Origin: Candidatus Gallispira edinburgensis
GTDB lineage: Bacteria > Bacillota > Clostridia > Lachnospirales > CAG-274
Direction of reading: 5' to 3'
NCBI GenBank assembly: GCA_904395805.1
Contig: CAJFNV010000007.1
Span: forward strand, 1-64,000
DNA length: 64,000 nt
Part shown: positions 1 through 64,000 of the stretch, in pieces
Layout of the letters: the number at the start of each line of letters is the position of its first letter
Position numbering within the stretch: the stretch's first letter is position 1
The notes under the pieces: model-generated
The model's database searches: none
The model's input: only the letters and a program-made list of their open reading frames with translations
Told to the model about the DNA's origin: nothing
Translations under genes and position numbers: made by a program

Positions 1-147
1 GTCATGCAGTTTTCAAAGTTCATTAATTTCAAAATAAAATTAAAATTTATTTGATTTAGACTTGACTTTTAATAGTTAGTCTTTTTATTTTACCCTTTGT
101 ACATATGTAAATTGTCAACAAACGGTTATATACTTTTATAATAAAAC

Positions 148-213
148 AAAAACGACAGAATTACAAGTTAATGAATGGCTTTTTTTGCCAAAACCTTAAA
201 TTCTGTCGTTTTA
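148..213 (-). terminator. Long hairpin, probable terminator after the flavoprotein gene
   Basis: Arms of 14 bases (about 149-162 and 199-212) pair perfectly, with a smaller GGC/GCC hairpin inside the loop. Read on the minus strand the hairpin runs into a T-rich tract, so it fits a terminator for the operon ending at 287. The rest of 1-286 is AT-rich and I see no gene in it. Confidence 0.5.
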
Positions 214-286
214 CACAATAATATATTTAAATTTTTGTATAATTTTTTCAATATTTAAATATTGTTAATTTTTTGTTAATATATTA

Positions 287-1126
287 TTATTTCAGTTTTT
301 TTATAATGTCTATTCCCGCCTTTGCGCCATCGCACACAGCCTTTGCCACCTGCAAAAGCCCACCTGTACAATCTCCTACGGCATAAAGATTGGGAATATT
401 TGTAAGCATATTTTCATCAACGGAGATATAGCTGCCATTTACCACAGCACCAAGCTTTCTTGCAAGGTCAACTCCTCCGGCAACACCAAGGGCAATAAAT
501 ACGCCGTCAACAGCCATCTCTGAACCATCCTCAAATACTATTTTTTCAACTGTTTCTTTTCCTTCAATTGATGTTATCTTTCTTGTATCACAGTTGTCAT
601 ATTCCGGGGCTTCTTTTCCGTCTGTAAGCATTACTACACTTTCAGCCACCTTCTTAAGTGTATTTGCTTCATGTACAGCATATTCTCCGTTTCCTATAAC
701 AGCCGTTTTCTTTCCTCTGTAAAAGAAAGCGTCACAAACAGCACAGTAGCTTACACCTCTGCCCTCAAACTCCTTTATGTTCTTTATTCTGGGCACATTT
801 CTGTTTGCTCCGTTTGCTATAACAAGAGCATCTGCTCTGTACTCATTTTTTCCTGTACTTACAACAAATTTACCGTCATAGTCCACATTTGTAACTTCTT
901 CTTCAATTACATTTGCTCCAAGTCTTTTAACTGAGTCGATACCCCTGTCATAAAGCTCCTTGCCGCCTATTCCCTCGGGAAAGCCATAATAATTTTCAAT
1001 TTTTTCAGCCTTAATAAGGGCACTTCCCCCCTGAGTAAATATTGTTGTTTCTACATTTCCTCTCAGTGTATAAAGTCCTGCCGATACTCCTGCAGGTCCT
1101 CCTCCTATAATAATTACATTAGCCAT
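287..1126 (-). CDS. Thioredoxin-reductase-like NAD(P)/FAD flavoprotein
   Basis: This is a two-dinucleotide-domain flavoprotein of the thioredoxin reductase family. The N-terminus has the FAD-binding IIIGGGPAG motif, residues 128-131 form the redox pair CAVC (CATC in classical TrxB), a GNGEYAV NAD(P)-binding loop follows, and the C-terminus has the AVGDCTGG FAD motif. At 279 residues it is shorter than typical TrxB (about 305-320), and no thioredoxin gene lies beside it, so its partner is unknown. It follows the deacetylase-like gene by 3 bases and is presumably cotranscribed. It may reduce thioredoxin or a related small protein in the cytoplasm; the family is secure, the substrate is inferred. 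Confidence 0.85.
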   Translation of the reverse strand: MANVIIIGGGPAGVSAGLYTLRGNVETTIFTQGGSALIKAEKIENYYGFPEGIGGKELYDRGIDSVKRLGANVIEEEVTNVDYDGKFVVSTGKNEYRADALVIANGANRNVPRIKNIKEFEGRGVSYCAVCDAFFYRGKKTAVIGNGEYAVHEANTLKKVAESVVMLTDGKEAPEYDNCDTRKITSIEGKETVEKIVFEDGSEMAVDGVFIALGVAGGVDLARKLGAVVNGSYISVDENMLTNIPNLYAVGDCTGGLLQVAKAVCDGAKAGIDIIKKLK

Positions 1127-1129
1127 ATT

Positions 1130-2413
1130 TTATCTCCTGTTCTGTCTGAAATCCGAAAAACCGTATCCAAGCTCTGTTACATAATTTATGATCTCAGGCA
1201 AAGTGCCTTCCTCGGAATACACCCACACTCTTTCATTTTCCTTTGTTTCAACTCTGATCTGTTCTTCATCTATAACGGGGTGAAAGTAAAGACTTAAAGT
1301 ATATTCCTTTGTAACAGCATTTTTAATTTTGTCAAAAATAGAATTATCATTTTTATAATGAACATAATCTGCAGGTGTCGGTATATAATATACTATTTTC
1401 CCCGACCTGTCTGTATAAGTCAGATAATTATAGTGTTCTTCATCGGGGTAAGGCTGATAAACAGCATCAAAGTAATATTCAGCCATAAGCAGCTGTTCAT
1501 TTGTTGCACCGTAATGAGGAAACTCAAAAAATTCCTCATTGTAGCCAAGCTTATGACAGGTTTCTTTTGCAGCTATCATTCTTCTCTGCTGTTCATTTGT
1601 ATTGTATGGAGTATTTTTCCCCCATTCATATCCTATACAGCTTTCTTCATATCCATACTGATGAGTATATCCGTGAAGTCCCAGATGTCCGTTATGGTCG
1701 ACCATATAGTCAAGTACATATAAAAAATACGAGTTGTACAGATTAAAGTCCTTTGACACATCATTCCAGTAATTGCCTTCGGGATAGGCATATACGGGGA
1801 CCCATGCTATATAATACTCCTGATCTCTGTTGTATAAATACTCAGCCATATATTTAAGCTTTTCAAGCATATCAACTGTATAATTACCACCACCTCCGGG
1901 CTTTGATCCGTCAGCTGCAATATCCTCAAGCCGTATATAAGCTTCCTTACTGCCTGTATCTTTCACTGAAAAAATTTCATTACTATCACATTTATACTTT
2001 AATATATCAACAGTATTTTTGTTTATATCGGGAATTTCTTCATATCCGAAAGGTGTTATAAGCTCATAAAGAGAAATATACTCCTTATTGTTATAAGTAA
2101 ATATAACAGGTCTGTTGCTGCTTACGGCCGAACCGAGACTTATGCTTTCATCTCCAATTGAAATATTATATCCTCTGAATGTAGATTCAATATTTCCTCC
2201 CATTGCCTTTACACCTTCAGCAAGGGGTACTCCCAGTCTGCCATTGCAGAAAACAACATCATTTATCTCCCCCGACGGAAACTTGATTATGACTTCCGAT
2301 TTCTGTATATTATACTCTATTGCAGGTTCTGTATACCCGGCATAGCATGTTTCCCCCTTTACCGGTATATTCATCATAACGATCATTAATAAAAAGAGCA
2401 ATACTTTTTTCAC
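1130..2413 (-). CDS. Secreted polysaccharide-deacetylase-like (DUF2334-type) protein
   Basis: The protein has a Sec signal peptide (KKVLLFLLMIVMMNIPVKG) and an N-terminal region of about 120 residues resembling the copper-amine-oxidase N-terminal 'stalk' domain of Clostridia. A catalytic-type domain follows with RLEDIAADG near residue 165 and LHGYTHQYG near residue 245. The RxEDx and HGYTH pattern is that of DUF2334 and related deacetylases, in which Asp and two His bind the metal. It probably acts outside the membrane on a glycan, but no substrate can be named. It lies downstream of the L,D-transpeptidase gene, which supports an envelope role. Confidence 0.7.
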   Translation of the reverse strand: MKKVLLFLLMIVMMNIPVKGETCYAGYTEPAIEYNIQKSEVIIKFPSGEINDVVFCNGRLGVPLAEGVKAMGGNIESTFRGYNISIGDESISLGSAVSSNRPVIFTYNNKEYISLYELITPFGYEEIPDINKNTVDILKYKCDSNEIFSVKDTGSKEAYIRLEDIAADGSKPGGGGNYTVDMLEKLKYMAEYLYNRDQEYYIAWVPVYAYPEGNYWNDVSKDFNLYNSYFLYVLDYMVDHNGHLGLHGYTHQYGYEESCIGYEWGKNTPYNTNEQQRRMIAAKETCHKLGYNEEFFEFPHYGATNEQLLMAEYYFDAVYQPYPDEEHYNYLTYTDRSGKIVYYIPTPADYVHYKNDNSIFDKIKNAVTKEYTLSLYFHPVIDEEQIRVETKENERVWVYSEEGTLPEIINYVTELGYGFSDFRQNRR

Positions 2414-2515
2414 AACAATTCCTTCTTTTGCCAGTAATCAATAGTCATTATACAATAACTTCAATTCACATTCAAGGCAAAAGCTATTAAATAATTGTTA
2501 CTTTTTTCAGTTTTT

Positions 2516-3265
2516 TCAGTATACCCATACCCCTGTACCTGCTTCAATATTTTCAAAAAACCACTTTGCATCCTCAACACTCATTCTTACGCATCCGCTT
2601 GAACGTCTTTTACCCAGCACATTGTCGGTTATATTTTTATCCTTATCCATTGCCACTGAATGGAACAAATAGCTCCCATCAAATCTGACCCAGTACATTG
2701 CTCCGCTATTGAGTCTTTCGGAATAAAACCACTGTCCCCTGTCACCTGTTTCAAATGTACCTCTTACTGTAGGTGTCTTATTTCTTCCCGTTGCACATAC
2801 AATTCTCTTTTCAATACTCCAGTTTCCCTTTTCACCTTTCAGCACATACACCCTCTGTCTGTCTATATCTACCCATACAAAGTGGTTTGTCTTACTTTCA
2901 AGCTCTTTATTGGCATAATCCAGTATAACACTGTCGGAAAGAACAGATGTATTTGTACTCCTGTCCGGGGGTATATCAAGGGTGACAGCCTTTACCCAGC
3001 CTTTTTGTTCTTTATATTTCACATAATACCATTCTCCGCCCCTGTCTTTTAATATTTCCACCTTCTGCCCGGATAAAATAAGATTTACAGCCTTGCCCTC
3101 AATATTATCATATAAAACAGCACCCTTTGGCACGGCTGCAATAACTTCCGAGGATCTTATAACAGAAGGTATTGTGTTTGCACCTGCAATTTCATTTCTT
3201 ATAATAAACAATGAAGACACTGCTATTATAAAGCCGACCCCAAATAATATAACTCCTTTTTTCAA
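2516..3265 (-). CDS. Membrane-anchored L,D-transpeptidase with SH3 domain
   Basis: The C-terminal YkuD domain carries the catalytic pattern: a His in LFHSVAMD, then SSGCVRMS with the nucleophilic Cys. An N-terminal anchor (GVILFGVGFIIAVSSLF) is followed by a bacterial SH3-type domain with GWVKA. These enzymes form 3-3 peptidoglycan cross-links or attach proteins to the wall. The frame is open up to a TTG at 3373 with no ribosome binding site; I prefer the TTG at 3265, which has AGGGGTG five bases upstream and puts the anchor at the N-terminus (249 residues). The region upstream then also holds the divergent nadB promoter. Confidence 0.85.
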   Translation of the reverse strand: MKKGVILFGVGFIIAVSSLFIIRNEIAGANTIPSVIRSSEVIAAVPKGAVLYDNIEGKAVNLILSGQKVEILKDRGGEWYYVKYKEQKGWVKAVTLDIPPDRSTNTSVLSDSVILDYANKELESKTNHFVWVDIDRQRVYVLKGEKGNWSIEKRIVCATGRNKTPTVRGTFETGDRGQWFYSERLNSGAMYWVRFDGSYLFHSVAMDKDKNITDNVLGKRRSSGCVRMSVEDAKWFFENIEAGTGVWVY

Positions 3266-3346
3266 AAAAACACCCCTTAATACATTTTTTAACCCTTTAA
3301 GTTTAAACAAATTTAAAATTTTTATACCAATATATGAATATAAAAC

Positions 3347-3374
3347 TTGAAATATTTTCATTTTAGTGTACAAT
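3347..3374 (+). promoter_or_regulatory. Candidate nadB promoter
   Basis: TTGAAA, 16 bases, TACAAT, ending 32 bases before the nadB start. It fits sigma-A consensus moderately. I see no NiaR or NrtR operator that I can defend. Confidence 0.45.
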
Positions 3375-3406
3375 ATAAATAAAAGTCATTAAAAGAGGAA
3401 ATTCAT

Positions 3407-4885
3407 ATGATAAAAACAGATGTATTGATCATAGGCTCAGGTATAGCTGCCTTAAGTGTTGCTTCAGAGCTCTGCAAATATAAAAATAAAAAAATAACAA
3501 TAATAACAAAAGGTCCGATTAAAGCCTGCAACTCATCTCTGGCACAGGGCGGAATTTCCGTTGCCCTGTCAGACAAAGATGACTATCACTGGCATTACGA
3601 GGACACAATGGAGGCAGGCTGCAACATTAACGATGCAGATGCTGTTATGAAGCTTGTTTCCACTGCTCCACAGGTCATACTTGATTTTATAAAAACAGGT
3701 ATGGTATTCGACAAGGATAGCGACGGCAATCTTGCTTTCGGCAGAGAAGGGGCTCACAGGCTTAACAGAATAATACATGCAGGCGGGGACAGAACCGGGC
3801 TTAGAGTTGTTGAACAGCTTTTAAGGACCATAACCCCCGATGTAACGATTATACAGAATGAAATGGCTCTTGACTTAAGAGTTAAGAACGGTAAATGCAG
3901 CGGTGTGATCACACGCAATTCAAAAACAGGTGAGATCAATTACTACACAGCCGACTACACCGTTCTTGCAACGGGAGGTATCGGTCAGCTCTATCCTTCA
4001 ACATCAAACGATATCACAATTACAGGTGACGGCATAGCAATGGCATACAGAGCAGGCTGTAAGCTTAAAAATCTTGAGTTCGTGCAGTTCCACCCCACAA
4101 TGCTTACAATTGACGGCAAGGCATACGGTCTTGTATCTGAGGCTGTAAGAGGTGCCGGAGGAATACTGGTAAATGACAAGGGCGAAAAAATCATGGAAGG
4201 TGTTCACCCGCAGAAAGACTTAGCTCCGAGAGATGTTGTTTCAAGAGAGGTTTATGCCCATTACCTAAAGGGTGAGAAAATTTACCTTGACATTTCTGCA
4301 GTAAAGGATTTCAGGGCAAAATTCCCCACAGTTACGGAAATATGTGAAGAACATGGAGTAAACGTTGACAACAAGCTCCTTCCCGTTGCTCCCGGAGCCC
4401 ATTTCCATATGGGCGGTGTTGAAGCTGCTCCCGAGGGCATTACTAATATAGAAGGACTTTACGCCGTCGGTGAGGTTGCCTGCACAGGAGTCCACGGAGC
4501 CAACAGACTGGCAAGCAATTCACTTCTTGAAGGTCTTGTTTTCGGAAAGCTTCTTGCAGACTACATTGAAAAAACACCCCAAAAGGCAGATGAAATTTTC
4601 GACGAAAATTCCTCACTTTTACTTTCATCTCTGCCCGAAAAGGCTGAAATACAGTCTCAAATGATGAATTTTGTAGGTATAGTACGCCATTCAGGTCAGA
4701 TACATAAAATAATAGACTGGTTTGAAAAATACTCCCCTGACAAGAATTTCGGCAAGATCAGTATAGAACAAAACACAAATGAACAATTTGAAATATACAA
4801 TATGCTGACAACAGGCTGGCTTGTAGCAAAATCAGCAGAAAGCAGAAAATACAGCATAGGAGCTCATTACATAGTTAAAGACTGA
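3407..4885 (+). CDS. nadB: L-aspartate oxidase
   Basis: NadB oxidises L-aspartate to iminoaspartate, the first step of de novo NAD synthesis. The sequence shows the FAD-binding motif IIGSGIAALS at residues 8-17, the SSLAQGGIS substrate-loop signature, the GAHR motif, and HFHMGGVE near residue 333 followed by GANRLASNSLLEGLVFG, both typical of the succinate dehydrogenase/aspartate oxidase flavoprotein family. At 492 residues it is slightly shorter than the E. coli enzyme, through its C-terminal helical domain. The start has the ribosome binding site AAGAGGAA. nadA and nadC are not beside it, so the pathway is split in this genome. Confidence 0.93.
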   Translation: MIKTDVLIIGSGIAALSVASELCKYKNKKITIITKGPIKACNSSLAQGGISVALSDKDDYHWHYEDTMEAGCNINDADAVMKLVSTAPQVILDFIKTGMVFDKDSDGNLAFGREGAHRLNRIIHAGGDRTGLRVVEQLLRTITPDVTIIQNEMALDLRVKNGKCSGVITRNSKTGEINYYTADYTVLATGGIGQLYPSTSNDITITGDGIAMAYRAGCKLKNLEFVQFHPTMLTIDGKAYGLVSEAVRGAGGILVNDKGEKIMEGVHPQKDLAPRDVVSREVYAHYLKGEKIYLDISAVKDFRAKFPTVTEICEEHGVNVDNKLLPVAPGAHFHMGGVEAAPEGITNIEGLYAVGEVACTGVHGANRLASNSLLEGLVFGKLLADYIEKTPQKADEIFDENSSLLLSSLPEKAEIQSQMMNFVGIVRHSGQIHKIIDWFEKYSPDKNFGKISIEQNTNEQFEIYNMLTTGWLVAKSAESRKYSIGAHYIVKD

Positions 4886-4899
4886 AATTAACCCATTAT

Positions 4900-4938
4900 A
4901 AACAGCAGTTTGTGAAAAATCATAAACTGCTGTTTTTT
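4900..4938 (+). terminator. Intrinsic terminator after nadB
   Basis: The 14-base arms AACAGCAGTTTGTG and CATAAACTGCTGTT (one wobble-type mismatch) are followed by a run of T residues, 15 bases after the nadB stop. Confidence 0.85.
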
Positions 4939-5003
4939 GCGAATGTATAATTTTTCTTATAACAGAAATACTACCTTTAAAGTATAAAACAGGGAGGAAA
5001 GTT

Positions 5004-5717
5004 ATGAATAAGAAAAATTTAGTTTTAATTATATGTGCAGTTGTTGTTTTATTGATCATAATATGGCTTATAGCCGTAAAAATGCAGGATAACAGTACCG
5101 AAAATATTACAATATCCCCGGAAGCAACAACAATCGAAGAAACATCAGCTGTAACCTCATATCCATCAGATTCAGCCAATATATCCGATTATGTCGCCAG
5201 AGAAGATATGCTTATGCATGAGATGATGGAGAATATGATGAATATTGAAAAAAGCGGAAGCGCAGACATAGACTTTCTTGCTGGAATGATTCCTCATCAT
5301 CAGTCTGCAATTGAAATGTCTGAAACCTATCTTGATCATGATCCCCAAAACGCAGATATAAAAGCCCTTGCTCAAAACATTATATCAGTTCAGCAGGAAG
5401 AAATAGCCACAATGAATAATCTTATCAATTCCATTAAGGAAAGGGGTGTTACCGATACGGAAAAAGCAGACGCATATCAGGATGAATATACTCATATTAT
5501 GCATACAAGTCACAGCCACAGCACAAATGAATATAATTCTGTAGACCAAGCCTTTGCCGATGGTATGATAGAGCATCACCAAATGGCAATAGATATGTCA
5601 AATTTGATATTAAAATACAGCGACAATGAAGAAGTTAAGACCCTTGCCGAAAATATTATAAATGCACAGGAAAAGGAAATACAGGAAATGAATGATTTTT
5701 TAAACAGTCTTGCTTAA
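5004..5717 (+). CDS. Membrane-anchored DUF305 protein
   Basis: A single N-terminal membrane segment (LVLIICAVVVLLIIIWLIAV) is followed by a Ser/Thr-rich linker and a four-helix DUF305 region. The signature MIPHHQSAIEMS occurs near residue 93 and a second copy, MIEHHQMAIDMS, near residue 190, each followed by a 'LA..II..Q..EI..M' helix. DUF305 is a ferritin-like helical domain of unknown function whose paired His and Met residues suggest metal binding, often copper. It should face outward. It is a single-gene unit with its own ribosome binding site (GGGAGGAAAG) and terminator. Confidence 0.85.
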   Translation: MNKKNLVLIICAVVVLLIIIWLIAVKMQDNSTENITISPEATTIEETSAVTSYPSDSANISDYVAREDMLMHEMMENMMNIEKSGSADIDFLAGMIPHHQSAIEMSETYLDHDPQNADIKALAQNIISVQQEEIATMNNLINSIKERGVTDTEKADAYQDEYTHIMHTSHSHSTNEYNSVDQAFADGMIEHHQMAIDMSNLILKYSDNEEVKTLAENIINAQEKEIQEMNDFLNSLA

Positions 5718-5735
5718 ATTTTCTCTACCAATAAG

Positions 5736-5764
5736 CAAAAGCTGTCAGACTTTGGCAGCTTTTG
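5736..5764 (+). terminator. Intrinsic terminator after the DUF305 gene
   Basis: CAAAAGCTG pairs with CAGCTTTTG. The hairpin sits between convergent genes and may serve both strands; the T run is short. Confidence 0.55.
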
Positions 5765-5773
5765 TTATGTAAA

Positions 5774-6301
5774 TTAAGTATTCAATATTATCCTTGCTAT
5801 ATCAGCCATTTTTCTTCCCGTATCCATACTTTTTTTCTGCATGTATCGGTGTGCCTCTTCCTCCGTCATGGAATACATATCTATAAGCACACACTTTGCC
5901 TTCAATATTATTTTTTCATCATTTTCGTCCTTATGTACCGAAGGCTTATACTGGGTATCCATAGACAAAAGCATATCCACGGAACAAATAAGGTCATTTT
6001 TCTGAAGAGGATAACACAGCTTAAATACCCTTTCACCTGTAATAATATCAAGCTGCATTTTGTTTCCCAAAACAATAAAACTAAAATCATCAGAAACATT
6101 TTCAGCAATCCTGTCAGTTCTTTTTTTGGCAAAGACACATCCTGTAATTACTATTCCCCCATGATAATAACTCAGTGACTGCATAAGTTCCGCAAATGAT
6201 TTTGAAATAGAAACTACATTATTTCCGTTCTCTATAAGAATTTTAGCAATACTGACGGCAATTTTGCGGCTGTCAAAGGCAATAAAAATATTTTCGTTCA
6301 T
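5774..6301 (-). CDS. ANTAR-domain antiterminator-type response regulator
   Basis: Residues 1-115 resemble a degenerate receiver domain. Residues 120-175 form an ANTAR RNA-binding domain: a helix ending KAKCVLIDMYSMTEEEAHRYMQKKSMDTGRKMADIARIIL, with the family pattern of Ala, Tyr and the 'Q..A...R....DVA..I' helix. ANTAR proteins bind paired hexaloop hairpins and prevent transcription termination. Its place directly downstream of glnA matches NitR-type regulators described in solventogenic clostridia, so regulation of glnA is a reasonable inference, supported by the terminator in the glnA leader. It has its own ribosome binding site (AAAGGGG) and a weak promoter (TTGCAG, 17 bases, TAAAAT). Confidence 0.85.
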   Translation of the reverse strand: MNENIFIAFDSRKIAVSIAKILIENGNNVVSISKSFAELMQSLSYYHGGIVITGCVFAKKRTDRIAENVSDDFSFIVLGNKMQLDIITGERVFKLCYPLQKNDLICSVDMLLSMDTQYKPSVHKDENDEKIILKAKCVLIDMYSMTEEEAHRYMQKKSMDTGRKMADIARIILNT

Positions 6302-6411
6302 AACAATTACCCCTTTGTATGTGCTTTTTTATTTTATCATAAACAATTGTTGTCTGCAACAAAAAATATATTCGAATATACCTCTCTTTATTACCTTTTA
6401 TAAAAAATTTT

Positions 6412-6446
6412 CAGGGGGCTTTAGCCAAATGCAAAAGCCCCCTGAT
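6412..6446 (-). terminator. Intrinsic terminator after glnA
   Basis: CAGGGGGCTTT pairs with AAAGCCCCCTG on either side of a short loop. On the minus strand the hairpin is followed by AAAATTTTTT. It separates glnA from the ANTAR gene. Confidence 0.85.
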
Positions 6447-6478
6447 AGTTATCTTAATTTATTGTATTACTACATTTA

Positions 6479-7816
6479 TTAGTACATTACAAGGTAGTTG
6501 TCAAGTTCCCACTTGCTTACAAACATTCTGAATGCATTCCATTCAGCTCTCTTAGACTTAAGGAAAGCACTATAAGCATGCTCACCTAAAACTTCTCTTA
6601 CAAGTCCGTCCTCTTCCATAACCTTAAGAGCTTCATGTAAATCACCCGGAAGATTCTTAACACCAAGAGCTTCTCTTTCCTCTCTTGTAGACTTGAATAA
6701 GTTTACATCAACACTCTTAGGAGCAGGCATATTGTTCTTAATACCGTCAAGACCTGCTGCTAAACAGCATGCAAGGCAAAGGTAAGGATTAGTTGCAGGA
6801 TCGGGACTTCTGAGCTCAACTCTTGTACCTGCGCCTCTTGAAGCCGGGATTCTTATAATATCGGTTCTGTTAGATGCTGACCATGCTATGTAGCAAGGAG
6901 CCTCATATCCGGGAACAAGTCTCTTATAAGAGTTTACAAGAGGATTAGTAACAGCAGTGATACCTGCAACATGCTTTAACACACCTGCGATAAAGCTGTA
7001 AGCAGTTGATGATAACTGTAATTCTCCATTCGGATCATAGAAAACATTCTTTCCATCCTTGTCAAATAATGACATATTGGTATGCATACCTGAACCATTG
7101 ATACCAAATATAGGCTTTGGCATAAATGTTGCATGAAGTCCGAAATTCTTAGCTAAAGTCTTAACAGCAAGTCTGAATGTAACAACATTATCTGCTGTAG
7201 TTAAAGCATCGGCATACTTAAAGTCGATTTCGTGCTGACCTTCGGCAACCTCATGGTGAGAAGCTTCTATTTCAAATCCCATCTGCTCAAGGTTTAAGCA
7301 TATCTCTCTTCTTACATTTGAGCCTAAATCAATAGGGTTAAGGTCAAAGTAACCTGCCTCATCATTAGTATCTGTAGTAGGTCTGCCGTCCTCATCAGTC
7401 TTGAATAAGAAGAACTCACACTCATTACCAACATTAAATGTATAGCCTAACTTTTCAGCCTCAGCGATCTGTCTCTTTAATATAGCTCTTGGGTCACCGT
7501 CAAAAGGATTTTCGTTCTTGCTGTCATATACATCACAAATAAATCTTGCAACCTTGCCCTTCTGTGGTCTCCAAGGATAGATAACAAATGTATCAAGGTC
7601 CGGTCTTAAGTACATGTCTGACTCTTCGATTCTAGCAAAACCTTCAATAGAAGAACCGTCAAACATCATACCGTCCTCAAGAACCTTTTCAAGCTGTGAA
7701 CGAGTTACAGCTACATTCTTTGGAATACCTAAAACATCAATAAACTGAAGTCTTATAAATTCAACATCCTGCTCATCACAAATTTTAATGATCTGTTCCT
7801 TAGTGTACTTTGCCAT
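6479..7816 (-). CDS. glnA: Glutamine synthetase, type I
   Basis: GlnA forms glutamine from glutamate, ammonia and ATP and is the main ammonia-assimilating enzyme. The 445-residue length matches the GSI-alpha group of Firmicutes. Visible motifs are DGSSIEGF, the metal-binding [11 protein letters not shown] and [13 protein letters not shown], the ATP loop [11 protein letters not shown], and the C-terminal arginine loop [16 protein letters not shown](T)NP. The adenylylation segment of GSI-beta enzymes is absent, so control is probably through feedback and transcription. Its promoter and attenuator-like terminator lie at 7967-8047, and an ANTAR regulator follows it. Confidence 0.97.
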
Positions 7817-7966
7817 TTCAAAAATCTCCTTCCAATTTTTAAATTATTTTGTTTCGGTGCACTCAGAACATTTCACAAATTCTGAGCAGAGAATATAACT
7901 CCCTTAATAATTATTCGGAAACGGTTTCCTATATTCATCACCGGTTTATGCTTTCGCAATAAAATA
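7817..7966 (-). other. glnA untranslated leader with hairpins
   Basis: About 150 bases lie between the leader terminator and the glnA start. On the minus strand they hold a GGAAA/TTTCC mini-hairpin (near 7913-7925), a seven-pair hairpin CTCAGAA/TTCTGAG (near 7862-7886), and the ribosome binding site AAGGAGA. I do not recognise a riboswitch class here. Confidence 0.4.
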
Positions 7967-8005
7967 TAAAAAAGGGTGCTCGAATACCTTGTATTCAAAC
8001 ACCCT
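7967..8005 (-). terminator. Attenuator-like terminator in the glnA leader
   Basis: A 14-pair stem (7974-7987 with 7991-8004, two G-U pairs) and an AAG triloop are followed by six T residues on the minus strand. The hairpin begins only about eight bases after the predicted transcription start. As written, most glnA transcripts would stop here unless termination is blocked. Within the ascending arm AAC-AAGGGT-GTT could form an alternative small hairpin whose hexaloop has A at position 1 and G at position 4, as ANTAR targets do; the second hairpin of a standard ANTAR site was not found. Confidence 0.75.
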
Positions 8006-8018
8006 TGTTCTGTTACCT

Positions 8019-8047
8019 ATTATACGCACACAAGCTCAAAATGTCAA
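8019..8047 (-). promoter_or_regulatory. Consensus sigma-A promoter of glnA
   Basis: On the minus strand TTGACA (8042-8047), a 17-base spacer and TATAAT (8019-8024) match the consensus exactly. Transcription should start near 8012. Confidence 0.85.
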
Positions 8048-8160
8048 CCAGAAAATTTAATTTTTAAGCTTTTTATATAAACTGTCTAATTTTTTTAATG
8101 TTTAAGTTTAATTTTAATATAATTTGTGCAAACAACAGGGTGCTTTTAAGGATATATTTA

Positions 8161-9435
8161 TTATCTGTAAAGAATTTCGTGTCTTTTTGGTCCGTTGCTG
8201 ACCATTGATATCTTTACACCAAGCTCTTTTTCAATGAATTCCACATAATCCTTTGCTTCTTTCGGAAGTTTATCATAGCTTGTAATACCTCTTATATCTT
8301 GCTTCCATCCGGGAAGAGTTTCATAAACAGGCTTAGACTTATAAAGCTTGTCCGTAGTTAAAAAGTCCTTGTAAACCTTACCTTCATACTCATATCCTGT
8401 ACAAACATAGAGAGTATCCATATAACTTAAAACATCAAGACAAGTCATACAAACTTCGGTTGCTCCCTGTATTTCACAGCCGTATCTTGTGGCAACGGCA
8501 TCAAAATAACCGACTCTTCTGGGACGTCCTGTAGTTGCACCAAACTCGCCCTTGTCGCCGCCTCTTACTCTCAATTCATCGGCCTCTTCACCGAAAAGCT
8601 CAGTTACAAAAGGACCTGCGCCTACTGCTGATGAATAAGCCTTTGTAATTACTGTTATGTTTTCAATAGCATAAGGAGGTATGCCTGCACCTACCGCAGC
8701 ATAGCCTGCAAGAGTTGAAGAGCTTGTAACATAAGGATAAATACCGTGATCGGTATCCTTTAATGAACCAAGCTGTCCCTCAAGAAGAATATTCTTGCCT
8801 TCCTTGATTGCATTTCTTAAAAATTTTGATGTATCTGCAACATAAGGCTTTATAAATTCAGCATATTCACAAAGAGTCTTATACACTTCCTTATAGTCGA
8901 TAGGCTCCTTGTTATAAAGATACTTAAACTGAACATTGACCTTGTCATACATAGTCTCCAGCTTGTCAAGAAGGAAGTCCTTATCATAAAGCTCCCATAC
9001 CTGAATGCCGACCTTTGAATACTTGTCTGCAAAGAAAGGTGCAATACCGCTTTTTGTAGACCCAAACTTTTTATCTCCAAGTCTTTCCTCTTCATAAGTA
9101 TCCATAAGTACATGATGAGGCATAAGCACCTGGGCTTTTTCACTTATAAGAAGATTAAACTTAATTCCCGCATCAATAATTGTCTGCATTTCCTCTTTAA
9201 GTGATGCCACATTAAGAGCAACACCGTTAGCAAGAACATTGGTTATATGCTCATGAAAAACACCGCTTGGCAGCTGATGAAGAGCAAAGCGTCCGTATTC
9301 ATTAATAATTGTATGTCCTGCATTTGCTCCGCCCTGGTATCTTACAACAATGTCAGACTGGTCTGCACACATATCGGTAATTTTGCCCTTACCTTCATCG
9401 CCCCAGTTAGCACCTACAATAGCTCTAATCATCAC
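8161..9435 (-). CDS. purA: Adenylosuccinate synthetase
   Basis: PurA joins IMP and aspartate using GTP, the first step from IMP to AMP. The N-terminal GTP-binding signature GANWGDEGKGKITD and the QGGANAGHT(I) loop are present, and the 424-residue length is standard. The C-terminal half has the conserved TTGRPRRVGYFDAV segment. GTG at 9435 or ATG at 9432 could start translation; AGGAGG lies suitably upstream of both. It is the last gene of the purC-purF-purB-purA operon, ten bases after purB. Confidence 0.97.
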   Translation of the reverse strand: MMIRAIVGANWGDEGKGKITDMCADQSDIVVRYQGGANAGHTIINEYGRFALHQLPSGVFHEHITNVLANGVALNVASLKEEMQTIIDAGIKFNLLISEKAQVLMPHHVLMDTYEEERLGDKKFGSTKSGIAPFFADKYSKVGIQVWELYDKDFLLDKLETMYDKVNVQFKYLYNKEPIDYKEVYKTLCEYAEFIKPYVADTSKFLRNAIKEGKNILLEGQLGSLKDTDHGIYPYVTSSSTLAGYAAVGAGIPPYAIENITVITKAYSSAVGAGPFVTELFGEEADELRVRGGDKGEFGATTGRPRRVGYFDAVATRYGCEIQGATEVCMTCLDVLSYMDTLYVCTGYEYEGKVYKDFLTTDKLYKSKPVYETLPGWKQDIRGITSYDKLPKEAKDYVEFIEKELGVKISMVSNGPKRHEILYR

Positions 9436-9445
9436 AAAATCCTCC

Positions 9446-10876
9446 TTAGACAGTCAGTTCAGCATCATCAATAAGACTGTCTTTATTTTTATCAAGAACA
9501 GGCATGACCCGCTCGGTAATGTATTCTTCAACCTGCTGAGGAGCACGTCCCACAAAGTTCTTAGGATCAAGGACCTTCTGGAGATCCTCAAGGCTCATAC
9601 CAAACATTGGTTCCTTTGCAATTCTTTCAATAAGGTCGTTTTTGCCGCCTTCCTGCTTAACAACAGCAGCAGCCTCCATTGAAAGTTCTCTTATTCTCTC
9701 ATGAAGTTCCTGTCTGTCCCCGCCGTTTTTAACAGCATCCATCATAATATTTTCCGTAGCCATGAAAGGAAGCTCTTCCATAAGACGTCTTTCAATAACC
9801 TTAGGATATACAACAAGACCTCCTGAAACATTTATATAAATATTAAGTATAGCATCACATGCAAGGAAAGCCTCAGGTATTGCAATTCTCTTGTTTGCAC
9901 TGTCATCAAGTGTTCTTTCAAACCACTGAGCAGAAGCAGTAATTGCAGGATTTAAAGCATCTACCATAATATATCTTGCAAGAGAAGCCATTCTTTCACT
10001 TCTCATAGGATTTCTCTTGTAAGCCATGGCAGATGAACCTATCTGATTTTTTTCGAAAGGCTCTTCCATTTCCTTTAAGTGCTGCAATAATCTCATATCG
10101 TTTGAAAACTTTGTACAGCTCTGAGCAATACCGCTTAAAACATTTACAAATATAGAGTCAAGCTTTCTTGTATATGTCTGTCCGCTGACAGCAAACACAC
10201 CGCTGTAGCCAAGCTTTTCAGCGATCATATTGTCAAGCTTTTTGACCTTTTCCGTATCCCCTTCAAAAAGCTCCATAAATGAAGCCTGAGTACCTGTAGT
10301 ACCCTTTGAACCCAAAAGCTTTGCATTTGAAAGTACAAAGTCGATCTGTTCAATATCCATCATCAGATCCTGTATCCAGAGTGTAGCTCTCTTACCTACC
10401 GTGGTAGTCTGGGCTGCCTGGAAATGAGTAAAGCCGAGGGTCGGCATATCCTTATATTTCATAGCAAACTTTGAAAGCTTGTTTATTACGGAAAGGACCT
10501 TTGTCCTTATTAACTTCATTGCTTCAACCATAAGGATAACATCCGTATTGTCACCTACAAAGCAGCTTGTTGCCCCTAAGTGGATAATACCCTTAGCCTT
10601 GGGGCACTGTGTACCGTAAGCATAAACATGAGCCATTACATCATGACGTACAAGCTTTTCTCTTTCTCTTGCAACATCATAATTAATGTCATCCTTATGA
10701 GCCTTAAGCTCATCTATCTGTTCCTGTGTAATATCAAGTCCCAGTTCCTTTTCACTTTCAGCAAGAGCGATCCAGAGCTTTCTCCATGTCTTAAACTTTT
10801 TATCGGGAGAGAATATCTCCTTCATCTCCTTGCTTGCATATCTGGAATTAAGAGGGCTTTCATATTCGTTTTTCAT
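9446..10876 (-). CDS. purB: Adenylosuccinate lyase
   Basis: PurB cleaves SAICAR to AICAR and adenylosuccinate to AMP, releasing fumarate each time. The fumarase/aspartase superfamily signature GSSAMAYKRNPMRSE lies near residue 288, and HLGATSCFVGDN and TLGFTHFQAAQ are the other active-site blocks. At 476 residues it belongs to the longer PurB subfamily, which includes the eukaryotic enzymes, rather than the roughly 430-residue Bacillus type. It lies between purF and purA in the purine operon. Confidence 0.96.
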   Translation of the reverse strand: MKNEYESPLNSRYASKEMKEIFSPDKKFKTWRKLWIALAESEKELGLDITQEQIDELKAHKDDINYDVAREREKLVRHDVMAHVYAYGTQCPKAKGIIHLGATSCFVGDNTDVILMVEAMKLIRTKVLSVINKLSKFAMKYKDMPTLGFTHFQAAQTTTVGKRATLWIQDLMMDIEQIDFVLSNAKLLGSKGTTGTQASFMELFEGDTEKVKKLDNMIAEKLGYSGVFAVSGQTYTRKLDSIFVNVLSGIAQSCTKFSNDMRLLQHLKEMEEPFEKNQIGSSAMAYKRNPMRSERMASLARYIMVDALNPAITASAQWFERTLDDSANKRIAIPEAFLACDAILNIYINVSGGLVVYPKVIERRLMEELPFMATENIMMDAVKNGGDRQELHERIRELSMEAAAVVKQEGGKNDLIERIAKEPMFGMSLEDLQKVLDPKNFVGRAPQQVEEYITERVMPVLDKNKDSLIDDAELTV

Positions 10877-10899
10877 ATCCTATCCTCCGACAAATTAAA

Positions 10900-12285
10900 T
10901 TAATCTTTAAGTAAATGCTTTACATCAACAGCATAGTTGCCTGTGAAACATGCATCACAGAAGGAACAGCTGCTGTTAGGTGCAATTTTATGAAGATTTT
11001 CAATACTTAAATAATCAAGACTGTCTGCATCTATGATCTTAGCGGTTTCTTCAACAGTGTGTTTATTTGCAATAAGCTGATCTCTGTCAGGAATATCCGT
11101 ACCAAAGAAACAAGGCCATGTGAAAGGCGGAGCAGAAATTCTCACATGAACTTCCTTAGCCCCTGCATCTCTTAAGAGCTTAACTATTCTTCCGCTTGTA
11201 GTACCTCTTACAATACTGTCGTCCACCATTATAACTCTTTTGCCCTTTACGGCACTCTTAAGAACGTTAAGCTTAAGCTTAACTGAAATTTCTCTGTCCT
11301 CCTGAGTAGGCTTTATAAATGTTCTGGCAATATACTTGTTTTTAACAAAGCCTGTATCAATAGGAATACCGCTGTATTCGGAATATCCCTGAGCAGCGGA
11401 AAGTCCAGAATCAGGCACGCCTATAACTATATCAGCATCTACAGGTGACTGCATGGCAAGGAAAGCACCTGCTCTCTTTCTGCATTCATGGACCACTTCA
11501 TTTGCAATTGTACTGTCAGGTCTTGCAAAGTATATATGCTCGAATATACAGAGATTTGATTTCTGTGTACCGCAAAGCTCTGTATCACATCTCATTTTAC
11601 CATCTTCAATGGTAATGATCTCTCCCGGCTCCACATCTCTTACAAATTCCGCATCAATAGCATCAAAGGCACATGTCTCACTTGAGAAAATAATGGCATT
11701 ATCTCTCTTGCCTATTGACATAGGTCTGAAACCCCATGGATCCCTTGCGGCGATCATTTTGTTAGGACTCATTACAATAAGTGAAAAAGCACCTTTTAAT
11801 TTTTTCATTGCATTTTTTACTGCATTTTCAATTGAACCGCTTGTAATTCTCTCTCTTGCAATCAGGTATGCAATGATCTCGGTATCTGCCGTAGTCTGGA
11901 AGATAGCACCGTTTTGTTCAAGTTCCTTACGGATCTCAGCAGTATTTGTAACATTTCCGTTATGGCTTATAGCAAGCTGTCCCTTGATATACCTTAAAAC
12001 AAGAGGCTGAACATTTTCTCTTGCGGAACCTCCTGCCGTAGAGTATCTTACATGGCCTATAGCCATTCTTCCCTTAAGCTTTCCTAAAATTTCTTCATTA
12101 AATACTTCATTTACAAGTCCCACGTCCTTGTAATGATAAATATCTCTGTCTCTGTTTACAGCTATGCCACAGCCCTCCTGACCTCTGTGCTGCAAAGCAA
12201 CAAGTCCGTAATAGGTAGTGGCAGCGGGATTGCCCTCAGGATCATATATACCAAAGACACCGCACTCTTCATGAAGTTTAGCCAT
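10900..12285 (-). CDS. purF: Amidophosphoribosyltransferase
   Basis: PurF makes phosphoribosylamine from PRPP and glutamine, the committed step of purine synthesis. A short propeptide (MAKLHEE) precedes the nucleophilic Cys8 (CGVFGIYD), so autocleavage is expected. The N-terminal glutaminase domain is followed by the phosphoribosyltransferase domain with the PRPP loop RVIMVDDSIVRGTTS near residue 355. C-terminal SCSFCDACFTGNY and an internal Cys fit the oxygen-sensitive [4Fe-4S] form known from Bacillus, which suits an anaerobe. Confidence 0.97.
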   Translation of the reverse strand: MAKLHEECGVFGIYDPEGNPAATTYYGLVALQHRGQEGCGIAVNRDRDIYHYKDVGLVNEVFNEEILGKLKGRMAIGHVRYSTAGGSARENVQPLVLRYIKGQLAISHNGNVTNTAEIRKELEQNGAIFQTTADTEIIAYLIARERITSGSIENAVKNAMKKLKGAFSLIVMSPNKMIAARDPWGFRPMSIGKRDNAIIFSSETCAFDAIDAEFVRDVEPGEIITIEDGKMRCDTELCGTQKSNLCIFEHIYFARPDSTIANEVVHECRKRAGAFLAMQSPVDADIVIGVPDSGLSAAQGYSEYSGIPIDTGFVKNKYIARTFIKPTQEDREISVKLKLNVLKSAVKGKRVIMVDDSIVRGTTSGRIVKLLRDAGAKEVHVRISAPPFTWPCFFGTDIPDRDQLIANKHTVEETAKIIDADSLDYLSIENLHKIAPNSSCSFCDACFTGNYAVDVKHLLKD

Positions 12286-12350
12286 TTTTTTACCTCCAAA
12301 AACACTTTAAGTTTCTATATACAACTTATTATCCTTATTTTTCAGTTAAT

Positions 12351-13067
12351 TTATTTATAAAATTCAGTAAGTCTGCCCCATACTTCTCTGTAAACGTCAC
12401 CGAATTCGCCAAGGTCAAGTCTGAATCTGTCCTTGTCAAGCTTCTTGTTTGTTTCCGCATCCCAGAGTCTGCATGTATCGGGACTTATTTCATCGGCAAG
12501 AACAATTTCTCCGTCAGCAGTCTTGCCAAGCTCTATTTTAAAATCCACAAGCTTGATACCTATATTAAGGAAAATCTTTTTAAGACATTCATTTACTTTA
12601 AATGCCATTTCAGAAATAGTTTCTATTTCTTCTCTTGTTACAATACCCATAGCAATAGCCTGATAGTCATTGATAAGAGGATCACCAAGCTCATCGTTTT
12701 TATAGCTGAATTCAAGAGTCGGCGCTGTAAAAGGAGTACCTTCCTTAACACCGTATCTCTTTGAAAAAGAACCTGCGGCAATATTTCTCACAATAACCTC
12801 AAGAGGAATGATCTCAACCTTTTTAACAAGAGTTTCTCTAGGAGAAATTTCTTCAACAAGGTGAGTCTTTACGCCTTCTTTCTCAAGAAGTCTGAATATA
12901 AAGTTAGCCATCTGATTGTTAATAACACCCTTGCCCTCAAAGGAACCCTTCTTAAGTCCGTTAAAAGCTGTTGCGTCATCCTTGTACTCGAATATGCAAA
13001 GAGAAGGATCATCTGTAGCATATACCTTTTTTGCTTTGCCTTCATAAAGTAAATCAAGCTTTTCCAT
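12351..13067 (-). CDS. purC: SAICAR synthetase
   Basis: PurC joins CAIR and aspartate with ATP. The 238-residue length, the N-terminal LLYEGKAKKVYAT block, the VEIIPLEVIVRNIAAGSF motif and the DEISPDTCRLWD motif are all typical. It is the first gene of the purine operon; purE, purM, purN and purH are not adjacent. The ribosome binding site is the weak GAGGTAAT. Confidence 0.96.
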   Translation of the reverse strand: MEKLDLLYEGKAKKVYATDDPSLCIFEYKDDATAFNGLKKGSFEGKGVINNQMANFIFRLLEKEGVKTHLVEEISPRETLVKKVEIIPLEVIVRNIAAGSFSKRYGVKEGTPFTAPTLEFSYKNDELGDPLINDYQAIAMGIVTREEIETISEMAFKVNECLKKIFLNIGIKLVDFKIELGKTADGEIVLADEISPDTCRLWDAETNKKLDKDRFRLDLGEFGDVYREVWGRLTEFYK

Positions 13068-13195
13068 TATAATTACCTCACTTAAAAAGTTAAATTAAAA
13101 AAATATCATAGTTCTGTAAGCTTAAAAGTAAGCCTTACAAAACCCAACACACTTATACTATAACAGATTTTTATACAATAATCAATCGAATTTTA
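13068..13195 (-). promoter_or_regulatory. purC operon promoter and leader
   Basis: On the minus strand TTGATT, 17 bases and TATAGT form a plausible sigma-A promoter near 13155-13183. The leader contains a TGTAAG..C/GCTTACA hairpin near 13108-13139, and a seven-T run follows after about 13 bases. This could be an attenuator, but I do not see the purine riboswitch core. Confidence 0.4.
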
Positions 13196-13266
13196 CATTT
13201 ATTTTAATAGTAAATGTTAAATGGTTACACTTTAACATCGGACATTTCTCCCAACAACATTTTCTC

Positions 13267-13295
13267 TTGCAATATAGATAAATAAAGTATACAAT
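13267..13295 (+). promoter_or_regulatory. recD2 promoter
   Basis: TTGCAA, 17 bases and TACAAT, ending 34 bases before the recD2 start; a reasonable sigma-A promoter. Confidence 0.5.
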
Positions 13296-13329
13296 AGTAA
13301 TACAGGCATCAGAACAAAGGAACGATAAT

Positions 13330-15585
13330 ATGAACAGCACAAATACACTTACAATTGAAGGCATTGTGGAAAAGGTCACATTTTACAACAGTGAAAACGG
13401 CTATTCCGTTTTTACCGTTACCGAAATAAAAGGCAGAGAAGATGAAGATATTACCTGTGTAGGCTATGCCCCCTCCATCAGTCAGGGAGAAAGTGTGAAG
13501 ATAACAGGCACAGTTGTGACACACCACTTTTACGGAGAACAGATAAATATTGAAATATGTGAAAAGACAGAGCCTAAGTCCGAGCGTGCAATTGAACTTT
13601 ATCTTGCAAGCGGTGTTATAAAGGGCATAGGTCCCAAAATTGCAGGAAAAATAGTTGATAAGTTCGGAAAGGATACCCTGTATATTATGGATACGGAGCC
13701 GGAGCGCCTTGCGGAAATAAGAGGTATAAGCCGTGAAAAGGCAATGGCAATAGGCGAAGTTTACAGAGAGAAAACAGAGGAAAGACATGCCCTTCTTTTC
13801 CTTGGAGAATACGGCATTACCCCATCCTATGCCATAAGAATATACAAGAGATATAAGGATAAAACCGTAGATATAGTTACTAAAAACCCCTACTCTCTTG
13901 CAGAAGATATTTTCGGCATAGGTTTTAAAACAGCGGATAAAATTGCGGAAAACGTAGGCATTGCAAAGGACTCTCCTTTCAGAATAAGAGCAGGCGTCAA
14001 ATATATATTAAACCACGGAGCAAATAACGGAAATGTCTATCTTCCCATTGAAGAAGTTGTTTCACAGACAGCGGAGCTTTTGCAGATACAAAATGAAATA
14101 ATATCAACAGAGCTTACAAGTATGCACATAGAAAACCAGATATGGATAGAGCGTGCAGAGGATATAACAAAGGTATACCTGAACTTTTTCTACTATGCAG
14201 AGGGCTATACGGCAAGAAAGCTTTATGAACTGAGCACATCGGTTACAGACAAAAAGTACAACTATGAAAACGAGATCGATGCCCTTGAAAATGCCCAGAA
14301 AATACGCTTTGCCCCCCAGCAGAGAGATGCAATACAGGCTGCAATGGAAAACGGCGTACTTGTTATAACAGGCGGTCCCGGTACAGGTAAAACCACAATT
14401 ATAAATGCCATTATAAAGCTTTGTGAAGCTGAGGGCTATGAAATAGAACTTGCCGCTCCCACAGGCAGAGCAGCCAAAAGAATGGAGGAGGCAACAGGTC
14501 ATAAGGCACAGACAATACACAGACTTCTGGGCATAAGCTTTGTAAACGAAAACTCAAGAAATCAGACCTTTGAAAAGGATGAGGATAACCCTCTTGAAGC
14601 AGAAGTCATAATAATAGACGAAAGCTCAATGATAGATATTCTCCTTATGCACTCACTTTTAAAGGCAATACACCAGGGTACAAGGCTCATTATAGTAGGT
14701 GACAGCAACCAGCTCCCCTCTGTCGGTCCGGGAAATGTGCTCCGTGACATTATAAACTCAGGTGTAATAAGGGTATGCAGACTTACTGAAATATTCAGAC
14801 AGGCACAGGAAAGTGCCATTATTACAAATGCCCACAAAATAAATAAAGGTGAATACCCCGACCTTAAGCAGAAGGACAAGGACTTTTTCTTTATGCGAAG
14901 AAACAATGCACAGGATATAAGCTCTCTTCTGGTAAGCCTTGTATCCACAAGACTGCCTAAATATCTTAACTGTGACCCTATAAAAGATATACAGATACTT
15001 ACACCCATGAGGAAGTCACCCTTAGGTGTAACGGCATTAAATGCCCTTTTGCAGGATGCTTTAAACCCTCCTTCTCACAACAAGAGAGAAAGAGAGTTCA
15101 GAGGAATTAAATTCCGCGAAGGCGACAAGGTAATGCAGATAAAGAACAACTACAATGTTGAGTGGAAAATCGTCGAAAAAGGAAAAATTGTCGAGGACGG
15201 TGTCGGCGTTTTCAACGGTGATGAAGGCATAATAACATATATGGATATTGACAATGAATATGTTGAAATACTCTTTGACGATAACAAAGTTGTCCACTAT
15301 GACTTTACCCAAATGGATGAGATCGACTTAAGCTATGCCGTAACCATACACAAAAGTCAGGGAAGTGAATATAAGGCAGTTATTATGCCCCTTTTAAACG
15401 GACCCGATATGCTTATGTCAAGAAATCTTCTCTACACGGGACTTACAAGAGCCAAGGAGCTTGCTGTTATAACAGGTGCGGAAAACACAGTTTACAGAAT
15501 GGTGGATAATAACAGAGAAGTCAGCAGATATACAAGCCTTTCCGTAAAACTTAAAGAATTTGCCGATTTTGCAGAAAATAATTAA
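13330..15585 (+). CDS. recD2: RecD2-type ATP-dependent DNA helicase
   Basis: This is an SF1B 5'-3' helicase of the RecD/TraA family that works without RecBC. The 751-residue protein has the long N-terminal region with helix-hairpin-helix blocks (IKGIGPKIAGKIVDKFG, GIGFKTADKIAE), Walker A GGPGTGKTT near residue 350, Walker B IIIDESSMID, the motif III GDSNQLPSVGPG, and the C-terminal TIHKSQGSEY and LYTGLTRAKE blocks. RecD2 proteins affect repair and fork stability in Firmicutes. The start has AAAGGAA upstream. A 45-residue peptide gene follows nine bases downstream. Confidence 0.95.
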   Translation: MNSTNTLTIEGIVEKVTFYNSENGYSVFTVTEIKGREDEDITCVGYAPSISQGESVKITGTVVTHHFYGEQINIEICEKTEPKSERAIELYLASGVIKGIGPKIAGKIVDKFGKDTLYIMDTEPERLAEIRGISREKAMAIGEVYREKTEERHALLFLGEYGITPSYAIRIYKRYKDKTVDIVTKNPYSLAEDIFGIGFKTADKIAENVGIAKDSPFRIRAGVKYILNHGANNGNVYLPIEEVVSQTAELLQIQNEIISTELTSMHIENQIWIERAEDITKVYLNFFYYAEGYTARKLYELSTSVTDKKYNYENEIDALENAQKIRFAPQQRDAIQAAMENGVLVITGGPGTGKTTIINAIIKLCEAEGYEIELAAPTGRAAKRMEEATGHKAQTIHRLLGISFVNENSRNQTFEKDEDNPLEAEVIIIDESSMIDILLMHSLLKAIHQGTRLIIVGDSNQLPSVGPGNVLRDIINSGVIRVCRLTEIFRQAQESAIITNAHKINKGEYPDLKQKDKDFFFMRRNNAQDISSLLVSLVSTRLPKYLNCDPIKDIQILTPMRKSPLGVTALNALLQDALNPPSHNKREREFRGIKFREGDKVMQIKNNYNVEWKIVEKGKIVEDGVGVFNGDEGIITYMDIDNEYVEILFDDNKVVHYDFTQMDEIDLSYAVTIHKSQGSEYKAVIMPLLNGPDMLMSRNLLYTGLTRAKELAVITGAENTVYRMVDNNREVSRYTSLSVKLKEFADFAENN

Positions 15586-15594
15586 GGTGATAAA

Positions 15595-15732
15595 ATGAAA
15601 AAAATTGTATGTATAGTACTCTTTATTATAATCATTATTTCTCTTTTTATAGTATTTCCATATAAGCATGTCAGTATAGGTATAATAGGCGGAAGCGACG
15701 GGCCCACCGAAATTTACATTACCAAAAACTAA
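15595..15732 (+). CDS. Small membrane peptide with OadB-type IIGGSDGPT motif
   Basis: This 45-residue gene starts nine bases after recD2 with GGTGATAAA upstream and ends just before a terminator, so it should be translated from the same mRNA. Residues 4-22 form one hydrophobic membrane segment. The rest reads IGIIGGSDGPTEIYITKN, matching the IGIIGGADGPT signature of the beta subunit of sodium-pumping decarboxylases (OadB/GcdB/MmdB). The protein is about a tenth of that subunit's length, so it cannot be a pump; it is either a free-standing peptide or a relic. Small proteins of this kind occur in Clostridia, to my knowledge without a known function. Confidence 0.75.
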   Translation: MKKIVCIVLFIIIIISLFIVFPYKHVSIGIIGGSDGPTEIYITKN

Positions 15733-15739
15733 ATAAAAA

Positions 15740-15785
15740 AATGAGAAGTTCCGTGGCTATACCCACAGAACTTCTCATTTTTTAT
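15740..15785. terminator. Bidirectional terminator
   Basis: AATGAGAAGTTC-GTGG pairs with CCAC-GAACTTCTCATT (one mismatch), with A-rich and T-rich flanks on both sides. It closes the recD2 unit on the plus strand and the DUF6809-type gene on the minus strand. Confidence 0.85.
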
Positions 15786-15852
15786 TCCTGTATTTCATAT
15801 CCCCTTTTAAACTGATATAAACTATCTTTCCCGTTAGAAACCCCTTTGTTAT

Positions 15853-16140
15853 TTAATCCCTCAGCGTCCTTTTCTCATCTCCCCACACAACATCCGCCAT
15901 AAGCTCAACTCCCAGCCTGAAACCCGTCCCGAAACATTCCTGACAGCTTATATCAAGTATTTTATTTGTTGAATCTGCAAATCTTTCAAAATTTTTTAAA
16001 TCCTCATCCTTAAGATTTTTACGAAGCTTATCTTCACTTTCCATTAAAACAGTTCCCGCTCTTCCGTATTGGGAATCTCTTTCAAATATCATTTCCCATG
16101 GTGAAATATTTCCATAATATAGATCCTTTATAAATTTCAT
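15853..16140 (-). CDS. Small DUF6809-type protein
   Basis: This 95-residue soluble protein starts MKFIKDLYYGNISPWE and has a Cys-containing SCQECFGTGFRLGVELMADV block near its end. It looks like the small DUF6809 family of Clostridia, whose function is unknown. The ATG has a good ribosome binding site (GGAGGTAAT). It stands alone, with a shared terminator downstream. Confidence 0.65.
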   Translation of the reverse strand: MKFIKDLYYGNISPWEMIFERDSQYGRAGTVLMESEDKLRKNLKDEDLKNFERFADSTNKILDISCQECFGTGFRLGVELMADVVWGDEKRTLRD

Positions 16141-16393
16141 ATGATTACCTCCATTTTTTATTCATAACTTGACAACATATAAAATAATAAGGTATACTAT
16201 ATTCATATACTTTGTAATTTTATATTTAAAGTCTTTTTTTATTATTTTTATGTTCAATAACAATAAACTTAAAAAATTATAAATATTTAACGACCCATTT
16301 AATCAGGGCAAACATTACAAATGTCATTAAACTTAAAGAAATCCGCTAAAATGCCATACCTAAAAATGAATTATTTTTTTACAACTAACTATA
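16141..16393. other. AT-rich intergenic stretch without visible gene
   Basis: I find no convincing open frame or RNA gene here. Part of it must hold the promoter of the small gene at 15853-16140. Confidence 0.5.
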
Positions 16394-16448
16394 CCTCCCT
16401 TGCCTAAAGGGAGGAGGAGAAACGCTTGCGTTTCGGAGGAGGGATTCC
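16394..16448 (+). repeat. Structured repeat, family 1, copy A
   Basis: Stem 1 is CCTCCCTT-GCCT-AAAGGGAGG, stem 2 is GAAACGC-TTG-GCGTTTC (sharing the middle bases), and the tail is GGAGGGATTCC. The same layout recurs at 17849-17896 and 50593-50663 with a different stem 2. A further hairpin-rich piece (GACCA...TGGTC near 16488-16504) follows. Confidence 0.7.
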
Positions 16449-16721
16449 TATTTGAATACTGCTCGCCTAAACAACTCGGGAAGGGGGACCAACTCAGCTG
16501 GTCTAGAGATATTAAGCATTTAGCATTAAACAAATACTTGTGTGATATTATTTTATATCACTCCTCTTAAGTTAATAATATCAAAACATTGCTCGCCTTT
16601 AATTTAAACCGTTGAATATTCACCCCACAAGCCAAAATAAGACTTTATATATGTAATTTGAAAATCTAATTAAGACAAAGTAATGTATATAACAAAAAAG
16701 TTTCTTTAATAATTACATCGT
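16449..16721. other. AT-rich stretch upstream of the small XRE gene
   Basis: Apart from a short GC-rich tail of the repeat (to about 16510) there is no gene or RNA I can support. Confidence 0.4.
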
Positions 16722-16735
16722 ACACTATAAAGTGT
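16722..16735. promoter_or_regulatory. Perfect dyad upstream of small XRE gene
   Basis: ACACT-ATAA-AGTGT is a perfect inverted repeat about 40 bases before the XRE start. It could be an autoregulatory operator; no second copy was noticed. Confidence 0.35.
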
Positions 16736-16774
16736 CGTTTGTCAATATATATTTTTATTTTAGAGGTTGATTAA

Positions 16775-16993
16775 ATGCAGTTATCTTTCGAGGAAAAACT
16801 TAGAATTATATTAAGACGCAGAAATATGTCTGTTAATGACTTAGCTGATGCTCTTGGTACATCCAGACAAAATTTATCTAATAAATTAAGCAGAGATAAT
16901 TTCCGTGAACAGGAAATAATCGAAATACTTGAAGTGCTAAACTGTACATATAAAACTACAATTATATTTAATGATACAGGAGAAGAATTATAG
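16775..16993 (+). CDS. Small XRE-family DNA-binding protein
   Basis: The 72-residue protein is almost entirely one Cro/CI-type helix-turn-helix: residues 20-45 read MSVNDLADALGTSRQNLSNKLS, with the recognition helix at TSRQNLSNK. It is likely a small repressor. The start has AGAGGTTGATTAA upstream. It stands alone between a structured repeat and a hairpin array, and its target is unknown; the dyad at 16722-16735 is a candidate. Confidence 0.75.
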   Translation: MQLSFEEKLRIILRRRNMSVNDLADALGTSRQNLSNKLSRDNFREQEIIEILEVLNCTYKTTIIFNDTGEEL

Positions 16994-17061
16994 AAATATA
17001 ATATACATCAATTTACCTTGACTATATTAAAGTATTGTGATATTGTTATACAGATTCAAAA

Positions 17062-17133
17062 CTTTTGACTTTTCAGTAAATTGCTGAAAAGTCAAAAGCA
17101 AGCCATTACGGCTTGTCGGATTATTCTTTCCGA
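17062..17133. repeat. Tandem hairpin array
   Basis: Three hairpins stand almost end to end: a perfect 15-pair stem (17062-17076 with 17084-17098), CAAGCC/GGCTTG (17099-17115) and TCGGA/TCCGA (17116-17133). They lie between the small XRE gene and the exporter terminator. The first may end XRE transcription although it lacks a T run. Confidence 0.55.
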
Positions 17134-17181
17134 TTCAATGGGAGCAACCTCAGCGGTTTGCACGTCCCGCATTTGTTTAAC

Positions 17182-17225
17182 AAAAAGTAGTTGCCAAACT
17201 TTGCAGGGTCAGACAACTACTTTTT
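17182..17225. terminator. Terminator between XRE and exporter genes
   Basis: The 12-base arms AAAAAGTAGTTG and CAACTACTTTTT pair perfectly around a 20-base loop. T-rich flanks exist on both strands, so it may stop both convergent genes. Confidence 0.7.
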
Positions 17226-17267
17226 ATTGCAATTATAAGTACTATAGTCAATAACAACTGTCAAAAC

Positions 17268-17588
17268 TCAATGGGAAGATGTTATTTTCAATCCTATGAT
17301 CCCCACTAAAAGCAATGCCACAAAGAAGATCCGTGCCGGTGAAACCGATTCCTTAAATAAAACTATACCAACAACTACAGCACCAAGTGCACCTATCCCT
17401 GTCCATATAGCATAGGAAGTTCCCAATGGCAATATCTTTGTTGCCTGTGCAAGAAACAGAAAGCTTAAAATCATACCTATAACTGTAAGCACAGAAAACT
17501 TCATTACACTGAAACCTTCAGAAAACTTCATGCAGGTTGACCAGAACACCTCAAAAACACCTGCAAAAACCAAATACACCCATTCCAT
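17268..17588 (-). CDS. gdx: Gdx/SugE-type guanidinium exporter (SMR family)
   Basis: This 106-residue protein has four membrane segments. The first contains the essential Glu in AGVFEVFWS, and GTSYAIWTGIGALGAVVVGI is the signature of the SugE/Gdx branch of small multidrug resistance proteins, which exchange guanidinium for protons. The C-terminus LVGIIGLKI also matches that branch rather than EmrE. It should work as an antiparallel dimer. The candidate guanidine riboswitch in front of it gives independent support for the guanidinium assignment. Confidence 0.88.
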   Translation of the reverse strand: MEWVYLVFAGVFEVFWSTCMKFSEGFSVMKFSVLTVIGMILSFLFLAQATKILPLGTSYAIWTGIGALGAVVVGIVLFKESVSPARIFFVALLLVGIIGLKITSSH

Positions 17589-17611
17589 GACATTTCCCTC
17601 CTTTCTTCTGC

Positions 17612-17738
17612 CCCATAAACAAAAAGCGTCAAATTTGTATCTTCAAAGGCCTATTGATACAAATTCAACGCTTAAATTACCCGGCGGCAATATATTTACA
17701 ATTTTAAAATTCAAATCACCGGATACTGTTCCGATAAC
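17612..17738 (-). promoter_or_regulatory. Candidate guanidine-IV (mepA-type) riboswitch
   Basis: The leader on the minus strand begins with a hairpin CGGA-ACAGTA-TCCG followed by GTGATTT, then a second hairpin TTGCC-GCCG-GGTAA. It ends in an 18-pair terminator (17656-17673 with 17624-17641, two wobble pairs) and a T-rich tract. Two adjacent hairpins just upstream of a terminator, before an SMR gene in a clostridium, is the layout I recall for guanidine-IV. The motif assignment is from memory and was not scored; the attenuator itself is plain in the sequence. Confidence 0.6.
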
Positions 17739-17744
17739 AACACT

Positions 17745-17773
17745 ATTATATATTATCTGCTATAATTTGTCAA
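17745..17773 (-). promoter_or_regulatory. Consensus sigma-A promoter of gdx
   Basis: On the minus strand TTGACA (17768-17773), a 17-base spacer and TATAAT (17745-17750) match the consensus exactly. Transcription should start near 17738, right at the first leader hairpin. Confidence 0.85.
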
Positions 17774-17848
17774 ATCATAAAAATCCGACAATTTTTAGTG
17801 TGGTTTATTTAGATTTATCAGTTTAAAACTCCTCATTGACTTCCATCA

Positions 17849-17896
17849 GGCTCCTTTGTAAAGGAGCTGTCAGCGCTAGCTGACTGAGGATTTTCC
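17849..17896 (+). repeat. Structured repeat, family 1, copy B
   Basis: Stem 1 is GGCTCCTTT-GT-AAAGGAGC, stem 2 is TCAGC-GCTA-GCTGA, and the tail is CTGAGGATTTTCC. It sits just past the folD stop codon, in its 3' region. Confidence 0.7.
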
Positions 17897-17924
17897 TTAA
17901 ACCACATCAATCTGCAATGATCCA

Positions 17925-18776
17925 TCATAAATTATTCTGCTTCTTACAAGCTACAATACAGTTATTCATAAGCATGGCAATAGTCATAGGTCCTACACCC
18001 CCCGGCACGGGAGTTATGTATGAAGCCTTCTTTTCAACCTCATCAAAGTCCACATCACCGCAGAGCTTGCCATTGTCCATTCTGTTGATACCAACATCAA
18101 TAACAACAACACCATCTTTGATCATATCCCCCTTTATAAATTTAGGGATACCTACAGCAGCCACAAGTATGTCAGCCTCTCTGCAAACAGCTTTGATATC
18201 CTTAGTTTTTGAGTGACAGGTGGTTACAGTACCGTTTTCACTTAACAAAAGCATGCCTACAGGCTTTCCTACAATATTGCTTCTGCCTACAACAACACAG
18301 TGCTTTCCCGTAATATCCACACCGCTTCTTTTAATAAGCTCAATACAGCCTGCAGGAGTACAAGCCTTTAAGTCAGCTTTGCCTATGCTTAAAAGACCTA
18401 CATTGTAAGGATGAAATCCGTCAACATCCTTTTCAGGCTTTATTCTTAACAAAACCTTGTTTTCATCTATATGCTTTGGAAGAGGCAGCTGAACCAGAAT
18501 ACCGTTGCACTCCTTGTTTGCATTTAATTCATCAATAAGTGAAAGCAGTTCTTCCTCTGTAGTATCCTCGCTTAATTCGTAATTTAATGATTTAATACCG
18601 CAGTACTCACAAGCCTTTTTCTTGTTTCTTACATATACCTGGCTTGCAGGGTCCTCGCCTACCAGAACTACAGCAAGGCAAGGCTCAATACCCTTTGCCT
18701 TTAATTCCTCTGCCTTTACCTTGACCTCATTTTTTATATCCATAGATATTGCTTTGCCGTCAATAATGTTTGCCAT
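17925..18776 (-). CDS. folD: Methylene-THF dehydrogenase / methenyl-THF cyclohydrolase
   Basis: FolD interconverts 5,10-methylene-THF, methenyl-THF and 10-formyl-THF. The 283-residue length, the PGG signature near the C-terminus (ITPVPGGVGPMTIAML), the QLPLPKH block and the NADP-binding VVGRSNIVGKP motif are all characteristic. It follows fhs and the DUF5050 gene on the same strand, so formate activation and its onward conversion are encoded together. The start has AAAGGAAGA upstream. Confidence 0.96.
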   Translation of the reverse strand: MANIIDGKAISMDIKNEVKVKAEELKAKGIEPCLAVVLVGEDPASQVYVRNKKKACEYCGIKSLNYELSEDTTEEELLSLIDELNANKECNGILVQLPLPKHIDENKVLLRIKPEKDVDGFHPYNVGLLSIGKADLKACTPAGCIELIKRSGVDITGKHCVVVGRSNIVGKPVGMLLLSENGTVTTCHSKTKDIKAVCREADILVAAVGIPKFIKGDMIKDGVVVIDVGINRMDNGKLCGDVDFDEVEKKASYITPVPGGVGPMTIAMLMNNCIVACKKQNNL

Positions 18777-18816
18777 TTTACAATCTTCCTTTCATTTAAT
18801 TTAACCTTATACAACA

Positions 18817-18841
18817 GACGGGCGGATATTCTCCACCCGTC
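18817..18841 (-). terminator. Hairpin between the lipoprotein gene and folD
   Basis: GACGGG-GGA pairs with CTCC-CCCGTC around a short loop, but no proper T run follows on the minus strand. It could be a weak terminator or a processing site within the operon. Confidence 0.4.
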
Positions 18842-18854
18842 ACCAAGCTTGTAT

Positions 18855-19844
18855 TTATTCCTTGCCGTAAAGAGTTTTCATCTTCTCCGTAAAGCTCTTC
18901 TTTAATGAAACCTTTTCAATAAAAGGTTCCTGATCCTGAAGCTTAACATAGCAATACAGGTCATCATCTGTTGCATTTAAGAAAATACCGTTGTTGTCAT
19001 AGACAAGCTGAATATCACTTCCGTCAAGATTACAGCTGTAAACCTTATTATCCTCAAGACTTGAATAATATATCCTGTCATTATATACATTGACATCAGC
19101 ACAAGGAGCCTCTACCACAGTACTTACTCCCCCTGTTTCAATGTCATAGCAGAAAATAAAGTTTGCATATTCTGCAGTTGCCCCGCTGGTTTCACTTGTA
19201 GCATTGGTGTAATAAAGCTTTCCGTTATCGTAATTCAGATAGGCAGCTGTAATATTGTTTACATCATCCAGAACTTTCTGGTTACTTCCGTCAGTATTTG
19301 CCCTTGTCACCTTACCGCCGTTGCTGTAATCAACATAATAAAGCAGTCCGTCACCGCCGATTATTGAATAATAACATACTGCATCAACTATCTTTGTAAG
19401 CTCGCTTCCGTCAGTATTTGCACTGTAAATAGCCTGATTGTCATCATAGTTTACAAAGTATATCTTATCATTATAAACTGTCATATAATAAGCAGCCTGA
19501 TTAATGATTTCAGTATTTTCACTTCCGTCGGTTTTCATTCTGAACACATGGAAGTCATCATCCTCATGCACATAGTAGACATAATCGCCTATTACATTTA
19601 TAAAATAGCTTGTGCCTTCATTGAGCTTTTCGCCCTCTCCGCCCTTTACAGATTTATAAATAGAGAAGTTGTCCTCATAATTCTGGTAATAAACAGTGTC
19701 ACCTCTCTGGCATACACTTCCTATGTTTGAAATATTTCCGTCGGTATTTCCCATATTCTCAGGCAAACTGCCATTATTACTGCCGCAGCCGGTAAGTGCC
19801 ATGCAGCCTATTAAAGCTATTGCCAGTATTTTTCTTAACTTCAT
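18855..19844 (-). CDS. DUF5050-type lipoprotein, predicted beta-propeller
   Basis: A lipoprotein signal peptide with lipobox LTGC (Cys20) leads into repeated blades of about 40 residues, each with a 'Y..N..D...IY..NTDGSE..KI' pattern (for instance YSANTDGSELTKI and TRANTDGSNQKVL). Such repeats form TolB-like propellers, and DUF5050 is the matching family in Clostridia. It should sit on the outer face of the membrane. No function is known. It lies between fhs and folD, 25 bases after fhs, although a link to one-carbon metabolism is not obvious. Confidence 0.75.
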   Translation of the reverse strand: MKLRKILAIALIGCMALTGCGSNNGSLPENMGNTDGNISNIGSVCQRGDTVYYQNYEDNFSIYKSVKGGEGEKLNEGTSYFINVIGDYVYYVHEDDDFHVFRMKTDGSENTEIINQAAYYMTVYNDKIYFVNYDDNQAIYSANTDGSELTKIVDAVCYYSIIGGDGLLYYVDYSNGGKVTRANTDGSNQKVLDDVNNITAAYLNYDNGKLYYTNATSETSGATAEYANFIFCYDIETGGVSTVVEAPCADVNVYNDRIYYSSLEDNKVYSCNLDGSDIQLVYDNNGIFLNATDDDLYCYVKLQDQEPFIEKVSLKKSFTEKMKTLYGKE

Positions 19845-19869
19845 TTATCCAAACTCCTTCACAAATTTA

Positions 19870-21537
19870 TCAGAACAATCCTGTAATATGTCCTTCACTG
19901 TCAACGTCGATATTTTCTGCTGCAGGAACCTTAGGAAGTCCGGGCATGACCATTATATTTCCTGTAATTACAACTATAAAACCTGCTCCGGCACTTACTC
20001 TGACTTCCTTAACATTTATCTTGAAACCCTCGGGTCTGCCGAGAAGTGCAGGATTATCACTTAATGAATACTGAGTCTTTGCAATACATACAGGAAGCTT
20101 GTCATAGCCTAAGCTTTCAAGTCTTGCTATCTCCTTCTTTGCCTTAGGATCAATAACAACTCCGTCAGCACCGTAAATTTCCTTTGCAACAGTATTTATC
20201 TTGTTTTCAATTGTATCATTCTCATCATAGAGCACATGGAAATTGCTTTCCTTTGTTTCAAGGACTTCAATAACCTTCTTTGCAAGGTCAATACCGCCTT
20301 CTCCGCCTTTTTCCCAAACCTTGGCAATAGCGAAATCGGCACCCATAGCCTCGCACTGTTCCTTAATATAGTTTACCTCATCTTCCGTATCTGATACAAA
20401 ATTATTTAAAGTAACTACAACAGGCACACCGAACTTGTGTAAATTTTCAATATGCTTTTCAAGATTGCAGAAACCTTTCTTTACAGCTTCGGTATTTGGT
20501 TCATTAAGCTCGGTCTTTGGAACACCGCCGTTGTATTTAAGAGCTCTTACAGTTGCAACAAGTACAACACAGTCAGGCTTAAGTCCTGCCTTTCTGCACT
20601 TGATGTCAAAGAATTTCTCGGCACCCAGATCAGAACCGAATCCTGCCTCTGTAACTGTAATGTCACATAATTCCATTGCCATCTTTGTAGCCTTTACTGA
20701 ATTACAGCCGTGAGCAATGTTAGCAAATGGTCCGCCGTGTATAATAGCAGGAGTATGCTCAAGAGTCTGAACAAGATTAGGCTTAATAGCATCCTTTAAA
20801 AGAGCAGCCATTGCACCAACGGCATTCAGATCCTTCGGAGTTACAGGCTTGCCCTCATAAGTATAGGCAACTACGATTTTTGAAAGTTTATCCTTTAAAT
20901 CATCAATATCTTCGGCAAGACAGACAATAGCCATAATTTCGGAAGCTACTGTAATAGTAAAGCCGTCCTCTCTTGTAACACCGTTTACCTTTCCCCCAAG
21001 TCCCACAACGACCTGTCTTAAAGCTCTGTCATTAAGATCCAGAACTCTTTTCCATGTAATATTGTTAGGGTCAATACCAAGGGCATTACCCTGATGTATA
21101 TGATTATCTATCATGGATGATAAAAGATTGTTTGCAGTTGTCATTGCATGAATATCACCTGTAAAGTGCAGATTGATATCTTCCATAGGTACGACCTGAG
21201 AATAGCCGCCTCCTGCAGCGCCGCCCTTGACACCCATACAAGGTCCGAGAGAAGGCTCTCTCAATGCCACAAGGGATTTCTTACCTATTTTATTTAAAGC
21301 CTGTGACAAGCCGATAGTTACAGTAGTCTTTCCCTCACCTGCGGGAGTAGGGTTAATAGCAGTAACAAGAACAAGCTTACCTTTTTTGCCTGCGTTTTTC
21401 TTTAAAACATCATCAGATAATTTTGCTTTATATTTACCGTATAACTCAAGGTCATCAGCATTGATACCGAAATTTTCAGCGACCTTTGTAATTGGTTCCA
21501 TTACACATTCCTGAGCAATTTGTATATCACTTTTCAC
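19870..21537 (-). CDS. fhs: Formate-tetrahydrofolate ligase
   Basis: Fhs activates formate onto tetrahydrofolate with ATP, as in the Wood-Ljungdahl methyl branch and purine synthesis. The 555-residue length and the blocks [19 protein letters not shown] (ATP loop) and [19 protein letters not shown](Y) are diagnostic. Translation starts at a GTG with AGGAGG eight bases upstream. It heads the fhs-DUF5050-folD group. Presence of Fhs and FolD does not by itself show acetogenesis; no other pathway gene is visible here. Confidence 0.97.
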
Positions 21538-21576
21538 AATATATTCCTCCTGTCAGATCTTATTATAATTACCATT

Positions 21577-21605
21577 ATTTTAACCCCATTAATGACCGTT
21601 GTCAA
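21577..21605 (-). promoter_or_regulatory. fhs promoter
   Basis: On the minus strand TTGACA (21600-21605), 17 bases and TAAAAT (21577-21582) form a near-consensus sigma-A promoter about 40 bases before the GTG start. Confidence 0.75.
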
Positions 21606-21710
21606 CATTTTTGTGCCGTTAAAAGTCCGTCCGTTAATTTAATCCGAAAGTTTTACATTTCTCCGCAGTTACCCAAATATATATCCATAATTTTATTAAA
21701 ACACCGTACA

Positions 21711-21750
21711 ATATTAAAAAGCCCGGCACAGCCGAGCTCTTTTAATATTG
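21711..21750 (-). terminator. Terminator after the secreted protein gene
   Basis: AATATTAAAA pairs with TTTTAATATT around a GC-containing inner stem. It lies between the secreted-protein gene and the fhs promoter. Confidence 0.6.
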
Positions 21751-21802
21751 TTATTATATATTTTTACAATTATACTGAATCCCCTGAAATTTATTTATTC
21801 CT

Positions 21803-22384
21803 TTATGCTGCACCGGCTTTATATTTTTGTAAAAGTCCCTGTCCGTTTCTTGAAAAATATATCGTATTCTTTGCCTGCCATATATTTTTGTCGAAGCCAT
21901 AAATTCTTTCAAAGTCATCAACAGATATGTAAACAAGTTCAATTCCTGATGTACCTAATTCTCCCAGAAATACAGGGCTGTATTTTAAAGTTTCGTCATG
22001 TCCCGAAATTCTGAGCTTTTTGGAATTTCTCCATACAGTAAAATACCCGTTTGCCCATGAATATCTGTCAGCAGTTTCTATTGTACAGCTGGTTGCAGCC
22101 CCTGCAGTGTTGTAAGATACATTATAAGCATAATGTGTATTTTCGGGAGACAGGAACACCGTATATGCAAGAGGAATATATAAAACATTGTTGCTGTCTA
22201 TAAGATAGGTCACCCCTTCAATGCCCTCAGCATAGTCATCTGTAAATACAGTTCTGAAACTTGTGTATCCGCTCATATCATGACCATCAATGACCGTTGC
22301 CGATGCACTTACACACATTGACATTACCATAACGGCAGAGATAACTAAACATATAATTTTATTAACAAATTTACTTTTTTTCAT
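21803..22384 (-). CDS. Secreted protein of unknown function
   Basis: The protein starts with a Sec signal peptide (FVNKIICLVISAVMVMSMC, cleavage probably after ASA). The mature part of about 160 residues has no family I can name; blocks such as VTYLIDSNNVLYIPLAYTVF and WQAKNTIYFSRNGQGLL recall the beta-rich copper-amine-oxidase N-terminal-like domains of secreted clostridial proteins. The frame is open seven codons further up, to 22405, but GGGGTG lies directly before the ATG at 22384. It has its own terminator. Confidence 0.6.
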   Translation of the reverse strand: MKKSKFVNKIICLVISAVMVMSMCVSASATVIDGHDMSGYTSFRTVFTDDYAEGIEGVTYLIDSNNVLYIPLAYTVFLSPENTHYAYNVSYNTAGAATSCTIETADRYSWANGYFTVWRNSKKLRISGHDETLKYSPVFLGELGTSGIELVYISVDDFERIYGFDKNIWQAKNTIYFSRNGQGLLQKYKAGAA

Positions 22385-22495
22385 ATTTAACACCCCGATT
22401 TCCAAATTATTTATATCTGTTTAAATATGAACACTAAGAACAAGCAATTATCTGATCCCCTGTTCCTTAATATCCTTCTTTACAAATTCCGCAAT

Positions 22496-22678
22496 TTACA
22501 ATGCAGCCGAAAATGCCACTGCAAAAGCGATCACATCAATTACTATTGCCACAATAAGGCATATGGTAGCAATTTTTTTCTTTTTAAGTCCTTCGGGAAA
22601 ATAATTTCCCATATTGTCCTTAAGCTTTCTGCTCTGTACAAAAAATACAATAGCTATAATATACAATGCTATGTCCAA
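22496..22678 (-). CDS. Small two-helix membrane protein
   Basis: The 60-residue product has a hydrophobic segment at each end (DIALYIIAIVFFV and ICLIVAIVIDVIAFAVAF) joined by a lysine-rich loop. Translation starts at a TTG with GGGAGGGG upstream. It is the last gene of the zinc-ribbon membrane cluster. I do not recognise the family. Confidence 0.55.
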   Translation of the reverse strand: MDIALYIIAIVFFVQSRKLKDNMGNYFPEGLKKKKIATICLIVAIVIDVIAFAVAFSAAL

Positions 22679-22695
22679 ATCGACCCCTCCCTTCT

Positions 22696-23244
22696 CTATC
22701 CGTTATTTTTTGCCATATATACTGCATTCTGAAATGCTCTGAGCCACTCATCAACATTATAAACAGTAAATCTGTAATCATTGTCTTTTGTGCTGAACAC
22801 TATCGTTCTTGCAAAGCCGCGCTTTTCTCCCTCACCGAACCTTACAATATCTTTAATGTCCATCTCAAAAACAAGCTTAACAGGTATCAAAAAACTGAAC
22901 ACACCCAACAGACCATACAATGCACCTGTTTTTACAGATGAACGGCCATAAAACTGCAGCTTTTTATTTGTCATTTCAAGCCGTCCCGCAACTACATTTA
23001 CTGTTCCCTTTATCCAGTCGGCACTGCCTTTCAGTATTATGTATTCTCCGCCCTTATCCATTCCTCCGTAAGGTACATTGCTCCCCTGCATAAATGCCTG
23101 TCCATTTTGCACCTGCTGATTATTGGCGTAATTTACATTGCCGATAATGCCTGTATCCTGACTATTGTTGAATTTATTTCCGCAATTTGTACAGAAAAGA
23201 GAACCGTCCTCAACGGCATTTCCGCACTTACTGCAATACTTCAT
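22696..23244 (-). CDS. Zinc-ribbon protein with GRAM/PH-like domain
   Basis: The N-terminus MKYCSKCGNAVEDGSLFCTNCGNK is a four-Cys zinc ribbon. A flexible linker and a beta-rich domain of about 100 residues follow (GSADWIKGTVNVVAGRLEMT..., FEMDIKDIVRFGEG..., YRFTVYNVDEWLRAF), resembling the GRAM/bacterial-PH fold. Such domains often bind lipid or protein at membranes. The start is the ATG at 23244, with AAAGGTGA placed correctly; a GTG three codons earlier overlaps that site. It is the ninth of ten same-strand genes. Confidence 0.6.
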   Translation of the reverse strand: MKYCSKCGNAVEDGSLFCTNCGNKFNNSQDTGIIGNVNYANNQQVQNGQAFMQGSNVPYGGMDKGGEYIILKGSADWIKGTVNVVAGRLEMTNKKLQFYGRSSVKTGALYGLLGVFSFLIPVKLVFEMDIKDIVRFGEGEKRGFARTIVFSTKDNDYRFTVYNVDEWLRAFQNAVYMAKNNG

Positions 23245-23262
23245 GTTGATCACCTTTCTGTA

Positions 23263-23853
23263 CTAATAATCAAATACTGTTTTTGTTTCCGTAAATAATT
23301 CAAGGAAGTCATGGGCAGCGTTATCTACTTTATCTTCAACATCCCACTGATAACCTTGGTAATCATAAGTATAATACATAACATCTTCATAAGCATCATA
23401 GAGTTCCTGCATCAAATTATACTTTTCTTCACAGCTCTTAGGATGGTCTTCAATATCCCCGTATACTTCGTCAACTATTTTTTTCGTTTCATTTGCTTCG
23501 TCTTCACTCATAAGGTAACCGTCACCACTTCGATAATTTACAACAGAACCTACAAATTCAAGCATTGCGCCCGAAGCAATCATACAGCTCCCGTCAAACA
23601 AGGTTTCTTGTTCTTCCATTTTTGGTATGTAAACAAACTTATATGCCGCCAGACCTCCCACCAGAAGGGCTATTATCAATATGGGCAGTACTATGACCAA
23701 AGCCTTGTTTGTTTTCTTCTTTTCCGGCATGGCGCTGTAACTGTTCATATACATACCGTTATTTAAACCTTCATCCTTTATCTGACACCCGCAGCTTGGG
23801 CAAACCTGAACATTGTCCTCAACAGCACTTCCGCATTCACTGCAATACCTCAT
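23263..23853 (-). CDS. Zinc-ribbon single-pass membrane protein
   Basis: Residues 1-25 are a zinc ribbon (CSECG...CPSCG). A membrane segment near residues 50-70 (ALVIVLPILIIALLVGGLAA) is followed by about 125 mostly acidic, helical residues. If the ribbon is inside, the C-terminal domain is outside. No family recognised. It shares its N-terminal plan with four other genes of the cluster. Confidence 0.6.
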   Translation of the reverse strand: MRYCSECGSAVEDNVQVCPSCGCQIKDEGLNNGMYMNSYSAMPEKKKTNKALVIVLPILIIALLVGGLAAYKFVYIPKMEEQETLFDGSCMIASGAMLEFVGSVVNYRSGDGYLMSEDEANETKKIVDEVYGDIEDHPKSCEEKYNLMQELYDAYEDVMYYTYDYQGYQWDVEDKVDNAAHDFLELFTETKTVFDY

Positions 23854-23892
23854 AAATATCCATCTCCTCTCTTCGATCAGTTCTGTAAATTA

Positions 23893-24252
23893 CTACAAAT
23901 AACTAAGAATATCACCTATTCCTAATGCTCCCAATACCACTCCCATTACAATACCTATAATTAAAATAGGCTTGGAACATTCCTTTTTCAATATAAGACA
24001 TACAATACCATATACCAAAGATGCACAGGCTGCCAATAGCTTTACCTTAAAATCTGTTTTTATAAACCAATCAACCGATCCCGTGGCTTCAAAAATAATA
24101 TCTAAGATTTTAGCAAATAATATAATTCCTGCATACAGATCAATAAGTATCCCACCCATTTTAAATATACTCATATGCTTTTCTGTTTTGTACTCCATAC
24201 TTTCCCGCACAAATCCTTTATTTGCATTATTTCCATCAATACTTTCTGTCAT
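23893..24252 (-). CDS. Small multi-pass membrane protein
   Basis: The 119-residue product has about 40 hydrophilic N-terminal residues and three hydrophobic segments (IDLYAGIILFAKILDII, LLAACASLVYGIVCLIL, PILIIGIVMGVVLGALGI). The last two resemble the C-terminal membrane pair of the 187-residue zinc-ribbon protein encoded at 24744-25307 (LVYSIMCLTNSKDCPSYICVIG), so it may be a paralogue that lacks the ribbon. Function unknown. Confidence 0.55.
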   Translation of the reverse strand: MTESIDGNNANKGFVRESMEYKTEKHMSIFKMGGILIDLYAGIILFAKILDIIFEATGSVDWFIKTDFKVKLLAACASLVYGIVCLILKKECSKPILIIGIVMGVVLGALGIGDILSYL

Positions 24253-24272
24253 AAAACCTACTCCTTTTTATA

Positions 24273-24731
24273 TTAAAAGCCATTACAAGCACGCCATATA
24301 ATATACATTATCATCAGTACAGTCAGTGTGACTGTTATTTTACTGTATCTTTTTATTTTAAAAGTAAGTATACAGTAAGCAGTGCTGCATATACCCATAG
24401 TCAAACATTCAAAAAAAAGCATATTATGTATAAATGGCATATCGAAATCTAAATACATATAGGAAAATATAATATCATATAAGAAAAACAATATTGCTGC
24501 TATTAAATTTACATTTATGACAACATTTAATATGCTATATATGTCTTTATTTGATTTATTAAGATATGCAATACCGTTATTATACCCCATGCCTTCTGTT
24601 GGCCCATATTCTTTGGTATTTGCAGCTTCATAATTTATTTCTGTATAATCAAAGCTCTGCTCCTTACCGCATCTGGGACATACTTTAAAATTGTCATCTA
24701 TTTCAAAGCCACACTCACCGCAATATTTCAT
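24273..24731 (-). CDS. Zinc-ribbon multi-pass membrane protein
   Basis: The N-terminal zinc ribbon (MKYCGECGFEIDDNFKVCPRCG) is followed by a polar linker and four hydrophobic segments. The ATG at 24731 is preferred over a GTG three codons upstream because GGGGTG then sits at normal spacing. No family recognised. Confidence 0.55.
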   Translation of the reverse strand: MKYCGECGFEIDDNFKVCPRCGKEQSFDYTEINYEAANTKEYGPTEGMGYNNGIAYLNKSNKDIYSILNVVINVNLIAAILFFLYDIIFSYMYLDFDMPFIHNMLFFECLTMGICSTAYCILTFKIKRYSKITVTLTVLMIMYIIWRACNGF

Positions 24732-24743
24732 AAACATCACCCC

Positions 24744-25307
24744 TTATACCAAAACTAATGAAAGCAGGATCCATGCAAAAATACAAAGACATCCCAGTAT
24801 TAATCCAATAACACAAATATATGAGGGACAGTCCTTACTATTGGTCAAACACATTATGCTGTATACTAGAGCTGTAATTCCCACAAAAAGGCTGTCATAT
24901 CCGGGGAAGTGATCATTATAATAACTGTCATAATAAAAGCCCGGCAAAAAAACTAAAACAAAAGCCACCAACGCCGTAATATCGATCACAAGTCCGAAAA
25001 CAAAGTAGACTCCCTTGCTTTTTTTATACACAGGCATACTCTGCTGTCCGTAAACATATCCGCCGTTTCCGCTGTAATAGCCTCCGTACTGCCCGTAACC
25101 TTCCTGCATACCTCCGCCGTAATTGTTTCCGTACTGTCCGTATCCGTTCTGCACATATCCTGTTCCCATATTCATATTTCCTGTTGCGGAATAGGGCTGT
25201 GTATATCCTCCCTGACCGGTATCGGCTTCGCTCAGTTTGTTTCCGCAATTTTTGCAGAACACATCATTATCCCCGTTCGCTGTGCCGCACTGGCTGCAAT
25301 ACTTCAT
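24744..25307 (-). CDS. Zinc-ribbon membrane protein with Gly/Tyr/Gln-rich linker
   Basis: The zinc ribbon CSQCGTANGDNDVFCKNCG is followed by about 65 residues rich in Gly, Tyr, Asn and Gln (repeats such as GYGQYGNNYGG and GYGQYGGYYSG), then three hydrophobic segments. The linker is low-complexity and probably disordered. The C-terminal membrane pair resembles the protein encoded at 23893-24252. The start has AGGAGGGGGAG upstream. Confidence 0.6.
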   Translation of the reverse strand: MKYCSQCGTANGDNDVFCKNCGNKLSEADTGQGGYTQPYSATGNMNMGTGYVQNGYGQYGNNYGGGMQEGYGQYGGYYSGNGGYVYGQQSMPVYKKSKGVYFVFGLVIDITALVAFVLVFLPGFYYDSYYNDHFPGYDSLFVGITALVYSIMCLTNSKDCPSYICVIGLILGCLCIFAWILLSLVLV

Positions 25308-25319
25308 ATGCTCCCCCTC

Positions 25320-27017
25320 CTACTCTATTTCAAAATCATCAATAGTAACGTTGTATGTATATCTTTGATTTCGGTAAACATATATATCATACATTGTTTC
25401 AGAAATACTTCTGCTTTCATAGCCTGACAATGTATACGTTCTGTATTCCGTATCATTATTATATTTTAATTCCACTCTGACCTCTACAGGTCTGCTTATT
25501 CTGTTTGTAAGTGTAAATGATAATTCAGCTCTGTCATTTAGGTGGAAATCCGTGTACCATGCATTAGAGCTTTTACCTGATACTCTCACAGGATTATCTA
25601 CATATTCCAGATCAGTATTAAGTTTTGCAATATATGTTTCATACTCACCCTTTACCTTATATCCCGGTGTTGTGTTTTCTATATCATAATAATATTCTTT
25701 CGCCTCATCATAATCGCCTTCATTATAGGCTGCAACAGATTTTTCAATATAACCTTTAAACTTGTTGTAATCCAGAACATCGGATTTTACAGACTGTGCA
25801 TACTCATTATCGGGAGCTATAGCAAGAGCAGCATTTGCGGACTTTAAGGCTTCATCCATCTTAAATTCATTAAACTGCTGTTTTCCCGTACTCACATAAT
25901 TCGTTATCATTGTGTTCAGAGAATTTAAAATCGTCTTCATATTCTCCGTAACATAATTCTCATCCAGTTCTGTAATTGTTTTATATACATTTCCGTATTC
26001 CCCTGCATCATATTGCTTTTTCAGATATGTATCCAGCCCATTGATAGCCTTGCCGTACAATTCCTCGGAAAGTTTAAGCTCGGGACATATATCCATTGCT
26101 TTCTTTGCTTGCGTTGCAGCATCAACATATGAATAACTATTGTATTTTTCAAGAGCCGTTTCATATATTTCTCCGGCCTCAGCTATTTTTTCAGCTTTTT
26201 CATCACATTCTTTACGCACAGGACTTAGAGGCATAACATAGCTGTAATACTTCACGGCTGAGTTGTAATCCCCCGCTGCCAGAGCTGCCTCTGCCTTTTC
26301 TATATTGCTTCCGTTAAAGCAGTGCCATACTATAAGTATAACTGCCGTAATTCCTATAATTACTCCTGCAATTTTTCCGATTGTTTTCAGAATTTTTCTT
26401 CTTTTTTCTTTTATTCTTATTGCCTCGTCAGCTTTTCGCTTAAGTTCCTCTTTCTCTTCAAGTTCTCTTTTCTTTTGCTCTTCAATAGCCTTCCTTTGCT
26501 CCTCGATTTTTTGCTGCCTTTCTTTTTCCTTTCTTTCATCAATAGCTTTTTCTTCCTCTTCCGTGAGCTCAGGTGACATTCTCAGCACCATGTCAAGCTG
26601 GTGTCCGCAGTCCCTGCATATTTTAGGTGAGTTCTCAAAGGGATCAAATTCATAAGTCTTTCCGCAATAAGTGCAGGCTCTGTAATAGCTTTCTTCATTT
26701 CCTGCCCTTAAAGGCTTATTATTTTCTTCAAACTTATTTCCGCATTTACTGCAGAATTTAGCATTTTTATCATCAAGTACATTTCCGCATCGTCCGCATA
26801 CATAGGGTGCACTGTCCACCATAACAGTTTCAGGCTTTATATCACCGTCAAATGCCGTACCGCATTTCATACAGAACTTGGCATCCTTGTTTTTTATTTC
26901 ACTCTTACAGTTTGGACAATAAAACTTCTCTACGGGGACAAGACTTGCTCCGCATTTATTACAGAATTTTGCTTCATCGGGAAGCTGCGCTTTACACTTA
27001 TAGCATCTTATACTCAT
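25320..27017 (-). CDS. Four-zinc-ribbon membrane protein with coiled coil
   Basis: This 565-residue protein is the largest of the cluster. Four Cys4 zinc ribbons lie at residues 5-22, 34-52, 74-92 and 115-137. A strongly charged coiled coil (about 150-212) leads to one membrane segment (about 215-232, GVIIGITAVILIVWHCF). An outer helical region with TPR-like periodicity follows (AALAAGDYNSAVKYYSYV, ALAIAPDNEYAQSV, AAYNEGDYDEAKEYYYDI), then a C-terminal beta domain. The layout suggests a scaffold or sensor that joins cytoplasmic ribbons to an external domain. No named family recognised. Confidence 0.65.
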   Translation of the reverse strand: MSIRCYKCKAQLPDEAKFCNKCGASLVPVEKFYCPNCKSEIKNKDAKFCMKCGTAFDGDIKPETVMVDSAPYVCGRCGNVLDDKNAKFCSKCGNKFEENNKPLRAGNEESYYRACTYCGKTYEFDPFENSPKICRDCGHQLDMVLRMSPELTEEEEKAIDERKEKERQQKIEEQRKAIEEQKKRELEEKEELKRKADEAIRIKEKRRKILKTIGKIAGVIIGITAVILIVWHCFNGSNIEKAEAALAAGDYNSAVKYYSYVMPLSPVRKECDEKAEKIAEAGEIYETALEKYNSYSYVDAATQAKKAMDICPELKLSEELYGKAINGLDTYLKKQYDAGEYGNVYKTITELDENYVTENMKTILNSLNTMITNYVSTGKQQFNEFKMDEALKSANAALAIAPDNEYAQSVKSDVLDYNKFKGYIEKSVAAYNEGDYDEAKEYYYDIENTTPGYKVKGEYETYIAKLNTDLEYVDNPVRVSGKSSNAWYTDFHLNDRAELSFTLTNRISRPVEVRVELKYNNDTEYRTYTLSGYESRSISETMYDIYVYRNQRYTYNVTIDDFEIE

Positions 27018-27101
27018 ATATTTTCACCGCCAGTTCCGGCATTCCTAATTTTTTCAGAATATGCCTTTATTAATATTGATTTTCATTACTCATCCTGTCT
27101 G

Positions 27102-27428
27102 CTATTCCTCTGCGATCTTTATATAAGCATCAGGCTTATAAAAAAGAATACCCGTCTTGCCGACACTATTGTCATAACCTGTATTGCTTATTCCAAGCTC
27201 AACAGTCATATCCTTTTCTGTAACAAATATGTCAAGAGTTTTTGTAGGCATCTTATTTATTTCCGATTCAATAATGTATCTGCCCGGTCTCAGATTTATT
27301 CTGTATTCCTGACCCTCCATAAGCTGACAAACAGCACTGTAGTTTATGTATACAACAGCAGCCGCATAATTTCTTCTCTGTCTTTGTTTTTTATAAAGGT
27401 CCTGATCCACTCGCCTTATTGTAAGCAT
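27102..27428 (-). CDS. Small beta-rich protein of the zinc-ribbon cluster
   Basis: The 108-residue protein has no signal peptide or membrane segment. Its middle, VVYINYSAVCQLMEGQEYRI with LRPGRYIIESEI after it, has the 'pG.y.i..' pattern of small beta-sandwich domains such as PEGA or DUF2846. It may bind one of its membrane neighbours. Good ribosome binding site (AAGGAGGTAAGG). Confidence 0.5.
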   Translation of the reverse strand: MLTIRRVDQDLYKKQRQRRNYAAAVVYINYSAVCQLMEGQEYRINLRPGRYIIESEINKMPTKTLDIFVTEKDMTVELGISNTGYDNSVGKTGILFYKPDAYIKIAEE

Positions 27429-27443
27429 ATTTTCCTTACCTCC

Positions 27444-27965
27444 TTAAAATCCAAACATATCCATAATGATTGAAGTCAGAAAGATCCCTATAACAATATT
27501 TACAAGACCTGCCACAATTCCCACATAGCCCATCCACTTGCCTTTGTGTTTATCCTCGTCATATGTTGCAATTCCTATAATTGAAAACAGTGTTCCCGCA
27601 CTTCCAAATATAATTGCAGCAAATAAGAAGCCGATCATACTGCACACAAAGCCTGCTATACAAAGCCCGTTCATACTCTTTGTTTCCACAGGATTCTGCA
27701 TATTTACAATAGTCGGCTGCACATATGTAGGCTGCTGAGGCTGTATGTATGGATTTTGTACATAGGGCATCTGGGGCATATTGGGCGGCATAGTATAGCC
27801 GGCTCCATTCCCGTTCAGTGGTGCTATACCGCTGTACACCTCATTACCTCCGCTATTTCCGTTGTTTACCGCATTTTCATTTTGTCCTCCCTTTAAATTT
27901 TTACCGCACCCGGGACAAAAAGATACATTTTCATCCACTTCTTTACCGCAATTTTCGCAAAACAT
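27444..27965 (-). CDS. Zinc-ribbon DUF4190-like membrane protein
   Basis: The zinc ribbon CENCGKEVDENVSFCPGCGKN is followed by a Pro/Gln/Tyr-rich linker (MPQMPYVQNPYIQPQQPTYV). Two or three membrane segments in DUF4190 style end the protein (GLCIAGFVCSMIGFLFAAII, GYVGIVAGLVNIVIGIFL). Proteins of this plan are common in Firmicutes and have no assigned role. Confidence 0.65.
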   Translation of the reverse strand: MFCENCGKEVDENVSFCPGCGKNLKGGQNENAVNNGNSGGNEVYSGIAPLNGNGAGYTMPPNMPQMPYVQNPYIQPQQPTYVQPTIVNMQNPVETKSMNGLCIAGFVCSMIGFLFAAIIFGSAGTLFSIIGIATYDEDKHKGKWMGYVGIVAGLVNIVIGIFLTSIIMDMFGF

Positions 27966-27983
27966 AGCATGACCTCCTCGTTT

Positions 27984-28403
27984 TTATTTTCTATTTATAT
28001 TTTCCTTCCCCGCTCCGCACTCAGGGCAGAAATTGGGAAATTCATCACTTTCAAAATCTGCACCGCAGCTGCCGCATGTATATGTCATTGTTCCTGTATT
28101 CCCGTTACCCTTCTCTGCAGGACCAATTCCCTGATTTAAATTCTGCTGTACTCCCTGCTGCTGCATTCCCATGGGCTGTATACCCTGAGGAGGCATTCCC
28201 TGCTGCATCATCTGCTGATACATAAGCTGCTGTCTTTTTCTCTCTCTTTCTTCGCTTTTTTTCCTGTTTTCTGACTTAATCATTGAAGTCTTTATAAAAT
28301 ATACAATTAACGCTATCACAATAATTACAGAATACATAACAATCTTTGCATTTGTCGTGTTAGTGCTTGCAAGCAAAGTCAGATTCATTAATAAACTATA
28401 CAT
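27984..28403 (-). CDS. Membrane protein with C-terminal zinc ribbon
   Basis: This is the first gene of the operon. It reverses the plan of the others: a membrane segment comes first ( IVMYSVIIVIALIVYFI ), then a charged helix, a Gln/Met/Pro-rich linker (MYQQMMQQGMPPQGIQPMGM), and a C-terminal ribbon CGSCGADFESDEFPNFCPECG. The start has AAGGGGTGG upstream. No family recognised. Confidence 0.6.
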   Translation of the reverse strand: MYSLLMNLTLLASTNTTNAKIVMYSVIIVIALIVYFIKTSMIKSENRKKSEERERKRQQLMYQQMMQQGMPPQGIQPMGMQQQGVQQNLNQGIGPAEKGNGNTGTMTYTCGSCGADFESDEFPNFCPECGAGKENINRK

Positions 28404-28477
28404 ATGACCACCCCTTTTAGTTTAAATTTCAGAATATGTTTAAGTTTAATTTGTATAATAAACATAAACATAATTTT

Positions 28478-28494
28478 AATTCTCTATAAGAATT
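28478..28494. promoter_or_regulatory. Operator-like dyad 1 (AATTCT-N5-AGAATT)
   Basis: AATTCT-CTATA-AGAATT, with one more flanking pair, overlaps the -10 box and probable transcription start of the zinc-ribbon operon. It shares both half-sites with dyad 2 at 28524-28540. Confidence 0.6.
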
Positions 28495-28520
28495 ATAATT
28501 CAATATGTCGAAAAAGTCAA
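28492..28520 (-). promoter_or_regulatory. Promoter of the zinc-ribbon membrane operon
   Basis: On the minus strand TTGACT (28515-28520), 17 bases and TATAAT (28492-28497) form a near-consensus sigma-A promoter. It is enclosed by the two dyads, so it should be repressible by the protein that binds them. Confidence 0.75.
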
Positions 28521-28523
28521 TAT

Positions 28524-28540
28524 AATTCTTGTAAAGAATT
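28524..28540. promoter_or_regulatory. Operator-like dyad 2 (AATTCT-N5-AGAATT)
   Basis: AATTCT-TGTAA-AGAATT lies inside a longer perfect inverted repeat with ten-base arms. It abuts the -35 box of the minus-strand promoter and lies about 65 bases before the divergent XRE gene. Confidence 0.6.
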
Positions 28541-28604
28541 ATATTTAAAGCTTTTATTAATATACTTATATTATCTATACCCTTATATCAGGAGCTGACT
28601 TCCC

Positions 28605-28853
28605 ATGAAACCCAGAAAACAGGAATTAGGAAATAAAAATCTCATAGGACATAAGATCACCATGCTAAGACTTGAAAGAAATATTAAACAAAAGGAGCTC
28701 CTTGCACGCCTTCAGACACGAGGTGTTGACATAAGCCCTTCCGGTCTTTCCAAACTTGAGGGACAAGTACGTCCTGTCACAGACATTGAATTAAAGGCTC
28801 TTGCCGACATTTTCAATATTTCCTATGAGGAACTTTTAGATGACACTTATTAA
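28605..28853 (+). CDS. XRE-family regulator divergent from zinc-ribbon operon
   Basis: This 82-residue Cro/CI-type protein has an HTH at about residues 15-65 (ITMLRLERNIKQKELLARL...ISPSGLSKLEGQVRPVTDIE) ending with LKALADIFNISYEELL. It is transcribed away from the zinc-ribbon operon across 200 bases that hold two identical half-site dyads, so it is the obvious candidate for their repressor. That link is inferred from position only. Its start has CAGGAGCTGA upstream. Confidence 0.8.
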   Translation: MKPRKQELGNKNLIGHKITMLRLERNIKQKELLARLQTRGVDISPSGLSKLEGQVRPVTDIELKALADIFNISYEELLDDTY

Positions 28854-28941
28854 TTTTCAAATCCGTCTTATGTTCCTTAAATCAGTATAAATAAAAAATG
28901 CTCCCCGTTCATTAGCTGGGAGCATTATTTTTTATATCTGT

Positions 28942-30114
28942 TTAATTTTCGCCATATATTTCATAATTATTCTGCATGATACCTCTATATCTCGGTGTAT
29001 TTTCAGTTTCCTCTTCTCCGCTGTTTCCCTCAGGTGCATAATAATAATCATCGGAATATCCTGCACCAATATCGTATCCCTCTTCTTCATACACTTCCTT
29101 AGCTTTTTCAGTAGTTGTTTCCACACCATCTCTTGTGGTAAATTCTATATCTATAAGACCGTTTTTTCCGATATATTCCCACATTTCTCTTACAGATGTT
29201 TCTCCTTCCGTTGCAGTTTCCGTTGTTGTCTCTGTTGTTGTTTCCGTTGTTGTCTCTGCGGTCGTCACCGTTGTCTCCGTTGTATATTCCGTAACAGGCT
29301 CTGTATAATTTCTCATATACATATTTCCTCCCGCCATTATTACAAAGAATAACAACATAACAGCAACACCTGAAAATATTATTGCTGCAGATATCATAAA
29401 ATATTTTTTATAATATATATTGACTGCCCGTTTAAGACTGACCGCACTGTTATATCTCCTGTCTGCATCTACAGCTATACATTTTCTTATTACACCGCTG
29501 TATGGTATTGCCTTAATATTTAATGCAGATTCTCTTCCTGTCAGCAAAACTATCATTAATTTTCCAACGGAATATATATCACTTCTGTTGTCGGTCTGTG
29601 CAAATCCATATTGTTCCGGTGATGCATAAAACTCTGTGCCCAGATGTGTGGTATCGGAACTGCTGTAGTCATTTTTATTTCTTGCAATACCAAAATCGAT
29701 CAAATACACCTGATTATCAAATGTAAGTATTATGTTTGATGGCTTAATATCTCTGTGTATAATATTGGCACCGTGAATTTTATCCAGTATATCACATAAC
29801 TGCGAAATTATATTATGGACCTCATTTTTACTCAGTTCTCTGTCAAATAAAAGTTTTTCCTTTAAATTTAATCCTTCAATGCACTCTTCTATTATGTAGC
29901 TTTCATTATTTATTTCAAAAATTTCATATATTTCAGGAATGCCCTTTATATTAAGTTTCTGCAGCTTTTCATATACACCGGCATTATTTACCTTTTTAAG
30001 CACAGCAGTTCTGTTGTATCTTTTATACTCAACCCGCCATGTATCCCGGCCTATTTCAGACACAATTTCACAGCCTGTGTGTCCCTTTTTAAATTCATTT
30101 ACAAAGTTTTCCAT
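28942..30114 (-). CDS. Eukaryotic-like Ser/Thr protein kinase, membrane-bound, no PASTA
   Basis: The N-terminal kinase domain (about residues 15-225) shows the Lys of AVLKKV, the catalytic HRDIKPSNI loop, the DFG of LIDFGIARN, an APE-like YASPEQYG and SDIYSVGKLM. The glycine loop is degenerate. A membrane segment (about 240-262) is followed by an outer Thr/Glu-rich stretch of TTET repeats and about 80 acidic residues. PrkC-type PASTA repeats are absent, so it is not the usual cell-wall kinase. The ATG at 30114 with GAGGT upstream is preferred over a TTG one codon earlier. It lies next to the zinc-ribbon operon. Confidence 0.88.
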   Translation of the reverse strand: MENFVNEFKKGHTGCEIVSEIGRDTWRVEYKRYNRTAVLKKVNNAGVYEKLQKLNIKGIPEIYEIFEINNESYIIEECIEGLNLKEKLLFDRELSKNEVHNIISQLCDILDKIHGANIIHRDIKPSNIILTFDNQVYLIDFGIARNKNDYSSSDTTHLGTEFYASPEQYGFAQTDNRSDIYSVGKLMIVLLTGRESALNIKAIPYSGVIRKCIAVDADRRYNSAVSLKRAVNIYYKKYFMISAAIIFSGVAVMLLFFVIMAGGNMYMRNYTEPVTEYTTETTVTTAETTTETTTETTTETATEGETSVREMWEYIGKNGLIDIEFTTRDGVETTTEKAKEVYEEEGYDIGAGYSDDYYYAPEGNSGEEETENTPRYRGIMQNNYEIYGEN

Positions 30115-30180
30115 CAAACCGACCTCAATTTATTGAATATTGCTTTTAATTATGTTATCATAAAATACGAGGTGATGCAA

Positions 30181-30603
30181 ATGAAAAAAACAGACGAATT
30201 GTTTTCCGAAATCAAAAGATCCACCCAGATAGATAAATTTTTAGATGAAAACAAAGATTCCATAAGCAATTATACACTTACTCAGTACATCGACATTTTG
30301 ATAAAAGAAAAAAATCTGACAAAAAAAGAAGTGATCAATAAATCCGAACTTAACTATACATACGGCTATCAGATCATAAACGGCACAAGAAAACCAACCA
30401 AGGATAAATTGATACAGCTTTGCTTCGGTTTGGGTGCAACGGCAGAAGAGGCAAACCGTATACTTGTATTGGCTGATGCAGGGGGCTTGTACAGCAAGAA
30501 CAGAAGAGACTGTATAATAATATTTGCCTTAAATAAAAAACTGTCATTACTTGAAACAAATGAAAAGCTTTATGAACTTGGCGAAAACATAATTGAAATA
30601 TAA
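30181..30603 (+). CDS. XRE-like helix-turn-helix protein
   Basis: This 140-residue protein has a central HTH (about residues 38-70: LTKKEVINKSELNYTYGYQI and NGTRKPTKDKLIQLCFGLGA). The ATG at 30181 has GAGGTG at the right distance; the frame continues further up to 30079 but without a site. It is divergent from the kinase across about 65 bases. A promoter TTGAAT, 17 bases, TATCAT precedes it. The pair kinase plus HTH protein may form a signalling unit. Confidence 0.75.
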   Translation: MKKTDELFSEIKRSTQIDKFLDENKDSISNYTLTQYIDILIKEKNLTKKEVINKSELNYTYGYQIINGTRKPTKDKLIQLCFGLGATAEEANRILVLADAGGLYSKNRRDCIIIFALNKKLSLLETNEKLYELGENIIEI

Positions 30604-30622
30604 AGAGCTGAGATTTAACACC

Positions 30623-32059
30623 TCAGCTCTTTATATTTCCGGAATAATACTTCTGATTTTTACTTCTCGGCTTATCAGGCATTGTCATATGCAAAACACC
30701 TGTATTTACCAATGGGTTAATATACCTTCCCGTTACATATCCTATGGAAGAAATCCCAAGAAAATCAGCAATTTCCCTCTTGCTTTTTGGGACCTTGCAA
30801 AACTCAATTATATTTCCTTTTTCAACATTAGTCTCCCTTTTACCGTTGTAAAACTTAACATTAAAGCTTCCTCTTGCATTTTCAAACACAGGCGGTTCAA
30901 GCCCCATTTCTTCCATTTCTCTTCTCATAGTTGGTATTCCCGAATATCTGTTTTCCGTTATTCCCAGCACTTCAAGAACATTTGCAATAACAGGATTTCT
31001 TGTGTCTGCCTGCACCTTACCCAAATCATTTAATGTAAGTCTTCCATACAACCCGCCCGGATTATGGATCTCAATTCTGTCCCTGAACATTTTTATTTCA
31101 ATTGGCATATTTTCAGAATACATACTGTAATCTCTGTGCACAAGAGCGTTTAATATTGCTTCTCTTAAAGCATTTAAAGGATATTCGCTTCTATCCTCTC
31201 TCTTACCGTTTTTAGGATTAATAATCGTACTATGTCCCATATTTCTGTTTACAAAACTTACAGCCTCGTCCAGCATAGTTTGTATATTTCCGTTAATTCT
31301 TTTGTTGTCTATAAATCTTTCATTATTTTCACCAATTTCGCCCACTTCCAGGCCGGGAATAACAACACATATTATTCCAAGCTGAGGCAAGACAGCCTGG
31401 GGATAATCGGTAAAGAGCATAAGGGATGCTATTGTAAGTTTTTCATCCTTTGTAATCGAAAACAATTTATAAAGCATTTCCTCCGGCATTTTAGATAAAT
31501 TAGGCTTATCTTTTTTCAGTTTAATAAGATACTCACTTACCATATCCCTGTTAAGCATATATAAGTCAGATCTTTCAATGACCCTTATGTCATCCTCCTG
31601 ATTTTTTCTGAAAGCTTCATAACTGTATATTTCATACTCAGTCATAAGAACATCGGCATCCCCCACTCTTATATATGAACCCTTTATTCTTCCCACTCCC
31701 GAATAAAAGCATGGTCTTTCACTTACGTCAGCAGCAGGAATTTCAGCCGACACAACAACTTTTCCGTCAATCTCTGTCACTGTAAAAAGGGGTCTTACAA
31801 CAGGACTCATCTGCAACCCCTGATTTGTTACCTGGGTCTGCAAGTCCTTTGGATCATATACCCCTACCACATTATAGTCCTTATTTTCATCAACACCGAA
31901 TATTATAATACCGCCCTCGTCCTGATTGGAGAAACTGGACAATGTATCAAAAAGTTTCTTAGGCACACCGTTATTTGCTGCTTTCAGTTCTATTGTCTGT
32001 GTTTCGGTTTTTATATTCTGTATTTTTTTTATTAAATTTTTCAAATCTTCTTCTATCAT
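30623..32059 (-). CDS. AlbA_2 (Schlafen-like) protein with C-terminal ATPase-type domain
   Basis: Residues about 15-130 match the AlbA_2/Schlafen-like domain (IELKAANNGVPKKLFDTLSS...GGIIIFGVDE). The middle-to-C-terminal part has the HATPase_c_4 pattern NALREAILNALVHRDYS and IEIHNPGGLYGRL. A winged-helix-like end follows (KSKREIADFLGISSIGYVTG). Proteins of this plan are widespread, usually called putative transcriptional regulators, and some take part in defence; none has a role I can assign here. Strong ribosome binding site GGAGG before the ATG. Confidence 0.8.
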   Translation of the reverse strand: MIEEDLKNLIKKIQNIKTETQTIELKAANNGVPKKLFDTLSSFSNQDEGGIIIFGVDENKDYNVVGVYDPKDLQTQVTNQGLQMSPVVRPLFTVTEIDGKVVVSAEIPAADVSERPCFYSGVGRIKGSYIRVGDADVLMTEYEIYSYEAFRKNQEDDIRVIERSDLYMLNRDMVSEYLIKLKKDKPNLSKMPEEMLYKLFSITKDEKLTIASLMLFTDYPQAVLPQLGIICVVIPGLEVGEIGENNERFIDNKRINGNIQTMLDEAVSFVNRNMGHSTIINPKNGKREDRSEYPLNALREAILNALVHRDYSMYSENMPIEIKMFRDRIEIHNPGGLYGRLTLNDLGKVQADTRNPVIANVLEVLGITENRYSGIPTMRREMEEMGLEPPVFENARGSFNVKFYNGKRETNVEKGNIIEFCKVPKSKREIADFLGISSIGYVTGRYINPLVNTGVLHMTMPDKPRSKNQKYYSGNIKS

Positions 32060-32223
32060 AAAAAAACCTCCAAACCATTTCTACAAATATTATATCCCAT
32101 TTTATAAAATTTGTAAACACAATTTGAAAGTTTTCACATTTTTTGTAAATTTGGTTATTAAATTTTATAAATCTGCAGCAAATTTATAAAATTTTTATTA
32201 AATTTAATAATTTTTATTATTTT

Positions 32224-32685
32224 TTATAAATATTTGCAAATTTTATTTAACAGCCCCTGACAGCCCTCATTAATATCCTCATAAGTCACATCGAAATTTC
32301 CCGTATACCAGGGATCAGCAATACTCTGTCCCTTTCTGTCTGTAAAATCCAGAAGCAGATACACCTTATTTTTAATATCTCTGCCTGTAATTCTTTCAAT
32401 ATTTCTTATATTGTTGCTGTCCATAGCCACAATATAGTCATAAAAATCATAATCCTCTTTTGTAAGCCTTACAGCTCTGTGGTCACCACAGGGAATACCC
32501 ATTTCATGAAGCTTCTTTTTTGTGCCCCTGTGAACAGGATTACCCAGTTCCTCGCAGCTTGTAGCAGAGGAATTTATAATAAACTCCTTCTCAAGTCCCT
32601 TCTCCCTGACCATATGCTTAAATACAAACTCCGCCATCGGCGAACGGCATATATTGCCGTGACAAACAAACATTACCTTTATCAT
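32224..32685 (-). CDS. Low-molecular-weight protein-tyrosine phosphatase
   Basis: The P-loop FVCHGNICRSPMAE near the N-terminus is the C(X)5R active site of this family, and the general-acid Asp is in DPWYTGNFD near the C-terminus. Length (about 153 residues) is standard. It removes phosphate from protein tyrosine, in some relatives arginine, in the cytoplasm. The ATG at 32685 has AAGGAG seven bases upstream; a TTG two codons earlier is less likely. It lies alone among accessory genes. Confidence 0.92.
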   Translation of the reverse strand: MIKVMFVCHGNICRSPMAEFVFKHMVREKGLEKEFIINSSATSCEELGNPVHRGTKKKLHEMGIPCGDHRAVRLTKEDYDFYDYIVAMDSNNIRNIERITGRDIKNKVYLLLDFTDRKGQSIADPWYTGNFDVTYEDINEGCQGLLNKICKYL

Positions 32686-32712
32686 AACCAAACTCCTTTT
32701 TACATCTATATT

Positions 32713-33087
32713 CTATTTCATACAATTCATAACTACACTTATCATCATTTCTTTTTCTTTCGGATTTGATTCCGCTATCATTATAGTAAGGGCTACAAGT
32801 GTATGGTCATCGATAAGTTTCTGACCATCTTCAAACAATGCCCCGTTTCTGTCAAGAAAATACAAAAACATAGCCGCAGAAATCCTCTTGTTTCCATCGG
32901 AAAAGCTATGATTTTTTGTAACAAAATACAGCAGATTTGCCGCTTTTTCTTCAAGGGTCGGATACAGATCCTCCCCTCCGTAGCTTTGATAAATTGCTCC
33001 TATGCTTCCCTTAAAAGAATCGTCCTTTTCATTCCCGAATAATGAACTTTCATCTCCGAATTTCATACTGTCATTACTTTTCTGCAC
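32713..33087 (-). CDS. Fic-domain half of a frameshifted RhuM-Fic protein
   Basis: The frame holds a Fic/Doc domain with the motif HSFSDGNKRISAA, in which the His and the DGNKR loop are intact. Before it, SMKFGDESSLFGNEKDDSFKG is the region that normally joins RhuM and Fic in one protein. It begins inside the end of the upstream RhuM frame, shifted by one base, and its only early start is a GTG without a ribosome binding site. Fic domains transfer AMP or other groups to proteins. It is probably a broken part of one gene with 33063-33626. Confidence 0.65.
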   Translation of the reverse strand: MQKSNDSMKFGDESSLFGNEKDDSFKGSIGAIYQSYGGEDLYPTLEEKAANLLYFVTKNHSFSDGNKRISAAMFLYFLDRNGALFEDGQKLIDDHTLVALTIMIAESNPKEKEMMISVVMNCMK

Positions 33088-33626
33088 TCCTCATAGTTTA
33101 AAACATAAGTTGCTTTATTTCCCTGGGGACGTGACATATTCTGGTGGTCATAGGCATCAAGGAGATCCAGCGCATTGCTGTATCTTTCTATTACACTTAA
33201 CACCTGCTTTGTATCAAGGCTGTTTTCTACTCTTTTCATGATCCGCACTACCTCATTTAACTGATTCATACGGTTATGATTTATGGCATATCCTTTTATT
33301 ATGTATTCTTTCAGAACTGAGTTAGCCCAGCGTCTGAACTCTACTCCACGCTTGGACTTTACACGATACCCAACAGAAATAATAACATCCAAAGTATAAA
33401 AAGGAACAAGCTGTTTTACACCATCAACACGCATTTTTTGCGTGTTGTTATCCTTTTCAACCTCTTCTTCCGAAAAAACATTGTTAATATGCTTTCTGAT
33501 TGTTTTTTCATCTCTTTCAAACAGCCTTGCCATCTGATTAGCACTTAGCCATACCGTATCACTTTTCACAGTGACCGGTATAGAAACGCTCTTATCCGCC
33601 GTTTCAAACAATATCAATTCATTCAC
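33063..33626 (-). CDS. RhuM-family half of a frameshifted RhuM-Fic protein
   Basis: Residues 1-150 match the RhuM family: VWLSANQMARLFERDEKTIR (an HTH-like part), FYTLDVIISVGYRVKSKRGV and FRRWANSVLKEYIIKGYAIN. The frame ends in EECRKVMTV just where related proteins continue into a Fic domain, which here continues in another frame at 32713-33087. RhuM is named for a Salmonella pathogenicity-island gene; its function is unknown. A single-base loss near an AGAAAAG run would explain the break. Confidence 0.7.
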   Translation of the reverse strand: MNELILFETADKSVSIPVTVKSDTVWLSANQMARLFERDEKTIRKHINNVFSEEEVEKDNNTQKMRVDGVKQLVPFYTLDVIISVGYRVKSKRGVEFRRWANSVLKEYIIKGYAINHNRMNQLNEVVRIMKRVENSLDTKQVLSVIERYSNALDLLDAYDHQNMSRPQGNKATYVLNYEECRKVMTV

Positions 33627-33725
33627 TCATATCACATCCCTACAATTCATACCAACAACAACTAATAAATTCAAATTACACTAAAAGTATACCATATAAC
33701 AATAATTTTGACAATATTTCCCCAC

Positions 33726-33764
33726 AAAAACACCACCGGCAGCCAAATCTAACCGCCGGTGGTA
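33726..33764 (-). terminator. Terminator after hydrolase gene
   Basis: ACCACCGGC pairs with GCCGGTGGT around a 14-base loop, followed on the minus strand by GTTTTTG. Confidence 0.8.
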
Positions 33765-33773
33765 CCTTACTTA

Positions 33774-34466
33774 TTAAACATTATCACTTAACCACTTCAT
33801 CAAAACTTCCTTATCGCCCTTACTTATAAAAGAATGTTCGCTGTTTTCTGATATACTTAATTTACAATTATGTTTCTCCGCAAACTTCTTTATAACCTCA
33901 GGTGACTGCATATTGTCATTTCCTCCGTAAAGAATATGTGTGGGAATATCCCACTTCCTTACGGGATTTTCGCAAACATACCTGTAATAATCCCATGACA
34001 ATATATCAACAGGTATTTCTATTTCCTTCTTTTCAAAAAGTTCCTCTTCCGTTACATTGAACCACTTAAACATATTATGAATAAGAAATTCCATATCCAC
34101 TACATGCGAAAGAAACAGACATTTTTCAATATTCCTTTCACAGTAAGCATTTAAAGCAAAATAAGCTCCCAGACTGCATCCATATAAGAATACATTTACC
34201 CAATTATCAAATACATAATTACCTGTTTTGTTGAGGTCACAAATGCCGTTCCATATATTGCAGGGATAATTTTCATTTTTTCGCTCACCGTGTTCAGGCA
34301 GATCAAAGCTTATTGTCTGATATCCCTTTCTTTCTGCAATTTCAGCAAAATCCTTTGCATCTTCCTTCCGCTGCATTTTACCATGAACATAAATATATGC
34401 CTTGTCAGATTTTTCACCCCATATTATGGCAGGTATTCCGTCAATGTATATTTTTTCTCTTTTCAT
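33774..34466 (-). CDS. Alpha/beta-hydrolase-fold protein
   Basis: The protein has the alpha/beta hydrolase layout: the oxyanion strand IYVHGKMQ, the nucleophile elbow YGCSLGAY (Ser in GCSLG), an acid-type Asp region in ILYGGNDN, and the C-terminal His in ENSEHSFI. Length is about 230 residues. It may be an esterase or acyl hydrolase; no substrate can be given. Its ATG at 34466 overlaps the stop of the upstream acetyltransferase (ATGA), so the two are translationally coupled. The frame continues upstream but inside that gene. Confidence 0.75.
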   Translation of the reverse strand: MKREKIYIDGIPAIIWGEKSDKAYIYVHGKMQRKEDAKDFAEIAERKGYQTISFDLPEHGERKNENYPCNIWNGICDLNKTGNYVFDNWVNVFLYGCSLGAYFALNAYCERNIEKCLFLSHVVDMEFLIHNMFKWFNVTEEELFEKKEIEIPVDILSWDYYRYVCENPVRKWDIPTHILYGGNDNMQSPEVIKKFAEKHNCKLSISENSEHSFISKGDKEVLMKWLSDNV

Positions 34467-35107
34467 TTTCCTGCCGCCTCTTTCAGCAATTTTATGTTTC
34501 CTGTCTGTATTGCCGTAATATTTTCGGCAATTTTTTCCCTGCTCCAGTTCCACCACCGGATTTCAAGCAAACATGAAATTACATCATCGGAAAATCTTTT
34601 CCTTATTGCCTTTGCAGGAACACCTCCCACTATTGTATATGGGGGAACATCCTTTGTAACAAGGGCACGAGTCCCTATAATCGCACCGTCACCGATTTTA
34701 ACACCTGACATAATAACAGCCTCATATCCGATCCACACATCATTACCGATAACAATATCCCCCTTGTTATCCCATGAATCGGTCACGTTTTTTATATCCA
34801 GTCCCCACTCCTCATAAAACAAAGGGAAGGGATATGTAGACAATGAAGATAAACTGTGATTTGCACTGTTAAATATAAATTTGGCACCGCAGGCAATTGA
34901 ACAAAACTTTCCTATTTTCAGCCTGTCATTGTTAATTGGATAGTGGTATAATACATTATTCTTTTCAAATAAGACAGGATCATTCACAAAGTCATTGTAC
35001 ATTGTAAAGTCACCTATTTCAATATTTGGATCTGTAATTACATTTTTCAAATATATTGTTTCTTTATCCCCTCTTCTGGGGTATATCTCTTTTCCCGGAA
35101 TAGTCAT
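34463..35107 (-). CDS. Hexapeptide-repeat acetyltransferase, Vat/CatB family
   Basis: The 214-residue protein closely follows the xenobiotic acetyltransferase family: LYHYPINNDRLKIGKFCSIA, SANHSLSSLSTYPF with the catalytic His, GDIVIGNDVWIGYEAVIMSG and KIGDGAIIGTRALVTKDVPP (left-handed beta-helix). Characterised members acetylate streptogramin A or chloramphenicol, but many chromosomal homologues have other or unknown substrates, so resistance cannot be assumed. It is coupled to the hydrolase gene downstream. Confidence 0.85.
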   Translation of the reverse strand: MTIPGKEIYPRRGDKETIYLKNVITDPNIEIGDFTMYNDFVNDPVLFEKNNVLYHYPINNDRLKIGKFCSIACGAKFIFNSANHSLSSLSTYPFPLFYEEWGLDIKNVTDSWDNKGDIVIGNDVWIGYEAVIMSGVKIGDGAIIGTRALVTKDVPPYTIVGGVPAKAIRKRFSDDVISCLLEIRWWNWSREKIAENITAIQTGNIKLLKEAAGK

Positions 35108-35280
35108 TTAAAATCCTCCTGTTATTTTATTTAATTCAGCAAACTATTCCGGCTAAAGCAATACAAAGCTTCACCTCTGTCACCTCTCCTTTTTACATCT
35201 ATATACACTTTACAATTTACTTTTGTTACAGAGATTATACCACAAATAAGGTCTAACTTCAATTTATTTACATATATTAA

Positions 35281-35312
35281 AATACTGCCTCAGGTTCCCC
35301 CTCGGCAGTATT
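35281..35312 (-). terminator. Terminator after the cobalamin fusion gene
   Basis: AATACTGCC pairs with GGCAGTATT; on the minus strand a short TTTT follows. Confidence 0.6.
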
Positions 35313-35331
35313 ACATAAACATATTAATTTT

Positions 35332-37251
35332 TTACCCGGTTATCTCACCTGTCCCCTTTATAATAAAGCAAGTATCCTCATGCTCCATATGGGTCCCTCT
35401 TCCGTAATTCTTTCCCTCATTTACACTTATCTGCTTAAGCTCAATATTTTCAAAATAATTCTTATGCATAAGCTCAATAAGCTTATAAGCATCGTCAAAG
35501 TTCCTTGTAACAACCACAAGACGTATATTGTTAAGCCTTCCCAGACACCTTACAAGATCAATTACATTTCCATCATAGCCTTCTATAAGAACAGCATCAG
35601 GCTTAGGCAGACTTCCCGTCACATCCATAGCATCTCCCGAAATTGTCCTTACATTGCTGACTGTATACAATGCACAGTTTCTCTCAATCAGATCAACTGC
35701 ATTCACATTTTTATCTATGGCATAAACTCTGCTCCTGTCTGAAATAAGGGCGATTTCAACAGCCATTGCACCGCAGCCTGCCCCTATATCATAGACAACT
35801 TCATTTGCCCTCAGGTCCAGGTCCCTCATTACAACAGCCCTTAGATTTCTGTTTAATATGTGAATATTTCCCGAAATAAGATTTTCATCCTTAACAAGAC
35901 TGCTTGCCTTTCCATATTTTGGATTTTCAAAATACATTACAGTAAGGTCATCATAATCCCCGTCTGCAAGTTCATATACATAGCCTGTTGTTATTTTTTC
36001 ATCGGCAAGAGAAAGCCTTTCCGCAACACATACCGCAACATTTTCAAAACCGTTGTCCTTAAGCATTTTAAGTACGGAATTTGTGTTCCCTTCAGTAAAT
36101 GCAAACACACCCCTGTTTTCAGCAACAGCCTTTAACACATTATCCTTCATACTATCAACTGTAACACAGTTTATCCAGTCTATGCCAAGTCTTGCCGCAA
36201 GATAGGCAATAGAGGATACCCCCTGTATAACATTTACGTTATAGCTTTTCATTGCCCTTATAAAATCTGCAATACCGTTTAAAAGGCAGACATCACCCTG
36301 TGTTACAACTGCAAGCCTGCTGTAAAAATGAGAATTGATAAACTCCTTGATGTCATCTGCTCCCTGAGCAAAATGAAGTTCCTTATCCTTAATACCCAAT
36401 AGCTTTATAAGCTCTTCACTGCCGATAACGACCTCACATTTTTCAATTGCTTCAACTGCCTCAACAGTCATATTTTTAGGATTTCCCGCACCTGCACCTA
36501 TGATGTACACCTGCTTAATGGTATCTATGGACTTTATTTTTTCTATGACCTCATCAACAGTAAAGCTGTCCTCTTCAGGTCTTAACACTATCATTATAAT
36601 ATTTGTTTTCTTTGCGGCAGAATACATCATTTTCATTCTGAGACGGCTTTCGTCCTCTCTCACAACAATGTACTTGATACTGTTGTCCTTTATAATGCCT
36701 ATAAGTTCTTCTTCCGTATAGTCAAATATATCATTTATCCTGCTTACACTTATACCGCTTGCCGCCGCACGCCTTAAAAAAGCATTTCCCTTAGGCAGAT
36801 CAATATATACCCTTTTCCTGCTGTCAATTATCCCCGATATATCATCAAGTCCCAGATCTCCCGAAGTAAAGTATACATTGCTCCTTGTCCTGTTTACTAC
36901 CGAAACAACATCTTTCATACTGTCACAGTAGGCAACATCAAGTTTTTCCCGTTCTTCCCTGAGCTTAATATACCTTTTTGAAGGCACGATTTCTTTTATA
37001 GCCTCATGGACACTCACATCTGCAATATGGGCACCGTCCACAACAACATCAGGTTCCAGCTTTTCATACTCAAGCCTTATATTATCTGCATTAAGCTCTG
37101 TTATATGAATATGAATATTGTTTTTATGGGGATAAGCCTCCTCAATACTTTCATACTCTCCGTATACATCAATAACAACATCAAGACCCGAAAGCTTTTC
37201 ACAAAGAGAAATGCCTTCTTCAAGTCCCGCAAAAAGCATAACTCTGCTCAT
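35332..37251 (-). CDS. Triple fusion CbiJ-CbiE-CbiT of anaerobic cobalamin synthesis
   Basis: Three enzymes of corrin-ring synthesis are joined. Residues about 1-235 resemble precorrin-6A reductase (CbiJ/CobK: VMLFAGLEEG..., VVDGAHIADVSVH, KRVYIDLPKGN). Residues about 245-440 are the C5-methyltransferase CbiE (QVYIIGAGAGNPKNMTVEA, AVVTQGDVC). Residues about 450-640 are the C15-methyltransferase/decarboxylase CbiT (VVYDIGAGCGAMAVEIALI). The ATG at 37251, preceded by CGGGGG, seems the best start; one at 37269 overlaps the prfB stop. No other cobalamin gene is nearby. Confidence 0.85.
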   Translation of the reverse strand: MSRVMLFAGLEEGISLCEKLSGLDVVIDVYGEYESIEEAYPHKNNIHIHITELNADNIRLEYEKLEPDVVVDGAHIADVSVHEAIKEIVPSKRYIKLREEREKLDVAYCDSMKDVVSVVNRTRSNVYFTSGDLGLDDISGIIDSRKRVYIDLPKGNAFLRRAAASGISVSRINDIFDYTEEELIGIIKDNSIKYIVVREDESRLRMKMMYSAAKKTNIIMIVLRPEEDSFTVDEVIEKIKSIDTIKQVYIIGAGAGNPKNMTVEAVEAIEKCEVVIGSEELIKLLGIKDKELHFAQGADDIKEFINSHFYSRLAVVTQGDVCLLNGIADFIRAMKSYNVNVIQGVSSIAYLAARLGIDWINCVTVDSMKDNVLKAVAENRGVFAFTEGNTNSVLKMLKDNGFENVAVCVAERLSLADEKITTGYVYELADGDYDDLTVMYFENPKYGKASSLVKDENLISGNIHILNRNLRAVVMRDLDLRANEVVYDIGAGCGAMAVEIALISDRSRVYAIDKNVNAVDLIERNCALYTVSNVRTISGDAMDVTGSLPKPDAVLIEGYDGNVIDLVRCLGRLNNIRLVVVTRNFDDAYKLIELMHKNYFENIELKQISVNEGKNYGRGTHMEHEDTCFIIKGTGEITG

Positions 37252-37265
37252 ACATATACCCCCGA

Positions 37266-38372
37266 TCACTCATTGATCCATTTAAGATATGCGTTTATAA
37301 AAAGGTCAAGATTTCCGTCCATAACAGGCTGAACATTTCCCGTTTCAGCTCCTGTTCTGTGGTCCTTTATCATATTGTAAGGGTGGAAAACATAACTTCT
37401 TATCTGGCTTCCCCATGCTATGTCCTTTACTTCTCCCCTTATATCTTCAAGCATTTCGCCCTGTTCCTTTAACTTAAGCTCATAAAGCTTTGCCTTAAGC
37501 ATCTTCATGGCCATGTCCTTGTTCTGGAACTGACTTCTTTCATTCTGACACTGAACCACTATATTTGTAGGGATATGAGTAATTCTTATAGCTGAAGATG
37601 TCTTGTTTACATGCTGTCCGCCGGCACCGCTGGCTCTGTAGGTATCTATTCTCAGATCATCGGGATTTATTTCGATTTCAATATCTTCATCAATTTCAGG
37701 CATAACATCACAGCTTGCAAATGAAGTATGACGTCTGCCGCTTGAGTCAAAAGGAGAAATTCTTACAAGTCTGTGTATACCCTTTTCACCTTTTAAATAT
37801 CCATAGGCATTTTCACCTTCCACCATAAATGTAACGGACTTTATACCTGCCTCGTCACCTTCCTGATAGTCCATAAGATCAAAGCCAAAGCCCTGCTTTT
37901 CAACCCAGCGGCTGTACATTCTGTAAAGCATTGAGACCCAGTCACAGGCTTCTGTCCCGCCTGCGCCTGAATGAAGTGTAACAATAGCATTGCTGTGGTC
38001 ATACTGTCCTGTTAAAAGTGTAGAAATTCTTAAATGCTCAAACTCTTCTTCAAACTCTGACCTCAGTTCCTTTGCCTCATCAACAACGGAATCATCATCC
38101 ATTTCATTACCCATTTCAATAAGAGTCATCAGATCCTCATACTTGCTGTTAAGCTTTTCAAAGCCTTCGATTTTATTTTTCAACTGCTTTGTCTGCTGTA
38201 ATGTTTTCTGAGCCTTCTCCATATCGTTCCAGAAATCAGGATCGCCTGCTATTTCTTCAAGCTCTGCAACCTTTTCCCTGGCTTCATCTATATTTAAAGA
38301 ATTTCTAAGCTCCTTAATACTTTCATCATAAGAAGCAAGCTCCGTCGCCATCTGATCCAATTCAAATATCAT
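37266..38372 (-). CDS. prfB: Peptide chain release factor 2
   Basis: RF2 ends translation at UAA and UGA. The GGQ motif is in RASGAGGQHVNKTSS and the tripeptide region is SPFDSS. The 368-residue frame is continuous. At the place where many prfB genes need a programmed +1 frameshift at UGA, this one reads ELRNSLNIDEARE through TCTTTAAATATAGAT, with no internal stop. It overlaps the start region of the cobalamin fusion gene by four bases. The ribosome binding site is AAAGGTGA. Confidence 0.96.
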   Translation of the reverse strand: MIFELDQMATELASYDESIKELRNSLNIDEAREKVAELEEIAGDPDFWNDMEKAQKTLQQTKQLKNKIEGFEKLNSKYEDLMTLIEMGNEMDDDSVVDEAKELRSEFEEEFEHLRISTLLTGQYDHSNAIVTLHSGAGGTEACDWVSMLYRMYSRWVEKQGFGFDLMDYQEGDEAGIKSVTFMVEGENAYGYLKGEKGIHRLVRISPFDSSGRRHTSFASCDVMPEIDEDIEIEINPDDLRIDTYRASGAGGQHVNKTSSAIRITHIPTNIVVQCQNERSQFQNKDMAMKMLKAKLYELKLKEQGEMLEDIRGEVKDIAWGSQIRSYVFHPYNMIKDHRTGAETGNVQPVMDGNLDLFINAYLKWINE

Positions 38373-38402
38373 ACAATCACCTTTCCTATTCCTTATAGCA
38401 AA

Positions 38403-38429
38403 TATAGGTGTGTCTATGACACACCTATA
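38403..38429 (-). terminator. Hairpin after secA
   Basis: A perfect 12-pair stem (TATAGGTGTGTC with GACACACCTATA) and a TAT loop lie between secA and prfB. The following T content is low, so termination may be partial. Confidence 0.55.
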
Positions 38430-38437
38430 AATAAAAA

Positions 38438-41032
38438 TTACTCAAATCTTCCGCAGCACTGCTTATACTTCTTTCCGCTGCCGCAAGGACAAGGGTCGTT
38501 TCTTCCAACCTTTGGTTCCTTTCTTACTCTTGTAGTGCCCCCTGCACTTTCATCCTTGTTTGTAGATGTAGGCTGTGCAACCTGTTCTCTTTCAAGGCTC
38601 TGTTCAGGTGTAACTATTCTGATATGGAACAATGTCTTTACAATATCGTTCTGAATGTTGTTTGAAAGCTCTTCAAACATATCATAGCTTACAAACTGGT
38701 ATTCAATAAGAGGATCTCTCTGGGCAAGAGCTCTTAACATAATACCCTGACGCATCTGGTCCATATCGTCAATATGAGCCATCCACTTAGTATCAACAAC
38801 TTTAAGAGTAACAACTCTTTCAAGTTCTCTCATTGTTTCGCTGCCGTACTCAGCTTCCTTTGCATCATACTTTGCAATAGCGTCTACATATACTCTTTCA
38901 ACAAGCTTATCCTTTGTGATAGTTTTAATATCCTCATCACTTAAAATATACATATCCTCAAAGCCGAAGTATGGTCTTATAAGCTCATTGAATTCTGTCA
39001 TATCCCAGTCTGTAGGATCATCATCATTAAGGCATATTTTATCGGCACATCTTTCAATAACAGCCTTGATCATATTTAATATCTTATCCTTTAAATCAGC
39101 CCCAAGAAGCACTTCTTTTCTCTGTGCATATATGATCTCTCTCTGCTCATTGTTGACCTTATCAAAGTCAAGAAGTCTCTTTCTTGCTGAGAAGTTGTTG
39201 CCTTCAACTTTCTTCTGAGCATTTTCAATAGACTTTGTAAGCATTTTAGCTTCAATAGGCTCATCCTCGGGAAGACCTAATTTCTTGATCATATCGGCAG
39301 TTTTTTCTGAACCGAAAAGTCTTAACAGATCATCCTCAAGAGATAAGTAGAACTTGGATTCACCGGGGTCACCCTGACGTCCTGAACGACCTCTTAACTG
39401 GTTATCTATACGTCTTGACTCATGTCTTTCGGTACCTATGATCTTAAGTCCGCCAAGCTCAACAACGCCTTCTCCAAGCTTGATATCAGTACCTCTACCT
39501 GCCATGTTAGTTGCAATTGTAACGGCACCCTTTTCGCCTGCCTTAGCTACGATCTCAGCCTCACGCTTGTGGTTCTTTGCATTGAGGACCTCACACTTGA
39601 TGCCCTCTCTCTTAAGCATATTTCCAAGCATTTCTGAAATTTCAATATTAACAGTACCTACAAGAACAGGCTGTCCCTTTTCATGAGATTCAACAACTTC
39701 TTTTACAACAGCTCTGTACTTAGCAGCCTGTGTCTGATAAACAACATCATTTAAATCTTTTCTTATAACAGGCTCATTTGTAGGTATACATACAACGTCC
39801 ATACCGTAAATAGCTCTGAATTCTGCTTCTTCAGTCTGTGCAGTACCTGTCATACCTGCCTTCTTTTCATATTTGTTAAAGAAGTTCTGGAATGTAATAG
39901 TTGCAAGAGTCTTGCTTTCTCTCTTTACTTCAAGATGCTCTTTAGCCTCGATTGCCTGATGAAGTCCGTCTGAATATCTACGTCCCGGCATCATTCTACC
40001 TGTAAATGTATCTACAATTACGATTTCAGGCTCACCCTTGTCATTTTCAGTTACATAGTCCTTATCCTTAAACATGTTGTAGTTAGCCTTTAAGGCATTG
40101 TTGATATGGTGCTGTAAAGCCATATTTTCAGGGTCTGAAAGGTTTTCAACATTAAAGAATTTCTCAGCCTTTGCAACACCCTCCTGTGTAAGAGTTGAAG
40201 TCTTGCCCTTTTCATCAACAACAAAGTCGCCTTCTTCTTTAAGCTCTTCCCTTACAAGAGGATTCATAGCTTCCTCTTCGTTTAAAATTCTACCCTTTGT
40301 AAGAGTCTTAACAAACATATCTGCAAGCTCATAAAGCTTTGTAGACTTGTCTGACTGACCTGATATAATAAGAGGAGTTCTTGCCTCATCAATAAGGATA
40401 GAGTCAACCTCATCGATGATTGTATAAGGAAGACCTCTCTGAACAAGATCTCTTTCATAAACTACCATGTTATCTCTCAGATAATCAAAACCCAATTCAT
40501 TATTTGTGGCATAAGTAATGTCACAGTTATAAGCAGCCTGTCTTTCAGCCTTTTCAAGGTCATGAAGGATAACACCTACACTAAGTCCGAGGAACTGATG
40601 TATTTTACCCATTTCCTCCGCATCTCTCTTTGCAAGGTACTCGTTTACTGTAACGATATGCACACCCTTGCCTGCAAGAGCATTAAGATAAGCGGGACAT
40701 GTAGATACAAGAGTTTTACCTTCACCTGTTTTCATTTCCGCAATACGTCCCTGATGAAGAACGACACCACCTATAAGCTGAACATCAAAATGACGCAGAC
40801 CAAGCACTCTCTTTGATGCTTCTCTTACAACAGCAAAAGCTTCGGGAAGAATATCATCAAGAGTAGCTCCGTCATTAAGCCTTGCCTTAAATTCATCAGT
40901 TTTAGCTCTAAGCTCTTCGTCACTTAAAGCTTCCATTTCAGGCTCAAGTGAATTTATTTTATTAACGACAGGCATTATTTTTTTAATTTCCTTATCGCTG
41001 TAAGAGCCAAATACTTTTTCCAAAAAACTCAT
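38438..41032 (-). CDS. secA: Preprotein translocase ATPase SecA
   Basis: SecA drives export through SecYEG. At 864 residues it is full length. Visible are the Walker A region [21 protein letters not shown], the DEAD-type [19 protein letters not shown], the second nucleotide-binding domain ([32 protein letters not shown]) and the C-terminal zinc motif [15 protein letters not shown] that can bind SecB-like partners or ribosomes. The start has GAGGTG upstream. It is followed by prfB, a pairing often seen in Firmicutes. Confidence 0.97.
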
Positions 41033-41246
41033 TTATTACACCTCATATTCTTTTGGGTTTATTTCAATGTTTCAATATTACACTATTTTATATAATAACA
41101 GATTTACCCCTCTTTATGCAATAGTAAATTTACAATTTGTTTTAATCTTAATATTTTTGAAATATTATGCTATTAATATCGATCATTTAAAACTTCATTA
41201 TTTCCATTGTAATACTTATTCCCAATGTTACACTTTCCGTTAATCA

Positions 41247-41288
41247 AAACAAAACCGCTCCATACAGTTTCAACAACCAAAGAGCGGT
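41247..41288 (-). terminator. Terminator of the ars-type operon
   Basis: ACCGCTC pairs with GAGCGGT around a 21-base loop; the minus strand continues TTTTGTTTTG. Confidence 0.7.
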
Positions 41289-41330
41289 ATAAAAGCATTT
41301 ATTTATTATAGTAAAATATACTGATAAACA

Positions 41331-41726
41331 TTATCCAAGTTTTTCTTTAAGCTTTAAAATATTATTTTCTATTTCAGATATAATTTCTCTAAATATTTCA
41401 TCACTCTGCCCGGTGGGATCGCTTAACCCCCAGTTATCGTCAAAGTCCCTTCCAATATACGGGCACCCAACATCACAGCCCATTGAAATTGCTATGTCCG
41501 GATTTGGAATATCTCCGATAAGTTTGGAATATTGCTCTTTTTCCATATCAATTCCATATATTTCTTTCATAAGACGCACAGCATCTTGATTTATTTCAGG
41601 TTTTGTTTCAGTTCCCGCAGAATAACTCTCAAAAACATCTGACGCTAAATATCTTCCAAGAGCTTCTGCAATCTGACTGCGGCATGAATTATGAACACAT
41701 ATAAATGCAACTTTCTTTTTTAACAT
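41331..41726 (-). CDS. arsC: Thioredoxin-coupled arsenate reductase
   Basis: The P-loop ICVHNSCRSQIAEALGR matches the low-molecular-weight-phosphatase fold of the B. subtilis/S. aureus ArsC type, and the second redox pair is in SMGCDVGCPYIGRDF(D). Such enzymes reduce arsenate to arsenite using three Cys and thioredoxin. Length of 131 residues is standard. It closes the operon arsR-permease-thioredoxin-arsC; the small thioredoxin just upstream could be its electron donor. Confidence 0.92.
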   Translation of the reverse strand: MLKKKVAFICVHNSCRSQIAEALGRYLASDVFESYSAGTETKPEINQDAVRLMKEIYGIDMEKEQYSKLIGDIPNPDIAISMGCDVGCPYIGRDFDDNWGLSDPTGQSDEIFREIISEIENNILKLKEKLG

Positions 41727-41728
41727 TG

Positions 41729-42100
41729 CTATACCTCCATATGCAGTAATTTTTCTATATCTTTTGGGTTCAGCACTTTCCCTGAAGAAACAACTGTATC
41801 ATTTATAACCAGTGCAGGCATACTCATAACTCCATACTCCGTTACTTTCTGTAAATCTGTAATATATTCCGTATCAACCGGCAGATTCATTTCTTTTACT
41901 GCTTTTTTCACATTTTCATACATTTCATGACAAGATTTACAGCCTGAGCCAAGTACTTTGATACAGCTGATACTATTTTTTAGCTCTCCGCAGTAATCAT
42001 TCACAACTTCCGCCACCCCTAACTCCTGACAGCCACAATTACAGGTACAGTCATATTTCTTTTCTTCCTTTTTCTTTTTCCCAAAATTAAATAATACCAT
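41729..42100 (-). CDS. Small thioredoxin-fold protein of the ars operon
   Basis: The 123-residue protein has a Cys-rich lead (CTCNCGCQE) and a thioredoxin-like domain with the redox pair CKSC in KVLGSGCKSCHEMYENV and cis-Pro in YGVMSMPALVIND. This is the family of 'redox-active disulfide protein 2', often next to ArsP-type permeases. It ends two bases before arsC, so a role in electron delivery to ArsC or in handling metalloid thiols is reasonable. Confidence 0.85.
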   Translation of the reverse strand: MVLFNFGKKKKEEKKYDCTCNCGCQELGVAEVVNDYCGELKNSISCIKVLGSGCKSCHEMYENVKKAVKEMNLPVDTEYITDLQKVTEYGVMSMPALVINDTVVSSGKVLNPKDIEKLLHMEV

Positions 42101-42126
42101 AATATGATCCTCCTGAATTCATTTTA

Positions 42127-43140
42127 TTATACAAACAAATACTGAAACATATTAAAAAAGTAACCGACTATAATAATTCCAACTGCGCAAACAGTAACAA
42201 ATATTCCTAACAGTTTTGGCTTTACTGCTTTCTTAATCATAATTAATGAAGGCAGTGACAGTGTTGTAACTCCCATCATAAAAGACAGTACAACTCCAAG
42301 CTGGGCACCTTTTGAGAGAAGTGCTTCCGCAATAGGAATTGTACCAAATATATCTGCATACATTGGTATACCTACAACTGTAGCAATAATAACACCAAAG
42401 GGATTTCCTGTTCCAAGAACTTTCACAACAAATTCTTCCGGAATCCAGTTATGAATAAATGCACCGATCCCCACACCTATCAAAACATATGGGGCAACTT
42501 TTTTTGCAGTAGATACAACTTGATCCCATGCAAATTTCATTCTGTCTTTAAAATGAAGTTCTTCCTGCGGAACATCAAACACATTCCCATTTTTTATAAA
42601 TTCCTCTACCTGATTTTCAAGATGCATATTTTCTATCAGTGTTCCCCCTGCCACTGCAATAACGAGTCCAAGCAGAACATACACAACAGCAATTTTACTT
42701 CCAAATATACTCATCAACAATACAAGAGAACCAAGGTCAACCATAGGCGATGAAATAAGGAAAGAAAATGTAACACCTAACGGCAATCCTGCACTTGTAA
42801 AGCCCATAAACAACGGAATTGATGAACAAGAGCAAAAAGGTGTTACCGTACCCAAAAGAGCTGCTAAAATATTTGCCTTGATACCGTCAAATTTTCCTAA
42901 AATCTTTCTTGTTCTCTCCGGTGGGAAATAACTTTGAATGTATGAGATCAGTAATATTAAAACACCTAACAACACCATGATCTTAATTGTATCGTATATA
43001 AAAAACTGAATACTGCCGCCGATCCTTCCTGTAATATCCAACCCAAAGGAATTTAATATATTGCCTATAAGACGATTTAACCAGCTCATTCCCAGGACTT
43101 CACTCTGAAAGAAGTCCCATGCCGATCTTATTACTTCCAT
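42127..43140 (-). CDS. ArsP-like (DUF318/UPF0718) permease
   Basis: The protein has about eight membrane segments and the family signature TVTPFCSCSSIPLFMGF, in which the paired Cys probably bind substrate. ArsP proteins export trivalent organoarsenicals; other DUF318 members are linked to metalloids in general. The ATG at 43140 has AAAGGAG eight bases upstream and is preferred over an earlier frame start at 43170. It follows arsR and precedes the thioredoxin and arsC genes. Confidence 0.85.
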   Translation of the reverse strand: MEVIRSAWDFFQSEVLGMSWLNRLIGNILNSFGLDITGRIGGSIQFFIYDTIKIMVLLGVLILLISYIQSYFPPERTRKILGKFDGIKANILAALLGTVTPFCSCSSIPLFMGFTSAGLPLGVTFSFLISSPMVDLGSLVLLMSIFGSKIAVVYVLLGLVIAVAGGTLIENMHLENQVEEFIKNGNVFDVPQEELHFKDRMKFAWDQVVSTAKKVAPYVLIGVGIGAFIHNWIPEEFVVKVLGTGNPFGVIIATVVGIPMYADIFGTIPIAEALLSKGAQLGVVLSFMMGVTTLSLPSLIMIKKAVKPKLLGIFVTVCAVGIIIVGYFFNMFQYLFV

Positions 43141-43220
43141 ATATAAAGCTCCTTTCATTAAAATAGACATATCGAAATATATCTATATTTTAATCTTTTT
43201 ATAAGTCGTGGAGGAAAATT

Positions 43221-43535
43221 TTATTTTTCACAGCACGACTTATTTTCATTTGTACATTTTACTTTTGTAAGCAACTCCAATGCTTCTTTTGCAAATTCGG
43301 CACCCTCATGAGAAATTGAATAATATGTCCACTTGCCCTCTCTGCGTCCGGTAACAATTCCCGAATCACATAAAATTTTCATATGATGGGACATAGTAGG
43401 CTGTGTCACATTGATTTCCTCATTCAGCTTACATGCACATTTTTCACCCGTAACCAGCAATTTTAAAATTTTAATGCGGTTTTCATCACAAAAAGCTTTA
43501 AATACAGTTGCAATCTTCTTTTCCTCAGTATCCAA
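43221..43535 (-). CDS. arsR: ArsR/SmtB-family metalloregulator
   Basis: This is a winged-helix repressor of about 104 residues. The metal-binding Cys pair is in EKCACKLNEE, corresponding to ELCVCDL of ArsR, in the helix before the recognition helix (VTQPTMSHHMKIL). A C-terminal KSCC could add ligands. The TTG at 43535 lies six bases after GGAGGTG and is the best start. It should bind the palindrome at 43550-43565 and release it with arsenite or a similar metalloid. Confidence 0.9.
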   Translation of the reverse strand: MDTEEKKIATVFKAFCDENRIKILKLLVTGEKCACKLNEEINVTQPTMSHHMKILCDSGIVTGRREGKWTYYSISHEGAEFAKEALELLTKVKCTNENKSCCEK

Positions 43536-43549
43536 AAGCCTCACCTCCA

Positions 43550-43565
43550 ATAGATGATCATCTAT
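43550..43565. promoter_or_regulatory. Perfect 16-base ArsR-type operator
   Basis: ATAGATGATCATCTAT is fully palindromic and lies between the -10 box and the arsR ribosome binding site, at the probable transcription start. Its position and symmetry fit an ArsR operator. Confidence 0.75.
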
Positions 43566-43569
43566 CTAT

Positions 43570-43598
43570 AGTATACACATCACATAGAGGTTTGTCAA
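43570..43598 (-). promoter_or_regulatory. arsR operon promoter
   Basis: On the minus strand TTGACA (43593-43598), 17 bases and TATACT (43570-43575) form a near-consensus sigma-A promoter. Confidence 0.85.
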
Positions 43599-43648
43599 TA
43601 GGTTTTCATTTTATTATGTTATATATCAAAAAAATTTTTACCGGTTTA

Positions 43649-43686
43649 AAAAACAAAGGGAATCCCCTCAATTGAGTATTCCCTTA
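43649..43686 (-). terminator. Terminator after ferritin gene
   Basis: AAGGGAAT and ATTCCCTT pair around an inner CTCAATTGAG; TTTGTTTTTT follows on the minus strand. Confidence 0.8.
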
Positions 43687-43698
43687 AAGATATAATTA

Positions 43699-44211
43699 TT
43701 ATAAAGTAAGTGAAGGAGCACTGTATGTTCCGCCCCCAAGCTCACTGTCTAAAAGATAAAGTCCCTTTGGATCTGAACCATAAAGTTCCATCTTCTTAAC
43801 AAGATCGGAAGCATTTGTCTCTTCCTCACCCTGCTCCTTTACAAACCAGTCAAGGAACTGCATTGTTCTGAAATCCTTTTCAACATAAGCAGCCTCATAA
43901 ATATTGTTAATAAGTGCAGTAACAAATCTTTCATGTTCAAGACCTGCCTTAAGAGGAGCCATATTATCCTTTAATTCTACATCAGGCTTGTCTATAGCCT
44001 CAAGTGTTACCTTAACATCATTATTCTGCATATATTCCATAAACAGCAGTGCATGATCTCTTTCTTCCTGAGCCTGGATCTTATACCAGTTAGCAAAGCC
44101 GTCAAGCCCCTGCTCATTGTAGTAATTTGAAAATTCAAGGTAAAGATAGGCAGAATAAAATTCCTTATTCACCTGATTATTTAATAATTCAGCAACTTTT
44201 TCATTGATCAT
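43699..44211 (-). CDS. ftnA: Ferritin
   Basis: The protein is a four-helix ferritin without haem-binding signature. Ferroxidase residues are visible: Glu in NKEFYSAYLYLEFS, the QEERDHA motif with Glu and His, and Glu in YVEKDFRTMQFLDWFVKEQGEEE. Length of 170 residues is typical of bacterial FtnA, which stores iron in a 24-mer. The ATG at 44211 with AGGAGG nine bases upstream is preferred over an upstream frame start at 44229. Confidence 0.93.
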   Translation of the reverse strand: MINEKVAELLNNQVNKEFYSAYLYLEFSNYYNEQGLDGFANWYKIQAQEERDHALLFMEYMQNNDVKVTLEAIDKPDVELKDNMAPLKAGLEHERFVTALINNIYEAAYVEKDFRTMQFLDWFVKEQGEEETNASDLVKKMELYGSDPKGLYLLDSELGGGTYSAPSLTL

Positions 44212-44285
44212 TTCACATAACCTCCTCATATTAAATATACAATATTTTTTTGCAAAGCATCTGAGATATCAGACTTCTTTAATAC

Positions 44286-44326
44286 ATTATACCATAAAAA
44301 CCTTTATCAAACAATAATTATTATCT
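44286..44326 (-). promoter_or_regulatory. Ferritin promoter with Fur-like box
   Basis: On the minus strand TTGTTT (44309-44314), 17 bases and TATAAT (44286-44291) form the promoter. Overlapping the -35 box, 44312-44326 reads AGATAATAATTATTG, close to the 7-1-7 Fur core TGATAATNATTATCA. In AT-rich DNA such matches arise easily. Confidence 0.4.
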
Positions 44327-44354
44327 TTAAAATTATTAAGAATTTACCTATATT

Positions 44355-45602
44355 TCAGTCCAGCATATGAATAAATATCCCGCTTCTGAGCTTTGGCTCA
44401 AACCAAGTAGACTTAGGCGGCATTATTTTATTGTCATCTGCAATATTCATAAGCTGATCCATAGTCGTTGGATACATTGAAAAGGCAATTTTCATTTCAC
44501 CACTGTCAACTCTTTTTTCAAGCTCCTCAAGTCCTCTTATCCCGCCTACAAAGTCAATTCTATTGTCTGTTCTGGGGTCTCCTATTCCGAGCACAGGAGA
44601 AAGAAGTTCATTCTGCAGTATAGAAACATCAAGGCAGGCAACACTGTCATTTTCATTTACAATACTGTCTTTTGCCTCAAGAATATACCACTTTCCCTCA
44701 AGATACATACCGAATGTATGCATTTTGTCAGGTTTGTAACACCAACCTTCTTTGTATTTGGAAACATTAAATTTTTTGCTTAATTCATTTATAAATTCTT
44801 CACTGCCATATCCGTTTAAGTCCTTTACAACTCTGTTGTAATCCATAATATGAAGCTGATTATCAGGGAAAATTACAGAGAGATAATAATTAAATTCTTC
44901 CTCTCCGCTATAATTTGGCTTTTCTGCCCTTCTTTTTAAGCCTACTTTCACAGCAGAAGCATTTCTGTGGTGCCCGTCTGCAATATACAGAGCAGGGACA
45001 GACTTAAATTCATCTATAATACAGTTAATAACAGTCTCATCATCTATTACCCATACAGTATGGCTTATTCCGTCATCAGAGGTAAAGTCATATACAGGCT
45101 CCTTTTTGACCCATTCATTTATAATGCTGTCAATGGAAGGCTTGTTTCTGTAAGTAAGGAATATAGGTCCCGTATTTGCATTGCATGTGTCTACATGACG
45201 TATCCTGTCCTCTTCCTTATCGGCTCTTGTAAGTTCATGTTTTTTTATTTTGTTTTCAATATATTCATCTATTGAAGTGCAGGCAGCAATACCAGTCTGA
45301 CTTTTGCCGTTCATAGTTAATCTGTAAATATAAAGCACAGGCTTTTCATCCTGAATATATATACCCTTTTCGATCATGGAACTTAAATTTTCTTTAGCCT
45401 TTTCATAAACTTCATCTGAATAGTGGTCAATACTTTCAGGCAAGTCTATTTCAGCCTTATCCACATGAAGAAATGAGTATGGATTTCCCTTTACCATTTC
45501 CCTTGCTTCTTCCGAAGTCATTACATCATATGGAAGAGCAGCCACTTTTTCACAAAGCTCTGCTGTGGGTCTGTATCCTTTAAAAGGTCTTACAACTGAC
45601 AT
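44355..45602 (-). CDS. DUF1015 family protein
   Basis: The 415-residue protein begins VVRPFKGYRPTAELCEKVAA LPYDV, the typical opening of DUF1015, and contains YIADGHHRNASAV near residue 215 and GHH-containing conserved blocks. DUF1015 proteins are soluble, widespread in anaerobes, and of unproven function; the conserved Asp-Gly-His-His suggests an enzyme active site. It is a single gene between the ferritin and the asnB group. Confidence 0.85.
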   Translation of the reverse strand: MSVVRPFKGYRPTAELCEKVAALPYDVMTSEEAREMVKGNPYSFLHVDKAEIDLPESIDHYSDEVYEKAKENLSSMIEKGIYIQDEKPVLYIYRLTMNGKSQTGIAACTSIDEYIENKIKKHELTRADKEEDRIRHVDTCNANTGPIFLTYRNKPSIDSIINEWVKKEPVYDFTSDDGISHTVWVIDDETVINCIIDEFKSVPALYIADGHHRNASAVKVGLKRRAEKPNYSGEEEFNYYLSVIFPDNQLHIMDYNRVVKDLNGYGSEEFINELSKKFNVSKYKEGWCYKPDKMHTFGMYLEGKWYILEAKDSIVNENDSVACLDVSILQNELLSPVLGIGDPRTDNRIDFVGGIRGLEELEKRVDSGEMKIAFSMYPTTMDQLMNIADDNKIMPPKSTWFEPKLRSGIFIHMLD

Positions 45603-45671
45603 AATATCACCTTCTTGTCTTTTTTGTCTATTATACTATTTTATTAAAACAGGGTCAATAAATTTTATAAT

Positions 45672-45707
45672 AAAAAAAGAGCTGAAATCACAAAAGTATT
45701 TCAGCCC
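45672..45707 (-). terminator. Terminator of the asnB-HIT transcript
   Basis: GCTGAAAT pairs with ATTTCAGC, followed by a seven-T run on the minus strand. It lies beyond structured repeat family 2 copy A, which should thus be part of the transcript's 3' end. Confidence 0.8.
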
Positions 45708-45721
45708 CATGTAATTATAAA

Positions 45722-45975
45722 TTTCAATTTAACGCACTGTGCAAATTTTTTAGAGTAACTAAAACCCCACCCATGCCCCGCCGCCGTCGAGCGTAGCGAA
45801 GCTGGCGATAGCGGGGACTGAACACCCCTTTGTGCTCATCATCCAAATCCAGCAAAAACCTTTCAGGCACAAAGGTCGATAAGGGGGTGTGGGGAATATC
45901 GAAAATTCCCCTTGCTTTTGGTACTTTTCCGGAAAAGTACATAAAACTTTGACTTACTTTTCAAAAGTAAGAACT
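45722..45975. repeat. Structured repeat, family 2, copy A
   Basis: This element of about 250 bases is unusually GC-rich for the region and folds into a row of hairpins: CCCCGC/GCGGGG, CCTTTGTGC/GCACAAAGG, GGGGAA/TTCCCC around TATCGAAAA, GTACTTTT/AAAAGTAC and CTTACTTTT/AAAAGTAAG. A diverged copy with preserved pairing lies at 61797-62048. A 72-codon open frame inside it looks accidental. Confidence 0.75.
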
Positions 45976-45976
45976 A

Positions 45977-46384
45977 TTACAAATTCTTCTTTATTTTTTC
46001 AACAATTTCCGTAACCTTTTCAGCCTCAGCCTCAATTCCGCCGAACTTAATATCCACACTGTCATTATTAAATCTCGGCAGTACATGAATATGGAAATGG
46101 AAAACAGTCTGACCTGCAGCCTCTCCGTTATTCTGAATAACATTTACGCCGTCACAGTTTGTTGCTTTTTTGACTGCTCCCGCAATTTTCTTTGCTGTTG
46201 CAAAGCCCTTTGCAGTAAGCTCTTCAGGCATTTCAAAAATATCAGCATAATGATGCTTGCATATAACAAGGCTGTGTCCTATATTGCCCGGATTTGCATC
46301 AAATATTACCTTGAAATCATTATCCTCATACAATGTAGTTGAAGGTATTTCCCCATTAGCTATTTTACAAAAAATACAATCCAT
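45977..46384 (-). CDS. HIT-family nucleotide hydrolase/transferase
   Basis: The 135-residue protein has the histidine triad FHFHIHVLPRF near residue 97 and the N-terminal IFCKIANGEIPSTTLYED block of the Hint/HinT branch. These enzymes hydrolyse adenosine phosphoramidates or related nucleotides. It follows asnB by 19 bases, in the same transcript. Confidence 0.92.
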   Translation of the reverse strand: MDCIFCKIANGEIPSTTLYEDNDFKVIFDANPGNIGHSLVICKHHYADIFEMPEELTAKGFATAKKIAGAVKKATNCDGVNVIQNNGEAAGQTVFHFHIHVLPRFNNDSVDIKFGGIEAEAEKVTEIVEKIKKNL

Positions 46385-46403
46385 TTCAATTCCTCCTTAC
46401 TGA

Positions 46404-48290
46404 TTAAGCAGCACTTTCATCTTCAAAAAATCTCTTATGCCATATAAGGAACATATAAACAGTCCATATTTTACGGCTGTAGTCTCCCCTGCCTGCTTTA
46501 TGGTCATCAAGATACTTCATTATTTTATCTGTATTAAAATACTTTGCAGCAGCCTCGGAAGTAAAAGCCTCTTTAATTATATTATAATACTTGTCCTCCT
46601 TAAGCCAAACTCTTATAGGCACAGGGAAACCAAGTTTTTTCTTTATTGCTGTTGCCTCAGGCAGATATTTCTTACTTGCCATTCTGAAAACATACTTTGT
46701 AGCTCTTCTGTTTACTCTGTAATCCGTAGGCAGCTTTCTTGCCACATTAAATACTTCCTTGTCAAGGAAAGGCACTCTTACCTCAAGAGAATTAGCCATA
46801 CTCATTTTATCAGCCTTTAGGAGAATATCTCCCACCATCCATAAGTTAAGATCAATAAACTGCATTTTAGTTACATCGTCAAGGTCCTTGCAAAAGTCAT
46901 AATAAGGCTTTGTTATTTCAGTATGGTCATATTTGCCTGTCGGATTTTTAAGTATTTCTTCTCTTTCCTTCTTGCTGAACATCTGATTACCGTTGCCGTA
47001 AAATCTTTCCTCTACGTCAAGAGCAGCTCTTCTGAAATAGTTCTTGCCTTTAAAATTAAAAGGAATAGCACCCGTGATCTTTGCAAGAGCCTTTCTCACA
47101 GGCTTAGGGAATATTTTCATAGGTGCAAGAGCCATAGGCTCCTCATAAATATTGTAGCCTCCAAAGAACTCATCGGCACCTTCACCTGACAGTGCAACCT
47201 TGACCTTTTCCCTTGCAAGCTTACTTACAAAATAAAGGGCAACCGCACTTGGGTCTGCAAGAGGCTCGTCCATGTGATACTGTACCTTGGGCAGGCTTTC
47301 CCAGTATTCATCGGTAGATATTATCTTTGAGTTACTTTCTATTCCCACATATTTAGAAAGCTCCTGAGCATAGCCTATTTCATTGTACTTTTCATAGTCA
47401 AAACCTACAGTAAAAGTCTTTCCGCTTTCCTTATCCATACCGTTCCTGAATGTTGCCGCAACAAAACTTGAATCAACACCGCTTGAAAGGAAGGAACCAA
47501 CCTCAACATCACTGACAACAGTATGCATACCTACAGACTCAAGCATAACATCTTCTACTTCCTGTATTGCATCCTGTAACTTTTTGCCATTTACAGGGTC
47601 AGCCACAATATCCTTTTCAGGCTCAAACTCAGGCTGCCAGTAACGCTTGATATCAAGCTTGCCGTCCTCAAAAACCATGTAATGAGCAGGCTTAAGCTTG
47701 TACACACCCTTGAAAAATGTTTCGTCAAGTACAGAATACTGAAATGTAAGATAGTTTTCAAGAGCAAGTGTATTGACTTCCTTTTTAAACTTAGGATATG
47801 GCAGAAAACTCTTTATTTCAGAACCGAATAAAAGTTCTCCGTCAACCTGAGCATAGTAATAAGGCTTAATGCCAAAATAATCTCTGGCAGCAAAAAGCTT
47901 TTTCTTATTCATATCATATATTGTAAAGGCAAACATACCTCTTAAATCATTGAGCATATCCTCGCCCTTTTCCTCATAAAGGTGAACAAGGACTTCTGTA
48001 TCTGCATGAGTATAAAATGTATGTCCCTTTATTATCAGATCTTCCTTTAAAGTCTGATAGTTATAAATTTCACCATTAAACACAATAACAATTGATCTGT
48101 CCTCATTGTAAATAGGCTGTGAACCGTCCTCAAGACCTATAATACTCAGACGTCTGAATCCAAATGTCACATTTTCATCGGAATGCACACCGCCGCTGTC
48201 GGGACCTCTGTGTACAATTCTGTCCATCATTTTTTCAATAACCTGTTCTCTATTTTCAAGGTTTCCCGTAAAACCACAAAAACCGCACAT
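46404..48290 (-). CDS. asnB: Asparagine synthase (glutamine-hydrolysing)
   Basis: AsnB makes asparagine from aspartate, glutamine and ATP. The start at 48290 gives MCGFCGF, leaving Cys2 as the N-terminal nucleophile of the glutaminase domain; the frame is open five codons further up. The synthetase domain has the PP-loop VGSFLSSGVDSSFVA near residue 260 and LSGEGADEFFGGY. Length of 628 residues is typical of the Firmicute AsnB/AsnO type. Confidence 0.95.
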   Translation of the reverse strand: MCGFCGFTGNLENREQVIEKMMDRIVHRGPDSGGVHSDENVTFGFRRLSIIGLEDGSQPIYNEDRSIVIVFNGEIYNYQTLKEDLIIKGHTFYTHADTEVLVHLYEEKGEDMLNDLRGMFAFTIYDMNKKKLFAARDYFGIKPYYYAQVDGELLFGSEIKSFLPYPKFKKEVNTLALENYLTFQYSVLDETFFKGVYKLKPAHYMVFEDGKLDIKRYWQPEFEPEKDIVADPVNGKKLQDAIQEVEDVMLESVGMHTVVSDVEVGSFLSSGVDSSFVAATFRNGMDKESGKTFTVGFDYEKYNEIGYAQELSKYVGIESNSKIISTDEYWESLPKVQYHMDEPLADPSAVALYFVSKLAREKVKVALSGEGADEFFGGYNIYEEPMALAPMKIFPKPVRKALAKITGAIPFNFKGKNYFRRAALDVEERFYGNGNQMFSKKEREEILKNPTGKYDHTEITKPYYDFCKDLDDVTKMQFIDLNLWMVGDILLKADKMSMANSLEVRVPFLDKEVFNVARKLPTDYRVNRRATKYVFRMASKKYLPEATAIKKKLGFPVPIRVWLKEDKYYNIIKEAFTSEAAAKYFNTDKIMKYLDDHKAGRGDYSRKIWTVYMFLIWHKRFFEDESAA

Positions 48291-48319
48291 ATATTTCGCC
48301 TCCACATATAGATAATTTA

Positions 48320-48348
48320 ATTATATATCAATCAAGCCCAATAGTCAA
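48320..48348 (-). promoter_or_regulatory. asnB promoter
   Basis: On the minus strand TTGACT (48343-48348), 17 bases and TATAAT (48320-48325). I see no T-box leader between it and asnB. Confidence 0.75.
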
Positions 48349-48373
48349 TTTTTTATTCAATTCGTCAAAAGCT

Positions 48374-49348
48374 TTACACCCTGTACAGCTCATCAGCCCC
48401 AGGCTCTTCAAGTTCATATCTTTCCCCGTTTCTCACAACATATCTGCCCTTTTCAGTAATTTTTCCGATCACGGCAGCATTAATGCCCTCATCTTTAAGA
48501 GCTCTGACCATTTCCTCGCCCTTTTCACATACAATAAGCATAGAACCGCTTGAAATAAGCCTTAAATGATCCACTCCAAGCTCACTGCATATAATTTTTG
48601 TTTCCTCTTTCACAGGTATGCTGTCACAATAAACTTCCACACCAAGTCCCCCACAGTCAGCCACTTCCCAGCAGGCACCGAGTATGCCTCCCTCTGTCAC
48701 ATCGTGCATAGCATGGGCACCGGCTCTGGCAGCAATTTTCCCTTCTTTTATAACAGAAAGATTTTCACTGAACTTCTTTGCATTTTCAATAACTGACTTG
48801 TCCACATTTTTAAGCTTATCCGCCTTATCACTTGCAAAAATAGCAGTGCCCTCCATAGCAGCATATTTTGTCATTACCACACTGTCACCTATCTTTGCCC
48901 CTCCAGAAGGTATAAGCTTTTTTGTCTTTCCTATTACAGTACAGCTTAAAACAGGCTTATTAACGGCATCGGTTATTTCAGTATGTCCGCCAAGTATAAC
49001 GACATTTACCTTTTCAGCCTCAACATATAAATCAGTTACTATTTTTGAAATTTCATTTTCTGTTACTGAAGGCGGAAAAAGAGCAGTGACCATAATTCCC
49101 ACAGGCTCACCGCCGCTTGAAGCAATGTCATTTGTATTTATGTGTATTGCAAGCTTTCCGATGTTTTCCACAGCTCCCGTAATAGGGTCAGTGGATAAAA
49201 GACATATGTTATCTCCCATATTAAGAGCAGAGCAGTCCTCACCTATTGAAGGCTTTAATATGACCTCGCTTCTTTCCACACTGTGTTTATTTATAGGCTC
49301 AATAACAATTTTATCAAGCAAGCTGTTAGGCAGTTTACCTATTTTCAT
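48374..49348 (-). CDS. HypE/PurM-like (AIR synthase-related) protein
   Basis: The protein belongs to the PurM/HypE/SelD/ThiL ATP-binding superfamily: GEDCSALNMGD and STDPITGAVENIGKLAIHIN in the N-terminal half, and HDVTEGGILGACWEVADC in the C-terminal half. It lacks the C-terminal Cys tail that HypE uses for cyanide-group formation, and there are no hyp genes nearby, so 'AIR synthase-related protein' is the safest name. Its start overlaps the nagA stop (ATGA). Confidence 0.85.
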   Translation of the reverse strand: MKIGKLPNSLLDKIVIEPINKHSVERSEVILKPSIGEDCSALNMGDNICLLSTDPITGAVENIGKLAIHINTNDIASSGGEPVGIMVTALFPPSVTENEISKIVTDLYVEAEKVNVVILGGHTEITDAVNKPVLSCTVIGKTKKLIPSGGAKIGDSVVMTKYAAMEGTAIFASDKADKLKNVDKSVIENAKKFSENLSVIKEGKIAARAGAHAMHDVTEGGILGACWEVADCGGLGVEVYCDSIPVKEETKIICSELGVDHLRLISSGSMLIVCEKGEEMVRALKDEGINAAVIGKITEKGRYVVRNGERYELEEPGADELYRV

Positions 49349-50382
49349 AATATTATCCTCTTTCCCATATCTATATATCCGTATTTTTCAAGTCCAAGCA
49401 ATTTTGCAGGGTTTTCGGCAGCCATTTTCACAGCAGCCTTATATCCCGTAATTTCAGCCATATTTTTTACGGCTTTTTTCATTGTAAGTATACTTCCAGC
49501 AAGGCGGCCGCTGCCATCTCTTACAGAACTGTCATCAACCATAACCTCTTTACCGCAGAAAACATACTTTCCCTTTTCACATCCCATAGCCTCCATAGCA
49601 TCCGTAACAAGTATTATTTTATCTTTTTTAAGTCTTGTTATAAGGTCAGCACAGGGCTTTGACAAATGTACAAAATCACATATTACTTCCACAAAATTAT
49701 TATCCAGCAGTCCTGCTCCCGTAACACCTGTTTCTCTGTGATGAAGAGGTGACATTGCATTAAAGAGGTGAGTATATGAAGATGCTCCCGCCCCGGTCAG
49801 CCTTTTGCAGTCCTCATATGTTCCCCCGCTGTGACCTATTGAAATATAATCACCGTTTTCTGTTACATATTTACAGAATTCCTCTGCCCCTTCACACTCG
49901 GGAGCTATTGTAAATCTTATTTTCAGATCGCCCATTATTTCCTTTAAATCATCATAAAGCTTAGTGTCACAGGAAGTAATAAACTTATCCTCCATAATGC
50001 CCTTGTATTTATGAGAAATAAAAGGTCCTTCAATATGTATTCCTACAATTTCGGCATAATCTCTGTTTTTTGAGGCAGCTCTGACCTCTTTGGCACAGCA
50101 CAGTATTTTGCTGTATGACTTTGCAACAGTCGTAGGCATATAAGCCCCTACATTGTCCTCATAAAGTCTTTTGCTCAGATACATGATCTCACTTCTTACT
50201 GCATTCATTATATCCACACCGTAGCCACCATGAATGTGTATATCTGTAAAGGGCGGCAAAACAGGCTCACCTCTGCCCTCACCCTTTATATTCAATGACG
50301 TAACAATTCCATTTTCGGTTTCTATATCTCCAAGCACAGTATTATAATTTCTATCTAAAAAGGTCACATTTCTGTACACCAT
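49345..50382 (-). CDS. nagA: N-acetylglucosamine-6-phosphate deacetylase
   Basis: NagA removes acetate from GlcNAc-6-phosphate, feeding amino-sugar catabolism or wall recycling. The amidohydrolase metal ligands are visible in FTDIHIHGGYGVD, the Glu of IHIEGPFIS, the His of SIGHSGGTYED and SYTHLFNAM, and the catalytic Asp in VTDAMEAMG. Length of 345 residues is slightly short. nagB is not adjacent; the following gene is the PurM-like protein, translationally coupled to it. Confidence 0.93.
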   Translation of the reverse strand: MVYRNVTFLDRNYNTVLGDIETENGIVTSLNIKGEGRGEPVLPPFTDIHIHGGYGVDIMNAVRSEIMYLSKRLYEDNVGAYMPTTVAKSYSKILCCAKEVRAASKNRDYAEIVGIHIEGPFISHKYKGIMEDKFITSCDTKLYDDLKEIMGDLKIRFTIAPECEGAEEFCKYVTENGDYISIGHSGGTYEDCKRLTGAGASSYTHLFNAMSPLHHRETGVTGAGLLDNNFVEVICDFVHLSKPCADLITRLKKDKIILVTDAMEAMGCEKGKYVFCGKEVMVDDSSVRDGSGRLAGSILTMKKAVKNMAEITGYKAAVKMAAENPAKLLGLEKYGYIDMGKRIIL

Positions 50383-50592
50383 AAGCAGCCCTCACTAATT
50401 CATTAATGTTTAATTATAACACTATTTCCGGCATATTTAAAGAATTTTTTTATATATTACTGAATTTTTCATAATAAAAACAGGGTATTCATAAATCAGC
50501 TTATGAACCCCCTGCATTTTTAAACCAATACTGTCAACTTAAAGAATTAGAATAAACCTAACTGTTCAAAAAGGCGATGTGCCCGCCCTCTT

Positions 50593-50663
50593 GGCTCCCT
50601 TGTCTAAAGGGAGCTGGCTGTTCAAATCAGTGAAGCGGATTTGAACAGACTGAGGGATTTTCT
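50593..50663 (+). repeat. Structured repeat, family 1, copy C
   Basis: Stem 1 is GGCTCCCTT-GTCT-AAAGGGAGC, stem 2 is CTGTTCAAATC with GATTTGAACAG, and the tail is ACTGAGGGATTTTC. It lies in the 357-base gap between nagA and the MATE gene; the rest of the gap is AT-rich without visible genes. Confidence 0.75.
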
Positions 50664-50739
50664 TTCCTAACTGCTTCAACATAGCAAATGCTTGCATTTG
50701 CGTATCATTAATTTTTCTTAAATTGACAGTATTGCATTT

Positions 50740-52107
50740 TTAAACGGTAGCTTTTTCTCTTCCAAGCTCTTTAAGTACAGGTATCTGTATAACAACAGCC
50801 AGCATAAATGTAAATATATCGGAAATCATCTGACACATTTCAAGTCCCGTGATGCCTAAAATCAAAGGAAGCACTATAACCAGCGGTATAAATATAAGCC
50901 CCTGTCTTGATACAGCCAGTATAGATGCTCTTACAGGCTTTCTTATAGTCTGAAGAAGCATATTTGAAAGTACAATAAAGCTGTTTAAAGGAAGTGCAAC
51001 ACACTGGAATCTCAGAGCTGCCGCAGCTATCTTACCGACCTCCGGTCCGTTTCCGAATGTGTCAACAAGCCGGGGAGCAAAAATAATGCCTAAAACACCT
51101 GCTATAAGCAAAAATACAAAAGCAAATTTAACACAGAACCAGAAAGCTCTTAAAACTCTCTTTGTAAGTCCTGCTCCGTAATTAAATCCGCACACAGGCT
51201 GAAATCCCTGCCCGAAACCTATTATTGTTGAATTTGCAAACATTGAAATTCTTGACACAACAGCCATTGCAGCAATAGCGACCTCACCATAGGGTTTTGC
51301 GGCAAAGTTAAGACATATTGTAGCTATACTTGCTATACCCTGTCTGCAGAGAGAAGGGGAGCCTCCCGCAACAATTTCCTTATAGAAATAAAGGGACGGC
51401 TTAAAATTCCTGAATTTTATATTTATAGCATCACTTCTGTACAGTCCCACAAGAAGAAGGACAAAGCTTACAAACTGACTTACGATGGTTGCAAGAGCAG
51501 CACCTGTTACACCCATATCAAATATAAATATAAGTATAGGATCAAGTACAATATTTAAAACTGCACCGCTTGTAATTCCTATCATAGAAAAAAATGCAGA
51601 ACCCTGAAATCTCAGCTGATTGTTAAGTACAAGAGCACCTATCATATAGGGTGAGCCAATGAGGATAAGCCTCATATATTCCATTGCCTTAGGCAGAATA
51701 AGCTCCGTAGAACCTAACGCCCACGCAAGAGGCTCAAGAAATATAAGTCCCAGAGCCATAAGTACAAAACCTATAATTATTGCCGTAAAAAATCCTGTAC
51801 TTGCCATTGTTTCCGCAAGGTCACGTTCCCTGCTGCCAAGCTTTCTTGATATGTAATTGCTGCATCCGTGCCCAAAGAAAAAACCGATTGCCTGTATAAT
51901 AGCCATAAGAGGGAAAACAACACCTACAGCACCTGTTGCAATAACGCTGTCATCGGTCTGTCCCAGAAAAAACGTATCGGCCATATTGTAAAAGGATGAA
52001 ACAAGCATGCTTATTATGGTGGGTACAGCAAGCTTGCACACAAGTTTTTCAACAGGTGTTTCTGTCATCCATACAAGTCTTTCTTCGGCAGTCATTTGTT
52101 TGGCCAT
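50740..52107 (-). CDS. MATE-family efflux transporter
   Basis: The 455-residue protein has about 12 membrane segments in two homologous halves. The opening KLAVPTIISMLVSSFYNMADT and the internal GFGQGFQPVCGFNYGAG are typical of the MATE branch that includes MepA. Such pumps use Na+ or H+ to export cationic compounds; the natural substrate is unknown. It is a single gene with terminator-like DNA on both sides. Confidence 0.9.
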   Translation of the reverse strand: MAKQMTAEERLVWMTETPVEKLVCKLAVPTIISMLVSSFYNMADTFFLGQTDDSVIATGAVGVVFPLMAIIQAIGFFFGHGCSNYISRKLGSRERDLAETMASTGFFTAIIIGFVLMALGLIFLEPLAWALGSTELILPKAMEYMRLILIGSPYMIGALVLNNQLRFQGSAFFSMIGITSGAVLNIVLDPILIFIFDMGVTGAALATIVSQFVSFVLLLVGLYRSDAINIKFRNFKPSLYFYKEIVAGGSPSLCRQGIASIATICLNFAAKPYGEVAIAAMAVVSRISMFANSTIIGFGQGFQPVCGFNYGAGLTKRVLRAFWFCVKFAFVFLLIAGVLGIIFAPRLVDTFGNGPEVGKIAAAALRFQCVALPLNSFIVLSNMLLQTIRKPVRASILAVSRQGLIFIPLVIVLPLILGITGLEMCQMISDIFTFMLAVVIQIPVLKELGREKATV

Positions 52108-52162
52108 ATTCCTTCCTCCTCTGCTTTTAACAAAAAATCAGCCTTAACCGATTTCCAAAAGA

Positions 52163-52190
52163 CAAAAGGGCAGTGCAATATGCACCGCCC
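52163..52190 (-). terminator. Terminator after RNase J gene
   Basis: GGGCAGTGCA pairs with TGCACCGCCC (one mismatch) around ATA, followed by CCCTTTTGTCTTTT on the minus strand. Confidence 0.7.
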
Positions 52191-52247
52191 CCAATAAATA
52201 CATAATTAAAAACTATTTAATAAGTCCCATTGTGCTTTTAACACCGC

Positions 52248-54050
52248 TTATTCTATATCCATTACAATAGGCAGTATCATAGGACTTCTCTTTGTTTTCT
52301 GCCACAAATAGTCTCTGAGTGTATCTTTTATAAGTGTCTTTATATAAGCCCACTCATTTATATTCTTTCTTTCGCATTTAGCCAGTGCCTCATTTACAAC
52401 AGCTTTCGCTTCATCCATAAGTTCTTCGCTTTCTCTTACATAAACGAAGCCTCTGGATATAATATCGGGACCGCTTAAAATTTCACCTGTATACTTATCC
52501 ATTGCAACAACAACGATCATAAGACCATCCTGTGAAAGATGACGTCTGTCTCTCAAAACAATGTTACCAACATCACCTACGCCAAGTCCGTCAACGAATA
52601 TCTGACCGCTCGGCACAGCATTGACCGTCTGCTTTGCACTGTTTTTAGTCAGTTCCAGCACATCTCCGTTAGCCATAATGAACACATTGTCCTTATCCAT
52701 TCCAAGCTCACAGGCAAGGTTTTTATGGCAGCGGAGCATTTTATATTCACCATGGATAGGCATAAGGAATTTAGGCTTCACAAGAGAGTGCATGATTTTG
52801 ATTTCTTCCTGTCTTGCATGACCTGACACATGTACATCCATAAGTCCGTCATATATAACATCAGCACCCTTTTTAATAAGCTCATTAATAACCTTATAAA
52901 TATTCTTTTCATTTCCCGGTATAGGAGAAGCAGAAATTATAATTTTATCTGTAGGCTTTACCTCCACCTGTCTGTGTTCACCAAGAGCAATTCTTGAAAG
53001 GGCAGCCATAGTTTCTCCCTGAGAGCCGGTCATTATTATAACAAGCTCACCATCTGAATAATTCTTGGTTTCCAGAATATCTATAAGAGTATTTTTAGGG
53101 ATATCAAGATATCCAAGCTCACCGGCAGTCTTAACAACATTTACCATACTTCTGCCTATAACGGCGACTTTTCTCTTGTGAGAAACGGCAGAATTCACGA
53201 TCTGCTGTATTCTGTCAATATTAGACGAAAATGTTGCCACCATAATTCTTTTATCTTTACTGTCATCAAATATCTGTTCAATTATTCTGCCCACAGAGCG
53301 TTCACTCATTGTATAACCCTGTCTTTCAACATTAGTGCTTTCACACATAAGAAGAAGTACGCCCTTTTTACCAAGCTCAGCAAATCTCTGTAAATCTATC
53401 ATATCCCCCTGAATAGGAGTAAAGTCTATTTTAAAATCACCTGTGTGTACAACAACACCAACAGGCGTAGTTATTGCAAGGGCAACACTGTCGGCAATTG
53501 AATGTGTTGAACGTATAAATTCTACTTTAAAATTGTTTCCGATCTTTATCGTCTCACCGGCATTAACATTATACCTCTGAACACTGTTTAAAATATTGTG
53601 TTCCTTAAGCTTTGTTTCCACAAGACCTATAGTAAGCTTGGTTCCGTAAATAGGAACGTTAAGTTCCTTTAAAAAGTAAGGCAAAGAACCAATATGGTCC
53701 TCATGTCCGTGAGTAAGGACTACACCGAGAACCTTTTCCCTGTTCTTTACAAGATATGAAAAATCGGGAATAACCAGATCTATACCCAGCATATCATCTT
53801 CCGGAAAAGCAACACCACAGTCAACAATTAAAATTTCGTCCTCATACTCAAAGGCTGTAATGTTTTTTCCTACTTCATGAAGCCCGCCCAAAGGTATGAC
53901 TTTAAGCTTTGAACCAGCCTTTTGATTACTTCTTTTAGCAGGGGTTTTCCTTTCTGCAGGCTTCTTTTCTATATGGTTGCTGTCGATTGATGCCGACTCT
54001 GCACTTTCAGAAGCACGCTTTGTATTCCTTCTTAAATTTCTAGTATACAA
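52248..54050 (-). CDS. rnj: Ribonuclease J
   Basis: RNase J is a metallo-beta-lactamase-fold exo/endoribonuclease for mRNA decay and rRNA maturation. The metal motif LTHGHEDHIGSLPYF, the HTGDFKID block, the CESTNVERQGYT motif and the beta-CASP region (SGHARQEEIK, PIHGEYKML) are present. About 48 Lys/Arg/Ser-rich residues precede the usual start region KLKVIPLGGLHEVGKN. Translation begins at a TTG, seven bases after GGAGGTG. A structured element lies directly upstream. Confidence 0.95.
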   Translation of the reverse strand: MYTRNLRRNTKRASESAESASIDSNHIEKKPAERKTPAKRSNQKAGSKLKVIPLGGLHEVGKNITAFEYEDEILIVDCGVAFPEDDMLGIDLVIPDFSYLVKNREKVLGVVLTHGHEDHIGSLPYFLKELNVPIYGTKLTIGLVETKLKEHNILNSVQRYNVNAGETIKIGNNFKVEFIRSTHSIADSVALAITTPVGVVVHTGDFKIDFTPIQGDMIDLQRFAELGKKGVLLLMCESTNVERQGYTMSERSVGRIIEQIFDDSKDKRIMVATFSSNIDRIQQIVNSAVSHKRKVAVIGRSMVNVVKTAGELGYLDIPKNTLIDILETKNYSDGELVIIMTGSQGETMAALSRIALGEHRQVEVKPTDKIIISASPIPGNEKNIYKVINELIKKGADVIYDGLMDVHVSGHARQEEIKIMHSLVKPKFLMPIHGEYKMLRCHKNLACELGMDKDNVFIMANGDVLELTKNSAKQTVNAVPSGQIFVDGLGVGDVGNIVLRDRRHLSQDGLMIVVVAMDKYTGEILSGPDIISRGFVYVRESEELMDEAKAVVNEALAKCERKNINEWAYIKTLIKDTLRDYLWQKTKRSPMILPIVMDIE

Positions 54051-54114
54051 AAAATTCCACCTCCGTATTTTTTTACATATTTATTTTTGTATAACATATT
54101 TTTTCGCACAACAA

Positions 54115-54398
54115 TAACAAGACCCTTGGTCTTGTTCCAGACTTTCAATAAAATAATTTTTCTAAAAATTGTAGTTTTTGAACAGCTAACTTGCAATTAG
54201 TGTCGCAGACTTTAATCCGCAGGCGGAAATCGCATTTTCGCCGAGGACAGGAACTTTTCTGTAATTTTGACGTTTTTAACGCCAAAATTGCGGAAAACTT
54301 GATGGTTCCGTCCTTAGTAAACTGAAAGAAATGCATGCATTTCTTTCAAGGCTGTCGACTTTTCGACAGCCTCTAACAAGACCCTTGGTCTTGTTCCA
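54115..54398. repeat. Hairpin-rich element bounded by 25-base direct repeats
   Basis: Identical 25-base sequences at 54115-54139 and 54374-54398 (each itself an AACAAGACC/GGTCTTGTT hairpin) bound 234 bases of consecutive hairpins: GGCG-AAAT/ATTT-CGCC near 54222-54242, a long stem between about 54250 and 54308, the perfect 24-base palindrome at 54324-54347, and GGCTGTCGA/TCGACAGCC at 54350-54371. No open frame fits. It lies just upstream of the rnj promoter region. Confidence 0.75.
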
Positions 54399-54627
54399 TA
54401 AATCAAATAATGATTCTGTATTCGGCGTGATATATCATAATAAAACAGCAACAAAAGAAAAGCTGACAATTCAGCCTGTACACGATTATAAAAAATATAC
54501 CACACCATTATAAACATTATAAAAATAATATTACAGACAAAACCTGTATAACCTTTATATTTAATATAACCCGTTCCAAGTCAAAGCATACAAGTTACAT
54601 CTGCATAAATTTAATTATATTTTCAAA
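54399..54627. other. AT-rich gap between structured element and DUF1292 gene
   Basis: I see no gene or clear terminator here; the operon from 55724 to 54628 presumably ends within it. Confidence 0.4.
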
Positions 54628-54951
54628 TTAAAATTTCATTTCGTATTCGGAATCTTCATCCTGCAGTAAAAGCAAAACCTTTTTGTACTCATTATCATCC
54701 TCTACAGGCTCATAAGTACACTCATTTTCACTTACATTAATTTCCTTAAAAATAAAGGCTTCAGGTTCATCCTTGTCAAAATCTTCGGTCTTCACAAGCA
54801 AAAGGTATCTCTGCTTTCCCACATCAATACCGTCAATAACAAAAAACTCGGTTTCGTTGCCCTCATCATCTGTCATTGCAACAACTTCATAAGTTTCTTC
54901 CTGGTCTCCGAACAAATTCAATTCATCAATATTTAACTTATCGTCACTCAT
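54628..54951 (-). CDS. DUF1292 protein (YrzB-like)
   Basis: The 107-residue acidic protein contains EVVAMTDDEGNETEFFVIDGIDV, typical of DUF1292, a small soluble family of unknown function. It follows ruvX by ten bases. The order IreB-RuvX-DUF1292 is conserved widely in Firmicutes, which supports the call. Confidence 0.88.
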   Translation of the reverse strand: MSDDKLNIDELNLFGDQEETYEVVAMTDDEGNETEFFVIDGIDVGKQRYLLLVKTEDFDKDEPEAFIFKEINVSENECTYEPVEDDNEYKKVLLLLQDEDSEYEMKF

Positions 54952-54961
54952 TTTTTACTCC

Positions 54962-55387
54962 TCATTCTTTTGGTTTTGAGTCGAGATATCCCTGCAAAAT
55001 AAAAACAGCAGCCATTTTATCAATAACCTGTTTTCTTTTCGCTCTTGATAAATCAGCTTCAAGAAGGCTTCTTTCAGCACCTACAGTAGACAGCCTTTCA
55101 TCCCATAATACAACAGGCAGCATTATCTCTCTTTCAATGCGTCTTTTAAATGCCTCAGTTTTCTCAACTCTTTCACCTAAAGTATTATTCATATTTTTAG
55201 GGTATCCCAGTACAATTTTCTCCACCTGATACTCTTCACAAATAGTTTTTAAACGTTCAATACTCTTTTTTAAATTATTTTCTTCGGTTCTTCTTATAAT
55301 TTCTACTCCCTGAGCAGTCCAGCCAAAAGGATCACTTACAGCAACACCGATTGTCTTCATACCGAAATCCAGACCTAGTATACGCAT
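54962..55387 (-). CDS. ruvX: Putative pre-16S rRNA nuclease / Holliday junction resolvase RuvX (YqgF)
   Basis: The RNase H-like fold is visible in ILGLDFGMKTIGVAVSDPFG at the N-terminus, VEKIVLGYPKNMNNT in the middle and LWDERLSTVGAERSL near residue 100. Length of 141 residues is normal. YqgF/RuvX is essential in many bacteria and takes part in 16S rRNA 5' maturation; resolvase activity has also been proposed. Middle gene of the conserved three-gene operon. Confidence 0.93.
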   Translation of the reverse strand: MRILGLDFGMKTIGVAVSDPFGWTAQGVEIIRRTEENNLKKSIERLKTICEEYQVEKIVLGYPKNMNNTLGERVEKTEAFKRRIEREIMLPVVLWDERLSTVGAERSLLEADLSRAKRKQVIDKMAAVFILQGYLDSKPKE

Positions 55388-55427
55388 ACATACTCCAAAT
55401 TATTATTCATCACAATTTAAATTAAAA

Positions 55428-55724
55428 CTATAAATTATTTTCTATATAATAATTTACAATTTCCTCAAGAAGTTCATCCTGTTCAATTCTGGACATTTTC
55501 TTTCTGGCATCCTTATAGCTTGTAATATAAGTAGGATCACCTGAAATAATATATCCGACGATCTGATTTACAGGATTATATCCCTTTTCTTTCATTGCCT
55601 CATAAGCCTCAGCAATAACTCTGTTAATGGCAGACTTCTCCACAGTTTCGTCGCTTATAACCACATCTTTTAAAGCATCCTTAAGATTGCTGATTTTCTG
55701 AGTTTCTGAAAAATTTCTGTTCAT
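55428..55724 (-). CDS. ireB: IreB family regulatory phosphoprotein
   Basis: The 98-residue protein has the family sequence KINSLKDALKDV-like opening and YNPVNQIVGYIISGDPTYIT. IreB of Enterococcus is phosphorylated by the Ser/Thr kinase IreK (PrkC) and limits cephalosporin resistance. The Thr near the N-terminus (SETQKIS) is the likely phosphorylation region. First gene of the ireB-ruvX-DUF1292 operon. Confidence 0.9.
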   Translation of the reverse strand: MNRNFSETQKISNLKDALKDVVISDETVEKSAINRVIAEAYEAMKEKGYNPVNQIVGYIISGDPTYITSYKDARKKMSRIEQDELLEEIVNYYIENNL

Positions 55725-55744
55725 ATATTCCCCTCCTGATCTTG

Positions 55745-55774
55745 ATTATATCAGACTTACTCTGAAATAACCAA
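55745..55774 (-). promoter_or_regulatory. ireB operon promoter
   Basis: On the minus strand TTGGTT (55769-55774), 18 bases and TATAAT (55745-55750), about 20 bases before the ireB start region. Confidence 0.6.
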
Positions 55775-55914
55775 AGCGAATTTATTGTCACGTTCAATAC
55801 TACTCATTTTTATTCTACTACACATTACCATTTTTTGCAAATTAAATATTTATTAACATTAATCCAAATCCGACAGGATTTTAATCTTTATATTAAGCAA
55901 ATTAAGCAAATATT

Positions 55915-56529
55915 CTACTCATTTCCGCTATGTAGAATATCATCAAATGTTATCTGAGCAAAATCCTCACAGTTATTTGCAAGCCTTTCTTCCTTTTCTT
56001 CATAGGCTTTATGAAAGCTTAAATAAAAATCTATGCAATAATAAATAATGAGAATAACTGCAACCGCCTTGCCGCAGAAGCCATAATAAATATTTGCTAT
56101 ATATTCAACAAAGGGCTGGAACACAATAAAGGTCATTATCGCCATTACTCCCCAGCATATTGTGCTTTCAAGACATATTACACCTTTAAAATTAAACTTT
56201 TTATTATTATAGTTCCACCAGAAGTAACCGAATATTTTTGTCATAAGCAGTGCAACTGCAATTTCAAGAACTGTTGCCGCTGCAGCACCTATTATAAAGA
56301 GCAGAATTTTATTTCCTGCAAAGGGCTTAAACAAAAAGTAAGCTCCCAGAGCACCCACACCGTAAACTGTACATAAAGGACCTCTTACAAATCCTCTGTT
56401 TACAGGCTTTTTCTCGGTAACACTCATAACAATACATTCAAATATCCATCCCATGAAGCTATATATAAAAAAGCAGTTAATAAAATAAAAAATATCCATG
56501 CCGGTAATATTGTAAAACAACAGGGACAT
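55915..56529 (-). CDS. CmpB-type putative ABC transporter membrane protein
   Basis: The protein has about five membrane segments and the family block FFIYSFMGWIFECIVMSVTE with NRGFVRGPLCTVYGVGALGA, matching PF06541 (ABC_trans_CmpB), a name that does not reflect proven function. No ATPase gene is adjacent. The ATG at 56529, preceded by GGGGTGA, is preferred over a start eight codons earlier. Confidence 0.8.
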   Translation of the reverse strand: MSLLFYNITGMDIFYFINCFFIYSFMGWIFECIVMSVTEKKPVNRGFVRGPLCTVYGVGALGAYFLFKPFAGNKILLFIIGAAAATVLEIAVALLMTKIFGYFWWNYNNKKFNFKGVICLESTICWGVMAIMTFIVFQPFVEYIANIYYGFCGKAVAVILIIYYCIDFYLSFHKAYEEKEERLANNCEDFAQITFDDILHSGNE

Positions 56530-56754
56530 AAAGTCACCCCTTTTTTTCTTCACAACCTATGCTCTTACATTGTACATGTTACCATACTTTTATTATAAAA
56601 GCAACAATATTTCATAACTTGTAACATACTTGAAATTATTTCCTTTACACTGTTATGCTATGTTATTTTTATTTAACAAAATTATATTGAGCGGTTTATT
56701 TTTAAATATAAAGCTAAAAATAAATGTAACCTTTATTTTTACGGGAGGATCATT

Positions 56755-57753
56755 ATGATAACAATGACAGGTATGTGGATGTATATATGGCTTGCAGCAG
56801 GATTTGTATTTCTTATAAAAGGTGCTGATTTTTTTGTTGACGGCAGCAGTTCAATTGCAAAGTTTTTCAATATACCAAGGGTAATTATAGGTCTTACAAT
56901 AGTAGCCATGGGAACTTCTGCCCCTGAAACTGCCGTAAGCATTTCCGCAGCTCTTAAAGGTGCCAATGAAATTGCGGTAAGCAATGTTGTGGGTTCAAAC
57001 TTTTTTAATCTCCTTGCCGCAGTTGGTATATGTGCCATCATTAAACCTGTTAAAATTACAGGTTCTATTTTAAAAAGAGATTTTCCCTGCTCTGTTATAT
57101 CAACTCTTCTTCTCCTTCTGTTTCTTGCTGCAGGATATATTTTCACAGGTTCTCCTTCACTTACAGTATCTGCAGGCATTATTATGCTTATAGTCTTTGT
57201 ATCATATATGATCATGCTTGTCAGATCAGCCCTTGCAGAAATCCCTCTCGGAAAAAAAGTACAGGAAGAGGATATAAAAAGCCGTCCTCTTCCCATAAGT
57301 ATAATACTTATAATAACAGGTCTTGCCGGCGTTATAGCAGGCGGCGACTTGGTTGTAGACAGTGCATCTGCCATAGCTTCCCGTTTTGGTATGAGTGACA
57401 CTCTCATAGGTCTTACAATAGTTGCAATAGGCACTTCACTCCCCGAGCTTGTCACAAGCATTGCAGCAGCCGGAAAGGGAGAAGCAGATATGGCTCTGGG
57501 TAATGTAATAGGCTCAAATATATTCAATATACTTTTTGTCCTTGGGCTTTCATCAGCAGTTCACAGCATAACCGTAAATTTTGATGCCGTAAAAGATACG
57601 GCACTATTAATACTTGCAAACCTTGTTGTTTTTGCAATAGTTCTTAAAAATAAAAATTATATAAAGCGAAATTACGGCATATTAATGGTCCTCCTGTACA
57701 TTATATACACCCTATACATTATTTTAAGAAATTATAACATGATACCTTTTTAA
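56755..57753 (+). CDS. Calcium/sodium antiporter (CaCA family, YrbG-like)
   Basis: The protein has ten or eleven membrane segments as two inverted repeats. The alpha-repeats carry the ion-binding sequences MGTSAPETAVSISAALKG / SNVVGSNFFNLLAAVG and IGTSLPELVTSIAAAGKG / GNVIGSNIFNILFVLG, with the key Glu in each. Length of 332 residues is standard. It exchanges Ca2+ for Na+ or a related pair. Ribosome binding site GGGAGGA. Confidence 0.94.
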   Translation: MITMTGMWMYIWLAAGFVFLIKGADFFVDGSSSIAKFFNIPRVIIGLTIVAMGTSAPETAVSISAALKGANEIAVSNVVGSNFFNLLAAVGICAIIKPVKITGSILKRDFPCSVISTLLLLLFLAAGYIFTGSPSLTVSAGIIMLIVFVSYMIMLVRSALAEIPLGKKVQEEDIKSRPLPISIILIITGLAGVIAGGDLVVDSASAIASRFGMSDTLIGLTIVAIGTSLPELVTSIAAAGKGEADMALGNVIGSNIFNILFVLGLSSAVHSITVNFDAVKDTALLILANLVVFAIVLKNKNYIKRNYGILMVLLYIIYTLYIILRNYNMIPF

Positions 57754-57770
57754 TATAATTTCACCTGATC

Positions 57771-59609
57771 TCAGCACACTACAGCAACAAGGACCGTCAT
57801 ATCATCCTTTACACTGCCCCTGTAATTTTCCCCTGCTTTTTCAAGAATACTGTTTACTATATGCTTTGGATTGTTATTCTTTCTGCTCCTTATAACATCA
57901 AGAAGCCAGTCCTCACTCCTTATCGCTCCGCCTCTTGAATCAATAACTCCGTCTGTCATCATTACGATTACATCACCCTTTGTGATCTCCCTGTTAAATA
58001 CTTCTCTGTCCACCTTGCCAAGTATACCTACAGGCAGAGAAGATGAGCGGAGCACCTCAACACTTCTTCCTCTTGCAATAATTGTCGATACTGCACCTAT
58101 TTTCACAAATTCCGCATTCCCCCTGTACAGATCCACGGTGCATATATCAAGGGTAGAAAAACACTCTTTTCCCTCATCCAGCAGAAGCACGGAATTTATA
58201 GCCTCAAGTATTGTTTCCCTTTTAAAGCCTGCCGCTGCAAAATCCTCGTACATTTCAATTGAAGCGGCACTTTCCTCCCTTGCCTCTTCTCCGCTGCCCA
58301 TACCGTCAGCAAGAGCCATAAGATACTTGCCGCCTTCAAGCTGGAAATATGTATAGCTGTCCCCCGACACTTCACTCCCTTCCCTCTGAACACCGTTAGA
58401 ATATATATTAAGCCTTAATTTAGGCTTTTCAACGAGATGCAAAACACACTGCTTGTCCTCAATAACGCAGCTTTCATTAATGTTTATAAAATCAATATCA
58501 AGTATTTCCCTGAGCCTTGGAATAATGTTTTCGTTACATTTATTGCAGTTATGGCAGTTTTTAAGTGTCAGATATACTTCAAGCCTGTTGTTCATATAAA
58601 CAGCTATGGCGCTTTTAACCATATTCCCCGTAAACGCCTTATATATCCTTGTACTAAGCTCCCTGTCTATATTCATATTGTTTGTAACATCATTCATAAG
58701 CTCCTCAATTACCCGTCCCGCATCAGAGAGCTGCTGTACAGCCAGAAGCTTTACACTTTTTATTCTCTCTCTCCAGAGTTTCTGCTCCTTATACATTTCT
58801 ATATATCCCTTTGCGGAAGCAACGATTTCAGCCGAATGAGTACAGCTTGCAAGAAACGTATCATTCAGATCATCTTTTAAAACCTCACCTCTTTCCTGCC
58901 ACCTGCCTATTGCGGAATACAGTGCCTTATATGTATTTACACAGTTTTTCTGCCAGCAGTTTTCAATATTACCGCAGTTCTTGCAGCTTATTTCTGTTAT
59001 ACTGTCAAATATATCACGCCTTTCCTCTTCACTTCCGTCAGGTATAACGGCAGTATATGCCTTTGAACAGCTTTTTGACACTCTTTCAAATGCAGCGGCC
59101 ACATTTTTCAGCCTTTCCCCCACGATCCTCTGAACCTCTCTTGGATATTCCTCAGTCTGGTTCACATCTACGTCAATAATATTCAGTATACCGATATTTT
59201 CACGCAGAATGGCATTGAGAGCAACTGCTAAAACTGCCTCCACCACAGCCATCATTGCAAATGACAATGAAAAATCATAATACATGGAAAATATAAGTCC
59301 CCCCGACAGTATAGCAAGACCTGCTGTATATCCCTGCTTGTACTTTTCATTCCCCAGCATATGAAATATGCACATTATTACAAGAGCTATAATATATCTT
59401 GAAACATACATCCTGTCCGAAACCGTAATAAGCCCCAGTATCGACGAAACAACTATTGTATAAAACCCCGATTTATAGCAGAAAACCGATGCATAGCCTA
59501 TTATTATAGGATTTACTACCCCGAAAAGCTCAAGCCTGCCAAGCATAAAGGCAATAACTCCGTATGTAAGCCTGTAGCTTTTCACCCACTCTTTTATTTT
59601 GTTTATCAT
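57771..59609 (-). CDS. spoIIE: Stage II sporulation protein E (SpoIIE phosphatase)
   Basis: The C-terminal PP2C-type domain (about residues 405-612) has SGDSYTYFQLEGGKYLMALADGMGSGEEAR-type blocks and MMTDGVIDSRGG. SpoIIE dephosphorylates SpoIIAA to activate sigma-F in the forespore. The N-terminal membrane part holds about five segments within residues 15-140 and a Cys-rich middle (CKNCGNIENCWQKNC, CHNCNKCNE). The total of 612 residues is clearly shorter than the 827 of B. subtilis because of this part. The promoter has a Spo0A-type box. Confidence 0.9.
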   Translation of the reverse strand: MINKIKEWVKSYRLTYGVIAFMLGRLELFGVVNPIIIGYASVFCYKSGFYTIVVSSILGLITVSDRMYVSRYIIALVIMCIFHMLGNEKYKQGYTAGLAILSGGLIFSMYYDFSLSFAMMAVVEAVLAVALNAILRENIGILNIIDVDVNQTEEYPREVQRIVGERLKNVAAAFERVSKSCSKAYTAVIPDGSEEERRDIFDSITEISCKNCGNIENCWQKNCVNTYKALYSAIGRWQERGEVLKDDLNDTFLASCTHSAEIVASAKGYIEMYKEQKLWRERIKSVKLLAVQQLSDAGRVIEELMNDVTNNMNIDRELSTRIYKAFTGNMVKSAIAVYMNNRLEVYLTLKNCHNCNKCNENIIPRLREILDIDFININESCVIEDKQCVLHLVEKPKLRLNIYSNGVQREGSEVSGDSYTYFQLEGGKYLMALADGMGSGEEAREESAASIEMYEDFAAAGFKRETILEAINSVLLLDEGKECFSTLDICTVDLYRGNAEFVKIGAVSTIIARGRSVEVLRSSSLPVGILGKVDREVFNREITKGDVIVMMTDGVIDSRGGAIRSEDWLLDVIRSRKNNNPKHIVNSILEKAGENYRGSVKDDMTVLVAVVC

Positions 59610-59634
59610 TTGTTAGCCCTCCTTACATAGGCTT

Positions 59635-59668
59635 ATTATATATCAGCTCTCCTTTCTTATTTGTCGAA
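59635..59668 (-). promoter_or_regulatory. spoIIE promoter with Spo0A box
   Basis: 59661-59668 reads TTGTCGAA (plus strand), the exact 0A-box core. On the minus strand TTCGAC of this box is 22 bases from TATAAT (59635-59640), the long spacing known for Spo0A-activated spoIIG and spoIIE promoters of Bacillus. The ATG is 25 bases beyond. Confidence 0.6.
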
Positions 59669-59704
59669 GTATTACTGTCATAGAAAAAAATTTTATTTAA
59701 AATA

Positions 59705-59733
59705 TTGACAATCTATGAGTTTGAATTTATATT
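59705..59733 (+). promoter_or_regulatory. Promoter of the RluA-Ogt-methyltransferase group
   Basis: TTGACA (59705-59710), 17 bases and TATATT (59728-59733) on the plus strand. Confidence 0.75.
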
Positions 59734-59794
59734 TAAACTACAACAGGTTAAACTAAAACCATAGATCCAAAATTTAAACCGGGGAGATTTTTAT

Positions 59795-60418
59795 ATGAAA
59801 ATATTATATGAAGACAAGTATATTTTAACAGCATTTAAAGAGGCAGGCGTGCCTTCACAGAATGACACAAGCGGTCACAAAAGCCTTCTTGAAGAAGTAA
59901 GGGAATATATTCATCAGACTCCCTATATTATAACCCGCCTTGACAGACCTGTAAAAGGGCTCGTTCTCTTTGCCAAAGACAAGCAGACAGCCGATAAGCT
60001 TACACAAATGCTTCTGGAACACAAAATAACAAAAATATATCACGCAATTGTATGCGGAAAGGTTGAAGAAAGGGGACACATAGAAACATATCTTATGAAG
60101 GACAGCAGACTTAACATTTCAAAAACGGTAAATAAGGGCAACACGGGAGCAAAGCTTGCAATTCTTGACTACACCCTTCTGGAACAAAAGGACAATATGT
60201 CAAAAGTGGAAATCAGTCTTGTAACGGGACGTCACCACCAGATAAGGGCACAGTTTGCCTCTATAGGTGCTCCTCTTTACGGTGACGTTAAATATAACAA
60301 GGACTTTAAGCACAAAAGAAATGTTACACCTGCACTTTGTGCCTGCAAATTGAGCTTCATCCATCCCTTTACAGGGGAAACCGTAAATATTGAAACAGAC
60401 GATGATCTTACATTTTAA
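59795..60418 (+). CDS. RluA-family pseudouridine synthase
   Basis: The catalytic block is YIITRLDRPVKGLVLFAKD with the essential Asp, and TGRHHQIRAQFASIGAPLYGD is the second signature. With 207 residues it lacks the N-terminal S4 domain of RluD-type enzymes, as the short RluA/TruC-like members do. It modifies uridine in rRNA or tRNA; the target is unknown. Ribosome binding site GGGGAGA. First of three genes on this strand. Confidence 0.9.
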   Translation: MKILYEDKYILTAFKEAGVPSQNDTSGHKSLLEEVREYIHQTPYIITRLDRPVKGLVLFAKDKQTADKLTQMLLEHKITKIYHAIVCGKVEERGHIETYLMKDSRLNISKTVNKGNTGAKLAILDYTLLEQKDNMSKVEISLVTGRHHQIRAQFASIGAPLYGDVKYNKDFKHKRNVTPALCACKLSFIHPFTGETVNIETDDDLTF

Positions 60419-60432
60419 TAAGGAGAAAAATA

Positions 60433-60966
60433 ATGGAATACATTTACACATATGACTCTCCCCTTGGTATAATAACTATGGCAGGAGAAAACGACTCACT
60501 TACAGGACTATGGATAGAAGGACAGAAATACTTTGCATCTTCACTGAAATCAGATTTCAAAGAAAGACTTCTGCCTGTATTTGAAAATACTATAAATTGG
60601 CTTGATATATATTTCGGTGGATATGCTCCAAATTTTACCCCCTCTCTTAAACTAAAGGGAACACCATTTCAGATTCTCGTATGGGAAATACTTCTTAAAA
60701 TTCCCTATGGAGAAACTGTTACATATAAAGATATTGCCCATGAAATTGCAAATGAAAAAGGCATAGAAAAAATGTCGGCTCAGGCAGTAGGCGGAGCAGT
60801 AGGACACAATCCTATTTCTATAATTGTCCCCTGCCACAGAGTTGTAGGCAGTAACGGCAGCCTTACAGGCTATGCAGGAGGAATTGACAAAAAGCTTAAG
60901 CTTCTCACTCTTGAAAAAGCTGATGTAAGCAGTTTGTTTGTACCGAAGAAAGGAAGTGCTCTTTAA
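60433..60966 (+). CDS. ogt: Methylated-DNA-protein cysteine methyltransferase
   Basis: The alkyl-acceptor site IIVPCHRVVGSNGSLTGYAGG is complete, and the helix YKDIAHEIANEKG before it is typical. This suicide enzyme removes O6-alkyl groups from guanine. The 177-residue length fits the Ogt/MGMT C-terminal type with an N-terminal ribonuclease-like domain. It starts 14 bases after the RluA-type gene, with AAGGAGA upstream. Confidence 0.92.
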   Translation: MEYIYTYDSPLGIITMAGENDSLTGLWIEGQKYFASSLKSDFKERLLPVFENTINWLDIYFGGYAPNFTPSLKLKGTPFQILVWEILLKIPYGETVTYKDIAHEIANEKGIEKMSAQAVGGAVGHNPISIIVPCHRVVGSNGSLTGYAGGIDKKLKLLTLEKADVSSLFVPKKGSAL

Positions 60967-60967
60967 T

Positions 60968-61753
60968 ATGAAACCTTCAAATTTAAGTATAATAAATAAG
61001 TCCTTTGAAAAACAGGCGAAAAATTTTGAAAGCTCTTCTATGAATTTTTCAAATGAAGATTATATCAACTATGTAATTTCAGCAGTAACTCCCAACCCTT
61101 CCGATACTATGCTTGAAGTGGCCGCAGGCACCTGTGCAGTTGGACGCTCCTTTTCCCCTTACTTAAAAAATGTTGTTTGCCTTGATGCAACAACGGCTAT
61201 GCTTGAAACAGGTAAAAAAGAAGCTCACAAAAAACATATAGACAATATTATGTTTGTCAAAGGCTTTGCTGAGGACCTTCCCTTTCTTTCCGAAAGCTTT
61301 GACATAGTTATATCCCGTCTTGCTTTTCACCACTTTACGGATATTCACCGCCCCTTTAAGGAAATGGTGCGTGTACTTAAACCTTCGGGAAAGCTTGTAC
61401 TCATAGATATGGAAGCTCCTGAAGAAAACCTTCGTAAACAAAGGGATAGTATAGAAACTCTCCGTGATCCCTCACATATACATAATTTAAGCAGTGATGA
61501 AATAGCAGACCTGTTTTATGAAAATTCCCTTAAAATTACGTTTTCTGACAAAAAAACGATCCCTGTATCTCTTGATTCATGGCTTTCTCTTACAAAAACA
61601 CCTCAATCAATAAGAGAAAAAATAACAACACTTATGATCGATGAAATACAGGGAAAATCAAAAACAGGCTTTGCTCCTTACCTGAAAGAAAAAAATATTT
61701 TCTTTGACCAGAACTGGCTCCTTACAATAGGTAAAAAGCCTGATAATAACTAA
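60968..61753 (+). CDS. Class I SAM-dependent methyltransferase
   Basis: The SAM-binding motif is MLEVAAGTCAVGRSF, with VVCLDATTAMLE and FDIVISRLAFHHFTD as motifs II and III; the layout is that of the UbiE/COQ5-like Methyltransf_11 group. The substrate is unknown. The ATG at 60968 lies just past the ogt stop; AAAGGAAG is about 12 bases upstream. Last gene of the three-gene set. Confidence 0.85.
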   Translation: MKPSNLSIINKSFEKQAKNFESSSMNFSNEDYINYVISAVTPNPSDTMLEVAAGTCAVGRSFSPYLKNVVCLDATTAMLETGKKEAHKKHIDNIMFVKGFAEDLPFLSESFDIVISRLAFHHFTDIHRPFKEMVRVLKPSGKLVLIDMEAPEENLRKQRDSIETLRDPSHIHNLSSDEIADLFYENSLKITFSDKKTIPVSLDSWLSLTKTPQSIREKITTLMIDEIQGKSKTGFAPYLKEKNIFFDQNWLLTIGKKPDNN

Positions 61754-61796
61754 AATCAACCGTTTCGGTGGCTAATGGATTCCATTTATCCATAAA

Positions 61797-62048
61797 CTAA
61801 ATTCCTGTTTAACGCACCAACCAAAACAATTTTCTCAACTAACTTCCCCAACAACTTCCCCCGCCTAGCCGCATCGTGGCGTTAAGGGCGGGTATCCCCT
61901 TTGGACAACAAAAACTAAAAACAGCTAAGAATTTCCGTGTCCAAAGGTCGTTGGAGGGTGCGGGAACTATCGAAAAGTTCCCGCATCTTTGGTACTTTCT
62001 TCAAGAAAGTACATAAAGATTTGACTTACTTTATAAAAGTAAAATAAT
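61797..62048. repeat. Structured repeat, family 2, copy B
   Basis: The element parallels 45722-45975. Its stems are CCCGCC/GGGCGGG, CCTTTGGAC/GTCCAAAGG, CGGGAAC/GTTCCCG around TATCGAAAA, GTACTTTC/GAAAGTAC and TTACTTT/AAAGTAA. The sequence of the paired arms differs from copy A while pairing is kept. Confidence 0.75.
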
Positions 62049-62146
62049 TAAATAAATTCCTGTTACCGAACCACCAACCAATATATGGTCAATTATCAAT
62101 CGCCCAAATTCTTACGCTAGATTCCCATTTCTTGCTTTTCTTCCAA

Positions 62147-62178
62147 TAAAAAACAGACAGCCCAAAAGAGCCGCCCGT
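62147..62178 (-). terminator. Terminator of the ABC transporter operon
   Basis: On the minus strand ACGGGCGGCTC and GGGCTGTCTGT pair fully only if G-U pairs are allowed, and a six-T run follows. The wobble pattern shows that the minus-strand RNA is the functional one. Confidence 0.75.
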
Positions 62179-62204
62179 TTTACATATATCACATATTGAT
62201 TTTA

Positions 62205-62999
62205 TCAGTTCAGAAGCATTCTGTCATTGCTCATTTCCTCACCGCTAGCCTGTTCAAACATAGCAAGAAGATCGGGCACATCAAGCTTTTCCTTTTCCTC
62301 ACCTGAAATATCCAGTATTATCTGCCCCTTGTGAAGCATTATAAGCCTGTTGCCTATCCTTAAAGCATCCCTCATATTGTGAGTTACCATAAGGGCAGTA
62401 AGATTGTTTTCGCCTACTATCTTAACTGTAAGCTCAAGAACCTTCTTTGCAGTCTTAGGATCAAGAGCAGCAGTATGCTCGTCCAGAAGAAGAAGCTTGG
62501 GATGGTGGAATGTAGCCATAAGTAGAGTAAGAGCCTGTCTTTGTCCTCCTGACAGATACCTTGTCTTGTCCTTTAATCTTTTGTCAAGTCCAAGGTCAAG
62601 CTCCGCAAGCATTCTCTTGTAAAGCTCCTTTTCCTTGTTTGTAATACCAAGCCTCAGAGTTCTTGTCTTGCCCCTTCTGTAGGCAATAGCAAGATTTTCC
62701 TCTATTGTCAAGTCGGAAGCGGTACCCATTCTTGTATCCTGAAAAACTCTTCCGATGTATTTTGCTCTTTTGTGTTCCGGTGCCTTTGTCAGGTCAACAT
62801 TGTCGATCAGTATTTTACCGCTTGTGATCATATTGGAACCTGATATTGCATTAAGCATTGTAGACTTTCCCGCACCGTTGCCCCCTATAATGGTAATAAA
62901 GTCACCTTCATTTACATTAAGGTCAATACCGTGGAGAACATGCTTTTCGTTAACAGTTCCCACTTCAAATTTCTGATGTACATTTTCAAGCTTAAGCAT
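62205..62999 (-). CDS. ABC transporter ATP-binding protein (COG1101 type)
   Basis: Walker A GGNGAGKST, the signature LSGGQRQALTLLMATFHHP and Walker B LLLLDEHTAALDPKTA are intact. The wording of the last two is typical of ATPases partnered with COG4120 permeases and COG2984 binding proteins, to which the tryptophan importer TrpXYZ of streptococci belongs. Its start overlaps the permease gene by eight bases. The substrate is unknown; amino acid uptake is the best guess. Confidence 0.92.
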   Translation of the reverse strand: MLKLENVHQKFEVGTVNEKHVLHGIDLNVNEGDFITIIGGNGAGKSTMLNAISGSNMITSGKILIDNVDLTKAPEHKRAKYIGRVFQDTRMGTASDLTIEENLAIAYRRGKTRTLRLGITNKEKELYKRMLAELDLGLDKRLKDKTRYLSGGQRQALTLLMATFHHPKLLLLDEHTAALDPKTAKKVLELTVKIVGENNLTALMVTHNMRDALRIGNRLIMLHKGQIILDISGEEKEKLDVPDLLAMFEQASGEEMSNDRMLLN

Positions 63000-63897
63000 T
63001 TGTACTGCCTCCCCTCTTTACAGAATTTCTTAAATTCTTTACAGCAATATTTCTCACAGTAGGGAAGCACAACGCAACAGCCAGCAGAATTGAACTTATA
63101 AGCTTCATATCGTCGGCTCTCAGTCCAAGTCTTAAAACTATAGCAATTATAATTCTGTATAAAACAGAACCAAGTGCAACAGCTATAAGAGAACGAAGAA
63201 TAGTTCTGCTGCCGAAAACGACCTCACCAATAATAACAGAAGCAAGTCCTATAACAATAGTACCTACACCCATCTGTATATCGGCAAAACTGTTATACTG
63301 TGCAACAAGGGAGGCTGAAAGAGCAATAAGACCGTTACCCAGCATAATACCCAGAATTGTGGCATTATCAGTATTTACGCCGTTAGCTCTTATCATATTT
63401 TTATTGTTACCTGTAGCTCTTAAAGAATATCCTATTTCAGTAGAGAAAAACCACCAGAGGAAAAGAATTACAACAACAGTAAGCACAAGTCCCGCAACAA
63501 TTGCGGCATTATTTTTATTAAGTCCCGTATTTTCAAGCATTGTAATAATTGATGTTTCTCTCAAAAGAGGAATATTTGACTTACCCATAACTCTCAGGTT
63601 TATTGACCATAAACCTGTCATAGTAAGAATACCTGCAAGAAGTGCCGGTATTTTAAGTTTTGTATGTAAAAGACCAGTACACAGACCTGCAAGAAGTCCG
63701 CCCACAAGGGCAAATAATGTTGACACAAAGGGATTAAAACCCGATGTAATAAGCTTACATGTAATGCCTGCACCAAGGGTAAAACATCCCTCAGCAGTCA
63801 GATCTGCTATATCAAGTATTCTGTAGGTTATATAAACACCTATTGCCATAACTGCCCAAAGCAAGCCCTGAGCAATAGCGCCGATTAAAAATTCCAT
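62992..63897 (-). CDS. ABC transporter permease (COG4120 type)
   Basis: The 301-residue protein has about eight membrane segments and resembles branched-chain-amino-acid-type permeases. DIADLTAEGCFTLGAGI near residue 30 and MIRANGVNTDNATILGIMLGN are typical of the group. It is coupled to the ATPase gene downstream. The binding-protein gene expected upstream would lie past 64000. Confidence 0.9.
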   Translation of the reverse strand: MEFLIGAIAQGLLWAVMAIGVYITYRILDIADLTAEGCFTLGAGITCKLITSGFNPFVSTLFALVGGLLAGLCTGLLHTKLKIPALLAGILTMTGLWSINLRVMGKSNIPLLRETSIITMLENTGLNKNNAAIVAGLVLTVVVILFLWWFFSTEIGYSLRATGNNKNMIRANGVNTDNATILGIMLGNGLIALSASLVAQYNSFADIQMGVGTIVIGLASVIIGEVVFGSRTILRSLIAVALGSVLYRIIIAIVLRLGLRADDMKLISSILLAVALCFPTVRNIAVKNLRNSVKRGGSTNA

Positions 63898-63927
63898 TTT
63901 ATTTTTTACTCCTTTTACTATCTATTT

Positions 63928-63960
63928 ACAAAATGGCAATTACACATATTGCCATTTTGT
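63928..63960. other. Perfect 13-pair intercistronic hairpin
   Basis: ACAAAATGGCAAT pairs with ATTGCCATTTTGT around seven bases, 30 bases before the permease gene. No T run follows, so it is more likely to protect an upstream mRNA end or set expression ratios than to terminate fully. Confidence 0.6.
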
Positions 63961-64000
63961 AAATACAGGGGTGCTTTATACCAATATCATTAACTTAACA

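Follow-up and report, generated by a model that had tools for sequence, protein, structure and literature searches.

Examination of the window, namely the whole stretch of 64,000 nucleotides of DNA that was analysed from the gut bacterium Candidatus Gallispira edinburgensis, a member of the Clostridia, revealed ten ORFs (g1-g10) on the minus strand at positions 22496-28403. These are separated by gaps of 3-39 bp, with the exception of 84 bp upstream of g4, and most are preceded by a clear Shine-Dalgarno sequence. The ten similarly oriented and closely spaced genes described in an earlier sequence-only reading are thus indeed present. Of the six zinc-ribbon genes listed in that reading, one with four ribbons, the four-ribbon gene (g4) was recovered, whereas the count had to be raised, with Cys4 ribbons being found in seven genes (g1, g2, g4, g5, g6, g8 and g9; ten ribbons in total, including the four of g4). 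Likewise, ribbons were said to be usually N-terminal, to which g1, with its C-terminal ribbon, is an exception. Ribbons are lacking in g3, g7 and g10. Eight of the ten Zn_Ribbon_1 matches in the whole genome fall within the 4-kb stretch of the operon, which is more than chance would give.

The first ORF, g1 (139 aa; 27984-28403), carries an N-terminal membrane segment ahead of its ribbon, while g2 (173 aa; 27444-27965) comprises a ribbon, a low-complexity linker and two membrane segments, with a DUF4190-like match under cut-off. The g3 product (108 aa; 27102-27428) is small, soluble and apparently beta-rich, and no family was found for it. A ribbon, a Gly/Tyr-rich linker and a membrane part make up g5 (187 aa; 24744-25307), to which g6 (155 aa; 24273-24740), also consisting of a ribbon and a membrane part, is weakly related. 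The ribbon-less g7 (119 aa; 23893-24252) is a paralogue of the g5 membrane part (z = 13.8, Smith-Waterman against shuffles). The last ORF, g10 (60 aa; 22496-22678), starts with TTG and encodes a small membrane protein. Among the operon members, several are lineage-specific or tandem paralogues. A further minus-strand gene, encoding the exported protein SP200 (21803-22384), begins 111 bp past g10.

The large protein g4 (565 aa; 25320-27017) combines its four ribbons with a coiled coil (residues 153-211), a membrane segment (222-248), a TPR-like part (251-472) and a beta domain (477-564). Its AlphaFold model (mean pLDDT 79.8; mostly about 85-97 in the TPR part) shows the coiled coil, the membrane segment, the outer TPR-like part and the C-terminal beta domain, in agreement with the coiled coil and outer TPR-like part noted earlier from the letters alone. 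The outer part is a superhelix of helix pairs with structure matches that include consensus TPR, and the TPR sequence score of 23.5 is slightly below the cut-off of 27. As no relatives of g4 were found in viral, plasmid or phage collections, a phage or plasmid origin of this gene was rejected. A protein of 542 aa encoded near an XRE1-KIN pair in another genome (G013; L070:2325-3953) shares the ribbon-membrane segment-TPR plan of g4, although it bears one ribbon rather than four and is 22% identical over the aligned part; its C-terminal part shows a weak FxLYD match.

In the case of g9 (185 aa; 22696-23253), which contains a ribbon followed by a putative PH/GRAM-like domain, no PH or GRAM family was detected in Pfam up to E = 1, and no full-length homologue was found in 196 genomes. 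The single-sequence model is poor (pLDDT 43) and its top fold matches are mostly PH domains (best E = 0.06, none at or below 0.001). The fold was rejected as proof of a PH domain given the low confidence of the model, with a PH/GRAM-like assignment being plausible at the level of predicted structure. Finally, g8 (196 aa; 23263-23853), with a ribbon, one membrane segment and an outer domain, shares with TcaA the placement of a ribbon at the N-terminus ahead of a membrane segment (22.8 bits, residues 1-64). This score falls well short of the 550 bits required for the family (NF053815), the outer domain is unmatched and, unlike the genes of TcaA-type proteins, that of g8 belongs to an operon of many genes adjoined by XRE and kinase genes.

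The only strong promoter detected for these genes is found before g1 (TTGACT-17-TATAAT; 28492-28520, minus strand, facing g1), matching 11 of 12 consensus positions. Promoter-like sites on the minus strand within the unit are no more frequent than expected by chance, and no conspicuous terminator interrupts the genes, the only terminator lying downstream of SP200 as a hairpin followed by a T-run (21715-21745, minus strand; -17 kcal/mol). The earlier assignment of g1-g10 to one transcription unit, as opposed to separate promoters, is supported by these sequence features. The unit probably reaches SP200 as an eleventh gene and stops at the hairpin near 21730.

Two copies of the palindrome TAATTCYNNNNNRGAATTA flank this promoter in the region between g1 and XRE1, one abutting the -35 box (TAATTCTTGTAAAGAATTA; 28523-28541) and the other overlapping the -10 box (TAATTCTCTATAAGAATTA; 28477-28495), and a pattern search of the 2.5-Mb host genome returned these two as the only exact matches. 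XRE1 (82 aa; 28605-28853, plus strand) is a small Cro/C1-type regulator with HTH_26 and HTH_3 matches over cut-off; none of the sequences in the PDB matched it at E <= 0.001. The same operator-promoter layout lies beside eight other close XRE1 homologues, one of which has a single operator and another a degenerate second copy, and a promoter matching 11-12 of 12 consensus positions was found at the equivalent position in all nine close XRE1 loci. Because of the double palindrome around the promoter and the repetition of this layout, XRE1 is likely the repressor of the operon, in line with the control by the adjacent XRE gene proposed earlier. Two XRE1 loci (G019 C25 and G028 C61) include neither kinase nor XRE2 and still present operators, indicating XRE1 as the binder.

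In C.Csp231I, a restriction-modification controller, two separated palindromes with half-sites 5 bp apart flank promoter elements (PMC4321490). XRE1 is of similar size to such C proteins (82 aa, as compared to about 80-100 residues for the class) and is likewise a small HTH protein, while its putative operators share the two separated palindromes, the 5-bp half-site spacing and the flanking of promoter elements. By contrast, the palindromes of the XRE1 loci lie 46-63 bp apart, centre to centre, between divergent genes and have another recognition sequence; moreover, no restriction endonuclease or methyltransferase is found at the XRE1 locus, where the cargo consists of ribbon membrane proteins.

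Beyond XRE1 lies KIN (28942-30114, minus strand), a predicted membrane Ser/Thr kinase and, divergently oriented, XRE2 (141 aa; 30178-30603, plus strand), a putative regulator without a Pfam family. With its catalytic motifs (VLK38, HRD120, DFG140 and SPE165) and single membrane segment, KIN resembles PknB/Stk1, although a Pfam scan revealed no PASTA domain and the score is 123 bits as compared to a cut-off of 450 (NF033483). At 391 aa, as opposed to about 555-592 aa in homologues, KIN also has a shorter outer part. The region between XRE2 and KIN contains a conserved promoter and no palindrome, such that an XRE2 operator at this position was rejected. XRE1 and the divergent kinase/XRE2 pair occur together in seven of 48 family genomes, always near each other and in two gene orders, as fits the kinase linkage suggested previously. 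All seven genomes with a close XRE2 also have XRE1, itself present in eight of the 48 (hypergeometric 1.1e-7, kinship ignored). When named genomes were scanned with an XRE2 alignment, seven loci were obtained, corresponding to six of the known family loci and one distant actinobacterial match. Ribbon genes numbered 15 of 366 near XRE2/KIN versus three of 297 away (p = 0.016), a suggestive enrichment; as the near set includes the window operon and two of the away hits are loci picked for their ribbons, it was not counted as evidence.

SP200, the ten-gene operon, XRE1, KIN, XRE2 and a gene for a SLFN/AlbA_2 protein with HATPase_c_4 (30623-32059, minus strand), a homologue of which adjoins XRE2/KIN in G004, lie in a segment of about 10.6 kb (21610-32219). 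This segment is missing in two genomes of the same genus and is therefore considered an accessory island: in one (G005), homologues of 18390-21609 and 32220-32686 are separated by just 34 bp, while in the other (G003) FTHFS is directly adjoined by LMW-PTP. Such absence speaks against one ancient system. No RNA elements or tRNA were found at the island, and a search for a target-site duplication at its edges yielded only AT-rich matches of 8-10 bp that look like chance, hence no insertion mechanism is proposed. Joint travel on one island may partly account for the co-linkage of XRE1, KIN and XRE2.

As to what the promoter drives in related genomes, g4 and a g2-like small ribbon gene recur together under its counterpart in one other genome, which belongs to a different genus, the g2 counterpart adjoining XRE1 in G037, and SP200 homologues lie behind this promoter in two further genomes (G013 and G006). 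Four or more operon genes were not found together with the XRE and kinase genes elsewhere, so that the conserved ten-gene system of the sequence-only reading is not supported, while its single unit, XRE control and kinase linkage are. That recurrence is limited to g4, the g2-like gene and SP200 weakens the case for a fixed complex. It is doubtful, though deserving of some weight, that there is no single complex at all, the operon being made up of tandem duplicates and small, lineage-specific membrane proteins that are transcribed together but only loosely connected in function. The membrane part common to g5, g6 and g7, the similar ribbons of most members, the lack of full-length g9 homologues and the reappearance of only two of the ten genes fit this view; yet membrane complexes often contain paralogous subunits, the use of a single transcript under tight control, on which the genes have their own ribosome-binding sites, suggests that the proteins are selected to be made together, and the g2-like gene and g4 are again driven as a pair by this promoter in a different genus.

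The cargo in G006, G013, G037 and G024 is an exported or membrane protein, and sister loci drive stalk-domain, lipoprotein-like and dockerin proteins, among others; an HSP90-like ATPase in G019 and soluble proteins in G028 (C62) count against uniformly envelope-like cargo. As relatives keep the repressor, operators and kinase but often exchange the driven genes, the control elements resemble a docking unit that can be reused for different envelope proteins. The same exchange could be read as a rapid one of conflict or anti-phage genes, with the hub being their control cassette and the ribbon membrane proteins a defence or immunity module that acts at the membrane and is silenced by XRE1 until infection. 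The presence or absence of the island as two states, its SLFN/AlbA gene, serine recombinases close to three hub or XRE1 loci (G037, G019 and G013), the HSP90-like ATPase, MazF-like and restriction-like genes close to distant XRE1 relatives (judged by eye) and the likeness of a small XRE protein with two palindromes to restriction-modification controllers are all compatible with such a role. It is nonetheless unlikely, since none of g1-g10 contains a domain typical of toxins, nucleases or other effectors, g4 relatives are missing from the phage, plasmid and viral collections and the sister-locus cargo includes the stalk-domain, lipoprotein-like and dockerin proteins. Moreover, PADLOC gave no match for the operon proteins scanned (g3, g4 and g9) and, for the window proteins scanned, no system-specific component, only generic kinase-domain (as for KIN), HTH and SLFN/pAgo-type matches. 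That XRE2, conserved and encoded less than 2 kb away, binds the double operator instead of XRE1 is very improbable given the operators at the two XRE1 loci without XRE2 and the palindrome-free XRE2/KIN intergenic region.

There is about an even chance that the locus is an operon carried as cargo by an accessory island, repressed by XRE1, induced via KIN/XRE2 and encoding an envelope-associated assembly. The operator arrangement strongly suggests that an XRE1 dimer would bind both palindromes, abutting the -35 box and overlapping the -10 box, and so hold the operon off; judging solely from the persistent linkage, a signal passing through the membrane kinase and its partner XRE2 would lift this repression. 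The eleven-gene transcript would then yield membrane-associated proteins with cytoplasmic zinc ribbons serving as protein-protein docking points, with g4 spanning the membrane to display its TPR superhelix and beta domain outside, where exported SP200 would also act. Most likely, such an inducible assembly would sense, protect or remodel the cell surface. Envelope sensing by the operon is a role we infer, and an envelope role is strengthened by the mostly exported or membrane-protein cargo behind the same promoter in relatives. More broadly, it is tentatively proposed, at somewhat less than an even chance, that within one Clostridia family a cassette of XRE1, double operator, strong promoter and kinase/XRE2 takes up sets of surface or envelope genes that can be swapped for one another; the set carried in this genome would be a new zinc-ribbon transmembrane machine of several subunits, with the ribbon-coil-membrane segment-TPR protein g4 as its basis. 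Literature searches returned no description of this gene arrangement.

Individual proteins that combine a ribbon and a membrane segment are widespread in Firmicutes, and most of them lack an explanation. At this locus, many such proteins are encoded together under common regulation; a candidate repressor, a precisely defined operator and a kinase linked to the unit make their function testable. If the control elements do act as a docking unit, then the operator pair beside XRE1-type genes would offer a means to scan for inducible surface modules.

Ten minus-strand genes, g1 (28403-27984) to g10 (22678-22496), span positions 22496-28403, as noted in the sequence-only reading, with intergenic gaps of 18, 15, 84, 12, 3, 20, 39, 9, and 17 bp and an obvious Shine-Dalgarno sequence before most genes. 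The best minus-strand promoter in the region (TTGACT-17-TATAAT, 28520-28492; 11 of 12 consensus positions) precedes g1, while the number of other promoter-like and terminator-like sites was close to that in shuffled sequence. The proposal of a single operon was supported, the ribbon operon being a real regulated unit. The gene encoding the exported protein SP200 (22384-21803) begins 111 bp after g10, with a hairpin and T-run found near 21730, 3' of SP200; the transcription unit probably comprises eleven genes, from g1 to SP200.

Cys4 ribbons were identified in seven of the ten genes, not in six as previously counted, for a total of ten ribbons, four within g4. The 2.5-Mb genome has ten Zn_Ribbon_1 matches, eight of which fall inside the operon stretch. 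The description of these ribbons as usually N-terminal holds with the exception of g1, where the ribbon is C-terminal; according to the positive-inside rule, in our own reading of the sequence, all, including that of g1, would face the cytoplasm. Because g7, which lacks a ribbon, is paralogous to the membrane part of g5 (z = 13.8), to which g6 is also weakly related (z = 5.4), the operon grew partly by tandem duplication.

Searches of curated families with g1-g10 returned only generic matches for the ribbons, matches below threshold to TPR (g4) and DUF4190 (g2), and a likeness of g8 to TcaA that is limited to the N-terminus. Besides the ribbons, an AlphaFold model of g4, built from three sequences, presents a long helix at residues 153-211 and a membrane helix at 222-248, followed by helix pairs (251-472; pLDDT mostly about 85-97) and a six-stranded beta domain (477-564). 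Fold matches to g4, of low coverage, were to consensus structures of TPR and to glycosidase beta-sandwich parts. As for the GRAM/PH-like domain assigned earlier, the C-terminal domain of g9 offers a PH-like order of strands and helix and fold matches that are mostly PH domains, in a model too weak to prove the fold.

The region between g1 and the regulator gene XRE1 (28605-28853, plus strand; 82 aa) contains two palindromes, at 28477-28495 and 28523-28541. The pattern TAATTCYNNNNNRGAATTA fits all ten sites initially read from five loci; an exact search of the host genome matched solely the two g1/XRE1 sites, with the reversed control pattern yielding zero matches. Among 48 family genomes, paired sites were found in genomes holding close XRE1 genes. 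Both copies are exact at seven of nine close XRE1 loci; the G011 locus pairs an exact copy with a degenerate one, and that on G028 contig C61 has a single copy. All nine include a cargo-facing promoter (11-12 of 12 consensus positions) starting 76-85 bp before XRE1. Single scattered matches in other genomes were taken as chance, six inspected loci placing them beside unrelated genes or within coding sequence. The window's operators are laid out as would be expected for repression, one directly next to the -35 box and one overlapping the -10 box. Since two of the nine loci contain operators and XRE1 with XRE2 and the kinase absent nearby, XRE1 is the likely binder of these candidate operators. 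Their geometry, namely two palindromes with 5-bp centres, resembles that of C.Csp231I (CTAAG-N5-CTTAG, 18-bp spacer; PMC4321490). Unlike controller proteins, XRE1 has no restriction-modification gene under its control at this locus, and hence was not classed as one. A second exact operator pair (L071:6302-6378; G028 contig C62), upstream of a 258-aa gene adjoining the XRE1 locus, suggests a second target promoter. More distant XRE1 relatives (L201:3644-3877 and L203:2461-2697) lie near MazF-like and restriction-like genes; no TAATTCY palindrome was found upstream of either.

Downstream of XRE1 is KIN (28942-30114, minus strand), a membrane Ser/Thr kinase that lacks a PASTA domain and has its motifs intact, from which XRE2 (30178-30603, plus strand; 141 aa) diverges. 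The outer part of KIN is much shorter than in close homologues (391 vs. about 555-592 aa), which may reflect loss or replacement of its sensor part. XRE2 relatives occur in 28 of the 48 family genomes, adjoined by a kinase in most loci examined. A close subgroup (62-74% identity to XRE2 of the window) is found in seven genomes (the window's own, G006, G011, G013, G024, G028, and G037), and in each a close XRE1 lies no more than a few kb away; in an eighth genome, G019, XRE1 stands alone. The chance probability of this overlap is 1.1e-7, assuming independent genomes, which these are not. The window shares the order cargo-XRE1-KIN-XRE2 with G013, G024, and G028, whereas G037 and G006 have KIN-XRE2-cargo-XRE1 and G011 has KIN-XRE2-XRE1. 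This suggests that the hub genes are functionally tied, their linkage surviving rearrangement, although they could also have stayed together by travelling on a single island. Of the control by XRE regulator and kinase proposed earlier, operators and hub linkage are seen, whereas repression by XRE1 and signal input through KIN are what we infer. At L189 (G043 contig C14), two XRE2-like genes flank a kinase gene; several ribbon genes lie nearby, as does a gene resembling XRE1 (38%).

A segment of 10.6 kb that includes this region, between the ligase (19870-21537) and phosphatase (32224-32691) genes, is missing from G005 and G003, where the two genes directly adjoin; the formate-tetrahydrofolate ligases of G005 and the window are 93% identical. 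No clear target duplication was seen at the island edges. Serine recombinases of one family lie close to XRE1 in G037 and also close to the loci of G019 and G013. Between phosphatase and prfB (32692-37265), more window genes are absent there in G005 (by eye, RhuM-like, hydrolase, Vat-like acetyltransferase, and CbiE/T-like), and this neighbourhood looks like an insertion hotspot. The island also encodes an SLFN/AlbA_2 protein with HATPase_c_4 (30623-32059), a 52% identical homologue of which (L072:8004-9437; G004) adjoins another XRE2/KIN pair. Where XRE2 and the SLFN-like gene converge (30595-30639), there is a perfect inverted repeat of 20 bp, a strong candidate for a two-way terminator.

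The genes behind the promoter vary. G037 carries a g4 homologue (38% identity) together with a ribbon membrane protein resembling g2; G013 and G006 each, a stalk-domain protein, a lipoprotein-like protein, and a homologue of SP200, joined in G013 by a ribbon-TM-TPR protein of 542 aa; G024, an exported GLUG protein; G028, soluble proteins, with the second operator pair, and, on C61, a dockerin protein; and G019, an HSP90-like ATPase. Conserved co-occurrence of at least four operon genes with the XRE and kinase genes, suggested earlier as support for one system, was not seen. Across 392 genomes of the order, g4 was found in two, with three proteins between them, and no full-length g9 relative in 196 genomes. 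The second g4 homologue of G037 (contig C55, L032:2872-4557; 36% identity to g4) has no XRE or kinase gene alongside; a one-ribbon membrane protein is encoded ~600 bp upstream (5135-5833). The one-system view thus gives way to that of a control hub that is conserved while its cargo is exchanged, the ribbon operon being the cargo of one lineage.

A defence module is the weaker reading of the operon, since the three operon proteins compared with defence families gave no match and the curated family searches found no effector domain among g1-g10. In the literature, of which coverage was incomplete, no description of this arrangement of hub and ribbon operon was found. The operon products would assemble at the membrane. 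That they would serve an envelope function is suggested by the cargo behind the equivalent promoter in other hub genomes, which is exported or membrane protein in four of the seven besides the window's own.

Follow-up and report, generated by a model that had tools for sequence, protein, structure and literature searches.

A widespread palindromic repeat of gut Clostridia that looks like mobile DNA rather than a working RNA

The repeat described here is real, widespread and without a name in the family libraries searched, and it recurs in the genomes of gut Clostridia. Two copies, A and B, were studied in the window, a DNA stretch of 64,000 nt from the genome designated G000. We conclude that the element is probably a mobile palindromic DNA of the same kind as BOX, REP and bcr1, small, modular, non-coding and non-autonomous. 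The observations which support this assignment are multicopy dispersal, empty orthologous sites, near-pure Watson-Crick covariation, a conserved loop and spacing, nesting and a species-specific head.

The element has a length of about 250 nt. Copy A extends from 45718-45971 and copy B from 61798-62043, both on the plus strand. The common order, spacing and loops of the two elements, already noted in the preliminary description, were confirmed by reading both copies. On the plus strand a 22-nt head is followed by a linker of about 40 nt, the GC-rich hairpin H1 and then four further hairpins, H2, H3, H4 and H5, with fixed or nearly fixed spacing. H2 comprises 9 bp with a loop of about 31 nt, H3 9 bp, and H4 and H5 8 bp each. 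The H3 loop is conserved in the element as ATCGRAA and reads ATCGAAA in copies A and B. The start of the element lies upstream of H1, at the head (45718-45739 in copy A, 61798-61819 in copy B). The head of copy A reads TAAATTTCAATTTAACGCACTG, and that of copy B matches the consensus TAAATTCCNRTTTAACGCACYA perfectly.

In copy A, H1 (CCCCGC...GCGGGG with an inner GCC/GGC stem) is located at 45776-45816 and H2 (CCTTTGTGC/GCACAAAGG, 31-nt loop) at 45827-45875. H3 follows at 45889-45913 as GGGGAAT-ATCGAAA-ATTCCCC with its outer two pairs broken in this copy. H4 (GTACTTTT/AAAAGTAC) occupies positions 45921-45940, and H5 (CTTACTTTT/AAAAGTAAG, 45953-45971) forms the end of the element. In copy B, H1 (CCCGCC...GGCGGG) was found at 61860-61892. 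The covariance model described below placed the remaining hairpins of this copy at 61898-61947 (H2, CCTTTGGAC/GTCCAAAGG), 61960-61984 (H3, GCGGGAACT-ATCGAAA-AGTTCCCGC), 61992-62012 (H4, GTACTTTC/GAAAGTAC) and 62026-62042 (H5, TTACTTT/AAAGTAA). An outer H2 pairing of CACCCC with GGGGTG, which folding of copy A had suggested, was dropped, since it is not preserved in genome G011. The compensating arms reported earlier are exact: CCTTTGTGC/GCACAAAGG is replaced by CCTTTGGAC/GTCCAAAGG, and GGGGAA/TTCCCC by GCGGGAAC/GTTCCCGC around TATCGAAAA.

The gene context had also been described correctly, with copy A in the 3' region of the asnB-HIT transcript and copy B between convergent genes. The end of copy A, which runs antisense to the HIT gene, lies 5 nt away from the stop codon of this gene (45977-45979, minus strand). 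The copy sits between this stop codon and an intrinsic-terminator-like hairpin of the operon (GCTGAAAT/ATTTCAGC, then a T run; 45681-45705, minus strand), which is beyond the element. This hairpin was read from the sequence and is absent from the output of the hairpin scan, which had a loop limit of 8 nt.

Thirteen sequences, with copy B left out, served to build a covariance model of H2-H5. In a search of the window this model recovered copy B with 125.6 bits (E = 4.7e-25) and copy A with E = 5e-28. Next in the window came the opposite strand of copy A itself, as an echo of its palindromes (E = 0.69). In the training alignment of 13 sequences both sides of a pair had changed in 48 cells compared to a shuffled mean of 16.9, and 0 of 500 shuffles reached 48. 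Sliding the pairing partners abolished this signal. The covariation seen in two copies persists in the larger, class-wide set of 68 distinct copies, with both-side changes in 219 cells against 58.1 for shuffles and at most 62 for slid partners.

Strong covariation together with a conserved loop and spacing is also what a structured RNA with a fold under selection would offer, either as a cis-acting 3'-UTR element or as a small RNA. Folding of copy A as RNA points the same way, with the plus strand beating its shuffles (z -3.1; minus strand z -2.2). Copy B folded as DNA reached z -6.6 against shuffles. The composition of the stems argues against an RNA. Within 60 normal-length copies the three best-aligned helices, H2, H3 and H4, were used for a pair count, which yielded 1524 Watson-Crick pairs, 4 G-T, 1 A-C and 8 other pairs. 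An A-C pair is the minus-strand equivalent of G-U. Steps through G-U are therefore nearly absent on both strands, whereas the control of 22 distinct tRNAs from the same fetched loci carries 8.1% G-U (38/467). Standard pairs of the 68 distinct copies changed on both sides in 219 cases and on one side in 8; these change counts, like the pair counts, span related sequences rather than independent events, and the contrast is nonetheless large. The stems themselves are diverse, with 12 different H2, 17 different H3 and 12 different H4 stems in the list of 60 copies. The arms vary as whole blocks (CCTTTGTGC, CTTTTGGGG, CCTTTGAGG, CCTTTACGC, CCCTTGCGG) with the exact complement opposite each. This pairing pattern agrees with a constraint on DNA or with a process that copies it, and the element resembles a palindrome of DNA more than a functional RNA. 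Rfam 15 gave no match in the window at the gathering threshold and none that was credible at E values up to 1 around copy A, again a point against an RNA.

The distribution of the element is broad. The genome of the window (2.5 Mb) contains about 13 copies, based on 13 model matches. Other genomes yielded 66 (G011), 24 (G001) and 17 (G003) matches. Up to 66 matches and tandem arrays in a single genome are difficult to reconcile with a structured RNA. The element was found in 13 of 48 genomes of the family and in 24 of 392 genomes of the order. For the class-wide search a shorter H3-H4 model was applied to 391 genomes drawn evenly from the class. The H3-H4 core was present in 41 of these genomes, representing 32 of 223 genera. 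The preliminary observation was right, and its extent goes beyond what two copies could show. Distant copies have the same plan with different stem sequences. A pattern search of named records retrieved 43 stretches, all from uncultured Clostridia MAGs and many labelled 'Lapin'. The exact H3 pattern gave no copy in the viral contigs of IMG/VR.

At least four positions that hold the element in G000 are short or empty in relatives, where gene names were assigned by sequence resemblance and by the neighbourhood as read. Little or nothing separates the ribF and acyltransferase genes in G004 and G005, and in G000 a gap of 310 nt between them holds the element. Between ylmH and divIVA the seven genomes compared (six congeners and G011) have about 10-25 nt, against 546 nt with the element in G000. 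The junction of thrS with its neighbour gene is short in G001, G002 and G004 and split by the element in G000. The metG/tatD junction is short in G004 and G005, with the element in G000, G001 and G011. In G004 the HIT/DUF1015-type gene pair (L151) shows a terminator-like hairpin directly after HIT and no element. For copy B the two adjoining genes differ between relatives too, so that a usable empty site was not available. Absence from the orthologous positions examined speaks for insertion of mobile DNA and against a structured RNA. The flanks of the empty sites in the relatives are too diverged to define any duplicated target bases. No target duplication was readable in the comparison of G001 with G002 and G006 either, where the region is rearranged with breaks near the repeats. 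In L076 (G001:C14) the order of collinear blocks differs from the G002 contigs C48 and C134 and the breaks lie near copies of these repeats, as if they had served as recombination sites.

In all 11 copies scored in G000 the 3' end of the element points towards a gene's 3' end. This constant adjacency to gene 3' ends in the same relative orientation would suit a 3'-UTR element, and it is not predicted by transposition alone. Across all genomes the orientation is mixed, with 31 opposite/opposite and 19 same/same among the tandem cases, which disfavours an RNA function. The orientation bias was consequently rejected as proof of a 3'-UTR role, as it is strong in G000 and does not hold across genomes. 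A prophage-like region of G003 (L071, G003:C18:1-20000) carries ten intergenic copies, which all lie on the plus strand and in most cases run against the phage genes; its terminase, portal and head-type genes were assigned by reading. An integron-like array was considered for G003:C18 on account of this shared orientation of ten copies and discarded, because the region shows no cassette structure and instead represents a prophage-like operon with repeated insertions.

The head and body of the element behave as separate modules. The head TAAATTCCNRTTTAACGCACYA occurs in 172 copies in G000 (106 forward, 66 reverse) with 0 matches for a reversed control pattern. It was not found in G001, G002, G004, G005 and G006, and G003 contained one weak match with 3 mismatches. 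Most of the heads examined precede other palindromic bodies. The sequence before H1 differs by lineage, each lineage having its own. Many contigs of G000 stop no more than about 100 nt away from a head, which seems to break the assembly. In G011 the 3' module H4-H5 was found alone and in arrays, and truncated as well as tandem copies of the element were observed. Moreover, stems of the element contain insertions of two other palindromic repeats, a further finding that would not be expected of a structured RNA. One of them, TTCAGCACTTTC...GGTGCAATR with a length of about 60-70 nt, was repeatedly seen inside stems or at stem bases (L027, L028, L029 and L084 in G000, L035 in G011). The other, a third short palindromic repeat (CTGGTCGTATCACTNCGTGATACTGCTCGCC...), lies inside the element at L039:480-667 and L040:2184-2371 of G011 and is apparently flanked by AGGG copies. 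In kind, not in family, the element is a BOX-like modular interspersed repeat: it is dispersed, intergenic and non-coding and consists of reusable modules.

The preliminary description had left the choice between a structured RNA and a hairpin-based mobile DNA. Its second half is favoured by the dispersal, the empty sites, the nested insertions, the occurrence in both orientations and the burst of heads. Its first half is weakened by the near-total Watson-Crick exchange with hardly any G-U, and we regard a structured RNA as quite improbable. The accompanying statement that covariation means a selected fold was not supported. Template switching between hairpin arms can yield multi-base paired changes in one event (PMC8794818), and to infer a selected fold from covariation is therefore unsafe. 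One apparent loop inversion adds to this. Three species of genus g236 share the stem of H3 and differ in its loop, which is CTCGCCAA in L319 and ATGGCGAG in L321 and L323. Judged from these sequences, the difference appears to be a near inversion, which would be another expected footprint of template switching.

Carried further, this argument would turn the element into a mutational by-product, i.e., palindromes kept perfect by template switching and spread by recombination and replication slippage without dedicated recognition or selection. Whole-pair changes without intermediates are the expected footprint of template switching (PMC8794818), and the near-inverted loop and the truncated and tandem copies agree with such an origin. 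It leaves the dispersal to unrelated loci and the constant order and spacing of the hairpins unexplained. It does not account for the directional conserved H3 loop either. Among the loops listed no inverse of the dominant loops AATCGGAA, ATCGGAA and ATCGAAA was present. Since these dominant loops are never inverted, something preserves the direction of the loop. A pure by-product of mutation is thus unlikely in our opinion.

For a mobile palindromic DNA, our preferred explanation, the following mechanism can be proposed. The unit would consist of the species-specific 5' head and a body in which five palindromes follow one another. While the DNA is replicated or transcribed, this body would extrude as successive hairpins of DNA, and an enzyme acting in trans may recognise the hairpin shape, the conserved H3 loop (ATCGRAA) and the head, and may copy or move the unit to intergenic spots, often right after a stop codon within an operon. 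Transposition, the enzyme, the extrusion of hairpins and the recognition of the loop are all elements that we infer. Template switching would re-copy one arm onto the other. As the shape would matter and not the stem sequence, and with such arm-to-arm copying, the stems could drift as whole Watson-Crick pairs and stay perfect. Effects on host genes would be secondary, via hairpins in the co-transcribed mRNA. Besides the uniform orientation in G000, one site does not fit easily. At the metG-tatD junction three genomes from two genera carry diverged copies (L024 in G000, L201 in G001, L230/L033 in G011), which could reflect an old insertion, a hot spot or retention for function.

A further point against mobile DNA is that the search, which covered the Y1 domain, tied no transposase to the element. 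The Y1 (IS200/IS605) transposase domain gave 0 matches in G000 and was absent from G004 and G006, all of which carry the element; these assemblies are 77-98% complete, so a missed Y1 gene is possible in one of them and unlikely in all three. Conversely, the Y1-rich genomes G057 (13 Y1 matches) and G008 (10) do not contain the element. A Y1 transposase as driver was ruled against by its absence from the three carriers. No terminal inverted repeats of the MITE type were seen either, as the head and the H5 end are not mutual inverted repeats. A REP/BIME-type element with a RAYT (Y1 tyrosine) transposase as its mover would likewise be palindromic, intergenic, multicopy and often clustered. The Y1 distribution and the lack of a GTAG or CGTC tag next to the terminal hairpin of copies A and B make this very improbable. 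A bolder proposal, which we put forward only tentatively, is a class-wide family of mobile DNA in Clostridia for which hairpin shape and the conserved loop, not the stem sequence, serve as recognition signals. Such a family would have a mover new to palindromic repeats and would pair a conserved body with a species-specific head in each lineage. The mover, if found, may reveal a new mode of transposon-end recognition.

Independently of the mover, the element provides a large natural data set on the joint evolution of hairpin arms under shape selection versus template switching. It also cautions against covariation as the sole, and usual, proof that an RNA is functional, since mobile DNA palindromes can produce it. 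A look for G-U pairs, nearly absent here, is a simple test which helps to separate such palindromes from functional RNA.

Among known systems, REP/BIME sequences are extragenic palindromes that RAYT transposases are believed to mobilise in the form of single-stranded hairpins (PMC3733652). The element shares their palindromic and extragenic nature. It differs by its length of about 250 nt compared to 20-40, by window copies without a GTAG/CGTC tag and by a genome without Y1 transposase. The bcr1 repeat of the Bacillus cereus group is a dispersed mobile repeat of about 155 bp in which paired substitutions keep the predicted structure. By this description it resembles the element, a dispersed repeat with a structure kept by paired substitutions, and differs from it in length and host. 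Hairpins maintained by template switching would explain compensatory multi-base changes that keep stems perfect; this is a mutation mechanism described for RNA genes, not a repeat family (PMC8794818). BOX of Streptococcus pneumoniae (boxA-boxB-boxC) is modular, intergenic and non-autonomous with extensive secondary structure, is probably parasitic, may alter the expression of co-transcribed genes and is linked to ISSpn2 through terminal inverted repeats (PMC3049150). The element resides in other hosts, combines five consecutive hairpins with a species-specific head and had no ISSpn2-type partner that we could find. By description it is likened to BOX as a small modular interspersed repeat that is structured, intergenic and non-autonomous.
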